This document shows positions 1 through 64,000 of a DNA stretch of 64,000 nt, piece by piece. This stretch comes from Haliclystus octoradiatus (Eukaryota > Cnidaria > Staurozoa > Stauromedusae > Haliclystidae). Location: the NCBI GenBank assembly GCA_916610825.1, contig OU744452.1, positions 14,798,110 through 14,862,109 of the forward strand, given 5' to 3'. Numbering within the stretch: position 1 is the first letter of the stretch; each line of letters opens with the position of its first letter. The translations under genes were made by a program, and so were the position numbers. The notes below the pieces were generated by a model. That model saw nothing but the letters and a program-made list of their open reading frames with translations. It made no database searches and was not told where the DNA came from.

Positions 1-332
1 AATAATAAGTCCATATTGATAGGCACTTACAAAACATTAACAAATATACACTGTATAACAGGGTGTATGCCCATTCAGAAAATAAATTTACATTATAAGT
101 TCATAACATAATTAACATAATAGTATAAGCCAGCTCTAATCAAGTATATGCATTAAAGTAATAATAAAAAATATGATCATTGCTACATCCAAATGGGCGT
201 ACATAGATTATATAATTTGATTGTAATAGAATTATATTAATATGGCCACAAATCAAGATTTAGATGAATAGGCTGCAGATATAATAAATTACATAGCAAA
301 GACATAACTCCATTACTTCCATATTCAATTAT

Positions 333-1896
333 TCATTGACGTGTTTGTGGTAGACAAAGACCATATTGCCACAAAACCATACCCTCGTTGCATAAGTAAT
401 CGTTGAAATTATCTCTAACTTCCTTTGCAGCAAACGGGGCATTATGGCCTGTTGGTGGGACCTGCAGAGGCAGCATATTTGATGTGCAATTTTGTTGACG
501 CCATCTCCCAGGGGCAGTTTTGTGGTTAGCATTAATGCTGTCACACAAGCCAGAAGGACAATAAGAACCTGTGTTGTCTGTTTTGCGTAGAAAATTGTGA
601 ATTATCAGGGTGCATAGGGTGACTACCTCTATCTTTTTTGGAGGGATTGTGAAATTGCTACGAAAAAGCCTCCAACGATTTGCAATAATACCAAACAGGT
701 TCTCAGATATCCTTCTGGCTCTACTGTGACGATAGTTGTAAATTCGTTTTTCATCATCTAAATTTGACATGGGATAAGGCTTCATGAGAAATGTTTTTAA
801 GGCAAATGCGTCATCCCCAACAAAGACATAAGGCAACGATACAGTGCTGGAAGGAAGGGTATTGTTGTTGAGAAACAATCTTAATAGTAATTAATCTTAA
901 TAGTAATTATTTAATCTATGAGAGATTGTCCTTATGAAAACGAGGCTACAGACCTCATGTTTACGACTAGCAGTTTCATGATGGCTGATCTACATTGCAG
1001 TCTTTTTACTTTATGATTACATCTAGTTATATCTCAGAAATCTCGTGTCATCGCTGTGTCGTAGTTAATTAGACATCATGTCAACAATTGTTAGGGGGCA
1101 ACTCCATCTCCCCGCTTTCAATTTGCTGGTCCAAAGCGGTTTTATTCCATACCCCTCCATCAGATACTCTCCCATTAGTTCCAACATCTGCGTACAGGCA
1201 TTCGTAATTAGGGCCAGCTACAGCTAGAAGGACTATAGAATTGGTGTGTTTGTAGTTGTAATAAATAGAACCAGAGTTTGGGGGTCGCTGCATAACTAGA
1301 TGTTTACCATCAATTGCTCCAATGAAATTTGGATATTGCCAACGATCACCAAACTCTTTGCCTACAGCAATTAATCCATTCTTCTGATGTGGACGGTGTT
1401 TTCAGAAATATTGACTGCATGTTTTTAATAACTGCTTCACAGACATTTTGGATAATGTATGAAATAGCTCTTACAGAGATCCTAAATTGATAGGATTGTG
1501 AGTGGAATGTCTCTCCTGTTGCCATGAACCTTAATGTTAGTGTTAAGCGTGATTTTGCGTTAATGGTTGCAGTTCCTCCGACAATCTCCGTTGGAGTGAT
1601 ATCTGCCTCAATGTAGCTAAGAATAGTTAGAAAGTGATCTAAAGTCATTCGTAGCATTTCTCTGTTGAGGCAGAGTCCTCGGCCGACAATTCTCTGATGA
1701 TATTGCTGGAATAGCCATGTTGGTTTCTTCGTCTTATCCAGTCTCGAGTTCTACCTCTTCTCCGTGGAACATTATCATCAAACATAATCTCCAACATAAT
1801 AACAAAGAAAGCAAGTTTTCGCTTACGAAGCTGTTGCAATAGAAGGGGCGATAAAGAAGGTGCCATAATCAAAAGAAAATACATATAATTTTGCAC
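333..1896 (-). pseudogene. PIF/Harbinger transposase (HARBI1-like DDE nuclease), broken, copy A
   Basis: On the minus strand the pieces read in family order. First is an N-terminal basic helix-rich part with RTRDWIRRRNQHG (about 1896-1650). Next is the HTH-like region with LRFMATGETFHSQSYQFRIS (1657-1346). Then comes the catalytic core with IDGKHLVMQRPPNSG and LYADVGTNGRVSDGGVW (about 1340-1081), and last VFVGDDAFALK plus RRISENLFGIIANRWR (878-333). The three DDE-type acidic positions (DGKH, YADVG, RRISEN) are visible. The frame shifts between the first two pieces and again near 1340. About 200 bases between 1085 and 860 may be an intron, since a CTTCCTTCCAG acceptor precedes the last piece. 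The family cuts and pastes DNA in the nucleus. This copy looks inactive. Confidence 0.85.
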
Positions 1897-2239
1897 AAAC
1901 TCAACAAATAAACGCCATGTTTTTATAACTCAGTTTCAGGTGGGTAGTTCCCAAGTCCAATCCCGCGTTTTAGGAAAAGTCTATGGTTAAGTTGGATAAT
2001 CGTTTGCCCACGTATCCAACATTTATTTGGACTCAGTTGGATTTTGTCCAAATAGCAATGTTGGATGGTTTGCTCGGGCCTTTATTCTATAATGCTCTGT
2101 TTTACCATAGTTTATAGAGACACCTGGTTAAAAAAGCTTCTATTAAAACAATAGGTCTATTGTCTAATGTTGTAAATGTGTCACGTGACGAAGAAGCTCC
2201 ATCAAGTTTTCATTTCTTCTTCGTTGCAATTTCAAAGTG

Positions 2240-3620
2240 GCCATGCGGGTCTATGCACTTGGTATAACTCCATTGTTATCGTTTATTAGACAACTACCAA
2301 CAAACGAGTTACGCCATGCTGCCTTTGCTGATGATCTTGGAGGAGCAAGCACTTTCAACGAATTACGTATATAGTTGGATAAAATCCTAGAATATGGTCC
2401 CAAACTTGGATACTATCCTAACAACAAAAAGTCATGGCAAGTTGTGAAATCTCCAGAGAAAGCTGAAACAGCCATATCGGTGTTTTTATTTAACACAAAT
2501 CAATATTACGCTTAACGTACGGAAATGTCTGGGTGGATTTATTGGAAATACAGAAGGAACATCTGCATACACTCTGAGCTAGTAAGAAAATGGTATGAAC
2601 AAATAGTGGGCTTATCTCAGATAGCAAAGAGTCAACCCCGAGCTGCATACACTGCCTTTGTTGGTGGATGTTGTCATAAGCTAACATATTACATCAGAAC
2701 TTCATCCCAGAGCTTCAAACGACAAACTGAACTTCCCTTTTTAGACCATGCAATTGACACTCTTTACATCCCATCAATTTGCGAAGGACATGGTTACATG
2801 TCATCAACATAAGAAACATCAACCACCAAACTCTACGTGAAGACCTACAGGCAAGAATGGACAGTATGAGTTTTCGTGCAAATCAGCTTATTAGTATGAA
2901 AGGGTCATCAAATTGGTTAACAACTTTACCTTTGAAGTCAGAAGGATTTTCTCTAAGTAAGCGGGAATTTTTTGATGCAATTTGCCTTCGATATCGCTGG
3001 CCAATGAAGCATGTCCCCTTAGACTGTCCATGTGGAAAAAAATACACCATCGACCATGCTCTATCCTGCCCAAAAGGGGGGTACATGTTTCAACGCCATG
3101 ATAACATTAGAGACACCTTGGGGAAAGTTTTAGAGGAAACCTGTCGAGATGTTGCAATTGAGCCTCATATTGCCCCTTTAACAGGACAAAATCGACCACC
3201 ATCTACAATAACAGGAGACGAAACTCGCCTAGATATCTGCGCTAGAGGTTTTGGATTAGAGGTCAAAGAGCATTTTTTGACGTAACGTAAGGGTGTTCAA
3301 TCCCTTTGCTCCTACAAATCTAAACCAAAACCTCAAGCAAAATTTCAAAACGCAGGAAAAAGAAAAAAAAAGAATATACAACAAAAGAATCATAGAAGTT
3401 GAACACGGTTCTTTTACACCTCTGATCTTTTCTGCGGATGGTGGCTGCAGTCCAGAAACTGAACGCTTCATAAGTGAGATATCTGAAAACTAGTAGAGAA
3501 GCAATACAATGATATCAGCGTTGAAAAAATTGGCTTAGAAACAAATTGTCCTTTGCCTATGTTAGATCTGCAATTTTGTGTATTCGGAGTTCAAAAACAA
3601 TAAAGTGAACACCATTCACT
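2240..3620 (+). mobile_element. R2-like (restriction-like endonuclease) non-LTR retrotransposon, 5'-truncated, copy A
   Basis: The sequence starts inside a reverse transcriptase: YALGITPLLSFIRQ, then the catalytic box AAFADDLGGAS at about 2312-2346. The thumb-like region WYEQIVGLSQIAKSQPRAAY (2594-2653) follows. The C-terminal part (about 2820-3390) has a CPCGKKYTIDHALSC zinc knuckle, RHDNIRDTLGK, TRLDICARGFG and, after a frame break near 3270, VRVFNPFAPTNLNQNL. That order (CCHC knuckle, RHD, PD-like, DV-like motif) is the layout of the R2/NeSL restriction-like endonuclease. Several stops interrupt the frame. Similarity to the 21490-24575 copy ends at about 3620, which marks the element's 3' end. 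The exact clade is uncertain. Confidence 0.75.
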
Positions 3621-3819
3621 AACACTCTATAAGATGCCAATATAACAGATGTGGTAGGATCCATCAACTAATGATGGACCCACATCAACTTCATATTAAG
3701 TAAAAATAAATAGAATATAAAATTAATTTGAATATAAACATAATTTATAAACCTCCCATTTGTATGTCCATAAAAATTTGTTTTGAAATATATCTTATCA
3801 TTATTTAAAAAAATTCAAA

Positions 3820-4840
3820 ATGGCTGTGTGTTTCAACCCTGAACTTAACAGTTCTAATTGTGACGATTGTCTATCTACTTCAGATTCTTTAATGATTTCT
3901 GAATTTGTTTTGGATAATGCAGATTTATCATTTGATCTTCCTTTTATATTGGATGAAGAAGTCAATTATAATAATAATAATAATAATAATAATACGCATT
4001 TTTATAGCGCCATTTCTTGATGAATCCAATGGCGCTTTACAGGATTATATAGTAATAAAATTAAATAAAAGGTATATACAAAATGAAATACATAAGGTAA
4101 GTAAGTATAAGGTAAGATTCATTGTTAAACATCTACAGCATATTTGTAAACATCTACAGCATCTATCGTTGTTAAAATTATTTAATTGGAGATACAAATG
4201 TCAAATGCAACGAATGTGCGAAAGAATTTAAATCTAGTACTGGTTTGAAAATTCACGTTTCAAGGATGCATAAAACTACTGTATCTCAATCACTTTTAAA
4301 TACACAGTGTTTGTCTCGTGATGATATTACTACACTGGTTTTAACAGTAAACAGAAAAATGAAAGACGAAGAAATATTTCTACTTCCATTATAGAACAAC
4401 TGCCGTCTTCTGTCCGTGTAGAACTATCAAAATCGCTTTGCAAGCTTTTGCAAACTTATTCTGTCAATGGAAAACTAAATTCATTCTACAAAAAATTTTG
4501 TAAAGTACTAAATAAATCTGCCACTTTTTATCCCAGCACGAAAGTAGAAATCGTAAATCTTCTGCTTACTAAACTGGCACCTGAACTCATCTCGTTTGTC
4601 AAAAATGCATCGAAAATGATTGATGAAATTGATGACAAAGTCGTTGATAATATTAAAGAAGAGAGAAGAGGGCGATGTCTTATACTCTGAGATCTGTTCT
4701 TTGAAGATATACAAGAAAACAGTTTTTGGTAAGACAGGCCCACGCCAGTGGCAGAGCCAAATCGCTAGCCTGTTTTTAAATACTTTGAGAGCACCCAAGG
4801 ATGATAACATATATCTCAATAGCTTCGCGAATCACGACTA
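3820..4840 (+). pseudogene. C2H2 zinc-finger gene fragment, broken, copy A
   Basis: A start at 3820 opens MAVCFNPELNSSNCDDC and an acidic stretch that runs into an AAT microsatellite coding for Asn. A possible donor (AAG|GTAAGTAAG) follows at about 4097. From about 4190 the frame reads a single C2H2 finger, CNECAKEFKSSTGLKIHVSR followed by MH, with spacing C-X2-C-X12-H-X4-H. A frame change near 4377 leads to an alpha-helical tail with LPSSVRVELSKSLCKLL and SFYKKFCKVLNKS (to 4690). I do not recognise the parent. It may be a captured host gene or a transposon-encoded protein. Confidence 0.45.
3968..3994. repeat. (AAT)n microsatellite
   Basis: About nine AAT units inside the acidic ORF of the zinc-finger fragment, translating as consecutive Asn. 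The duplicate lies at 30398-30424, with the same length and one flanking C/T difference. Confidence 0.9.
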
Positions 4841-4901
4841 AAAGTTTTCTTCGCTGTCATCTGTCTGTCAAATGAGTTTGCCCTCTCCATTCATCCATTA
4901 A

Positions 4902-5214
4902 TCCCCTGGGGGGGGGTAACCAGCTCGGGGACGGGGAGGTGCCACTTTGAAAAAAGGTAAAGTACCCAAAAGTTCCAAAAATTCTGTTGATGCTACCCAA
5001 AAAGTTCCAACAGGTTAATTGATTTAGGTAAATACACAAAAATGATGAAATGATGCAAATTATTTCAAAAATTCTTGAAAAAGTCAAAGATAGGATACCC
5101 AAAAGCTCCAAAATTTGAAATCTCATACCCAAAAACTTTTTTCTCAGCTGGAATATGGACCCAAAAAAAGTGGCACGTCCCCGTATAGCCGTCCTAGTGG
5201 AGTTACCCCTGGGA
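4902..5214. mobile_element. TTAA-flanked MITE (piggyBac-like), copy A
   Basis: TTAA lies directly before (4898-4901) and directly after (5215-5218) a 313-bp element that begins TCCCCTGGGG and ends CCCCTGGGA. The inverted ends extend about 50 bp, both including AAAGTGGCAC in inverted orientation. Inside, the word ACCCAAAAGTTCC recurs in several forms. No coding potential. TTAA duplication with CCC-type ends is the piggyBac signature, which I infer here from termini only. Confidence 0.75.
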
Positions 5215-5560
5215 TTAATCCAGTATTTAAACAGGGTTAATAATATTCCCATAAAGTAATTTGTCAACTAAACTCTTGGAAATTGGTTACATCCTCTAAG
5301 GCTGCTGAACTTCTTGAAATTTTCCTGCCAGGGACAAGACACTACAAGACACATTATCAACCATGTCGATTATGCAAATATATATAGACATGCAGTAAGT
5401 AAGTTATTGAATTAGAAAGCATATAAATACCCCCAATAATACGCGTTTATATGCTTTTAACTAAATTGAAGAAAAGTGAAAGCAACCAAGCTATCATTTA
5501 TTCTACCTTTCTTGACTTTCGACTCGACCATAGAAATACCAGGAAATTAAATATTTAGAT

Positions 5561-6240
5561 GCCATTCATAAAGTACGTACTCAGTAAATACTCCAATAAT
5601 TGACCCCTACTGCCCCTGTACGCAGCTGTACGCTTTGTGATACCCCCCTGTGCGTACGCACTCAGTTTTATTCTGACTCCCCCAATTTTTGATTTTTTTT
5701 CAATGTGTTTTTCAAAATCAAGCAAGTACAACTTATAACGCGTAGTTTAATCCCCGCAAAATGATTAAATCAGTATACGCTTATTTCTTAATATTAGAAT
5801 ATAAATTTAAAAGAAGGAAGATCATAATTGTTAAACCTTTTGAATAATTTACAAAATCAACTGTTTACTCTATCTATGCAATGTGAATAATTAACAGCAT
5901 TGTTTTCTTTACGTTTTACATTTTTTTATGTTTTCAAAATGACGTAATATTTTAATTATATGTGGCGCAATTTTATGGTTGTCCAAGTAATGGCGTACTA
6001 TTTTATGATATTGACCGTATACTGTACGTTCTTCAAATTTATTTGATTTAAAACGTAACTTTTCGGTTAAGTGTAATTAATCATCACTAAAAACTGCATC
6101 AAATATATTTGAAAATAACCGAAGAGACAGTGAAGATGCGTACGTACTAACCTTGATTGACCCCCTTCCCCCCTGTACGCAGCTGTACGCTTTTGGTGTG
6201 ACCCCCTCCCCCATACTGAGTACGTACTTTATGGATGGCC
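5561..6240. mobile_element. MITE with GTACGTAC-type inverted ends, copy A
   Basis: The left end GCCATTCATAAAGTACGTAC and the right end GTACGTACTTTATGGATGGC are inverted repeats. Both sub-termini carry C-rich tracts and the shared word CTGTACGCAGCTGTACGC. The 680-bp interior is AT-rich and non-coding. I could not define a target duplication. The termini resemble ends seen widely in animal DNA transposons, but the superfamily is uncertain. Confidence 0.65.
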
Positions 6241-6277
6241 CCTCACGTCAATAGCCATTACATATAACATAGCAATA

Positions 6278-6424
6278 TGTGGCATAATGTGATGCCTCAT
6301 TTCCATGTAAACCTCGTTTATATATTCTGTACATATAGTAAATTTAATGTCAATATAGATCACTTCTGTCTCAGCTATGAGCGTGTCATCATCTACCTTC
6401 TAATGCTTATGTCGTGATATCACA
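6278..6424 (+). repeat. 5' LTR of Gypsy element A
   Basis: 147 bp, beginning TGTGGCATAATG and ending GATATCACA. It contains TTTATATATTC as a possible TATA region. The gag ATG follows only 14 bases after the LTR end, so any primer binding site (TTGGCACTGCG, from 6426) nearly abuts the coding start. Confidence 0.9.
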
Positions 6425-6438
6425 ATTGGCACTGCGTA

Positions 6439-7218
6439 ATGGATTGCAAAAGAATCCTACAGGTTGATGATGCAGAGAATGCTATTGCTTGGTTTGGAGC
6501 TTTCAATGCTAGATTTCGTAGAGAGAAGATTGTTGATGGTGACGCTAACAAACATGAAGAATTATCAAAGGCAGATTTATTCCTGGAGCTATGTGGCGAG
6601 AACGCTTATATTACATTTTCTCGATTGGTCAAGCCATTAAGTTTAGATGCTCTCCCTTTTGACGTTATTTACGAGGAGGCAAAATCAGATATTGAGCCAA
6701 AGAAACGATTTCTTATTGCAGATAGGACAGAATTTTTCAAATTACGAAAGAAAAAAGACGAATCTATTGAAAATGTATACTCCCGAATCAACTATCTCGC
6801 TGATCGTTGCGACTTTTCGCAATTAAAAGCTATGGGAGATCCATCCTCTGAGTTGAAGCGCTTAGCTTTTATAAATTGCTTTAAAGATCACAGAATTACT
6901 CGGGATTTATTGGATCATATGCGACAGTTTCCTGAGGCATCCTTCGAAGATCTACGAGCAAGATACTACGAACAAACAGACATATTTATTCAGCAGAAGC
7001 AACGTGTTGACGATAAATCTGGTACAAGTTTGCCCGTATTGGCTATGGATACTACTGAATCTACACGTAAACAATGTAAATTTTGTGATACGAATCATCC
7101 ACCTAGAAAGTGTCCAGCCTACAATAAACGATGCGCAAGATGTGGTAAGCTAGGACATTCATTGAATGCTGTTTTAAAAAGGCCAACTCATGTAAGCCGA
7201 AAGATATTAACGACATAG
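6439..7218 (+). CDS. Gag of Gypsy element A (frame broken in second zinc knuckle)
   Basis: A capsid-like helical region (residues about 1-190) with EFFKLRKKKDESIENVYSRI is followed by a knuckle CKFCDTNHPPRKC. A second knuckle, CARCGKLGH, has a last cysteine that lies in another frame. The frame changes near 7158, so the annotated C-terminus (RPTHVSRKILTT) is probably not native. The pol frame continues with KKANSCKPKDIND. The protein would form the cytoplasmic particle of the retroelement. Start at the first ATG, close to the LTR. Confidence 0.8.
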   Translation: MDCKRILQVDDAENAIAWFGAFNARFRREKIVDGDANKHEELSKADLFLELCGENAYITFSRLVKPLSLDALPFDVIYEEAKSDIEPKKRFLIADRTEFFKLRKKKDESIENVYSRINYLADRCDFSQLKAMGDPSSELKRLAFINCFKDHRITRDLLDHMRQFPEASFEDLRARYYEQTDIFIQQKQRVDDKSGTSLPVLAMDTTESTRKQCKFCDTNHPPRKCPAYNKRCARCGKLGHSLNAVLKRPTHVSRKILTT

Positions 7219-9800
7219 ATTTACATGTAGGAAACATTGATACTCTCAATAAGAATACTTCTGATGATGATAATGATTTAGCATTTATTTGCCATTTGTT
7301 TGACGATGTTAATCTGAAAATACATGACGTAGCATTGACCCCTGAGGTAATCACAGTTAATGGTATTGATGTCAGCATGATTCAGGATTCCGGAGCAGCA
7401 TGTTCTGTTTTGTTGACAAAGCTATGGCGGAAAATCAATTGTCCTGAATTGAATGCAACACAGAGGAAACTCACTTGCTACGATGACCATCAACTGTTTT
7501 TTAGGACATTGTAATTTAACAATTTGTGGACTTAATGGTAGTTTAAATGTAATTTTTTGTTGTTGTAGAATCTAATCGTAACTGTGGGCTTTTAGGACGT
7601 GACGTTCTAAGAAAGTCTCATGCTATTCATTTGGTTGCCGAAGATATTAAGCCTCTTCCTTACATCACAGGTGTCATTGCTTCTATGAAATTAAAAAAGG
7701 GTGCTTGGCCAATGTTTTGTAGGGCTCGCCCAGTTCCTCTTCCGCTAAGAGAGTCTGTTTGTGCAAAGCTAGAAAACTTGAAGCTCTAGGTATTATTGAG
7801 CCAATCGAAGGGGGTGGGGCAGAAAACGCATAACCTGTGGTTTGGATTAAAAAAAAGTCGGGCGGTTTCGTATGTGTGCGGACTTTAGCGTTCACATTAA
7901 TGATAAAATACTTTGTGATGATTATCCTTTGGCCAAACATAGAGACAATATTTTCTGAAATGGACGGCCCCCAATACTTTTCAAAAATTGATTTCAAATC
8001 GGCATATTGGCAAGTCCTGCTAGACGCGCATGCTCAAGCCTTGTCAGTAATCAATACCAGTGAAGGCTAATATCGAGTAACCCGACTACAAATGGGTATG
8101 AGAAATAGCTCAGCAATTTTTCAGCGCTATCGTAGAGGTTTTGAAAGGCATCAAATGCGCTATTGCCTATCAAGACGATGTACTCGTTTTTGCTAAAACC
8201 GAAGTATCATTAGCCAAGCGATTAAATGCAGTAATGGAACGGTTTGCAAACCGAAAATTGTCTATAAATACTGAAAAATGCACCCAGCGTGATTCGGAAG
8301 TGACGTTTTTAGGTTACAGAATTTCTGCTAATGGTATCCAACCTGACAAAACCCTTGTGCAAAAAATTGAATCTATGCGTGCCCCCCAGAACAAAAAGGA
8401 AGTCAAATCTTTCGTAGGTCTGGTAAATTTTTTCGGACGACTGATTCCTAATTTCGCCGATAAAATTAAACCTCTTAATGCTTTACGAAAACAAAATTCT
8501 CATTTTAAATGGATTGAAAAATGCGATAGAGCTTTCCAGCATCTTAAATTAGAATTATCTAGGGAACCTATTGTACAACCATATTATCTGTCAAAGGAGG
8601 CAACGTTGACTACTGACGCGTCTGCGGATTGCATAGCTGGGGGGTACTGACTCAGGAAGGCAAGCCAGTAATTTTTATTTCTATGTCGCTAACAGCAGCT
8701 GAGCAGAAATACTCTGCTACTGAAAGAGAATGATTAGGCATTGTATGGTGCGTAGAGCGGCTTCGCCAGCTATTATTAGGAAGAAAATTTACTCTTGTCA
8801 CTGACCATAAAGCACTTATTCAATTATTTGGGGCAAACGAGTCAATCCCTAAAACTGCTTCCGCTCGCATTTGTCGTTGGGCTATTAAATTAATGGCCTT
8901 TGATTATGAAATACAACATCGCCCAGGTACAGAAATTGCCCACGCTGATGCTCTTTCTAGGTTCTCCAACCATACTATCACGCGCGAAGATGTAGTTGCT
9001 TCTATTGAGATTGCTAATGTCACTGACTCTGCGTTTTTAAAACCTTTAATCCCTTTTCTTGATTTAAAACTTGCAACAAGCTCAGATTTATTAGCTTCAA
9101 GTATTCAAAAACGTATTATAGTAATGATGACTGGATTAAAACATCAGAAGCAGAACGTCCTTTCTTGAGCGTGTGTAATATGTTAACTGTAGAAAATGAC
9201 GTCATATACTGTGGATCGGTACCATTCATACCGACAGCTCTTCGTAGCTCTGTTATGCAAGCTGCACATACTACAAATCAAGGCATAAATGCTACTAGAC
9301 CCTTGTTAAGCAAAGGGCCCGGATTAGCTTAGCAAGCGTCGAGTAGCATTTATATACATTATTAGTAAATGTGCTTTGTGTGCTCAAATCCGTCCAGTAA
9401 CCGGGAAATCTGTTCACCGTTGGCCAGAGGTTCCACCGTGGGAACGTCTTCAAATGGACTTTGGTCACATTGCCGACGTCGGTAATGTTCTATTGATCGT
9501 TGACGCTGGTAGCGGGTGGATCGAGGCCTTTCGTTGTCCCGATAGGTCCACCTAGCATATTATTAAAATATTTTCTGCTCTATTTTCCTGTTTTGGCGTA
9601 GCTAAGCATCTTGTTTCCGATAATGCCCAGGAATTTGTTAACGACGAAATTGTAAATTGGCTAAAAAATTCCGGCTGTTATAAATCATCTATATATATAT
9701 ATACATCTATTTATTTTCCTCGCGCTAGTGGTCTAGCTGAGCGCTCTGTCCAAACCATTAGCACGAGACTATTCCTACACGAGATATTAGTGGTGCTGCG
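7200..9800 (+). pseudogene. Pol remnant of Gypsy element A (PR-RT-RH-IN)
   Basis: The protease motif is IQDSGAACSVL (about 7380). RT has KIDFKSAYWQV (about 7985) and the catalytic box YQDDVLVF (about 8168). LGYRISANGIQPDK and FVGLVNFFGRLIPNFADK follow. RNase H has LTTDASADC (about 8608) and TDHKALI (about 8801), then RPGTEIAHADALSRF. The integrase core has MDFGHIADV (about 9450), VSDNAQEFV (about 9614) and GLAERSVQT (about 9730). Stops occur near 7513, 7786, 7830, 8068, 8731 and 9552. A 65-bp hairpin (9287-9351) sits in the integrase N-terminal region. The chromodomain/C-terminal part is missing. Confidence 0.85.
9287..9351. repeat. Hairpin inside Gypsy integrase region (copy A)
   Basis: AAATGCTACT at 9287 and AGTAGCATTT ending at 9351 begin 25-bp inverted arms with about three mismatches around a 15-base loop. 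The copy B equivalent is 35716-35780. It lies where the HHCC zinc-binding part of the integrase should be coded, and the reading is disturbed there. Confidence 0.7.
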
Positions 9801-10013
9801 TCATCACAATCTAGCGTAGCCCAATCTAACGAAGAACAAAGTAGCATACAAGACGCAGAGCCACATCGACGCTCTACACGTGTAATTAATTGTCCTGCCT
9901 GGCCTGTTATGGGTATGATGAATGATAACTTAATTTATAATATTTTCTGTAACTAATTATTAGTTTGTAATAATATTTAATCTATATGTTTCTCAACCTA
10001 GAAGGAGGGAAGT

Positions 10014-10160
10014 TGTGACATAATGTGATGCCTCATTTCCATGTAAACCTCGTTTATATATTCTGTACATATAGTAAATTTAATGTCAATATAAATCACT
10101 TCTATCTCAGCTATGAACGTGTCATCATCTGCCTTCTAATGCTTATGTCGTGATATCACA
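10014..10160 (+). repeat. 3' LTR of Gypsy element A
   Basis: 147 bp, TGTGACATAATG to GATATCACA. It is preceded by a purine-rich tract GAAGGAGGGAAG (about 10001-10012), a good polypurine tract for plus-strand priming. Confidence 0.9.
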
Positions 10161-10349
10161 CAATAGTTCCATAATTATTTACAATTTAATCCGTGTTTGT
10201 CCTTGTCCCTTTATTGTTAATTTTGTAATGTGTATTTATGTATATATTCTTGATTTTGGATAGTAAAAAACAAAAACAGCTCGACCATAGATTATGGTTC
10301 GACAGTAAACGACTTTAATTACACCCCAGAAGACTAAGCAGCATCGATC

Positions 10350-10451
10350 ATGAAGTTCTGTTGTCTCGTTTGTCAGCGTCATCTTGTAATTCCCATTATT
10401 CTACTATTTGCATTACTACTATTATCGGTTTGCTACATTTGTGGTTGGTGA
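10350..10451 (+). CDS. Possible 33-residue single-span membrane peptide
   Basis: ATG at 10350 opens MKFCCLVCQRH followed by a 19-residue hydrophobic run (LVIPIILLFALLLLSVCYI) and CGW before TGA. It lies just outside the duplication boundary. The size and layout (short polar head, one span) resemble micropeptides such as the sarcolamban type, but there is no sequence identity to support a function. Chance cannot be excluded for so short a frame. Confidence 0.25.
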   Translation: MKFCCLVCQRHLVIPIILLFALLLLSVCYICGW

Positions 10452-11284
10452 TTTAAAGCGGCAGTGTCTTTGGGGGTCGTTGGTGAATCGGCGGTAGGCG
10501 GTAAGGAACAGTTGGCACGAAGGGGATTACGATGGGCTGCTGGTCTCCTCTATATGTCTCAAATAAATAGATGGATGAAATCAATAAAAAATTACTCATA
10601 AAAAGTAACACACACAAGTTACAATTAAGTAGTGAAAAATTCACACAGAAGTGAATGATCAGACAGGTAGCCTGTGATTGGTATTGCAAATTGTAAAAAG
10701 TTGTACGGCGGCAGGAGACTAGCAGTTAGTAGCATAGTAGCACGAAGTTACTGGAAAGCCCAGTTCATTAAAGTGGTAAATCATGTAAAATGACGTTTAA
10801 CGGTTGCAAATTTAGGATTTGGGAGTAAGCAATTCATGTAGGTGCGCATGCAAAATTCAAAGCAGCTGTATTCATTGCATCATGTAAAATTTGATACATA
10901 TTACATAATACCTCGCGCGCACGTGAATGGGGAATGTCATTGCCATGCAATGTCAATGTTATAATAAATAGAAGTACACTAAAGTTACTTTTAGCCATCA
11001 AACCATACCAATGGTAACAATAAATCAATATACAACTTCACGGTCAAGCAATTAAACTTGAAAGATAACTAAACGGTAAAATAAGTCACTTATAATTAAA
11101 TCAGACACACTTTAGTTCGCATATTACGATAAATAATATGCAAATATAAATTTAAATACAATTTGAAGTCCAAGGCAACCAGCCACAATAATAAACAGTA
11201 ACGCCTTGTATAGGAATGGTAATAATGGTGAGGTAGATAATTCGCAGAGGATGTGGTTTGATAGTTCAGCAGCCAGCAGTACAA
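10452..11284. other. Non-coding stretch
   Basis: No convincing coding, RNA or repeat signal seen. A short minus-strand proline-rich frame (PFVPTVPYRLPPIHQRPPK, about 10540-10470) has no supporting splice or homology evidence. Confidence 0.5.
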
Positions 11285-12035
11285 TACTTTGTGTAAATCG
11301 GTAAACAGAATATTCAACAGGCTGCATGGAGTCATGCGCAGTAGCATCCTGTCCCGTCTGATATTTTGGCCACATCTGAATTAAATCTGAATCTCGCACG
11401 ATTGACTGTACTTCGGTTTGATTTGTATTTCAAACTCAACTTGACTTTGAGATTTCTGATGGCGGCCAGAAAATGGCGGTCTTGTCCGAATGTAATGAGA
11501 TTAAAGTTTCAAAATAACAGCTTTCGACAATAGTCATCGTCATATAATATAATTTGTGTGGATACAAAGTTCTTATCCTGGTCATCGTAAAAATCCAGTA
11601 CAGTTGATGTAACATTTATCAATTATTTGCACGTCTACGTTGTTACTTATCAACGAACAGTCTAACAGAGACAGAGTACACGGTGTATTTTTAAATAGCT
11701 AATATTGAATATTGGACAGGGTAAGGGAAGATATTTGAAAAATTAACATGAAATATGGTGTAATGTAACTCAGCTTTGAATAGTAAGATTTGATAATATC
11801 AATATAACATCAAAACATGAATAAATTGTACACATAGAATAGGCTAGTCTATATTTTCTTAAGTCATTGCTCGTAGAAAAGTCGTAGACTAGCCTACCTT
11901 CAAATCATAGTCTATAACCTACATTAATCAGAAAAGTAGGGGAAGGAGCTCACTCAATCAAATAAGGGCCAAGGTACTAACTGATGATAGATAGGCTTAG
12001 TGACCCACTGTCTTTGATCTGATATAATATTTATT
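11285..12035 (+). repeat. Left arm of a long inverted repeat
   Basis: This ~750-bp arm matches the reverse complement of 16325-17035 from GTAAACAGAATATTCAACAGG to AGGCTTAGTGACCCACTGTC, with scattered small indels. By eye identity is high but well below the 99.7% of the block duplication. The arm includes two ATGGCGG words (11459 and 11474), which resemble YY1-type sites. Confidence 0.85.
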
Positions 12036-12985
12036 AAATTACAAAAAAGCTAACATTAATGAGCGACTATTATGGAAGAGCTTTTGGTCTCCACTACACA
12101 CAGTATCTCAATTCAGTTGAAAACTAATAGTTATTGTTTTTAAAAACAACTTATCTGAAATAGTAAACAAACTTATCTATTTGTATTGTAGACTTTGCAA
12201 CACTGAGCCAGAGTAAATGTTTGTAATATTATTTAAAATCATAGAAATGTAGGCTACTTGCAGAACAAAATCCTCTGATAAAGTGTTCCACCGTGGATAT
12301 AGCACAGCTAATAAATGGATTCTTAACCACTTGCAGAAACAGGACAATTGTGGCATTTGGGACGATTACTTTGTCATAATCCTTTACACCTTGACTATAA
12401 TAATTATTAATTAATATGTATCAACATGTGTGTATATGCATCAATATGAGATACTTACACAACAAATAACTAATGGACAATCTACAAGATTATAGGCTAA
12501 GCTAATTTTTGATTTATAAAGGGTAGGCCCCTACAAAGTTGAAAGAGACAGCATTCTGAGGTGATCAGTCAAGATAATTAAAATTTAAGCAACATCGGTA
12601 ATCTTCATCAGGATGTCTCGTGATATTAAACTACCTCCTAGAAAATTATGCTAGACATACGGGAGACTGAGAGCTCGACTGTACGCGGACATATGTTTTG
12701 TAGATTAAGCCTAGTAATCAGCAAAGAGAAATGTTAACTTTTCAATAGCAAATATGCCCCTAACATGCCTTGGCAGAAATCATGAAACAATAGAGGGATG
12801 GTTTATATTTCGTGTAGGGCCTACTTCTGTGTGTGTACTATTTTACCAAACATATCATCATACATTTATGAAAATTGATGTTCTTCAAGCAAATATCAAA
12901 ATAATGAGTTGAAGTTTAGAAATAGGCTAGATACAGTTGAAATCTGTGTATAGCAGCCAGCTATGAGAGGTAGATAAATTGATCA
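12036..12985. other. Non-coding stretch between inverted arms
   Basis: AT-rich, no recognised feature. Confidence 0.5.
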
Positions 12986-12989
12986 ATGT

Positions 12990-13215
12990 AGACTGGTAGC
13001 TCAATAGTAGAGTGCATGTAGTCCCTGTGGGAGACCGGGGTTTGATTCCTCATCGCCTCACAAAATGTATTTTTTTTCTATACGTACCAGTAACTTTCAT
13101 GTAATAGAGCTCATTGTAATTTCAATCAGTTGATTATAAATTTGACTGCTGTTCAGACATTCATTCCCATGCAAACAAGCTTGAAGCTTATGTGGTTAAA
13201 TTTAAATTGTAAACT
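12990..13215 (+). repeat. tRNA-derived SINE, copy 1
   Basis: The tRNA-like head has a box A-like TGGTAGCTCAATAGTAGAG (12994) and a box B-like GGGGTTTGATTCC (about 13037). A body follows that recurs at 21248-21395 and 39140-39385: the words ATGTAAT.GAGCTC, GTGACTG.TGTTCA, CATTC...CAAGCAAAC..GCTT. Copies 1 and 3 share both head and body, which supports one SINE family over chance tRNA debris. Confidence 0.65.
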
Positions 13216-14189
13216 GTGAAGTGAAACAAAATTATCCCATCACACCATTATATGCAGGTGGCCTTTATATGCAGGGTTGATTAGATAGAAAATACTATTT
13301 CAGGCATACCAAGAGTGACCACTGTAGACGGTTGGCTGCTGCATAGAGGTGACCACTATGAATTCTGGCAAGGGAGCATGTGGCCATTGTTTTCAAATTA
13401 ATTTTAATAAGACTAGGCGTTTGGCGTGGTCCTGGAATACTGTAGCAGAAAAAGCTACATGGGTGCAACCCTGGGCAGCACAATGCTGTACCTAAACCTT
13501 TGAGCCATTGTTACTCGAGTCTTGTAGCTAATCTGTTTCCCCTACTACCTTCTTTTAAGTCACTTCAGAATCAATCAAATGCATTTATAATTTTGTACCG
13601 ATTTTGTCTGAAACTCTCCTCTTACACCCCCTCTGAGTATTGAATCTCTCTCTTGTCACGTGGGTATTTTCAGTGTGTGTTGTTCAAGGTAGTCAAATTA
13701 GCCCTATTCACAAATATATTCATAAACAGGATAACAATAATTATGGAGCAATTTCTCTTTGCCTGTATTGTCTAAATTAATTGAATTCATATAACAACTA
13801 TCAATTTACCAATCATGAATTAGAAAACGTTCCTGCACAACAGTAGTAAGTTTCACTTGATGTTTACATCTAGAAACAAGAAAGATTTTGTTTGATGCCT
13901 TTGTTTTCCATCATTTCGAAACTGTGCTGACGTCTGGGAGAACCAACAGTATGCAAAAACACCTTGATTGCCTACATAATCTACTGAACAAGGATACATG
14001 GCATTGGTGTCATTAATATTATCGATGATTAGAAATAAAGTATACGCTAAGTAAAGCTCGTGCTCAAGAATGTTTAAAGAACGTGCCTATTTAACTTGCG
14101 CTAGTGCAAGTTTTCCCGTCTGTTTTGATGCTCTCACAAGGCCCATGGCTGCCACCTAGTCTGCTGGTCTTTGGTTAATCCGTAAAAGT

Positions 14190-14590
14190 ATACGCAAAAT
14201 GCAGGCTGTGATAACAGTTCTTGAACTTTAAATGGACCAACAAATATTCATGAATTGTTCATGAAAAACAGGCCATTTAACCAGATATAGCTACGTTCAG
14301 CCCAAACTATCAAGGCTGTAAAAATTGTCAGTAAGAAGAATTGAAAGCAGCACAAAAATAAGTGTATAGTATGAAGATCAGTATGTATAGTACTGCACTT
14401 TGAAAAGTTGAAACGACTCAACGCAACAGTTATTCTAATGTTTCTTGAAAGGCCTATTCAAATTGAAAAACTACATTTAAAATAACTTCTCAGAAAAGTG
14501 ACTACTGCCCAGAATGTGTAAAACAGGCTTGTATTTAAGGTTCATGAATAGTTCATGAACTCAACAAATTTTTCGTAGGGGAATAGGCCT
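14190..14590. repeat. TTCATGAA-rich dispersed repeat, copy 1
   Basis: Both ends of this stretch carry the palindromic word TTCATGAA or close variants (14248, 14258, 14542, 14553). It ends AACTCAACAAATTTTTCGTAG. The same word set recurs at 44085-44360, 45449-45620, 46693-46865 and 48920-49015. Confidence 0.5.
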
Positions 14591-15027
14591 ACTATTTGCG
14601 TAGCACCAACCAAAGATATATCTATGTGAAAATCATATGATAATAATTAATGAAATATTTTGTAATAATAAAATGAAATAAAATTTAAAAGAAACGTTCT
14701 TAAAAGCATCAGGACCAAATTTCTGAGTAATGAAGAAATCATACGCTCTATAATATAAACTTTGTAATAGAACCTACATTAATCATACTATCACAGAGTC
14801 TTATCTGACAGGTATAATTTAAGTGAACAACCTTCAACCTTTTTGGCTGTGTTTAAAATCAAACCCACAACGAAAGTTAAACTAAAGTGACAATATTGTC
14901 AATTACGAATAAGAAAATATAATAATTAAAGAATTTGACCATTCCAAAAGTACATATATATGTTAGTTGTGAATAACAAATTTAACCTCTGAAAGTTTTG
15001 AGCCTCATTTATTTTGCACCTGCGTAT

Positions 15028-15858
15028 TAAAGATGTGCAAATCCAATCAGATTGGATCGCATCCAGGTAGTGATATTTTAGGTCTTTGGATTGGGTAAAA
15101 TTTGTATTTATTGATTCCAGATGATTTTGGATTTTGAAACTTGGAAGAGTATTTGTACTTTGTAGCGATTAATCAATGTGTTCTAGTTTCCTCTCAACTG
15201 ACCGCTTCTTGTACATATAGCGACATTCATGTTCCACTCTCTAGTACATCAATTACACGTTTGATGTGAAATAAATTATACAATTTCTTCAAGGAAATGA
15301 TCAAGATTATTGATTCATTGTACGTATTGTATTATCATTTTGATGTGCTGTATGTGACTGTCTCATGTCAGCACCCTATATAATTCCTGTAATCTATCTA
15401 TGTTGTCTATGTGTAGATTGAATAATAAATTAGATACAGTTTAGCCTTCATTGTGCTCACTATCCATTGGGTCTCGAATATCAATTAGTTGTTGTTATAG
15501 CAAAGCCAGCTATACAACATACAGTGATAGTACGTCACATTTATTCATGCTGGTATTTATTATTGCTGTGTGGTAGTTTTGTATTTTATCACAGTAGTAG
15601 TAACTAAGTGTCTTACGCAGAATATCCAGCATCAAGTTAAAAGATATCTGATTAAAGCGCGTGAGACTGTATCAAGCAATCACCTATAAATTTATACATT
15701 AAAAACTTGGATTAGTTTACATTAATTACAAATTATTTGCTTCGAATCGGTTTATATTTATAATTGGCATATTTCTTCAAATTGGATTGGAATCGGATCA
15801 TTACAACATTCATACCCGTAATCAATTTTGTGTAAATTCGATCTGATGCACACTTCAA
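15028..15858. mobile_element. Non-autonomous hAT-like element
   Basis: A 7-bp direct repeat TGCGTAT (15021-15027 and 15859-15865) flanks an element that begins TAAAGATGTGCA and ends TGCACACTTCAA. The TGTGCA ends are inverted, and the subterminal regions both hold AATC-rich words. hAT elements make 8-bp duplications and have TA.RG-type ends; here seven of eight positions match. No transposase is coded. Confidence 0.55.
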
Positions 15859-16324
15859 TGCGTATGGTCTTGCTTCAAGATGACATGAACATATATACTG
15901 GCTCTTGCTATCATTGAACTATACTAGTACTACAGTTACGCCTACTTGTAGTTTTTAAAATTGAAATAAATTGATTAAAAGCCTATCGTTCATTCATGCA
16001 TTTTTAAATATTTACATTGTTTTATGGAATTCAGATAATTGATATTTTCTGAATTGATTAATACTGCACGCTGTTAATTTTGAAGCTTCAATATAATTGT
16101 TTATGGTATGACGACTTTCAGCGCAATAGACTGCAACTGACTTGCTTCACTCAAAACTCTGTGGCTTGGTAGAGATTTTATCGATGAGAAGTACTATATT
16201 AACATATCATATCATAACTAACATTTTGACATATATTGAGTGTTTGAGAATTATTAAGATTTAAAAAATCAATTTCTTATTCAATGAATTGATTAAAATT
16301 AAAGCTAATAAATACATGTATATA

Positions 16325-17035
16325 TGATAATCATATCATAGACAGTGGATCACTAAGCCTCACTATCATCAATTATTACCGCAGCTGATTGAGTGAGCTC
16401 CTTTCCTTACTTTCCTGATTAATGTAGGTTATAGACTATGATTTGAAGGTAGGCTAGTCTATGATCAATGACTTCAGAAAATATAGACTAGCCTATTCTA
16501 TGCGTACAATCTATTCATGTTTTGATGTTATATTGATATTATCATATCTTACTATTCAAAGCTGAATTAGATTACACCATGCTTTATGTTAATTTTTCAA
16601 ATATCTACCCTTACCCTGTCCAATATTCAATATTAGCTATTTAAAAATACACCGTGTACTCTGTCTCTGTTAGACTTAAAGTAACAACGTAGACGTGGAA
16701 ATAATTGATAAATATTACATCAACTGTACTGGAATTCTACAATGACCAGGATAAGAACTTTGTATCCACACAAATTATATTATATGACGATGACTATTGT
16801 CAAAAGCTGTTATTTTGAAACTTTAATCTCATTACTTTCGGACAAGACCGCCATTTTTCTGGCAGCCATCAGAAATCTCAAAGTCAAGTTGAGTTTGAAA
16901 TACAAATCAAACCGCAGTACAGTCAATCGTGCGAGATTCAGATTTAATTCAGATGTGGCCAAAATATCAGACGGGACAGGATGCTACTGCGCATGACTCC
17001 ATTGCAGCCTGTTGAATTTTGTGTTTACCGTGTAA
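16325..17035 (-). repeat. Right arm of a long inverted repeat
   Basis: Reverse complement of 11285-12035. The interior between the arms is about 4.3 kb (12036-16324) without coding potential. It could be a foldback-type element or two inverted copies of one segment. No target duplication was recognised outside the arms. Confidence 0.85.
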
Positions 17036-18109
17036 ATCACGGCAAATAAATCATGCCCTTGACCACTGGCAAGTTGCAAAAGCAAAACCTTGAATGTTGA
17101 TTGCCTGCAAACAAATGAAAATAAATTTGATTTGAAAGACAGCCAAACAATTGAAAGTAAATGAGAATCATGTAGAATTAAATGAACAAATGCAAGTTAG
17201 AAACAGGTGTAGTATTTGTATTAATTGGCATAACAAGTTATTAACCCCTTGCAAGAACTTTCTAAAGAACGAGTCAATAATTATCGAAAATTTCATATGC
17301 AGAGGTCGTGCATTACATTCATACATTTAGGTCTAAAATTGAAGTAAAATATTGGCGATGAAAATTGAAAATCACATCTAAATCATTGGAGCGAAACACA
17401 CAAGGCTATGGCAGGAACAGTCTGTAGAAACCGCAGAGGCAGTAGCTCCTAAATAACATTGAAAAGGCGACTAGCCCAAACCAAACACGTGCGCGCGTGG
17501 CCAATAGTTTAAGGCAAACATTCACAAAAGTTTGGCTAAAATGACACGTTCAAAAGCAGAGAGAAATCGGCCAAACAATTTACAGCCTTACAGTTCAAAA
17601 CAATAACGAAGGCATTATGAACATATTCAAAAGCAGAACGATTAGAATCATTGAACAAACGTAGTGATTCTTACCTTGAAGGTGAAGGTGGTCCAAAATG
17701 ATCGTTTTAGTGAACTCAGCTATTTTATGTACAGACAACCATACTGGAATACCTGTTTTTTGTGCGCCGAAGATTACGCCAGCAGAATTTGCATTGTTTG
17801 AAGCCATTTTTCCATCTTTTGCGCCAAAAATCAAATATCCAAAATTTTTCAATGACGTCATATTTATTTGGTCTCATTTTCATTCGATTGTTGCTCTTGC
17901 TCATTTTGTACATTTGCCCATGCATTTGCCTTCTTCAAGACGTTGAATCAGCGTTGAACAGTGCAGCGTGAACCTTGCTGGCTTGTTATGTTTGTACTAA
18001 AATTTTATGTACTGAATTTTATGCTTGATTTCGACTGACCATATTTTGAGTTTTAGCTGTTCATGAGGTTATTCAATAAATTTAATGAAAGTCAACTTTA
18101 TTGAAGAAT

Positions 18110-18180
18110 GTGTGGCCCAGTGGTTATCACGTGTAACCGTTTTGCAGAGGATCGCGGTTCAATCCCCACACCAATCAACA
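18110..18180 (+). other. tRNA-like sequence (SINE head or tRNA pseudogene)
   Basis: A box A-like TGGCCCAGTGGTTATCACG and a box B-like CGGTTCAATCCCC lie at tRNA spacing, and TGTGTGG pairs mostly with CCACACC. The anticodon loop is not canonical (no T before the anticodon, four-pair stem). I therefore do not call a functional tRNA. Confidence 0.45.
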
Positions 18181-18588
18181 TGTTTTCTTCATTTCTTTTT
18201 ATGTATGGTTATTAAATTTGAAATTGAATCACAATTTAGATAATCTAAATTTATCAAATGTTGATTGTAATAAATGTTTCTGCAGTATTCTCCTTTGGAA
18301 CGTTTTCCTATTGACATTTGACCTTGACTGCATTGTTGCTCGGGGAATATATTCCCCATGCACGACAAAAATGCAGTCAGGCATTTTACCACATCACCAT
18401 GAAAAATACATGATATTCATTGTAATTATTCAGCTCCCAAAGGGTTAATAGATCGATTACGCTGCATCAACCCTGTGCGCAGACGTCTAACATCACTGCT
18501 TTGTTTACAAAATATTTCATTCCGTGCTTGCGCATACGGAGCCTCGAAAGAGGAGAGGTCTAAGGTGTCAGTCAATAAGGCGTACACA

Positions 18589-19244
18589 ATGGACACTGGG
18601 CTTACACGACAGCTGCAGTCTGCTCCAAGAGTCCAACGCACTATATTGACATTTCAAGGTGAGGAGGATTTGATTTTATGATAAAATCATAGAAATATTC
18701 TTCCTTTTCATCAAGTCAATGATTTGAGCTGCGCCAACAATTTTCCTTTCAAAAACATTATTTTGCGCCACGCCAAAACAGACTGCGCCAACAAATCAGC
18801 AAAATTTGCGCCGAAATGCTGGCGCAGCATCGTGGCGCTGCGCCGAAGATCTTCGGCGCAACATGCCACTTTTCCACTATGGACAGACAAGCAGCGAAAT
18901 AATTACAGCCGGCCACAACAATAACATAAATGGTAAAGTCTTTTAAATTACATTATTGAATTACTCATTCACAATACGTCCTTTGATAGGGTAGCAGACC
19001 AGTAACATATTTGTTGTTTAAATCATGTTTGATTTAATAGAACAGCAGTTTTCTTCAAGCAGTGAATAAAAACGATCAGCTTCTTCAGTGCGTGTCAACG
19101 AAATCACCAAGGCGTAAACAAATGTTTAATGCATTGTTTGCTGAGACAACGGGAGATCGTTTGTCAACACGTCGAAGAAGAGCTTCGGTTGATCATAGGC
19201 CACCCGGCGTGCCAGAAAACACATTTCGAAGGAAAGAAAATTAA
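18589..19244 (+). CDS. Possible two-exon gene for an 84-residue basic protein
   Basis: Exon 1 (18589-18658) reads MDTGLTRQLQSAPRVQRTIL and TFQ, ending G before a GTGAGG donor. Exon 2 (19060-19244) follows a TTTTCTTCAAG acceptor and completes the split codon in frame. It runs through STKSPRRKQMFNALFAETTG, DRLSTRRRRASVDHRPPG and ends VPENTFRRKEN before TAA. An AATAAA follows at once at 19245-19250. RRRRAS is a good basophilic kinase site. I do not recognise the family. Consistent phase, splice sites and polyadenylation signal support it, but transcription is not shown. Confidence 0.45.
18728..18875. repeat. GCGCC-rich cluster
   Basis: TGCGCCAACAA occurs at 18730 and 18783, and further GCGCC or GGCGC words fill 18770-18866. 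They include CGCCGAAGATCTTCGGCG, an 18-bp perfect palindrome. GC content is far above that of the flanks. It lies in the intron of the possible two-exon gene. Confidence 0.6.
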
Positions 19245-19250
19245 AATAAA
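19245..19250 (+). promoter_or_regulatory. Polyadenylation signal AATAAA
   Basis: It directly follows the TAA of the possible two-exon gene. Confidence 0.4.
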
Positions 19251-19825
19251 ATACTTGCAGTGATCGGAACGAAAAAACAAGCATTATTCACATAGTTCAA
19301 AGGCCGAACAGGAGGATGGCAAAAAAATATTGGTGAAAAGTCCGTTGGTTTTGGTAGAATAACCTCTGCAAAGGTGGTTTTTCCCTTAAATGTGTTGCAC
19401 AGCTTGGGATTCGAATTAGCAAACTTTTTCTGTTAAACGAAGTCAGAAGTTTTATGTTTTAAGTTTGAAAGTCGGAAGTTTGAAGTATTGAAGTTTGATA
19501 TTATAATGAGAGCGCTTAAAAGTGGCCCGCCTCGGTCATCGTACTATACTATCGTCTATAGTAACATTGTTCAGATAATATAGAAGGGAGACAAAGGCTC
19601 AAATATTTATCGTCAACTATTTTTCAACCTGCAAAAACCTTGCTATGTGGATAACAATAAAAATATTGTAACAAAGGCCGAACAAACATGCGTATGTATA
19701 CAAAGGTAATGGAATTGAGTATGAATTGCAGAAGTTATATACATCTTAAGATATTCATGCTCATTTCATCATTATTGTACAAATTGTCATTGACTTACAA
19801 TTTATTGAAATTGTTTCTAACTGAT

Positions 19826-19831
19826 TTTTAT
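19826..19831 (-). promoter_or_regulatory. Polyadenylation signal of sulfotransferase copy 1
   Basis: AATAAA on the minus strand, 5 bases past the stop; a second lies at 19801-19806. Confidence 0.5.
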
Positions 19832-19836
19832 TTCTT

Positions 19837-21042
19837 TTATAGTGCCCTTTTGAGTTGTGAAACAGATTTTTGCATGCTAGGTTTAATAGATCTTTGAATA
19901 CTTAATCTAACATCGTCTAAATATTTAGCAAAACATGTTGGGCACGGAAAACAACCATCTGGAAGCCTTTGGCAATCATTTAGATCAGTCGATAAGATTG
20001 TTTTGTAAGTATTGACTTTCATTTTGAAATCTTTATCATTTGAAATTCTTTGATCAAATTTCTCTTTTGCAATTCTATAAAGTTGAATATCATATTCATG
20101 ATATTTCTTTATCATATCTGTAACATCATCTGGTAGTTTTGTCATTTTCTCTTTCGCACTTCTGGCAGAGTTCATTGGAACATAAACTAGATCTTCATAT
20201 TCCCAACACATTGCCTCTTTAAGTAAAACCATAGACTCATCGAAATGATCAGCTAATATGATCGATGTAAAATCTCCTAACACATCATGAATACTTTTAT
20301 TTAATTCTTCAGCTGTTATGGTGTTAGGATATTTTATACCCAAATCATACAATTGTAAGTTACGTTTCATCAAATGGAAATGATATCGAAAAAATTGATT
20401 GCCCATTTGGGTGTTGAAAGCATCATTCACTAATGAAGGGTTTGTCAAAAATATTCGAATTGCATCAAATAATGTTACCTTGGTATTTAAAGTTTTCTCG
20501 ATAATTGTATGAATTCTTGCATATTTGAACATTGAAATAAAATAATCGATAGGATGCTTAATACTTGCTAAATATTGTCTACCATCATTTGTAAGTTTTT
20601 CTAAAATCTTTTTATTGTAAATTATTTCATCAGCAATAACATTACACTTTGCATTCCTTGGTTTTAATAACAATGTTTCATCAATTTCATAAGGCCAATT
20701 AATATGATATGAATCTTGTGCATCCATACATATTATTAAATTATTTTTTATTGCATATCGAAATAACATAACTTTAATTGTTGTTGATGCTGTCTTCTGT
20801 ATTTTTACATAAACAAAATCTTGAATTGGTTGACCAGTACATTTTCTATACAGATTTGTAGGATCTTTTGTAGCAGAAGTATTTATATAACTTTTCTTTG
20901 TAAAATTATATACTTGCATTGAATAATTCGGCGAATAATTTACGACTGAAAATCTTTCCATAGAAGTACGATATAATATAAAGAGAAAACAGAATATTAT
21001 AATTAAAGAATAAATCAATAACTTCTTATTACGTAGAGACAT
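19837..21042 (-). CDS. GAL3ST-like: Galactose 3-O-sulfotransferase-like protein, copy 1
   Basis: 401 residues, intronless. A short cytoplasmic MSLRNKK head and one membrane span (residues about 8-24, LIYSLIIIFCFLFILY) make it a Golgi type II protein. The PAPS 5'-phosphate loop reads VKIQKTASTTIKVMLFR (about residues 79-95). The 3'-phosphate region reads LASIKHPIDYFISMFKYA (about 158-175). LADHFDESMVLLKEAMCWE (about 264-282) is typical of Gal3ST/cerebroside sulfotransferases. A cysteine cluster DGCFPCPTC lies near the C-terminus. The family moves sulfate from PAPS to the 3-OH of terminal galactose on glycolipids or glycans; the exact acceptor cannot be told. The first ATG gives the anchor. AATAAA signals follow on the minus strand at 19826-19831 and 19801-19806. 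Confidence 0.9.
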   Translation of the reverse strand: MSLRNKKLLIYSLIIIFCFLFILYRTSMERFSVVNYSPNYSMQVYNFTKKSYINTSATKDPTNLYRKCTGQPIQDFVYVKIQKTASTTIKVMLFRYAIKNNLIICMDAQDSYHINWPYEIDETLLLKPRNAKCNVIADEIIYNKKILEKLTNDGRQYLASIKHPIDYFISMFKYARIHTIIEKTLNTKVTLFDAIRIFLTNPSLVNDAFNTQMGNQFFRYHFHLMKRNLQLYDLGIKYPNTITAEELNKSIHDVLGDFTSIILADHFDESMVLLKEAMCWEYEDLVYVPMNSARSAKEKMTKLPDDVTDMIKKYHEYDIQLYRIAKEKFDQRISNDKDFKMKVNTYKTILSTDLNDCQRLPDGCFPCPTCFAKYLDDVRLSIQRSIKPSMQKSVSQLKRAL

Positions 21043-21247
21043 TAGAATAATATTTTATTTTGTAAAATCTTTGTTTGTTGACCTATTCTCCTAAATTCGA
21101 TTTCAGCCACAAATTCATGTAACGCTTTATTTCGCTCAAAAACCCAAATAAAAATTTATTCTCCTTCAGTATGCACGATATAGTCATATAGCAGCTAGTA
21201 GCTTTCAATCACAATTTAATAATCAATGATGTTCATTATGATGCAAT

Positions 21248-21395
21248 AAGTAATTTCGATGTAATAAAGCTCGCTGTAGTTTCATAAACAGATGTTTATA
21301 TGTGTGACTAATGTTCAGCACTCCGTTCTCAAGCAAACACGCTTAATGATTACTTTTACGGTAGTCCGAATCTATTATAATTTACACTCAGAATG
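21248..21395 (+). repeat. tRNA-derived SINE, copy 2 (body only)
   Basis: Has the family words GATGTAATAAAGCTCGCTG, TGTGTGACTAATGTTCAG and TCTCAAGCAAACACGCTTAA. The tRNA-like head is missing, so it is 5'-truncated. Confidence 0.6.
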
Positions 21396-21489
21396 AGAGA
21401 CAAGGATTAAGGCTTTTGCCTATGATCTTTGTCTCTTATTCTATAATTATTCTATAATTCTATTCTTCAAGTAGGATGTGAATGGTGTT

Positions 21490-24400
21490 CGCTTGATTGT
21501 TTTTGAACTCCGAATGCATAAAATTGCAGATCTAACGAGGGCGAAGGACACTTTGTTCTCTGTTTCTAAGCCAATTTTTTACAACGCTGAGATTATTGTC
21601 TCGTTTCTCTGCCAGTTTTACAGATATCTCACTTATGAAGCGTTCAGTTTCTGGATTGCAGCCACCATACGCAGAAAATATCAGAGGTGTAATAGAACCG
21701 TGTTCAACTTCTGTGATTCTTTGGTTGCATTTTCTTTTTTTTTCATTTTCCTGCGTTGTAAAACTTCGTTTGAGGTTTTGGTTTAGATTTGTAGGAGCAA
21801 AGGGATTGAACACCCTTACGTTACGTCAAAAAATGCTCTTTGACCTCTAATCCAAAACCTTCTAGCGCAGATATGTAGGTGCTAGGTGGGCTTCGTCTCC
21901 TGTTATTGTAGATGGTAGTTGATTTTCTCCTGTTAAAGGGGCAAGATGAGGCTCAATTGCAACATCTCGACAGGTTTCCTCTAAAACACCCCCCAAGGTG
22001 CCTCTAATGTTTTCATGGCGATGAAACATGTACTCCCTTCAGGGTAGGATAGAGCATAGTAAATGGTGTATTTTTTCGCACATGGACAGTCTGAGGGGAC
22101 ATGCTTCATTGGCCAGCGATATCGAAGGCAAATTGCATCAAAAAATTTCCGCTTACTTAGAGAAAATCCTTCTGACTTCAAAGGTAAAGTTGTTAACCAA
22201 TTTGATGACCCTTTCATACTAATAAGCTGATTTGCACGAAGACTCATGCTGTCCATTCTTGCCTGTAGGTCTACAAATTGAGTTTGGCGGTTGATGTTTC
22301 TTATGTTGATGACATGTTTAATTGACGATCTAAATTGAGCAATGTCTATGTTGCTCTCCTTACTTTGGTCTTTGATGCTGCTTGCTAATTGATCTGTTAC
22401 TAATCAGGAGTTGGTGTATTCTTCAGCAGAAAGGATAGAGAAAATTGGTAAAGCCAGGCCCCCCATCACTGGTAAAGTTAGAAAATGTCTTTCATCCTGT
22501 GTGAAGACATGTCCATCGCAAATTGATGGGAAGAAGAGTGTCAATTGCATGGTCTAAAAAGGGAAGTTCAGGTTGTCGTTTGAAGCTCTGGGATTGTTCT
22601 GATGTGATATGTTATAGCTTATGACGAAATCCACAGAAAAAGGCAGTGTATGCAGCTTGGGGTTGACTCTTTGCTATCTGAGATAAGCCCACTATTTGTT
22701 CATACCATTTTCTTACTAGCTCAGAAGTGTATTCAGATGTTCCTTCTGGATTTCCAATAAATCCAACCAGATGCTTCTGCCCGTTTAATAGCGTAATATT
22801 GATTTGCGTTCCTTCAAACATTGATTTGGCTGCCTTAGCTTTCTCTGGAGATTTCACAATTGGCCATGACTTTTTGGGGTTAGGATAGTATCCAAGTTTG
22901 GGACCATATTCTAGGATTTTATTCCACAATGTATGTAATCCGTTGAAGGTGCCTTCTCCTCCAAAGGCAGCATGGCGTAACTCGTTTGTTGGTCGTTGTC
23001 TAATAAACGATAACAATGGAGTTATACCAAGTGCGTAGACAGAAATGGCAATCGGGTCTCCTTGAGTGGTCCCCTCTGAAGAAGCAATCTCGTAGCCACC
23101 GGAAACAGAGAATCGAGATGGTGCTTGATAGCAATTAATACGTCGAAATCGGAAGATCTATGTATTTAATGTTGTGGAGAAGGAAATTTCTATCAAGGGC
23201 ATTAAAAGCGTTGCTGGCATCTACTAGCAATAACCCATCTGTTTCTTCTTCAGGAAAAATATCAGACATTGCTTGTACTGCTGATTCACAGCCTGGTGAT
23301 TGTCCCGCAAATAGTGTTGACGCGTTTTCTGTTACCATTAATTATTTCCTTTATGTTTGTCATAATCATTGTCATCGTTCATTAGGTTCTGTTTGTGTTT
23401 TGTATTATGTGGAACTTCTTCCTGTATTTGTTCAACTGAGTTAGTTCATTGTCATCGTTCATTAACTTTTGTTTGTGTTTGTAATGTTTCATTGTGTTTA
23501 TTTGCCTTCATCATATTGTCTAGTATCTCAATAGTTATAATAAGTGTTTTGTATTATGTAGAACTTCTTCCCGTCTGTTTGTCATGAAGTTCTGTGTTAA
23601 ACGTATTTAAGTTAGTTCTCGCCTAGCCATCGTCTTGTAAACATGTGGTTTTTGAGCTCAACATCCCTCGCCTTTGAGTTAAGTATATGATAGATGACTC
23701 TTAGCTTAGAAGTATTTTTGTAACATGATTTTGGTGTTACTTTTATATATAATCTTGTTTGTATAACATAATAATTAAAAATGTTATAATTAGTTTATGT
23801 CAACGGCTAGCCTGATAAGTTTTGGAATTTGATATACAGTCCTCTCAATGTCGCCTTCGCTCAAGTTCTTCCAGTAGACAACATTTTAGGATATTTAGTA
23901 AGCACAGGAACCGTTCACAAATAGTTGGAGATTACCTGCACTGGATATAATGTCAGGTCTAGTAACAAGAATTATGGCTTTACCTATTATTCGACGTAAT
24001 ATCTCTCCAACATCTATTGTTGTCGTACTCCAGGATATTTATCTAGTGGGATAAGGCGACATGCAGTATATGCCTCAAGGGATGATACACAATCATCACC
24101 GTCAGTGGAAAAGTGTTCTTTCTTGGAACATAATAGTCTTGCAAAAGCTACAATGGCGCAGCGTAGCTCTTTTCCTGCCATACCACAGTTCTTGGAGACA
24201 AGGATTCTTCTCCAGCCATCAGCATCTAGACCTGATGGACCACACGAGCCCTTTGCTTTTAAAGCTGATCTTGAATAGAATCCTCATCAATGTTATTGAA
24301 CATAGCATTATTAACAAATGGTATGTCACCGCTGATTAGTATTGACTCACCTGCAGGTTTAGTTGCAGGGTGCTTTACCTTAAGTTCAGCAATTGTTTCA

Positions 24401-24575
24401 GGGGTTAGTTTCAATATTACTGTTCAGGTGATACTATCAAGCATTCTAAGTGCTGCATTAACTTTTCCCTGTATCATGTAATTGGCAAATGTTTTTGAAA
24501 GTTGCTCTAAAATTTGAGACTGCTTCAGGGGTGGAAGATTCCGTTGGATTACGATTCTTAACGATCGATAATCAC
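21490..24575 (-). mobile_element. R2-like non-LTR retrotransposon, longer copy, interrupted
   Basis: Read on the minus strand this copy extends further 5' than the other two. The fingers region is seen in scattered frames between 24560 and 23880 (GPSGLDADGWRRILVSKN, then SSLEAYTACRLIPLDK). It is followed by FAGQSPGCESAVQAMSDIF and the motif A box LLVDASNAFNALDR (about 23270-23160), GDPIAISVYALG (about 23050), the thumb and the endonuclease (22256-21490). The catalytic box reads AAFGGEGTFN, so both catalytic aspartates are missing. About 490 bases of unrelated DNA (23340-23830) split the RT. Another anomalous stretch lies at 22260-22610. The element is dead. Confidence 0.75.
23340..23830. other. 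Insertion inside the R2-like element; possible solo LTR or MITE
   Basis: The RT reading breaks off near 23338 and resumes near 23835. The inserted DNA has an imperfect internal repeat of TCATTGTCATCGTTCATTA (23365 and 23449) and of GTATTATGT(G/A)GAACTTCTTCC (23402 and 23550). It is AT-rich towards 23830. No clear target duplication was found, so its class is open. Confidence 0.4.
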
Positions 24576-24601
24576 CTCCGGTGACTAGTCCAAATGGGGG
24601 A

Positions 24602-24631
24602 AAAAGTTTTTGATTCGAATCAAAAACTTTT
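24602..24631. repeat. 30-bp perfect palindrome
   Basis: AAAAGTTTTTGATTC followed at once by its exact reverse complement, with no loop. It sits between the R2-like remnant and the Harbinger accessory ORF, so it may be subterminal to one of them. Confidence 0.8.
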
Positions 24632-24853
24632 CATGTGTTTGAAGGAAGTTGAGGAATTTTTACGAGATTTTTACGAGTTTGCATGTCTAGGCATGACTAA
24701 ATATTGCACGTGATCGTCTACGCAGGCGTAGTAGTATAGAATTGCACGTGGCCGTAAGAACATCATTTATAAACAAACCACGAGAGCGTACAGTCACATT
24801 GAAACTGCTATTTTATCTATATATTTACTGCGTTATTTTTATTATCAAATTAA

Positions 24854-25972
24854 ATGTCTGGAATAAGTGAAACCGTACATTCTTTTGATTTAATTAACCA
24901 GTCATACCCATCAGAAGTATCCGACATGAATTCTGAATTATCAGACTCTATCGAAGCAGAATTGCAAACGATCGATGCTTTTGCGATTCGAAGAGCAGTG
25001 GCTATGATGGAACACGATGGAAGGGAAACCAGTGTCAGTGGATCAGATTCAAGATCTCTGGTACCCCCTCCAGCGAAGAAAAAGCTACCAAGAAAACAGG
25101 GAAGCAAAGTGTGACAACTTCCAAGAAAAAAAAACGAGAAAAAAGCTGCAGCAGACGGAGAGAAGCATGCTTGGAAAGATTTTGAGGTGGAGACACTTAT
25201 CACTCTATTAGAGGCTGCCCCTGCTTTATGGAATACACAAGCACCAGAGTATATGTTACGGGATAAGAGAGAGGCTGAAATTAAACTAATAGAAGATACA
25301 TTAAAAATTCCTGCTTCTGAGATCAAGACAAAAATAAATGGACTGAGAACTCAACTAGGACGGAATTTGGCAAAAATGAATCAAACGAAGTCAGGGCAAA
25401 GTACAGATGAGTTGTTCACGCCTAAATGGAAGTTTTTCAAAAGCCTGCACTTTTTGATACAGCCTATGACTGCAGGTAGATCAAGAAACACCATCAGCGC
25501 GGAGGACGTTGGAGAGGAGATAAACACTTCAGGTTTGTCAACATACAGTACTTCTCGACCTCCGTCACAAACACGTGGTCGTCAATCTGCTGACGCTGAA
25601 AGACAATGCCATGATGAAAGAGGCTATTTCTGCTATCAAAGAGCCTGTCCAGGTAGTCGATGCCCCTAATAATTCAGAACCTGTTGACCATGATGCACAT
25701 CATATTTCTCGTAAGCTACAAGGTCTGAGTAGGAGAAGTCGATTAATAGCTGAAAAAAGTATAAATGATATCTTATTTGAAATAGAATTGAATGATATAC
25801 CAATAACCCCTGGCCCCCCTTGGACCCACAATATCATCATCAAGCACATCAATCTCCTCCTGTAATAGCACCTTCTACCTCTTATCAAGCACCCCTGCCA
25901 CGTCCTTTGGTTGTAAGACCTGGATCACAAATTTATCAAGCTGATCGCTTCCAACAGTCAAGTTATCGATGA
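24854..25972 (+). pseudogene. MADF/Myb-SANT-like accessory protein of Harbinger element
   Basis: The ORF opens with MSGISETVHSFDLINQ (24854) and an acidic N-terminus, then a basic KKKLPRKQGSK stretch. A frame change follows near 25110. A MADF-like domain runs about 25180-25460, with the hallmark aromatic/acidic pattern FEVETLITLLEAAPALWN and FTPKWKFFKSLHFL. A second frame change lies near 25580-25600, and a BESS-like helix RLIAEKSINDILFEIEL is at about 25739-25790. The tail is proline-rich and ends at TGA 25970-25972. Such proteins bind the element termini and help import the transposase in characterised Harbinger systems. The frame changes suggest decay, though introns could explain one of them. 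Confidence 0.65.
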
Positions 25973-26762
25973 GGTTACTTTACATGTATATTAACTTTTG
26001 CCATTTATAGTTTATCCTTCAGAGGCACTATATTGATATAACAACATTTAATTTGCATGATTTGCATAATCCACTTTGTATTTGAATCGCTTTAATATAG
26101 TTTTCAAATCTATTCTCTGATTTTATGAGTTTGTTATTGCCTTCTGTCTTGTTTGTTGTTGATCTATCATTTACTTACCAGCTGATTCAAGCCCCGCTTC
26201 CCCCTACTGTTTATTAAAGTTGATGTCCCCTGTATTATGGTACCCAATGAAGGGAATCAGTATAGGCACGTGAGCAAGAACATTGAAGGGGACCTTTATA
26301 ATCCCCAGAGGCAATAAATAACTTCAAACAGAGTAATCATGTTCCAAGGTATGATGCATTACTATTGGCTAATGAGAATAGAATAAAGAAATATAGCTAA
26401 TCAAAATAAATCATCACATTGCATTAGTGAAATAATAAGTCCATATTGATAGGCACTTACAAAACATTAACAAATATACACTGTATAACAGGGTGTATGC
26501 CCATTCAGAAAATAAATTTACATTATAAGTTCATAACATAATTAACATAATAGTATAAGCCAGCTCTAATCAAGTATATGCATTAAAGTAATAATAAAAA
26601 ATATGATCATTGCTACATCCAAATGGGCGTACATAGATTATATAATTTGATTGTAATAGAATTATATTAATATGGCCACAAATCAAGATTTAGATGAATA
26701 GGCTGCAGATATAATAAATTACATAGCAAAGACATAACTCCATTACTTCCATATTCAATTAT

Positions 26763-28326
26763 TCATTGACGTGTTTGTGGTAGACAAAGACCATATTGCC
26801 ACAAAACCATACCCTCGTTGCATAAATAATCGTTGAAATTATCTCTAACTTCCTTTGCAGCAAACGGGGCATTATGGCCTGTTGGTGGGACCTGCAGAGG
26901 CAGCATATTTGATGTGCAATTTTGTTGACGCCATCTCCCAGGGGCAGTTTTGTGGTTAGCATTAATGCTGTCACACAAGCCAGAAGGACAATAAGAACCT
27001 GTGTTGTCTGTTTTGCGTAGAAAATTGTGAATTATCAGGGTGCATAGGGTGACTACCTCTATCTTTTTTGGAGGGATTGTGAAATTGCTACGAAAAAGCC
27101 TCCAACGATTTGCAATAATACCAAACAGGTTCTCAGATATCCTTCTGGCTCTACTGTGACGATAGTTGTAAATTCGTTTTTCATCATCTAAATTTGACAT
27201 GGGATAAGGCTTCATGAGAAATGTTTTTAAGGCAAATGCGTCATCCCCAACAAAGACATAAGGCAACGATACAGTGCTGGAAGGAAGGGTATTGTTGTTG
27301 AGAAACAATCTTAATAGTAATTAATCTTAATAGTAATTATTTAATCTATGAGAGATTGTCCTTATGAAAACGAGGCTACAGACCTCATGTTTACGACTAG
27401 CAGTTTCATGATGGCTGATCTACATTGCAGTCTTTTTACTTTATGATTATATCTAGTTATATCTCAGAAATCTCGTGTCATCGCTGTGTCGTAGTTAATT
27501 AGACATCATGTCAACAATTGTTAGGGGGCAACTCCATCTCCCCGCTTTCAATTTGCTGGTCCAAAGCGGTTTTATTCCATACCCCTCCATCAGATACTCT
27601 CCCATTAGTTCCAACATCTGCGTACAGGCATTCGTAATTAGGGCCAGCTACAGCTAGAAGGACTATAGAATTGGTGTGTTTGTAGTTGTAATAAATAGAA
27701 CCAGAGTTTGGGGGTCGCTGCATAACTAGATGTTTACCATCAATTGCTCCAATGAAATTTGGATATTGCCAACGATCACCAAACTCTTTGCCTACAGCAA
27801 TTAATCCATTCTTCTGATGTGGACGGTGTTTTCAGAAATATTGACTGCATGTTTTTAATAACTGCTTCACAGACATTTTGGATAATGTATGAAATAGCTC
27901 TTACAGAGATCCTAAATTGATAGGATTGTGAGTGGAATGTCTCTCCTGTTGCCATGAACCTTAATGTTAGTGTTAAGCGTGATTTTGCGTTAATGGTTGC
28001 AGTTCCTCCGACAATCTCCGTTGGAGTGATATCTGCCTCAATGTAGCTAAGAATAGTTAGAAAGTGATCTAAAGTCATTCGTAGCATTTCTCTGTTGAGG
28101 CAGAGTCCTCGGCCGACAATTCTCTGATGATATTGCTGGAATAGCCATGTTGGTTTCTTCGTCTTATCCAGTCTCGAGTTCTACCTCTTCTCCGTGGAAC
28201 ATTATCATCAAACATAATCTCCAACATAATAACAAAGAAAGCAAGTTTTCGCTTACGAAGCTGTTGCAATAGAAGGGGCGATAAAGAAGGTGCCATAATC
28301 AAAAGAAAATACATATAATTTTGCAC
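26763..28326 (-). pseudogene. PIF/Harbinger transposase, broken, copy B
   Basis: Nearly identical to the copy at 333-1896, with the same frame breaks. Here the element also keeps the convergent MADF-like accessory ORF at 24854-25972, the two-gene arrangement typical of PIF/Harbinger elements. The DDE motifs DGKH, YADVG and RRISENLFG are all present. Confidence 0.85.
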
Positions 28327-28669
28327 AAACTCAACAAATAAACGCCATGTTTTTATAACTCAGTTTCAGGTGGGTAGTTCCCAAGTCCAATCCCGCGTTT
28401 TAGGAAAAGTCTATGGTTAAGTTGGATAATCGTTTGCCCACGTATCCAACATTTATTTGGACTCAGTTGGATTTTGTCCAAATAGCAATGTTGGATGGTT
28501 TGCTCGGGCCTTTATTCTATAATGCTCTGTTTTACCATAGTTTATAGAGACACCTGGTTAAAAAAGCTTCTATTAAAACAATAGGTCTATTGTCTAATGT
28601 TGTAAATGTGTCACGTGACGAAGAAGCTCCATCAAGTTTTCATTTCTTCTTCGTTGCAATTTCAAAGTG

Positions 28670-30050
28670 GCCATGCGGGTCTATGCACTTGGTATAACTC
28701 CATTGTTATCGTTTATTAGACAACTACCAACAAACGAGTTACGCCATGCTGCCTTTGCTGATGATCTTGGAGGAGCAAGCACTTTCAACGAATTACGTAT
28801 ATAGTTGGATAAAATCCTAGAATATGGTCCCAAACTTGGATACTATCCTAACAACAAAAAGTCATGGCTAGTTGTGAAATCTCCAGAGAAAGCTGAAACA
28901 GCCATATCGGTGTTTTTATTTAACACAAATCAATATTACGCTTAACGTACGGAAATGTCTGGGTGGATTTATTGGAAATACAGAAGGAACATCTGCATAC
29001 ACTCTGAGCTAGTAAGAAAATGGTATGAACAAATAGTGGGCTTATCTCAGATAGCAAAGAGTCAACCCCGAGCTGCATACACTGCCTTTGTTGGTGGATG
29101 TTGTCATAAGCTAACATATTACATCAGAACTTCATCCCAGAGCTTCAAACGACAAACTGAACTTCCCTTTTTAGACCATGCAATTGACACTCTTTACATC
29201 CCATCAATTTGCGAAGGACATGGTTACATGTCATCAACATAAGAAACATCAACCACCAAACTCTACGTGAAGACCTACAGGCAAGAATGGACAGTATGAG
29301 TCTTCGTGCAAATCAGCTTATTAGTATGAAAGGGTCATCAAATTGGTTAACAACTTTACCTTTGAAGTCAGAAGGATTTTCTCTAAGTAAGCGGGAATTT
29401 TTTGATGCAATTTGCCTTCGATATCGCTGGCCAATGAAGCATGTCCCCTTAGACTGTCCATGTGGAAAAAAATACACCATCGGCCATGCTCTATCCTGCC
29501 CAAAAGGGGGGTACATGTTTCAACGCCATGATAACATTAGAGACACCTTGGGGAAAGTTTTAGAGGAAACCTGTCGAGATGTTGCAATTGAGCCTCATAT
29601 TGCCCCTTTAACAGGACAAAATCGACCACCATCTACAATAACAGGAGACGAAACTCGCCTAGATATCTGCGCTAGAGGTTTTGGATTAGAGGTCAAAGAG
29701 CATTTTTTGACGTAACGTAAGGGTGTTCAATCCCTTTGCTCCTACAAATCTAAACCAAAACCTCAAGCAAAATTTCAAAACGCAGGAAAAAGAAAAAAAA
29801 AGAATATACAACAAAAGAATCATAGAAGTTGAACACGGTTCTTTTACACCTCTGATCTTTTCTGCGGATGGTGGCTGCAGTCCAGAAACTGAACGCTTCA
29901 TAAGTGAGATATCTGAAAACTAGTAGAGAAGCAATACAATGATATCAGCGTTGAAAAAATTGGCTTAGAAACAAATTGTCCTTTGCCTATGTTAGATCTG
30001 CAATTTTGTGTATTCGGAGTTCAAAAACAATAAAGTGAACACCATTCACT
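28670..30050 (+). mobile_element. R2-like non-LTR retrotransposon, 5'-truncated, copy B
   Basis: Duplicate of 2240-3620 with the same breaks. Visible differences include D to G in the knuckle (YTIGHALSC instead of YTIDHALSC) and F to L at DSMSLRANQL. The AAFADD catalytic box is kept. Confidence 0.75.
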
Positions 30051-30249
30051 AACACTCTATAAGATGCCAATATAACAGATGTGGTAGGATCCATCAACTA
30101 ATGATGGACCCACATCAACTTCATATTAAGTAAAAATAAATAGAATATAAAATTAATTTGAATATAAACATAATTTATAAACCTCCCATTTGTATGTCCA
30201 TAAAAATTTGTTTTGAAATATATCTTATCATTATTTAAAAAAATTCAAA

Positions 30250-31270
30250 ATGGCTGTGTGTTTCAACCCTGAACTTAACAGTTCTAATTGTGACGATTGT
30301 CTATCTACTTCAGATTCTTTAATGATTTCTGAATTTGTTTTGGATAATGCAGATTTATCATTTGATCTTCCTTTTATATTGGATGAAGAAGTCAATTATA
30401 ATAATAATAATAATAATAATAATATGCATTTTTATAGCGCCATTTCTTGATGAATCCAATGGCGCTTTACAGGATTATATAGTAATAAAATTAAATAAAA
30501 GGTATATACAAAATGAAATACATAAGGTAAGTAAGTATAAGGTAAGATTCATTGTTAAACATCTACAGCATATTTGTAAACATCTACAGCATCTATCATT
30601 GTTAAAATTATTTAATTGGAGATACAAATGTCAAATGCAACGAATGTGCGAAAGAATTTAAATCTAGTACTGGTTTGAAAATTCACGTTTCAAGGATGCA
30701 TAAAACTACTGTATCTCAATCACTTTTAAATACACAGTGTTTGTCTCGTGATGATATTACTACACTGGTTTTAACAGTAAACAGAAAAATGAAAGACGAA
30801 GAAATATTTCTACTTCCATATAGAACAACTGCCGTCTTCTGTCCGTGTAGAACTATCAAAATCGCTTTGCAAGCTTTTGCAAACTTATTCTGTCAATGGA
30901 AAACTAAATTCATTCTACAAAAAATTTTGTAAAGTACTAAATAAATCTGCCACTTTTTATCCCAGCACGAAAGTAGAAATCGTAAATCTTCTGCTTACTA
31001 AACTGGCACCTGAACTCATCTCGTTTGTCAAAAATGCATCGAAAATGATTGATGAAATTGATGACAAAGTCGTTGATAATATTAAAGAAGAGAGAAGAGG
31101 GCGATGTCTTATACTCTGAGATCTGTTCTTTGAAGATATACAAGAAAACAGTTTTTGGTAAGACAGGCCCACGCCAGTGGCAGAGCCAAATCGCTAGCCT
31201 GTTTTTAAATACTTTGAGAGCACCCAAGGATGATAACATATATCTCAATAGCTTCGCGAATCACGACTAA
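30250..31270 (+). pseudogene. C2H2 zinc-finger gene fragment, broken, copy B
   Basis: Duplicate of 3820-4840. It has one extra single-base deletion (CCATTATAG in A, CCATATAG here, near 30820), which changes the downstream frame relation. The finger and the Asn-coding AAT run are preserved. Confidence 0.45.
30398..30424. repeat. (AAT)n microsatellite, copy B
   Basis: Same repeat as at 3968-3994. The unchanged length fits a very recent duplication. Confidence 0.9.
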
Positions 31271-31330
31271 AAGTTTTCTTCGCTGTCATCTGTCTGTCAA
31301 ATGAGTTTGCCCTCTCCATTCATCCATTAA

Positions 31331-31643
31331 TCCCCTGGGGGGGGGTAACCAGCTCGGGGACGGGGAGGTGCCACTTTGAAAAAAGGTAAAGTACCCAAAA
31401 GTTCCAAAAATTCTGTTGATGCTACCCAAAAAGTTCCAACAGGTTAATTGATTTAGGTAAATACACAAAAATGATGAAATGATGCAAATTATTTCAAAAA
31501 TTCTTGAAAAAGTCAAAGATAGGATACCCAAAAGCTCCAAAATTTGAAATCTCATACCCAAAAACTTTTTTCTCAGCTGGAATATGGACCCAAAAAAAGT
31601 GGCACGTCCCCGTATAGCTGTCCTAGTGGAGTTACCCCTGGGA
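31331..31643. mobile_element. TTAA-flanked MITE (piggyBac-like), copy B
   Basis: Duplicate of 4902-5214 with TTAA at both ends. One C to T change is visible near its right end. Confidence 0.75.
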
Positions 31644-31989
31644 TTAATCCAGTATTTAAACAGGGTTAATAATATTCCCATAAAGTAATTTGTCAACTAA
31701 ACTCTTGGAAATTGGTTACATCCTCTAAGGCTGCTGAACTTCTTGAAATTTTCCTGCCAGGGACAAGACACTACAAGACACATTATCAACCATGTCGATT
31801 ATGCAAATATATATAGACATGCAGTAAGTAAGTTATTGAATTAGAAAGCATATAAATACCCCCAATAATACGCGTTTATATGCTTTTAACTAAATTGAAG
31901 AAAAGTGAAAGCAACCAAGCTATCATTTATTCTACCTTTCTTGACTTTCGACTCGACCATAGAAATACCAGGAAATTAAATATTTAGAT

Positions 31990-32669
31990 GCCATTCATAA
32001 AGTACGTACTCAGTAAATACTCCAATAATTGACCCCTACTGCCCCTGTACGCAGCTGTACGCTTTGTGATACCCCCCTGTGCGTACGCACTCAGTTTTAT
32101 TCTGACTCCCCAAATTTTTGATTTTTTTTCAATGTGTTTTTCAAAATCAAGCAAGTACAACTTATAACGCGTAGTTTAATCCCCGCAAAATGATTAAATC
32201 AGTATACGCTTATTTCTTAATATTAGAATATAAATTTAAAAGAAGGAAGATCATAATTGTTAAACCTTTTGAATAATTTACAAAATCAACTGTTTACTCT
32301 ATCTATGCAATGTGAATAATTAACAGCATTGTTTTCTTTACGTTTTACATTTTTTTATGTTTTCAAAATGACGTAATATTTTAATTATATGTGGCGCAAT
32401 TTTATGGTTGTCCAAGTAATGGCGTACTATTTTATGATATTGACCGTATACTGTACGTTCTTCAAATTTATTTGATTTAAAACGTAACTTTTCGGTTAAG
32501 TGTAATTAATCATCACTAAAAACTGCATCAAATATATTTGAAAATAACCGAAGAGACAGTGAAGATGCGTACGTACTAACCTTGATTGACCCCCTTCCCC
32601 CCTGTACGCAGCTGTACGCTTTTGGTGTGACCCCCTCCCCCATACTGAGTACGTACTTTATGGATGGCC
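31990..32669. mobile_element. MITE with GTACGTAC-type inverted ends, copy B
   Basis: Duplicate of 5561-6240, with one C/A difference in the left C-rich tract. Confidence 0.65.
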
Positions 32670-32706
32670 CCTCACGTCAATAGCCATTACATATAACATA
32701 GCAATA

Positions 32707-32853
32707 TGTGGCATAATGTGATGCCTCATTTCCATGTAAACCTCGTTTATATATTCTGTACATATAGTAAATTTAATGTCAATATAGATCACTTCTGTCT
32801 CAGCTATGAGCGTGTCATCATCTACCTTCTAATGCTTATGTCGTGATATCACA
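32707..32853 (+). repeat. 5' LTR of Gypsy element B
   Basis: 147 bp, TGTGGCATAATG to GATATCACA; identical by eye to the 5' LTR of copy A. Confidence 0.9.
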
Positions 32854-32867
32854 ATTGGCACTGCGTA

Positions 32868-33647
32868 ATGGATTGCAAAAGAATCCTACAGGTTGATGAT
32901 GCAGAGAATGCTATTGCTTGGTTTGGAGCTTTCAATGCTAGATTTCGTAGAGAGAAGATTGTTGATGGTGACGCTAACAAACATGAAGAATTATCAAAGG
33001 CAGATTTATTCCTGGAGCTATGTGGCGAGAACGCTTATATTACATTTTCTCGATTGCTCAAGCCATTAAGTTTAGATGCTCTCCCTTTTGACGTTATTTA
33101 CGAGGAGGCAAAATCAGATATTGAGCCAAAGAAACGATTTCTTATTGCAGACAGGACAGAATTTTTCAAATTACGAAAGAAAAAAGACGAATCTATTGAA
33201 AATGTATACTCCCGAATCAACTATCTCGCTGATCGTTGCGACTTTTCGCAATTAAAAGCTATGGGAGATCCATCCTCTGAGTTGAAGCGCTTAGCTTTTA
33301 TAAATTGCTTTAAAGATCACAGAATTACTCGGGATTTATTGGATCATATGCGACAGTTTCCTGAGGCATCCTTCGAAGATCTACGAGCAAGATACTACGA
33401 ACAAACAGACATATTTATTCAGCAGAAGCAACGTGTTGACGATAAATCTGGTACAAGTTTGCCCGTATTGGCTATGGATACTACTGAATCTACACGTAAA
33501 CAATGTAAATTTTGTGATACGAATCATCCACCTAGAAAGTGTCCAGCCTACAATAAACGATGCGCAAGATGTGGTAAGCTAGGACATTCATTGAATGCTG
33601 TTTTAAAAAGGCCAACTCATGTAAGCCGAAAGATATTAACGACATAG
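32868..33647 (+). CDS. Gag of Gypsy element B
   Basis: 259 residues, with one visible change from copy A (V to L in FSRLLKPLSL). Same knuckle-region frame break. Confidence 0.8.
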   Translation: MDCKRILQVDDAENAIAWFGAFNARFRREKIVDGDANKHEELSKADLFLELCGENAYITFSRLLKPLSLDALPFDVIYEEAKSDIEPKKRFLIADRTEFFKLRKKKDESIENVYSRINYLADRCDFSQLKAMGDPSSELKRLAFINCFKDHRITRDLLDHMRQFPEASFEDLRARYYEQTDIFIQQKQRVDDKSGTSLPVLAMDTTESTRKQCKFCDTNHPPRKCPAYNKRCARCGKLGHSLNAVLKRPTHVSRKILTT

Positions 33648-36200
33648 ATTTACATGTAGGAAACATTGATACTCTCAATAAGAATACTTCTGATGATGAT
33701 AATGATTTAGCATTTATTTGCCATTTGTTTGACGATGTTAATCTGAAAATACATGACGTAGCATTGACCCCTGAGGTAATCACAGTTAATGGTATTGATG
33801 TCAGCATGATTCAGGATTCCGGAGCAGCATGTTCTGTTTTGTTGACAAAGCTATGGCGGAAAATCAATTGTCCTGAATTGAATGCAACACAGAGGAAACT
33901 CACTTGCTACGATGACCATCAACTGTTTTTTAGGACATTGTAATTTAACAATTTGTGGACTTAATGGTAGTTTAAATGTAATTTTTTGTTGTTGTAGAAT
34001 CTAATCGTAACTGTGGGCTTTTAGGACGTGACGTTCTAAGAAAGTCTCATGCTATTCATTTGGTTGCCGAAGATATTAAGCCTCTTCCTTACATCACAGG
34101 TGTCATTGCTTCTATGAAATTAAAAAAGGGTGCTTGGCCAATGTTTTGTAGGGCTCGCCCAGTTCCTCTTCCGCTAAGAGAGTCTGTTTGTGCAAAGCTA
34201 GAAAACTTGAAGCTCTAGGTATTATTGAGCCAATCGAAGGGGGTGGGGCAGAAAACGCATAACCTGTGGTTTGGATTAAAAAAAAGTCGGGCGGTTTCGT
34301 ATGTGTGCGGACTTTAGCGTTCACATTAATGATAAAATACTTTGTGATGATTATCCTTTGGCCAAACATAGAGACAATATTTTCTGAAATGGACGGCCCC
34401 CAATACTTTTCAAAAATTGATTTCAAATCGGCATATTGGCAAGTCCTGCTAGACGCGCATGCTCAAGCCTTGTCAGTAATCAATACCAGTGAAGGCTAAT
34501 ATCGAGTAACCCGACTACAAATGGGTATGAGAAATAGCTCAGCAATTTTTCAGCGCTATCGTAGAGGTTTTGAAAGGCATCAAATGCGCTATTGCCTATC
34601 AAGACGATGTACTCGTTTTTGCTAAAACCGAAGTATCATTAGCCAAGCGATTAAATGCAGTAATGGAACGGTTTGCAAACCGAAAATTGTCTATAAATAC
34701 TGAAAAATGCACCCAGCGTGATTCGGAAGTGACGTTTTTAGGTTACAGAATTTCTGCTAATGGTATCCAACCTGACCAAACCCTTGTGCAAAAAATTGAA
34801 TCTATGCGTGCCCCCCAGAACAAAAAGGAAGTCAAATCTTTCGTAGGTCTGGTAAATTTTTTCGGACGACTGATTCCTAATTTCGCCGATAAAATTAAAC
34901 CTCTTAATGCTTTACGAAAACAAAATTCTCATTTTAAATGGATTGAAAAATGCGATAGAGCTTTCCAGCATCTTAAATTAGAATTATCTAGGGAACCTAT
35001 TGTACAACCATATTATCTGTCAAAGGAGGCAACGTTGACTACTGACGCGTCTGCGGATTGCATAGCTGGGGGGTACTGACTCAGGAAGGCAAGCCGGTAA
35101 TTTTTATTTCTATGTCGCTAACAGCAGCTGAGCAGAAATACTCTGCTACTGAAAGAGAATGATTAGGCATTGTATGGTGCGTAGAGCGGCTTCGCCAGCT
35201 ATTATTAGGAAGAAAATTTACTCTTGTCACTGACCATAAAGCACTTATTCAATTATTTGGGGCAAACGAATCAATCCCTAAAACTGCTTCCGCTCGCATT
35301 TGTCGTTGGGCTATTAAATTAATGGCCTTTGATTATGAAATACAACATCGCCCAGGTACAGAAATTGCCCACGCTGATGCTCTTTCTAGGTTCTCCAACC
35401 ATACTATCACGCGCGAAGATGTAGTTGCTTCTATTGAGATTGCTAATGTCACTGACTCTGCGTTTTTAAAACCTTTAATCCCTTTTCTTGATTTAAAACT
35501 TGCAACAAGCTCAGATTTATTAGCTTCAAGTATTCAAAAACGTATTATAGTAATGATGACTGGATTAAAACATCAGAAGCAGAACGTGCTTTCTTGAGCG
35601 TGCGTAATATGTTAACTGTAGAAAATGACGTCATATACTGTGGATCGGTACCATTCATACCGACAGCTCTTCGTAGCTCTGTTATGCAAGTTGCACATAC
35701 TACAAATCAAGGCATAAATGCTACTAGACCCTTGTTAAGCAAAGGGCCCGGATTAGCTTAGCAAGCGTCGAGTAGCATTTATATACATTATTAGTAAATG
35801 TGCTTTGTGTGCTCAAATCCGTCCAGTAACCGGGAAATCTGTTCACCGTTGGCCAGAGGTTCCACCGTGGGAACGTCTTCATATGGACTTTGGTCACATT
35901 GCCGACGTCGGTAATGTTCTATTGATCGTTGACGCTGGTAGCGGGTGGATCGAGGCCTTTCGTTGTCCCGATAGGTCCACCTAGCATATTATTAAAATAT
36001 TTTCTGCTCTATTTTCCCGTTTTGGCGTAGCTAAGCATCTTGTTTCCGATAATGCCCAGGAATTTGTTAACGACGAAATTGTAAATTGGCTAAAAAATTC
36101 CGGCTGTTATAAATCAGAAATATCTATTTATTTTCCTCGCGCTAGTGGTCTCGCTGAGCGCTCTGTCCAAACCATTAGCACGAGACTATTCCTACACGAG
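33629..36200 (+). pseudogene. Pol remnant of Gypsy element B
   Basis: The same domain series as copy A: DSGAACS protease, YQDDVLVF RT box, TDASADC and TDHKALI RNase H, and the DFGHIADV and VSDNAQEFV integrase core. Stops are shared. One visible difference is K to Q after IQPD. Confidence 0.85.
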
Positions 36201-36430
36201 ATATTAGTGGTGCTGCGTCATCACAACCTAGCGTAGCCTAATCTAACGAAGAACAAAGTAGCATACAAGACGCAGAGCCACATCGACGCTCTACACGTGT
36301 AATTAATTGTCCTGCCTGGCCTGTTATGGGTATGATGAATGATAACTTAATTTATAATATTTTCTGTAACTAATTATTAGTTTGTAATAATATTTAATCT
36401 ATATGTTTCTCAACCTAGAAGGAGGGAAGT

Positions 36431-36577
36431 TGTGACATAATATGATGCCTCATTTCCATGTAAACCTCGTTTATATATTCTGTACATATAGTAAATTTAA
36501 TGTCAATATAAATCACTTCTATCTCAGCTATGAACGTGTCATCATCTGCCTTCTAATGCTTATGTCGTGATATCACA
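36431..36577 (+). repeat. 3' LTR of Gypsy element B
   Basis: 147 bp, TGTGACATAATATG to GATATCACA; one G to A difference from the copy A 3' LTR. Confidence 0.9.
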
Positions 36578-36767
36578 CAATAGTTCCATAATTATTTACA
36601 ATTTAATCCGTGTTTGTCCTTGTCCCTTTATTGTTAATTTTGTAATGTGTATTTATGTATATATTCTTGATTTTGGATAGTAAAAAACAAAAACAGCTCG
36701 ACCATAGATTATGGTTCGACAGTAAACGACTTCAATTACACCCGAGTTCCAGGCCACGTGATCAAGA

Positions 36768-38493
36768 ATTCGAATTAGCAAAATTTTTCTATTAAACGAA
36801 GTCAGAAGTTTTATGTTTTAAGTTTGAAAGTCGGAAGTTTGAAGTATTGAAGTTTGATATTATAATGAGAGCGCTTAAAAGTGGCCCGCCTCGGTCATCG
36901 TACTATACTATCGTCTATAGTAACATTGTTCAGATAATATAGAAGGGAGACAAAGGCTCAAATATTTATCGTCAACTATTTTTCAACCTGCAAAAACCTT
37001 GCTATGTGGATAACAATAAAAATATTGTAACAAAGGCCGAACAAACATGCGTATGTATACAAAGGTAATGAAATTGAGTATGAATTGCAGAAGTTATATA
37101 CATCTTAAGATATTCATGCTCATTTCATCATTATTGTACAAATTGTCATTGACTTACAATCTATTGAAATTGTTTCTAACTGATTTTTATTTCTTTTATA
37201 GTGCCCTTTTGAGTTGTGAAACAGATTTTTGCATGCTAGGTTTAATAGATCTTTGAATACTTAATCTAACATCGTCTAAATATTTAGCAAAACATGTTGG
37301 GCACGGAAAACAACCATCTGGAAGCCTTTGGCAATCATTTAGATCAGTCGATAAGATTGTTTTGTAAGTATTGACTTTCATTTTGAAATCTTTATCATTT
37401 GAAATTCTTTGATCAAATTTCTCTTTTGCAATTCTATAAAGTTGAATATCATATTCATGATATTTCTTTATCATATCTGTAACATCATCTGGTAGTTTTG
37501 TCATTTTCTCTTTCGCACTTCTGGCAGAGTTCATTGGAACATAAACTAGATCTTCATATTCCCAACACATTGCCTCTTTAAGTAAAACCATAGACTCATC
37601 GAAATGATCAGCTAATATGATCGATGTAAAATCTCCTAACACATCATGAATACTTTTATTTAATTCTTCAGCTGTCATGGTGTTAGGATATTTTATACCC
37701 AAATCATACAATTGTAAGTTACGTTTCATCAAATGGAAATGATATCGAAAAAATTGATTGCCCATTTGGGTGTTGAAAGCATCATTCACTAATGAAGGGT
37801 TTGTCAAAAATATTCGAATTGCATCAAATAATGTTACCTTGGTATTTAAAGTTTTCTCGATAATTGTATGAATTCTTGCATATTTGAACATTGAAATAAA
37901 ATAATCGATAGGATGCTTAATACTTGCTAAATATTGTCTACCATCATTTGTAAGTTTTTCTAAAATCTTTTTATTGTAAATTATTTCATCAGCAATAACA
38001 TTACACTTTGCATTCCTTGGTTTTAATAACAATGTTTCATCAATTTCATAAGGCCAATTAATATGATATGAATCTTGTGCATCCATACATATTATTAAAT
38101 TATTTTTTATTGCATATCGAAATAACATAACTTTAATTGTTGTTGATGCTGTCTTCTGTATTTTTACATAAACAAAATCTTGAATTGGTTGACCAGTACA
38201 TTTTCTATACAAATTTGTAGGATCTTTTGTAGCAGAAGTATTTATATAACTTTTCTTTGTAAAATTATATACTTGCATTGAATAATTCGGCGAATAATTT
38301 ACGACTGAAAATCTTTCCATAGAAGTACGATATAATATAAAGAGAAAACAGAATATTATAATTGAAGAATAAATCAATAACTTCTTATTACGTAGAGACA
38401 TTAGAATAATATTTTATTTTGTAAAATCTTTGTTTGTTGACCTATTCTCCTAAATTCGATTTCAGCCACAAATTCATGTAACGCTTTATTTCG
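36768..38493. repeat. Sulfotransferase-containing repeat, copy 2
   Basis: Near-identical to 19409-21134, and starts at ATTCGAATTAGCAAA 25 bases after the end of duplicated block B. Confidence 0.9.
37196..38401 (-). CDS. GAL3ST-like: Galactose 3-O-sulfotransferase-like protein, copy 2
   Basis: 401 residues. It differs from the 19837-21042 protein at two places: Leu to Ser in the membrane span (LIYSSIIIF) and Ile to Met at YPNTMTAEE. All cofactor-binding motifs (IQKTASTT, SIKHPIDYF, DHFDESM) are kept and the frame is intact, so both copies could be active. The distal AATAAA of copy 1 is AATAGA here (minus strand, near 37160), but the one next to the stop remains. The Harbinger-to-Gypsy block lies just downstream of its 3' end. 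Confidence 0.9.
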   Translation of the reverse strand: MSLRNKKLLIYSSIIIFCFLFILYRTSMERFSVVNYSPNYSMQVYNFTKKSYINTSATKDPTNLYRKCTGQPIQDFVYVKIQKTASTTIKVMLFRYAIKNNLIICMDAQDSYHINWPYEIDETLLLKPRNAKCNVIADEIIYNKKILEKLTNDGRQYLASIKHPIDYFISMFKYARIHTIIEKTLNTKVTLFDAIRIFLTNPSLVNDAFNTQMGNQFFRYHFHLMKRNLQLYDLGIKYPNTMTAEELNKSIHDVLGDFTSIILADHFDESMVLLKEAMCWEYEDLVYVPMNSARSAKEKMTKLPDDVTDMIKKYHEYDIQLYRIAKEKFDQRISNDKDFKMKVNTYKTILSTDLNDCQRLPDGCFPCPTCFAKYLDDVRLSIQRSIKPSMQKSVSQLKRAL

Positions 38494-38568
38494 CACGCAA
38501 AAATTCACTCTCCTTCAGCTTAAACATTGTAGCTGTTCAAGTCATATAGCAGCTAGTAGCAGCTTTAA

Positions 38569-38766
38569 TCACAATTTAATATCAATGATGTCTATTTGAG
38601 CATAATTATATGACAATTCTGATAATCCTATCAGCTTAAATATTCTTTGTGGAAAATTCTCAAATTCCTCAACTGTCGTAGAGCCAACGGCAGAAAATTG
38701 ATTCGCCATTCTATAACTATCCATAGCAACAATTTCAGTACCGCTTGAATAATTAATTCCAATCAT
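38569..38766 (-). CDS. Unassigned small ORF upstream of sulfotransferase copy 2
   Basis: 65 residues starting MIGINYSSGTEIVAMDSYRM with a plausible coding composition (SELSYNYAQIDIIDIKL at the end). Its 3' end is the last stretch with homology to copy 1 (21235), where the rest is deleted. I do not recognise it. It could be an exon or a chance frame. Confidence 0.25.
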   Translation of the reverse strand: MIGINYSSGTEIVAMDSYRMANQFSAVGSTTVEEFENFPQRIFKLIGLSELSYNYAQIDIIDIKL

Positions 38767-38860
38767 AAATATTCATGCTCAATATTATTGGTTCAAATTT
38801 ATAAGTAATGCAGTTTTGACCAGAAAAATAATAATAATGAATCTTAATTAAGTCAATTTG

Positions 38861-38943
38861 TAGCCTGCGTTCAGACCGCAATTCATTCACAAAGAATAGG
38901 TAATTTTTCTTTTGTAAATGAATCGCGGTCTGTAAAGCAGACT
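38861..38943. mobile_element. 83-bp hairpin MITE with 10-bp target duplication
   Basis: AGTCAATTTG occurs directly on both sides (38851-38860 and 38944-38953). The insert is one hairpin: CAGACCGC and GCGGTCTG, then ATTCATTCACAAA and TTTGTAAATGAAT are inverted. A 9-10 bp duplication points to Mutator-like transposition, inferred from size only. Confidence 0.65.
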
Positions 38944-39139
38944 AGTCAATTTGAGGATTATATAAATATATTTGCTTATATACTTAAACAATAATAATAA
39001 TTACAAGTAAATTGACAACAATTTCAATTCGGGAAAGTGGGAATATGGGCCCTAGATTGTAAAATGAGGGTTTGCTTATTCGTTGGTTCTGATTCTGTTC
39101 TGACTTTGTGTGTGTTCATATAGTTTTCGAGAATTCGTG

Positions 39140-39385
39140 AATATTCAGCTCATGGCCGACGTTCGAAGCTGTGATGAGTTTACGGATCGATTCTTCGCCT
39201 GTCCGCAAAAATACATTTTCTCTGTATGTAACTTTGATGTAATTGGGCTTATTGCAGTTCCAAAAACAAATGTTTATAAGTGTGACTGATGTTCAATCAT
39301 TCGTTCTCAAGCAAACGCGCTTAATGCTTATGCGGACAATGCGGTTGTATGAATCTACTAATATTACACACACACACGAAGAGTT
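39140..39385 (+). repeat. tRNA-derived SINE, copy 3
   Basis: Head with CAGCTCATGG (39146) and box B-like GGATCGATTCTTCGCC (39183). It is followed by AAATACATTTTCTCTGTATG and GATGTAATTGGGCTTATTGC, GTGTGACTGATGTTCAAT and TCTCAAGCAAACGCGCTTAA. It ends in a short CA repeat (about 39367-39378). Confidence 0.65.
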
Positions 39386-40087
39386 ACGACCCACAAACTG
39401 TGCGAGAAAGAAAAATTATAAGAAAGGACTAGAATAATGATTAACTTTAACAATTGCATAGATATTAAATCTCACTGGGTATTAAATCAAAGGAGTTACA
39501 GATTTCACAACTAATTGCAACGAACACCGTATGACGATTAATTGCGCAGCTCTACTGCGCATATTTGGCATCACCTGCAGATTGTGTCGTTAGTGATTGT
39601 ATCGATTGTATCAAGAACTGTTAGCAACACATTCATTTATTATTCTTCATCGTTTATATCTCCCATAAGAAGCCATGCTCATAGCCTTCTATTAAACAAG
39701 ATTTACTTTCAAAACTCGTGGCCTTCTTTAAATAGAATTACGTTGTGTATTGTACCGTTGCTTTTGTGAATCTTAAATACTTAGTTGAGTAAAAACGATA
39801 ACGTAACAATGTCAGCTGCTTCTGCATGCGTACCATCATCGTCATCATTGCGTGAACTTGCGTCTTCGTTGTGAAAATCTGAAACTTTCTTGCCCACCAC
39901 GGTAACCAACGTGCCATGCCTACGAAGGTGGGAGAGGGGCAGCGAGGGGCTACAAAGTACAAAAAACAACAATATATACAAAAACACACCAAAGAATAAA
40001 TATTGTTCATATTAAAATGACATCTATTTCATAAAAATCTGCAAATACTATTATCTGGTCGGTATATTGTTATATGGTGAAAACAGC

Positions 40088-40141
40088 ATCTATACCAAGA
40101 AAATGAGGGAATGGTAACCCTATTTTCTTGTATAGATATAT
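40088..40141. repeat. Small hairpin in the 3' flank of the LRR gene
   Basis: ATCTATACCAAGAAAAT and ATTTTCTTGTATAGAT form an inverted repeat around GAGGGAATGGTAACCCT. It lies about 160 bases past the LRR gene stop on the minus strand, so it may be in the 3' UTR or act near its end. Confidence 0.5.
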
Positions 40142-40304
40142 AATTACAAATAAATGATACAACTCAAATATTATGGAATTGTCGCTAACGGAAAAATGAT
40201 CCAATTAATCTATAGATTTTCTTACATCTGTAAAATATAATTGAAATTTGTGATCAGCTTTGTTTTAAATATAATTTTTTATAAATTTATAATTTATCTC
40301 CTTT

Positions 40305-40430
40305 TTAATTATTTGGTATTAATAAATCTGCACGACAAAATTGTCCAGTATCTAAATTCCTTGCCATCAGTTGATTTGGTAATGCATTAGGTACACGATG
40401 TTCAACAAATAAATTACCATTACATGTATC
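40305..40430 (-). CDS. LRR gene, last exon
   Basis: Reads DTCNGNLFVEHRVPNALPNQ and ends RADLLIPNN before TAA. The acceptor is TTTGCAG. This tail is outside the LRR pattern. Confidence 0.75.
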   Translation of the reverse strand, partial: DTCNGNLFVEHRVPNALPNQLMARNLDTGQFCRADLLIPNN

Positions 40431-43400
40431 CTGCAAAGACAACAATTAAAAAATAAATGTAATATTGATCAAAAATTTCTACGTCAAATATTTCAGAGTG
40501 AAAGATAAGGACAAAAAACTACAAGTATAAAATAGAAAATTTTTCGGTAATATTCATTATACCATCGTCAGTTCAAAAGATATAAAATATTAATTTACAA
40601 ATTATTTATAGGCTAAGGATCTGAAAACTTAATACATTCTAATTGTTATAATACTGCTAGAAATTAAACAATGAAAACGAAAGGAAACCTATTTAATTAA
40701 AAATGTACTATTTATGAAGTACTTCACAAAATTTTTACAACAATTACTGTATGTAGCTTTTTGTCGCTATCTTTCACTCTGAAATGTAATACTATTATTG
40801 AAAAGGCTGGGAAGGGGTGATTAGCCCCTGGAATACGTTGGCAGGGGACATGAAACCCCCGTATACATAAATCTCCACAAATAAGAAGATCAATACATTT
40901 CAGCCCTATACAAAATCATTTGAAACGCTGTAGCTGTTTGGTTTTCATTCCCTTGCTAGCATATTCTTTGCAAGCAAAATGATTTAGAAATTTTAAAATT
41001 TAGCGAAAACTGTAAAACCAGGTAAACGCGAGGACATTCAAAAAAGATATTCATAACAATATATGGTTGATGATCGGCGTAGAATCATTTCAAATAGTAC
41101 AGCAAAAATTAATGTATAATTCTTTGAAATTTCAAATCGAATAAAATTTATTCAATTTCGGAGAATCTCAACATATAAATCAAGGTTTTACAACCTAGAA
41201 AACTCCTAGAAATATATCATTATCTTTCATTTGATCATTATAGTTTCGAGTTAATTATCTATCATTCGTTTCATGTTGTAGCAAATAAAATTGAAAACCT
41301 TTCAAAATTCCAAAAAGTAATACCAACATTTTCAATTTCCTATCATTTGATAATTAATAACCATGAATTTACTTAGAATTGCAAAGTGCCTAAAAGATTA
41401 TAATGCTTCTTATACATAGCCAGTTTATAAGGCCCCCGTTAAAGCCCCTTTATAAGGCCCCCGTTAAAGCCCCTTTATAGTCTTTATATGGAACCATTAG
41501 GCACAACAATAGCAAAACATGGAACATTAATAAGATTTTAATATACCTTCAAGTAATTCACAGCTGGTTTTGTAATTTGTGCACATCCAGAAATATACAA
41601 CGATGTTAATGTTGCTGCAACTGTGCTTGCCAAAACAAAGACAGAATGATCAGTTAAATTATGCAAGCCAGATAAAACAAGAATACGTAATGGAAAACGA
41701 TTCGCCAATTCACACACGCCAGCATCAGTAATCTATACGGAGAAAAAAGAAGACAAATCTCATATTAATTATTACTTTGATAAAATGCATACACATTTTT
41801 TACAGATTCGCCGAGAAAAAACGAAGAGGAGGCCTAACATTATTACTTCTGTTCTGCTCTAGAAGAATACAAATATTTACGCAAATCTACAATTTGCGTA
41901 GTAGTATAGTCCCATAGAAAATTAACAAATCAAACGGACACTTTGGCTATAAGATAGATATTGGAAATAGTCTACAACTATTTACCATAATATTTTGAAC
42001 TAATTAGAAATCAAAAATAATTTTAAAATGTATACCGGAACTAATTCCAGACCAGACACTTACCGTTACAACTCAAAAATAAATTAAAAGAGTCTGGAAC
42101 TACTTCCAGTGAACATCCAAATAGTACAGCAGTAATAGTAATAGTACGATTTTTCTATGGGACTGCTACACAGATTGTAGATTTGCGAATATAAATAATT
42201 ACCCGTACACATCCTTTGAGGTTGACAAGTGTTAATTTTGTTAAATGTTCACTAAGTAGAAAGAGTAGATCATCGCCAGCTGTATTGATACCAGCTATCT
42301 TAAGTGTTTCAAGATTCGCACATGATGGTAAAAAATCAAGAAGGATATTGTATGAAAACTAAATGAAAGAAAACAAAACATGGATGATAATACATATCAA
42401 CGTATATAATAACATTTATGTTTATCTAATAGCAGATAATATAGGGCTCTATGTCTTCATTTAACAGAGCGGTAAATAATAATAATATATTCATATTGTA
42501 AAAGAGTCAAAGAATACACATTCTTTACTGTTACTCAAGTTTCACGCATTTCACTGCGATCTTCAGACAGATTTTTACTCAATGAAAAATATACATGATC
42601 TACGTTCTATATAATGAAATATATATAGAAAGCGGCATTACGGATAGTTTATCATAGAACGTAGATCATGTATATTTTTCATTGAGTAAAAAATCTGTCT
42701 TAAGATCGCAGTGAAATGCGTGAAACTTGAGTAACATTAAAGAATGCGTATTCTTTGACTCTCTCACCATATATTATTATGGTAAGCAGAGCTGTATAGA
42801 TATAAAATAAGAAACAAGACGTTTTCTCCGTTACTCGAAGTTTCGCGTTGTAGCGCTCCTCAGACGGTTTTATTCATTTATTGATATGAATAAAACCGTC
42901 TGAGGAGCGCTACAGCGCGAAACTTCAAGTAACGGAGAAAACGTCTCGTTTCTTATTTTATATCTATGTGTGGTCTCTGACTGCTTTCGATTTCTATTAT
43001 TAATATATTATTATAATAATATATATATATATATATATATATTATTATAATAATAATTAATAAACGAAAAAATCAGACATTCATATTTGCTACTATTAGT
43101 TTCACGCCAAGGCGATCATCAGGCAATTTAATCTGATTAAATTGCCTGATGATCGCCTTGGCGTGAAACTAATAGTAGCAAATATGAATGTCTGATTTTT
43201 TCGTTTATTAATTATTAAACAGCTCTGCATTTATGGCATCGAGCACTATTGAAACAGCAAAGACAACACAAGTACCTTGATATTACTATTATTATAATAA
43301 TATATTAATAATAGAAATCGAAAGGAGTCAGAGACCACACATTTTTATATTGTTACTTTAAGTTTCATGCTTTTATAGCAATCATCGGACAGAAATAAAC

Positions 43401-46400
43401 TATTAACGAAAAAATATACAGGAATACCTCATATAGTATTCATATAATACTTATACTCATATTCAGCTGCGGCAATTACATTTACCTGAATATGAGGTAC
43501 TCCTGTATAAGAGGTACTCCTGTATATTTTTTCGTTAATAGTTTATTTCTGCCTGATGATTGCTATAAAAGCATGAAACTTGTAACAAGTAACAGTATAA
43601 GAATGTGTGGTATCTGACTCCTTTCTATTTGTATTATTATTATTTACAGCTCTGCCATTTATGACATTGAGCACTATATTCTTTGCTATTAGATAACATC
43701 TAATAATAATATATATTATTATATATAATATATATTATTATATGTATCTGTAGCTATACCAATAGATAAAATGTAACTTACCTTTCGACAACCACCAAGC
43801 AATAGCTGTTTTAATGACTGTGCTTGTTTGCTTCTATTGTCATCCTTTAGACGTTGTAAAGGTTTACCTTCAACACCATCACAGAAACACAACGCTAATT
43901 TACTTAATTTAAGACAATGTTCAACAATTGCTTGTAAACTTTTATCAGTGATTGTTCGACAGCCACTGAAATCTATTTCCTTGATATCAGCACCCCGTAT
44001 CACCATCATCTGTAGAAATGAAAACTGATGATATATACTGTAAAGTAAATCATATACATATAGCAGATCTAGCAGCTCCTGAATGATTATGAACTGTCAC
44101 ATAATTCATCAGAGGGTCTATCCAAACTCTGAAAGTTCATGAACTTATTATTATGAACTGTTCCAATGGATATGATTTTGCAGAAGACAACATTTGTGTG
44201 CCTTCTTAAAACATTGCTTGAGCTCAAACTGTGAATAAGTTGAAGGTTGAAATTGAGGATACAGTAAAACATTTTTATGAACGTTCATGAAAAATTTCAC
44301 GAAAAACAGTCCTTTTTACATTCATGAAAATGAACAGTTCATGAACTCAGTTATATTTTTTGCAGGTGTAGACATGTTTATATGCAACGAGACAACGAGA
44401 AGATTTGAAGTATGTGTCTTTATATAAATGGATAAAATGATACTGGATTGACAAAAAGCACTTTACAATATACAATTAGGCACTTCGAACAGAAAGTTAA
44501 GGAATACATTTTTACTAATGATCTTTCTAGTTATCGGAAATTTTGCCCAAGTATTCTTCACTACTTCATCTAAATCGATCTGGTCAGTCAATTCCTTCTC
44601 GTAAGAAAAAGCTTTATAACAGTTTTCAGGCGGTCCTGTTTTATTGTGCTCCGCATCAATGTCTTTATTAATTTGAGCATTGAGAAGCTCCGCATATTTG
44701 ACGCTGCTGTGATTGGGGCTGATAAGATTAGGCGCATGCACTTTTCTGCTAAAGGGAATAGACTTTTGAATTTTCTGCAGTGGTCAGATACTGTACGCAG
44801 TGCTGCTCCAATCTTGCCGTTGATACTGCTATGGCCTCCCCTGATATGATTAAATATGCATATAGTAACATCGAGTGTTTCCAGGGCATCGATGATGTTA
44901 AGATCGAATGCCTACACTTCCTTTGTCAAGATCTTTGTCGTTGGCATGACGTTTTTCATGAACATGAGGAAAGCAATAAATTCAAAAGATTTGTCCATTC
45001 TGAAATATTTCTAGTTTTTGCTTGCGTCTTTCTATCATCAACACTTGTTTGACTTTCAAGAGCAGTTACTATTCCATCAAAACTAGCCCAAACTGCATGA
45101 ATAGAACCAGCCCATCCAATCCAACCGGTTGCTGATAAATTTTTCAGCTCACGCGCACCGGTAATATCCTGATCTTTTATATGTTGTTGAAATGCTATGT
45201 ACCTCTTCGTACTTGATGCGAACAATACATGCATATATTTTTTTGAATGAATAACTTCAAATGTTAAAATATTTGTTAATTTTCGTTAATTATGATTTAT
45301 GAAATATTTAATAAAATTTGGATGAAATATGCGGACCACCTCAAAATGTTCACTCTACTGTTTAGAGTCATCATTTCAGCAAAGAGACAAATGAAAACAT
45401 TTATTGAATTAGACTTGTGGCTGAATTGTTTTCAACTTAGGATAACCCCCGTGAAAACAGTCCATAAATGTGAAATTACCAAATATTCACAAACTGTTTA
45501 TGAAGTATTTATGAGCTATTAAAGAAAAGTTTCTGAACAACTCATGAAAACAGTTCACGGAAAGTCCCTGCAAATTGGGCAATTACCATTCATAACTTTA
45601 TGAACTTAACAAATCTCGTGGAATATAGTCAATCTCCATCTGAACTCAATAGCAAGTTCCTAGTTAGGGCAGGTTTTCATAAACAATTACATTTGCTTTA
45701 TTACGTACCTCTTTGACAGATTTATCAGTTACTGCTGTTATACCACATAGTCCAAGTACTTCTAGGTTGATACAATGATGACATAACTCGTAAAGGTACT
45801 GCTCCGACACTTGAATACCACGTATGACAACTTTGACAAGACTCAATGGAAATAGACTAGCATTCGGATATGGTGGACCAGTGCAGAATGTGTTGATATA
45901 TGAAAAGTCAACTGCACGAAGCGGTAACCTTTCACAAAGCTGAAAAGGAAACATAAAATCATTCAACAATAAGATAGCTCAGAGTTTTTCTGCGGTATTG
46001 TCTTTTATTGAAAATTAGGGGTGAGACGATAGCGAAATTTACCAATGTTTGACGACGATGAGTTGATTGCCGGTTAGTCATAACAATCAACCGATTAATC
46101 GATTTTTCCGATTAGGTAGTAAACAAAACAGAGCGACGAATGTTTTGAATTACAAAACGATGTAAACAAAACAGAGCGACTGTATACAGAGTAGAAACAA
46201 CTTTTGAATAAATCAACTTTTCAAAACATTTAATAAATGAATTTTCGAATAAGAAATCTTTATATAATTTCATTGTTTAAAACAATCGGTTCAAGGATTG
46301 ACAAATTGATTGAACTATCGATGTCAACTATTCTCCGATTAGTAAAGTTTAATGCGGATGATCGGTACAAGATGATCGGCAGAACCAATTATTTTCAGAA

Positions 46401-49400
46401 CAATCGTCTCAAAGTCGTTCGTAGTAAAAACCGGGCTATAAAATCTGCATATACTTTCAGGTGGAATAAACTTCTTTCAGAACCTGGTATAAAGTCCATT
46501 TCAGTCTATTCTGCCCGTTTTAGCAATTTACTGTATTTGTGATAAATTATAAATTAACTCATTGCTAGTATTGTTGCTAGAAGTTAAAATATGTCCTACT
46601 TACAGCATTGATTCCACCTTTTGTTACTCGATTGCATCCAAACAATTTGATTCTGTAACAAACATTATAAAAAGCAGTTCGTTACACAAGTGTGAAAACA
46701 GTCCATGAACGTAAAATGGTTCAATTTTCAGAAAAAGGTTCACAAACAACAGACCATCCAATGCTGATAAATGATTCACTAACTCTGCACAAGATGTTCA
46801 TAAACAGGTCCTGAGTGTCCATAAACAGTCCATAAACAATTCATTAACTTGGATAAATAATTTTGTATGGGTACTCAATACGTATAAATTAAAAGTTTCT
46901 TCTAAAAACATTTTAGAATGAAAAATAGCGACAAAGTCTAACAATTAATCTCTCTTTATAAACAATAGCGATAGAATGTTAAATTTATATCCTAGCCCAT
47001 CTTACTTATATATCTATCTTTTCATTTGATAAAATATTTCTTTTTAACCTTGATAATAACAACAGCAATGTTGAAATGTCAGAATAAATTCAATTGTGAT
47101 TTTTTGTCGATATATTCCATACTAAAATGTATTCAATTTGAGATAGGGTAATGGAAAAAAATGAGCTACCTGTTAAACAGCTAGGCGATCGTCATACATC
47201 TAGACATATATTCTCCCATTTCTGCACAATTATTGATCACTAATAACAGTTATTGATCACTAGCAGCATCAATCTTAGATGATAACGACTGAGGTCATCC
47301 AACCTTGATATTCATCGATCTTTAGATATCAATAATCGTTTTAGTTAATGGTTGACAGATGAACTTCGAAACAAATAATTATAACATGAATTTGACTGTA
47401 TTTTAATGTATCAAGAACGCAATTATGTATCGCGTCTGTTTCCATAAAAGTGATCAATATAGCTTTGGAAATTTTTTTTGTTTCACCAATCAACTCAAAT
47501 TAATTGAAAGCTATGTTAACATGTTGGTCAATGACTAGGGTTCGACAAAAGTGGGCATCCTTGAATCCTAGATTCCGAAAGGCTAGAGCAAATTCAGAAA
47601 AAAAAAGATATTTGTAAGAGTTATTGGTCAAACATCAATAAAAAATCCAGAAGAAAATGCTGAACTGTTTCTAGGATTCCAGAAGGCTGAACATTTCGTT
47701 AGACAGACCCTGTAAATGACTACACAGGGGGATATCAATAGAAAACTATTGTTTACTTACTGTCGCAAATTTGAGCAATATTCTGCAACTCCATATAAAG
47801 CCGAATCCGTAAGAATATTGACATCAGAAAGTTTCAATATTTCCTAAATATATAATGCATATATCCCACATTAATCACACGTCTTAGGCTATATTATTAT
47901 AATGAAATTGATTCGATCAAACTCAGTTGGCATAGAAACATCAGAAATCAATTTTTAGTTTGCGTAATTTACGTGACATTGTGCTGCTGTTGTCATTCCA
48001 TGCTGTTTTGTCAATTTGTAATCGAAACATGCGTAAGGTAATGGGCAGAGCATATGATCATCATCAACATTCAACAGGAGTTCTTTTGATACAGAAATGT
48101 TGAATTGATTTGAGCAAGCATGATGTCAACGCATTTATTGTTCAGCATTAAAATGAAAGCAGATAACACGCCACCACAGAGACTATTTTTGGCTTTTGCC
48201 ATCCAGCGTGGTACAAACAGACATTTTTCATTAAGTTAACTGGTTTGATTTATCCATGATTTATCCAACAAAATAAAAGTAGTTGGTTTGAAACAATATT
48301 AAGTAGGCCTAATCATTGTTGTATTGAAAATAGATAGTTAAAATTCATTTTATTATTTAGATCTGTCAAGAAGATGTAGTTTTAAACAATAATTTTGTTC
48401 AAACGAATGTTTCCGTGACATTGTATTTTCAGAGAAGAATTTCCGCTACACAACGCAACTATTTGCTTCCTGCTTGCTTACTTATTACTTGCTTGTATCT
48501 TTTTTCTTCAAGTTAGTTTTCAATTAAATATGTATATGAAAGGATCCCCTATCTTTTTGTACATTTAATTTTTAAAACTGTTACGTATGATTTTTATTTT
48601 GCCCTCTAAATTGGCAGTCTTTTGAAATTGCAACATTGTGATTGGAAATTTGACATTCTCTGTGTATTTCTGTTACAATGTAAATCTTTTAAAAGAAATT
48701 TTAATTTTAGTCATTTTAAAAATTTTAATAAAATCTCTTTAAATCTTTCAATTTGAAAAACAAATGATATTTAACTAGATGTTAATTTGATAGGTTGTAG
48801 GTTATTGAAATCCTCACAATGAATATTTATTTTTGAGAAATAGTAGTGTGACACTGACTAATTAGATTAAAGCAAAAACAATCTTTGAATCGTATTACCC
48901 AGATTATGGAATTGCCCTTATAACATGTCCATGAATTGTTCACAAACTTCTTGAACCGTTCATGGACAGTTTCAAGAAGTTCATGAACAGCTCATGAACG
49001 TAGCACATTTTCTTGCAAGGGTAGGCCCTATAGATATGTTTATTTACAATCCTGAAACAGGTCTATCAATTAGTATTTCCTTGAAATACTTACAAGTTTA
49101 CAATGTAATTGCCTTGCAATGTCACATACAGCATCGTCGTTAACTTTGAAACATCGAGATAAGTTCAAGACATTGATACAACTTGAAGATCGTGTCAATA
49201 CAGCAACATCAGCACCGTCCAAATTATCATTACCTTTCAGATTAAGAACTGTCAAGTTGGGTAGGAAGACATCCCTTAAACTATGGCCACGGAATTGCGG
49301 AATTCTTCTGATTGACAAGAATTTTAAATTTCGTTGTGACTTACAGATTGTTGTAATACCATTATCTAAAAGACAGCATCCCATAAACTTGAAAAACTTG

Positions 49401-50949
49401 TCCGCAATCGCAATTTATGGATTAAGAACATTATTTTCGGCTATAAAGTCTCAACACAGCTCGAAGTCCATGATGACACTGAAAAATTTCAACGCAAAGA
49501 TTCTGTAGTTGTACAGTAGTTGACTAATTAGGTCTAAGTGTGTTAACGTATGTGCTATGTGATCTTGAGATCAGGTAGTGATGTGTGATTTGTTTGTTTA
49601 AAGATATTGCGTGTTGTCCCTTCCTGTGATCGTAGCCATGATGTAATATAAACTTGTAAAGTCTGCCAGCTGACTGCGGTACGGCAGGTCAGCGGTGTTT
49701 GTATATAAAAACAGAGTTTGAAGTTGTGTTAAGAGACTCGCGTTTAGAGTTGGTTGAGGGACCAGTGACAAGATAATTACTTGAATCAATTACTGTGCCG
49801 TTTATGTCTCCCTCACATCGACCATAATCTTACAGATTCAAAACACGTTTTCTGTCAAAGGGTGTTCAAATACGTTGTAACAAGCAGTTAGGTACGACAC
49901 ATCCCCCTTTCTTTTACGCTTTAAATTGAAGCAACGCATGCGTATTATGAACGATACGTAACTTGGAAACATTGTTAAAACAAAAATAATGATAATAAAT
50001 TAATATTAACTACGACGATACCAGGACTCGAACCTGAATACGCCGCACGCTTGACCGATGAAAACTTATTAGACAAAAAAGTATACAAACTCGACAGGGT
50101 TGTATCATATGACTTTACCCAATAAGACACTAACGGGTTTCGAGCATCGTGATGGCTGACTGTGATATAATCTCGAGTCTCGTGATATAGTCTCAAGTCT
50201 TGTGATGATCTGCTGTGAACTACTGTTGAGTTGTGATAGTTTTCCCATGGCGACGTGTGGTACCTATCCACTTGTCACATGTTGTTACGTTTTAGCAAGG
50301 CCTGTCACTAATCGAGGTGATGCCTGATGTGTTGTGTGTACGCAGAACATTTGGTGTATGCTTATACTACAGATTACAGACCTCAAGCTGCGACATCCGA
50401 TTGCCACCCTTTTTTCAAAAAATTGTTACAATAATACAACTCCTAAAATTCCATGTAACTTTTAGCATTTCTAATCTCCACAAACTGATCTGTTCAGATA
50501 TAAAGGGAAGGTGCACATCTTACAAATATATATGTAGGCCTATCCTATAGTTATATTAATAAAATAGAATAGATAATGATATGCGCAGACAATCAAATGA
50601 AACAATAACGATGGTTCAATGTTATGATATTATACACACCAGTTACTGCCTTGCAAGCAACTATCTTGAGTGATTCTAGTTGGTTGACAGAACAGCTAAG
50701 TCTTTTAAGAAATGAATCATTTACTTGAGTGCAGAATGAAAAGTTAACTGTTCTAAGCAGATTTGAGAATAGATGGGTATCAATGTCATTTAATATTGTA
50801 TCATATAATTGATGATGGCCAGCCATGCGTTCTAATAAAATCTCTTTATGTTCAGATGTTAGAACATCTCTAACTTTGGTTGAACTACAGCAAAGAGGAA
50901 ACTGCCTTGAGATTTGTGCTAAGCAGCAGTCTTCCAGTGATTTCACCAT
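40305..50949 (-). CDS. AMN1/FBXL-type leucine-rich-repeat protein gene, multi-exon
   Basis: Exons recognised on the minus strand: 50640-50949, 49094-49396, 47761-47843, 46604-46652, 45709-45939, 43782-44009, 42203-42358, 41547-41732 and 40305-40430 (TAA 40305-40307). All but the first junction join in frame at GT..AG sites. The first exon ends in phase 1 and the second starts in phase 0, so a small exon between them is missing from my model. The product is a run of cysteine-containing LRRs (pattern LxxLxLxxCxxITDxxL), as in AMN1 and F-box LRR proteins, which bind substrates for ubiquitin ligases. No convincing F-box is seen in the N-terminal exon. A neighbour-free, intron-rich layout; divergent from the SLC24 gene. 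Confidence 0.8.
41424..41473. repeat. 25-bp tandem duplication
   Basis: TTTATAAGGCCCCCGTTAAA plus GCCCC occurs twice in direct succession (41424-41448, 41449-41473), followed by a partial third unit. Confidence 0.9.
41547..41732 (-). CDS. LRR gene, exon 41547-41732
   Basis: 62 codons: ITDAGVCELANRFPLRILVL, LTSLYISGCAQITKPAVNYL. Acceptor GTATAG, donor GTATAT. Confidence 0.8.
41873..42194. mobile_element. MITE with ~45-bp inverted ends in an LRR gene intron
   Basis: The left end ATATTTACGCAAATCTACAA and the right end GTAGATTTGCGAATATAAAT are inverted, extending through TCCCATAGAAAA and TTTTCTATGGGA. The interior is AT-rich and non-coding. The right end reaches the splice donor of exon 42203-42358. 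Confidence 0.7.
42203..42358 (-). CDS. LRR gene, exon 42203-42358
   Basis: 52 codons: LPSCANLETLKIAGINTAGD, LTKLTLVNLKGCVR. Acceptor TTTAG, donor GTAATT. The donor lies about 3 bases from the end of a MITE (41873-42194). Confidence 0.8.
42528..42570 (-). ncRNA. Type I hammerhead ribozyme motif 1 (minus)
   Basis: On the minus strand: stem I CTGT, core CTGAAGA, stem II CGCA/TGCG, core GAAA, stem III ACT/AGT with a 2-base loop, then A as cleavage-site base (position 42532) and ACAG closing stem I. The CUGANGA and GAAA boxes are intact. The 10.1-11.1 pair is U-U and not the usual G-C. This strand is transcribed as part of the LRR gene intron. Confidence 0.75.
42695..42737 (+). ncRNA. Hammerhead motif 1 (plus), mutated
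   Basis: Partner of the previous motif with CTTAAGA in place of CTGAAGA. The invariant G5 is lost, so it should be inactive. Stem I is also weakened (CTGT against ACAT). Confidence 0.6.
42828..42867 (-). ncRNA. Type I hammerhead ribozyme motif 2 (minus)
   Basis: Stem I CCGT/ACGG, core CTGAGGA, stem II GCG/CGC, core GAAA, stem III ACT[TCG]AGT, cleavage base A at 42832. Lies in sense with the LRR pre-mRNA. Confidence 0.8.
42896..42935 (+). ncRNA. Type I hammerhead ribozyme motif 2 (plus), best match
   Basis: Forty bases: stem I CCGT (42896-42899), CTGAGGA (42900-42906), stem II GCGC-TACA-GCGC (42907-42918), GAAA (42919-42922), stem III ACT[TCA]AGT, cleavage after A42931, then ACGG (42932-42935) pairing with CCGT. 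All invariant core bases and the G10.1-C11.1 pair are present. The 3-bp stem III is typical of the minimal hammerheads known in Penelope-like retroelements. Confidence 0.85.
43010..43045. repeat. AT dinucleotide run
   Basis: (AT)n between palindromes 2 and 3. Confidence 0.9.
43087..43126 (-). ncRNA. Type I hammerhead ribozyme motif 3 (minus)
   Basis: Mirror of the plus motif 3: TTGC, CTGATGA, stem II CGC/GCG with CTTG loop, GAAA, ACT[AAT]AGT, cleavage base A at 43091, GCAA. In sense with the LRR pre-mRNA. Confidence 0.75.
43142..43181 (+). ncRNA. Type I hammerhead ribozyme motif 3 (plus)
   Basis: Stem I TTGC (43142-43145) with GCAA (43178-43181), CTGATGA (43146-43152), stem II TCGCCTTGGCGT, GAAA (43165-43168), stem III ACT[AAT]AGT, cleavage after A43177. 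U-U at the 10.1-11.1 position, otherwise intact. Confidence 0.75.
43350..43392 (-). ncRNA. Hammerhead motif 4 (minus), mutated
   Basis: The core box is CCGATGA in place of CTGATGA, and stem I is weak (CTGT against ACAA). Probably inactive. Confidence 0.55.
43549..43595 (+). ncRNA. Type I hammerhead ribozyme motif 4 (plus)
   Basis: Core CTGATGA (43553-43559), stem II TGC/GCA, GAAA (43575-43578), stem III ACTT/AAGT, cleavage after A43591. The first stem I pair is C-A, then CTG pairs with CAG. Confidence 0.65.
43782..44009 (-). CDS. LRR gene, exon 43782-44009
   Basis: 76 codons, MMVIRGADIKEIDFSGCRTI, LSKLALCFCDGVEGKPLQRL, LKQLLLGGCRK. Flanked by CTACAG and GTAAGT. The intron that follows it in the transcript holds the hammerhead palindromes. 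Confidence 0.8.
44085..44360. repeat. TTCATGAA-rich dispersed repeat, copy 2
   Basis: TTCATGAA or one-base variants at 44139, 44284, 44320 and 44338; ends GAACTCAGTTATATTTTTTG. In an LRR gene intron. Confidence 0.5.
44463..45234 (-). pseudogene. hAT-type transposase fossil (ZMYM/TTF-like, DUF4371 class)
   Basis: On the minus strand the reading has LFASSTKRYIAFQQHIKD, LKNLSATGWIGWAGSIHAVW and FDGIVTALESQTSVDDRK. After frame changes it continues FNHIRGGHSSINGKIGAAL and YAELLNAQINKDIDAEHNKT. The order matches the central part of hAT-derived ZMYM-type transposases. Ends and the zinc-finger N-terminus are missing. It lies in an LRR gene intron, same strand. Confidence 0.6.
45449..45620. repeat. 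TTCATGAA-type dispersed repeat, copy 3
   Basis: Begins CGTGAAAACAGTCCATAAAT and ends TATGAACTTAACAAATC. The start matches that of the copy at 46693. Confidence 0.5.
45709..45939 (-). CDS. LRR gene, exon 45709-45939
   Basis: 77 codons, with LCERLPLRAVDFSYINTF and LEVLGLCGITAVTDKSVKE, flanked by TTTTCAG and GTACGT. Confidence 0.75.
46604..46652 (-). CDS. LRR gene, 49-nt micro-exon
   Basis: Completes the split codon and reads IKLFGCNRVTKGGINA. Acceptor TTACAG, donor GTAAGT. The join gives LRQIKLFGCNRVT, a normal LRR. Confidence 0.75.
46693..46865. repeat. TTCATGAA-type dispersed repeat, copy 4
   Basis: Begins GTGAAAACAGTCCATGAACG. Contains GTCCATAAACAGTCCATAAA near its end. Confidence 0.5.
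46870..47755. other. LRR gene intron, no recognised element
   Basis: AT-rich; only short runs such as TTATTGATCACTA repeated twice near 47230-47262. Confidence 0.4.
47761..47843 (-). CDS. LRR gene, small exon
   Basis: 83 nt: ILKLSDVNILTDSALYGV, then AEYCSNLRQ, ending in a split CA|A codon. Acceptor TATTTAG, donor GTAAGT. Too short to stand out as an ORF. Confidence 0.75.
48920..49015. repeat. TTCATGAA-type dispersed repeat, copy 5
   Basis: GTCCATGAATTGTTCACAAA, GTTCATGGACAG and GTTCATGAACAGCTCATGAA. It ends TTTTCTTGCAAGGGTAGGCC, similar to the end of copy 1. Confidence 0.5.
49094..49396 (-). CDS. LRR gene, exon with three repeats
   Basis: Reads FFKFMGCCLLDNGITTICK, LKFLSIRRIPQFRGHSL, LTVLNLKGNDNLDGADVAVL and INVLNLSRCFKVNDDAVCDI. 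It ends at GTAAGT (49088-49093). The acceptor (ACAAG) is the best fit in frame but weak. Confidence 0.75.
49500..50600. other. LRR gene intron with a possible tRNA-like relic
   Basis: A missing LRR exon should lie here. GGTTCGAGTCC (minus strand, about 50026-50036) is a good box B, but box A is weak and about 100 bases away. A SINE or tRNA pseudogene relic is possible. Confidence 0.3.
50640..50949 (-). CDS. LRR gene, exon 1 (N-terminus)
   Basis: Starts MVKSLEDCCLAQISRQFPLC; an in-frame stop lies 33 bases upstream. An LRR follows: LLRTVNFSFCTQVNDSFLKR and LESLKIVACKAVT. The donor is G|GTGTGT. The helical N-terminal part (ERMAGHHQLYDTILNDIDTH) is not a recognisable F-box. Confidence 0.75.
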
Positions 50950-51625
50950 AATAGCATGTAAAAATTCAAAAGTTAATTTCGTTTATAGATATGCGATAAA
51001 TTCATGGCACATTTAGTCTATAGACATTACCATACATGCCTTTGGTATTTTGAGGAAATGAAAATGAGCTACATTAAATTAAAAACATTGTGGTCTGAAT
51101 TTTCTATTTATGAGCTCTCAATCTATTTTTATATCGACAGCCTCTTTATCCAGAAAACACGAAAACAAAGCGAGGTAATATCGTGGAATGAAATCAAACA
51201 TGGCGTCTGTTGATGTTGACTCTAGCTTATCTGGTGACAGTATTCTTTGTTTAAACGCCAATACTTTCTCATTTTGGGAGAAATCTCTCTTCAAACTTAA
51301 TGATTATGCTACACTTGATACAGCATTCGAACATGGTTGAGTTTCGTCGTAAAGAAAATTCCAAAATTTGCGGCGAAGTTGATGTTTTTCGATCCAGAAT
51401 TCTTGTGGTCACGTTGAATTGCTATTGAGGTTTATTACGAATTGGTATTCTGGAAAGATTCGAAATTCGAACTAGCTCGATGTCGTAAATTCGAAAGAGA
51501 AGCTGTTAAATTTTTCGAAATGCAAATGATTCCGTCAAGTTATGAACTAAATCATCCTTACATAAAATGATTTGAATGGTTGTAATAAATTATATGACGA
51601 GTCCTTAAGTTGTTGGCTTGACAAT
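50950..51625. promoter_or_regulatory. Shared divergent promoter region of LRR and SLC24 genes
   Basis: The start codons of the two genes face away from each other across 676 bases, so the promoters must overlap or abut unless further upstream exons exist. No TATA box or defined motif could be assigned. Confidence 0.35.
51200..51340 (+). CDS. Possible short ORF in the divergent promoter region
   Basis: 46 residues starting MASVDVDSSLSGDSILCLNA in good start context (AACATGG). It lies between the divergent LRR and SLC24 starts. It could be an upstream exon, a microprotein or chance. Confidence 0.2.
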   Translation: MASVDVDSSLSGDSILCLNANTFSFWEKSLFKLNDYATLDTAFEHG

Positions 51626-62680
<11,055 letters not shown>

Positions 62681-63731
62681 TGAGTTGCAAATATTTAGTA
62701 AATTTAGTAAATTATATGGAATGGTTTAAAATATTCATATAAAATTGTAAATAATTATGAGAAAAATATATCAATGATGATATAGATATATGAAATTTAC
62801 ATTGAGTATGATGAGGTTTTGTAATTCTTGTTTTGAAAGAACGTTCGCCATGTAGAAAAACATTTTGGTGTTTCAAGATTGATATTGAACATGGTATTTT
62901 GGAAATTATTAATAACTTAGAGCCAATCCCATGCCAAACATTATGAAAATATGTGCACCGTAATTATCTTGTCAAGATTTAGTAGATCATCTTGAAACAC
63001 AAACATATTTTTTTATTTAATCGATTTTCAAAGTTTTTTAGCATATGATTCTCTCGTACTTGAGTAACTCATTTATATTACAAAACAAAAACGTTTACCT
63101 TCAAGAGCAGTTTTAGAGTTGAACTGATTCTTGTGGTTTGTGTGAAACACGTTTGACCCAGAGCATGCCCAGAGCCATTAATTTCAATTGTAAAATAGAT
63201 GGCTCTGGTTTGACCTCCTTATAAATACTGATGAAACAGCCTGGTACTAGTTCTGGTCCGCAGCATTGTAATCAAATCTATTTTTGGTATGAAAATGACG
63301 CAGAATTTTTCAATGTAATGTGTAAAGTCAATCCGGAATGAAAAATATTAAAATTGCTGCACCAGATCTAGTGCCAGGCTCTTTTTGCCCAAACGAAATG
63401 TATAGTACAATCTCTTTGCTTGGATTCTACCGTGTGCTTTCTGATGGAAGACGAAACAAGTAAGCTCTTCCAGCAGATAATTAGAATTTTTTTAAAAATA
63501 GCTTGAGCGTGACTGCTATTTGAAACTTCGAAACAACACAATTATTTTTGTTTTTTCTCCAATCAGAAAAAGTATCATTTTCATGCCAAAAATATTCATG
63601 ATCAAAAATCTAAAAATGACTACAAAAGATTTGAGTACCATGCTCTGGTCCGCATTTTCCCGTAATTTTTATCATTGGATTGGCTCGAAGTTAGACGAGA
63701 CGGATTGATTCTAGATCATTCCATTATATAC
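62681..63731. other. SLC24 3' flank, no gene recognised
   Basis: AT-rich. A small inverted repeat of GAGCCAT.AATTT and ATGGCTC lies around 63172-63205. No AATAAA was placed with confidence. Confidence 0.4.
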
Positions 63732-63915
63732 CTGGCCAATTGAAAAGGTCACGCCTATGCTGGCTGACATCGCTACGACGTCCTACGGGTGACGCCTGTT
63801 CCACGTCCACGTCGTGTCTTTGATGCGAATGTGAGATAAAACAATACAAAAAGAAAATACACAACAAAAACGCAATAAAGAGTGCAATGTAACTGCTTTG
63901 TTTCTTATCTGTCAA
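63732..63915 (-). CDS. Possible first exon of a type II membrane protein
   Basis: MTDKKQSSYIALFIAFLLCI, FFLYCFISHSHQRHDVDVEQ, then an Arg-rich stem. It ends in a possible donor CCAG|GTATAT at 63726-63731. A short charged head plus one span suits a Golgi glycosyl- or sulfotransferase, but no catalytic exon was found downstream on the minus strand. Confidence 0.3.
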
Positions 63916-64000
63916 CTACATCAAAAGATAATGCCTACGCAAAGCAGATTGAGACTCAAGTCTCCAACAATTATTTGAATTTTTAATTATTGAAAATGAG

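Follow-up and report, generated by a model that had tools for sequence, protein, structure and literature searches.

Paired hammerhead ribozymes in four palindromes of Haliclystus octoradiatus: probable insertions of a Penelope-like leader

Introduction

The window analysed here, 64 kb of the Haliclystus octoradiatus genome, contains eight type I hammerheads arranged as four head-to-head palindromes, and the question raised by this locus is how a ribozyme came to stand on each strand of every one of them. At stake are the role of the hammerhead in Penelope-like elements and the way these elements insert. In the available texts, the ribozyme was described as dispensable for insertion in vitro (PMC11167929) and palindromes were ascribed to self-priming (PMC3846280). 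The Haliclystus genome contains numerous natural insertions whose junctions can be read, and both questions can be tested there by sequence and RNA data.

Results

Identification of the hammerheads in the window

Attempts to find the motifs with the Rfam hammerhead models were not successful, as no match was obtained in the window at the gathering score and no hammerhead in 42001-44200 at E<=10. Rfam hammerhead models may require a longer stem III, and the 3-bp stem III of the window hammerheads may account for the miss. The miRNA-like Rfam matches in 42001-44200 scored below gathering and were rejected as a reflection of the long hairpins. A covariance model (A2/R2) was also trained on 16 hammerheads from elsewhere in the genome, none of them from the window but relatives of the same families; on the 64 kb it returned exactly the eight hammerheads (E 5.2e-15 to 2.3e-10) and nothing further up to E=10. 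The covariance check proposed in the first-pass annotation thus came out at background level for the Rfam models and above it for a model of the genome's own hammerheads.

A strict hammerhead descriptor matched five of the eight motifs and nothing in any of 20 dinucleotide shuffles. The conserved core (CUGANGA, GAAA, H17) between three helices was accordingly found in five motifs by the descriptor and in all eight by model R2. The three departures were a CTTAAGA core (42694), a CCGATGA core (43349-43393) and a C.A mismatch in stem I adjoining the core (43548). In the motif at 42527-42571 stem III has a loop of only 2 nt, or else is a stem of 2 bp. The cleavage positions named in the first-pass annotation, after A42931 and A43177, were the same sites that the descriptor predicted. 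The four inverted pairs have arms of 76-84 nt that are 100, 96, 93 and 95% complementary, and each carries one hammerhead per strand, always on the minus strand in the left arm and on the plus strand in the right arm; together with the A2/R2 matches this bears out the annotated arrangement of eight motifs in four palindromes. The back-to-back arrangement, singled out there as unusual, is real, although it is better read as a record of insertion than as a designed pair. The description of it as nested is supported for the third palindrome, C, by an A/T-only target duplication. Genome-wide, one hammerhead pattern gave 2,930 matches compared with 5 for the reversed control. The positions are collected in Table 1.

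Table 1. Palindromes, hammerheads and associated features of the window
Feature	Position	Strand	Remarks
Palindrome A	42407..42780	.	antisense tail ~42407-42480, followed by left arm and unequal centre; right arm begins at 42627; outer ends judged by eye; clean target duplication not apparent
Hammerhead of A, left arm	42527..42571	-	intact core, very short stem III; model E 5.2e-15
Hammerhead of A, right arm	42694..42738	+	damaged core; model E 2.3e-10; absent from strict list
Palindrome B	42781..43001	.	arms 42796-42877 / 42886-42967; limits by eye; at the outer ends sequences diverge after TATATCTAT
Hammerhead of B, left arm	42827..42868	-	intact core; strict descriptor and model
Hammerhead of B, right arm	42895..42936	+	intact core; predicted cleavage after A42931; descriptor and model
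Palindrome C	43051..43217	.	arms 43051-43133 / 43135-43217; loopless centre; arms 100% complementary and separated by 1 nt
Hammerhead of C, left arm	43086..43127	-	intact core; strict descriptor and model
Hammerhead of C, right arm	43141..43182	+	intact core; predicted cleavage after A43177; descriptor and model
Tail of C	43218..43288	+	71 nt, AACAGC...GATATTACTA; at a single outer end
Target duplication of C, right copy	43289..43301	+	A/T-only; 14 nt counting the last tail base
Palindrome D	43304..43708	.	arms 43360-43435 / 43506-43581; right-hand tail ~43638-43708; limits by eye
Hammerhead of D, left arm	43349..43393	-	core CCGATGA; model E 1.7e-11
Hammerhead of D, right arm	43548..43596	+	intact core, stem I mismatch beside core, longer stem III; model E 7.8e-11

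Covariation and folding of the stems

Covariation was scored in 20 variants hand-picked from 49 extracted, four of the 20 being window sequences. Seven of the 11 pairs were changed on both sides, all seven lying within the eight pairs of stems I and II, and the 30 double-change cells observed compare with 10.2 in shuffles, none of 500 shuffles being as high; stem III was held constant by the extraction pattern and is uninformative. The covariation of stem I among copies, noted before from the window, was therefore upheld. An earlier statistic for stem II only, based on 68 distinct stem-loops, was no more than suggestive of pairing (171/204 pairs formed, compared with a mean of 161.6 and a maximum of 172 in shuffles). 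By nearest-neighbour folding, which covers secondary structure only and excludes Mg2+ and tertiary terms, the hammerhead fold as we defined it lay 2.5-6.8 kcal/mol above the minimum in the five intact motifs, and the preferred computed fold had stem I with different core pairs. Short hammerhead RNAs showed little or no gain in stability over their shuffles (z 0.62 to -1.46), and energy folding of a lone palindrome arm did not show the hammerhead fold. A palindrome RNA gave a hairpin of -139.3 kcal/mol, which is predicted to block its cleavage.

Tandem parent units

Tandem Penelope-like units of ~2.5 kb with a long ORF (locus L067) are present elsewhere in the genome, and their 5' leader consists of this hammerhead and tail. 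At locus L049 hammerhead and tail adjoin ORF fragments in inverted orientation; the family of palindrome A is that of these two loci. The first-pass annotation had stressed that the palindromes occur without any RT, which does not hold for their origin, and its lead to Penelope-like elements and retrozymes was good as a pointer. Among the 150 scored of 1,159 candidates, RT places less than 8 kb apart were arranged head-to-head in 25 cases, tail-to-tail in one and directly in 14, and 13 of the 14 direct neighbours were spaced 2,494-2,525 bp apart. Together with L067 and L049, these counts show the Penelope-like trait of tandem units with pLTRs, often inverted head-to-head, and the trait of an optional tail at one pLTR with a short target duplication is present in the C copies (20/21 and 16/20).

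The ORF of L067 gave no usable match in Pfam, NCBIfam or PDB. Its alignment with a Pfam-confirmed RT and GIY-YIG ORF of the same genome was collinear and not significant (hhalign probability 0.5%, E 0.12), the weak match placing YRDD and YRKP..SNHP collinear with the RVT_1 ORF. At the C-terminus, SYIGLTEGTFKQR was judged GIY-YIG-like by eye, and Pfam was without a match. Since the profiles miss this ORF and hhalign is not significant, the label Penelope-like is based on architecture and on motifs picked out by eye. L067 belongs to the A family, and the retrieved sequences included no complete unit of the C family.

Copies of the palindromes

Copies of palindrome C were found elsewhere in the genome at 98-89% identity. 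The 20 that were fetched came from a palindromic query and are biased to paired full-length arms. In the C family (83 sites on C1), all 12 neighbours within 300 nt were head-to-head, and for the general hammerhead pattern 8/10 were (among 100 listed places). A head-to-head partner at <=300 nt was present for 16 of the 100 listed hammerhead matches and for 24 of the 83 C-family sites, in a search by exact pattern that misses mutated or shortened partners; none was found at L057, L058, L060 and L062. The tail stood at one end in 20 of 21 C copies, was absent from one and never stood at both ends. A target duplication of at least 9 nt was present in 16/20 copies and in 28/380 mismatched flank pairs. 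One loopless junction was common to 6/20 copies and another to 2/20, which may point to occasional duplication of entire palindromes and speaks against the insertion mechanism favoured below.

These copies bear on two further explanations. A palindromic DNA transposon of the MITE or foldback kind, carrying hammerheads incidentally and copied whole, would provide terminal inverted repeats, target duplications and nesting. However, the ends are asymmetric, with the tail at only one of them, the centres vary (22 distinct exact junctions among 27 places, some of which overlap with the 21 copies), and the sequence belongs to an ORF-bearing tandem unit, which makes such a transposon very improbable. 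The presence of ribozymes on both strands would also suit an integrated ambisense viroid-like circular RNA with ribozymes in both polarities. Here, though, the ribozymes of the two strands are copies of one sequence, and there are many genomic copies with target duplications as well as a linked ORF unit, so we give this explanation next to no credence.

Proposed mechanism of insertion

The explanation that we favour, at a probability of about 0.8, is that each of the four palindromes arose when the 5' leader (hammerhead and tail) of a Penelope-like retrotransposon family was inserted, by the following steps. The tandem element would be transcribed, the RNA starting (CAGATTAAATTG) a few nt upstream of the hammerhead, as we infer from the arm ends. 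The element protein would make a staggered break in A/T-rich DNA, where the 3' ends of both target strands would act as primers. Reverse transcription would begin internally, in the leader, at two sites ~70 nt apart, the two that appear to flank the tail of C; the distal start would give the strand that keeps the tail, and the proximal start the opposite strand without it. Both cDNAs would reach the RNA 5' end, where their joining would involve small deletions and fillers; the product would be a head-to-head palindrome that has a target duplication and one hammerhead per strand. The best reading of each palindrome is then two leader cDNAs joined 5' to 5', with starts before and after the tail, and the paired ribozymes are probably a by-product. 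Where the leader used is preceded by an ORF, which is the case in tandem transcripts, the cDNAs would include this ORF and form the large head-to-head pairs with the same geometry. Of this scheme, family identity, the asymmetry of the tail, target duplications, the diversity of junctions and the arm ends are read from the sequence itself, and the start of transcription, priming on both strands and cleavage in vivo are inferred.

The centres of the copies were compared with the explanation proposed for Adineta Penelope, in which one cDNA or antisense RNA folds back and copies itself (PMC3846280). Penelope-like elements are known to have inverted pLTRs with palindromic junctions, which were interpreted in this way in that account (PMC3846280), and in L020 and L023 a private variant was seen by eye to be common to both arms of one copy. 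In contrast, 6/20 parsed C copies have a loopless centre, which is at odds with an intramolecular hairpin left unprocessed. In L018, L019, L021 and L024 the tail-side arm is 5-11 nt shorter than the opposite one, and since each arm holds sequence absent from its partner (the 5-11 nt or the tail), neither can have been copied in full from the other. The antisense arm of L123 ends ~50 nt before the other arm. The loopless centres, unequal arms and varied junctions together favour priming from both strands over self-priming, which appears unlikely.

Arm ends at the cleavage site

Palindromes without a ribozyme were also found. In L109, L110 and L112 both arms end exactly at the predicted cleavage site, and the ends are within 0-1 nt of it in L113 and within 0-2 nt in L111; the ribozyme is missing because both arms stop at or within 2 nt of this site. 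These mini-palindromes look as if made from RNA that had cleaved itself beforehand, the cDNAs of the 3' product giving palindromes that end at the site. On C1 the excess of such ends is modest, as arms also end 4-6 nt past the site (L086, L098, L099, L105) or 2-8 nt short of it (L114 right arm, L123, L118). A uniform null for site-ending junctions gave 7.7e-6, a rough value that ignores the ends short of the site. A control search for junctions inside the hammerhead found three places, equalling the count for the cleavage site, but their ends were scattered, and one place was almost symmetric (+12/+13).

Across the cleavage site, exact-pattern counts fell from 541 to 325 (ratio 0.60), compared with 408 to 322 (0.79) in a neighbouring stretch. 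The drop was rejected as a cleavage signal, as by eye most of the 41 C1 sites without extension past the cleavage site differed in length or by point changes, one of the 41 (L124) being unclear. Six independent stops at 0 to +2 were counted: L089, L081, the L091-L096 group (counted once), L097, L072 and L082.

A more specific proposal, for which we would put the odds at even, is that the template leaves a footprint at two points, with arms that end at either the RNA 5' end or the cleavage site. In vivo, reverse transcription would then be preceded by ribozyme cleavage of the element's own leader, and the internal start would make single-unit transcripts end as short palindromic dead ends. If true, the ORF would be carried forward by tandem transcripts only.

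Discussion

There is a close likeness to Penelope-like elements with hammerheads in their pLTRs, such as Poseidon of Anolis, which, in the available text of Frangieh 2024 (PMC11167929), carries a minimal type I hammerhead in its leader/pLTR, is organised in tandem units and has A/T-rich targets. There the element cuts and extends both target strands in vitro, and reverse transcription starts internally at two adjacent sites, the stretch between them being the tail; we propose both for Haliclystus. Haliclystus differs in that Pfam misses its ORF, that the tail is placed in the 5' leader, ahead of the ORF, and that leader-only head-to-head pairs are present in many copies. According to the same text, RNA-seq reads at the element's cleavage site were not found and hammerhead mutants had no effect on insertion in vitro, whereas the Haliclystus arm ends suggest the use of self-cleaved RNA.

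In Adineta vaga, the account of Penelope (PMC3846280) likewise describes inverted head-to-head pLTRs with a tail at one, palindromic junctions, target duplications of 8-10 bp and solo pLTRs. In contrast to Haliclystus, copy number is low, the word hammerhead does not appear in the available text, and the palindromes are ascribed to self-priming, which the Haliclystus junctions do not fit.

Animal retrozymes, non-autonomous elements spreading by hammerhead-made circular RNA, resemble the Haliclystus copies, as far as they are described in PMC7229834, in their small size and low GC, in carrying type I hammerheads and target duplications and in their lack of autonomy. Their tandem monomers and circular RNA differ from the head-to-head pairs seen in the 21 examined C copies, among which no tandem monomers of 150-450 bp were found (other families being sampled at 10 loci). 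A circular template is not expected to give cDNA ends at the cleavage site, whereas the Haliclystus cDNA would end there or at the RNA 5' end, and the hammerheads belong to the leader of an ORF-bearing unit. We regard a retrozyme origin as improbable.

The examined junctions favour priming on both target strands from two coordinated start sites. In L1 twin priming, too, the ends of both target strands serve as primers on the element RNA, and the resulting cDNAs come together in inverted orientation, the two parts being different segments of one RNA. The Haliclystus arms, in contrast, both cover the same leader, and two templates or strand displacement would therefore be needed.

Hammerheads in the window and in the genome

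The window lies on the 21.35-Mb chromosome 7 of H. octoradiatus. COX1, on contig 33, contains in-frame TGA, and its AGA codons stand at positions taken to encode Arg, which is the usage of cnidarians. A covariance model built from 16 hammerheads of other loci, with no window sequence included, gave exactly eight matches in the 64 kb, one per arm (E 5e-15 to 2e-10), in agreement with the eight hammerheads claimed in the first-pass annotation, and the four inverted pairs (palindromes A to D) were likewise present. The Rfam hammerhead models, named there as the check, gave no hammerhead match in the window. A strict descriptor retained five of the eight and found none in 20 shuffled windows. The covariation seen in stem I was borne out across 20 hammerhead variants: 30 cells showed a double change where 10.2 were expected, a count reached by none of 500 shuffles, and seven of the eight pairs of stems I and II had double changes. 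Thermodynamic folding was not supportive, since in the five intact motifs the energy of the hammerhead fold exceeded the computed minimum by 2.5 to 6.8 kcal/mol; this makes weak helices likely, and the motifs would then resemble the dimer-acting hammerheads with weak helices described in PMC7229834. Further copies, which the annotation had proposed to look for, were abundant: the pattern CTGATGA-N6..18-GAAACT-N2..8-AGTA occurred 2,930 times versus 5 for the reversed control. The CTGAAGA and CTGAGGA families, to which palindromes A and B belong, lie outside this pattern and hence outside the count. By exact patterns, 16 of the 100 hammerhead matches listed and 24 of 83 C-family sites had a head-to-head neighbour within 300 nt.

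Anatomy of the C-family copies

Scoring 40 of 1,507 candidate relatives of palindrome C gave 82 matches, both strands being matched in each palindrome. The anatomy was compared in 21 copies, palindrome C and 20 fetched. The latter were those that matched a tail-less palindrome best, a choice that favours paired arms in the sample and not the tail. All 21 share one order: an outer arm starting with TAATAATTAATAAACG or a closely similar sequence, then a hammerhead, the variable centre, the second hammerhead and TTAATTATTA. The 71-nt tail ending GATATTACTA was present in 20 of 21, at exactly one end in each of these, at neither end in one (L006) and at both ends in none. A target duplication of at least 9 nt flanked 16 of 20 copies, versus 28 of 380 mismatched flank pairs, and eleven of the 16 were not A/T-only. 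Palindrome C itself, located between B and D, has an A/T-only duplication. Its read-through RNA was computed to fold into an 82-bp hairpin (-139.3 kcal/mol) that buries the ribozyme. In transcripts that come from outside, the window's ribozyme pairs are thus most likely passengers.

The parent unit

Hammerheads in Penelope-like elements (PLEs) were reportedly described in 2014, in a paper cited by PMC7229834. A genome scan for GIY-YIG gave 16 places, and 16 loci were fetched around these. In L049, inverted hammerheads of the palindrome A family flank both sides of PLE-like ORF pieces; L054 has hammerheads too, and none were found by the descriptor in the other fourteen. Of 1,159 candidate places for an RT stretch of L049, the 150 scored matched it; their open frames reach 947 aa and are often 721, 734 or 740 aa long. 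Neighbours closer than 8 kb among these 150 were head-to-head in 25 cases, tail-to-tail in 1 and direct in 14, 13 of the direct ones being spaced 2,494-2,525 bp. The tandem unit of L067 reads ORF, about 95 nt, hammerhead leader, TTATTATTA, tail ending TTATTATTA, next ORF, an order in which hammerhead plus tail form the ORF's 5' leader. This ORF carries YRDD, YRKP..SNHP and a C-terminal SYIG, was recognised by no profile searched, and is collinear, without significance, with the Pfam-confirmed RT and GIY-YIG ORF of L041 from the same genome. The unit is called Penelope-like on architecture, its protein class being putative.

L041 is another PLE type of this genome; its 792-aa frame is adjoined by an inverted ORF partner, and within 9.5 kb the descriptor found no hammerhead. 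Inside the PLE locus L049, a second type of GIY-YIG ORF occurs as its own inverted duplication (arms of 505 and 302 nt, 99%).

Formation of the palindromes

Head-to-head Penelope junctions are ascribed in PMC3846280 to self-priming on an antisense template. Three observations disagree with this here. Firstly, six of the 20 copies parsed, one of them C, have a loopless centre (as does L006, outside the 20), for which one folded strand would need later trimming. Secondly, the arms are unequal: in L018, L019, L021 and L024 the tail-less arm has 5-11 nt absent from the tail-side arm and itself lacks the tail, so neither arm can be a copy of the other, and in L123 the antisense arm ends about 50 nt short of the other arm. 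Thirdly, the centres are varied, 27 exact places showing 22 different junctions. By eye, the centre fillers often repeat nearby arm sequence, and repeats of adjacent sequence are a trait of polymerase-theta-like joining.

Loopless centres, unequal arms and varied junctions would all be explained by independent cDNAs on the two target strands, each strand receiving its own leader cDNA and the two meeting as a head-to-head palindrome. Reverse transcription would begin in the 5' leader, and since a single-unit transcript has the leader alone upstream of the start, short products would arise from such transcripts. The chemistry is supplied by the Anolis PLE of PMC11167929 (2024), in which both strands are cut and extended and RT begins internally at either of two adjacent sites, with the tail corresponding to the stretch between them; the main text of that study uses neither head-to-head nor solo nor template switch, and has twin in a tag name only. 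From the near-fixed rule of one tail, each target strand seems to be allotted one of the two starts.

The 3' part of the right arm of palindrome B resembles that of palindrome D and is unlike the left arm of B, which would fit the use of two templates or a switch between templates.

Arm ends at the cleavage site

A genome-wide search for C-family palindromes that reach the predicted cleavage site gave three, both arms being exact in two and within 0-2 nt in one. In L110 and L112 both arms end exactly there and the tail is present; in L111 they end within 0-2 nt and the tail is reduced to its first letters; in L113, one of a duplicated group, they end within 0-1 nt, and a tail is present together with the duplication ACTAATAACTA (by eye). 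L109 is a palindrome without ribozyme, a complete insertion in which two arms of 40 nt, both reaching exactly to the site, are combined with a filler and the full 71-nt tail. In L059, of another family, one arm ends exactly at the base after the site. A control search within the hammerhead yielded three places, whose ends were scattered. Among independent arm ends in C1, the sequence with 83 C-family sites, read by eye from -8 to +8, three lay before the site (-8, -5, -2), six fell between 0 and +2 and four between +4 and +6, and one was unclear. This tally shows a modest excess at the site; among the paired cases it is stronger. Ends there would not be expected from a circular RNA template, and we read them as cDNA from self-cleaved linear RNA. 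Among the titles and abstract openings listed on PLEs and hammerheads, none mentioned ribozyme-bearing leader palindromes or cleavage-site ends, which is no proof of absence.

In L086, L098, L099 and L105 the arms end 4-6 nt past the site, possibly a second stopping point within stem III.

Other features

Four ORFs, among them one DDE_Tnp_4 and one RVT_1 (Pfam), recur in the same order at an offset of 26,429-26,430 bases, so a large segment of the window is present in duplicate; a sulfotransferase-like ORF is repeated as well. The long open frame of L053 consists of a 21-residue peptide (VFIWLAILFSYYHSNHHVMIC) repeated almost without change, probably a satellite repeat staying open.

Coordinates of features in the window and in fetched loci
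Feature	Sequence	Position	Second position	Offset (bases)
Four repeated ORFs	window	333-8650	26763-35079	26,429-26,430
Sulfotransferase-like ORF	window	19837-21054	37196-38413	17,359
Right arm of palindrome B, 3' part	window	42959-43028
Corresponding part of palindrome D	window	43280-43349
Palindrome C	window	43051-43217
Frame with RVT_1 and GIY-YIG (Pfam)	L041	2261-4636
Inverted duplication, GIY-YIG ORF	L049	4460-6330
Peptide-repeat frame	L053	1-2340
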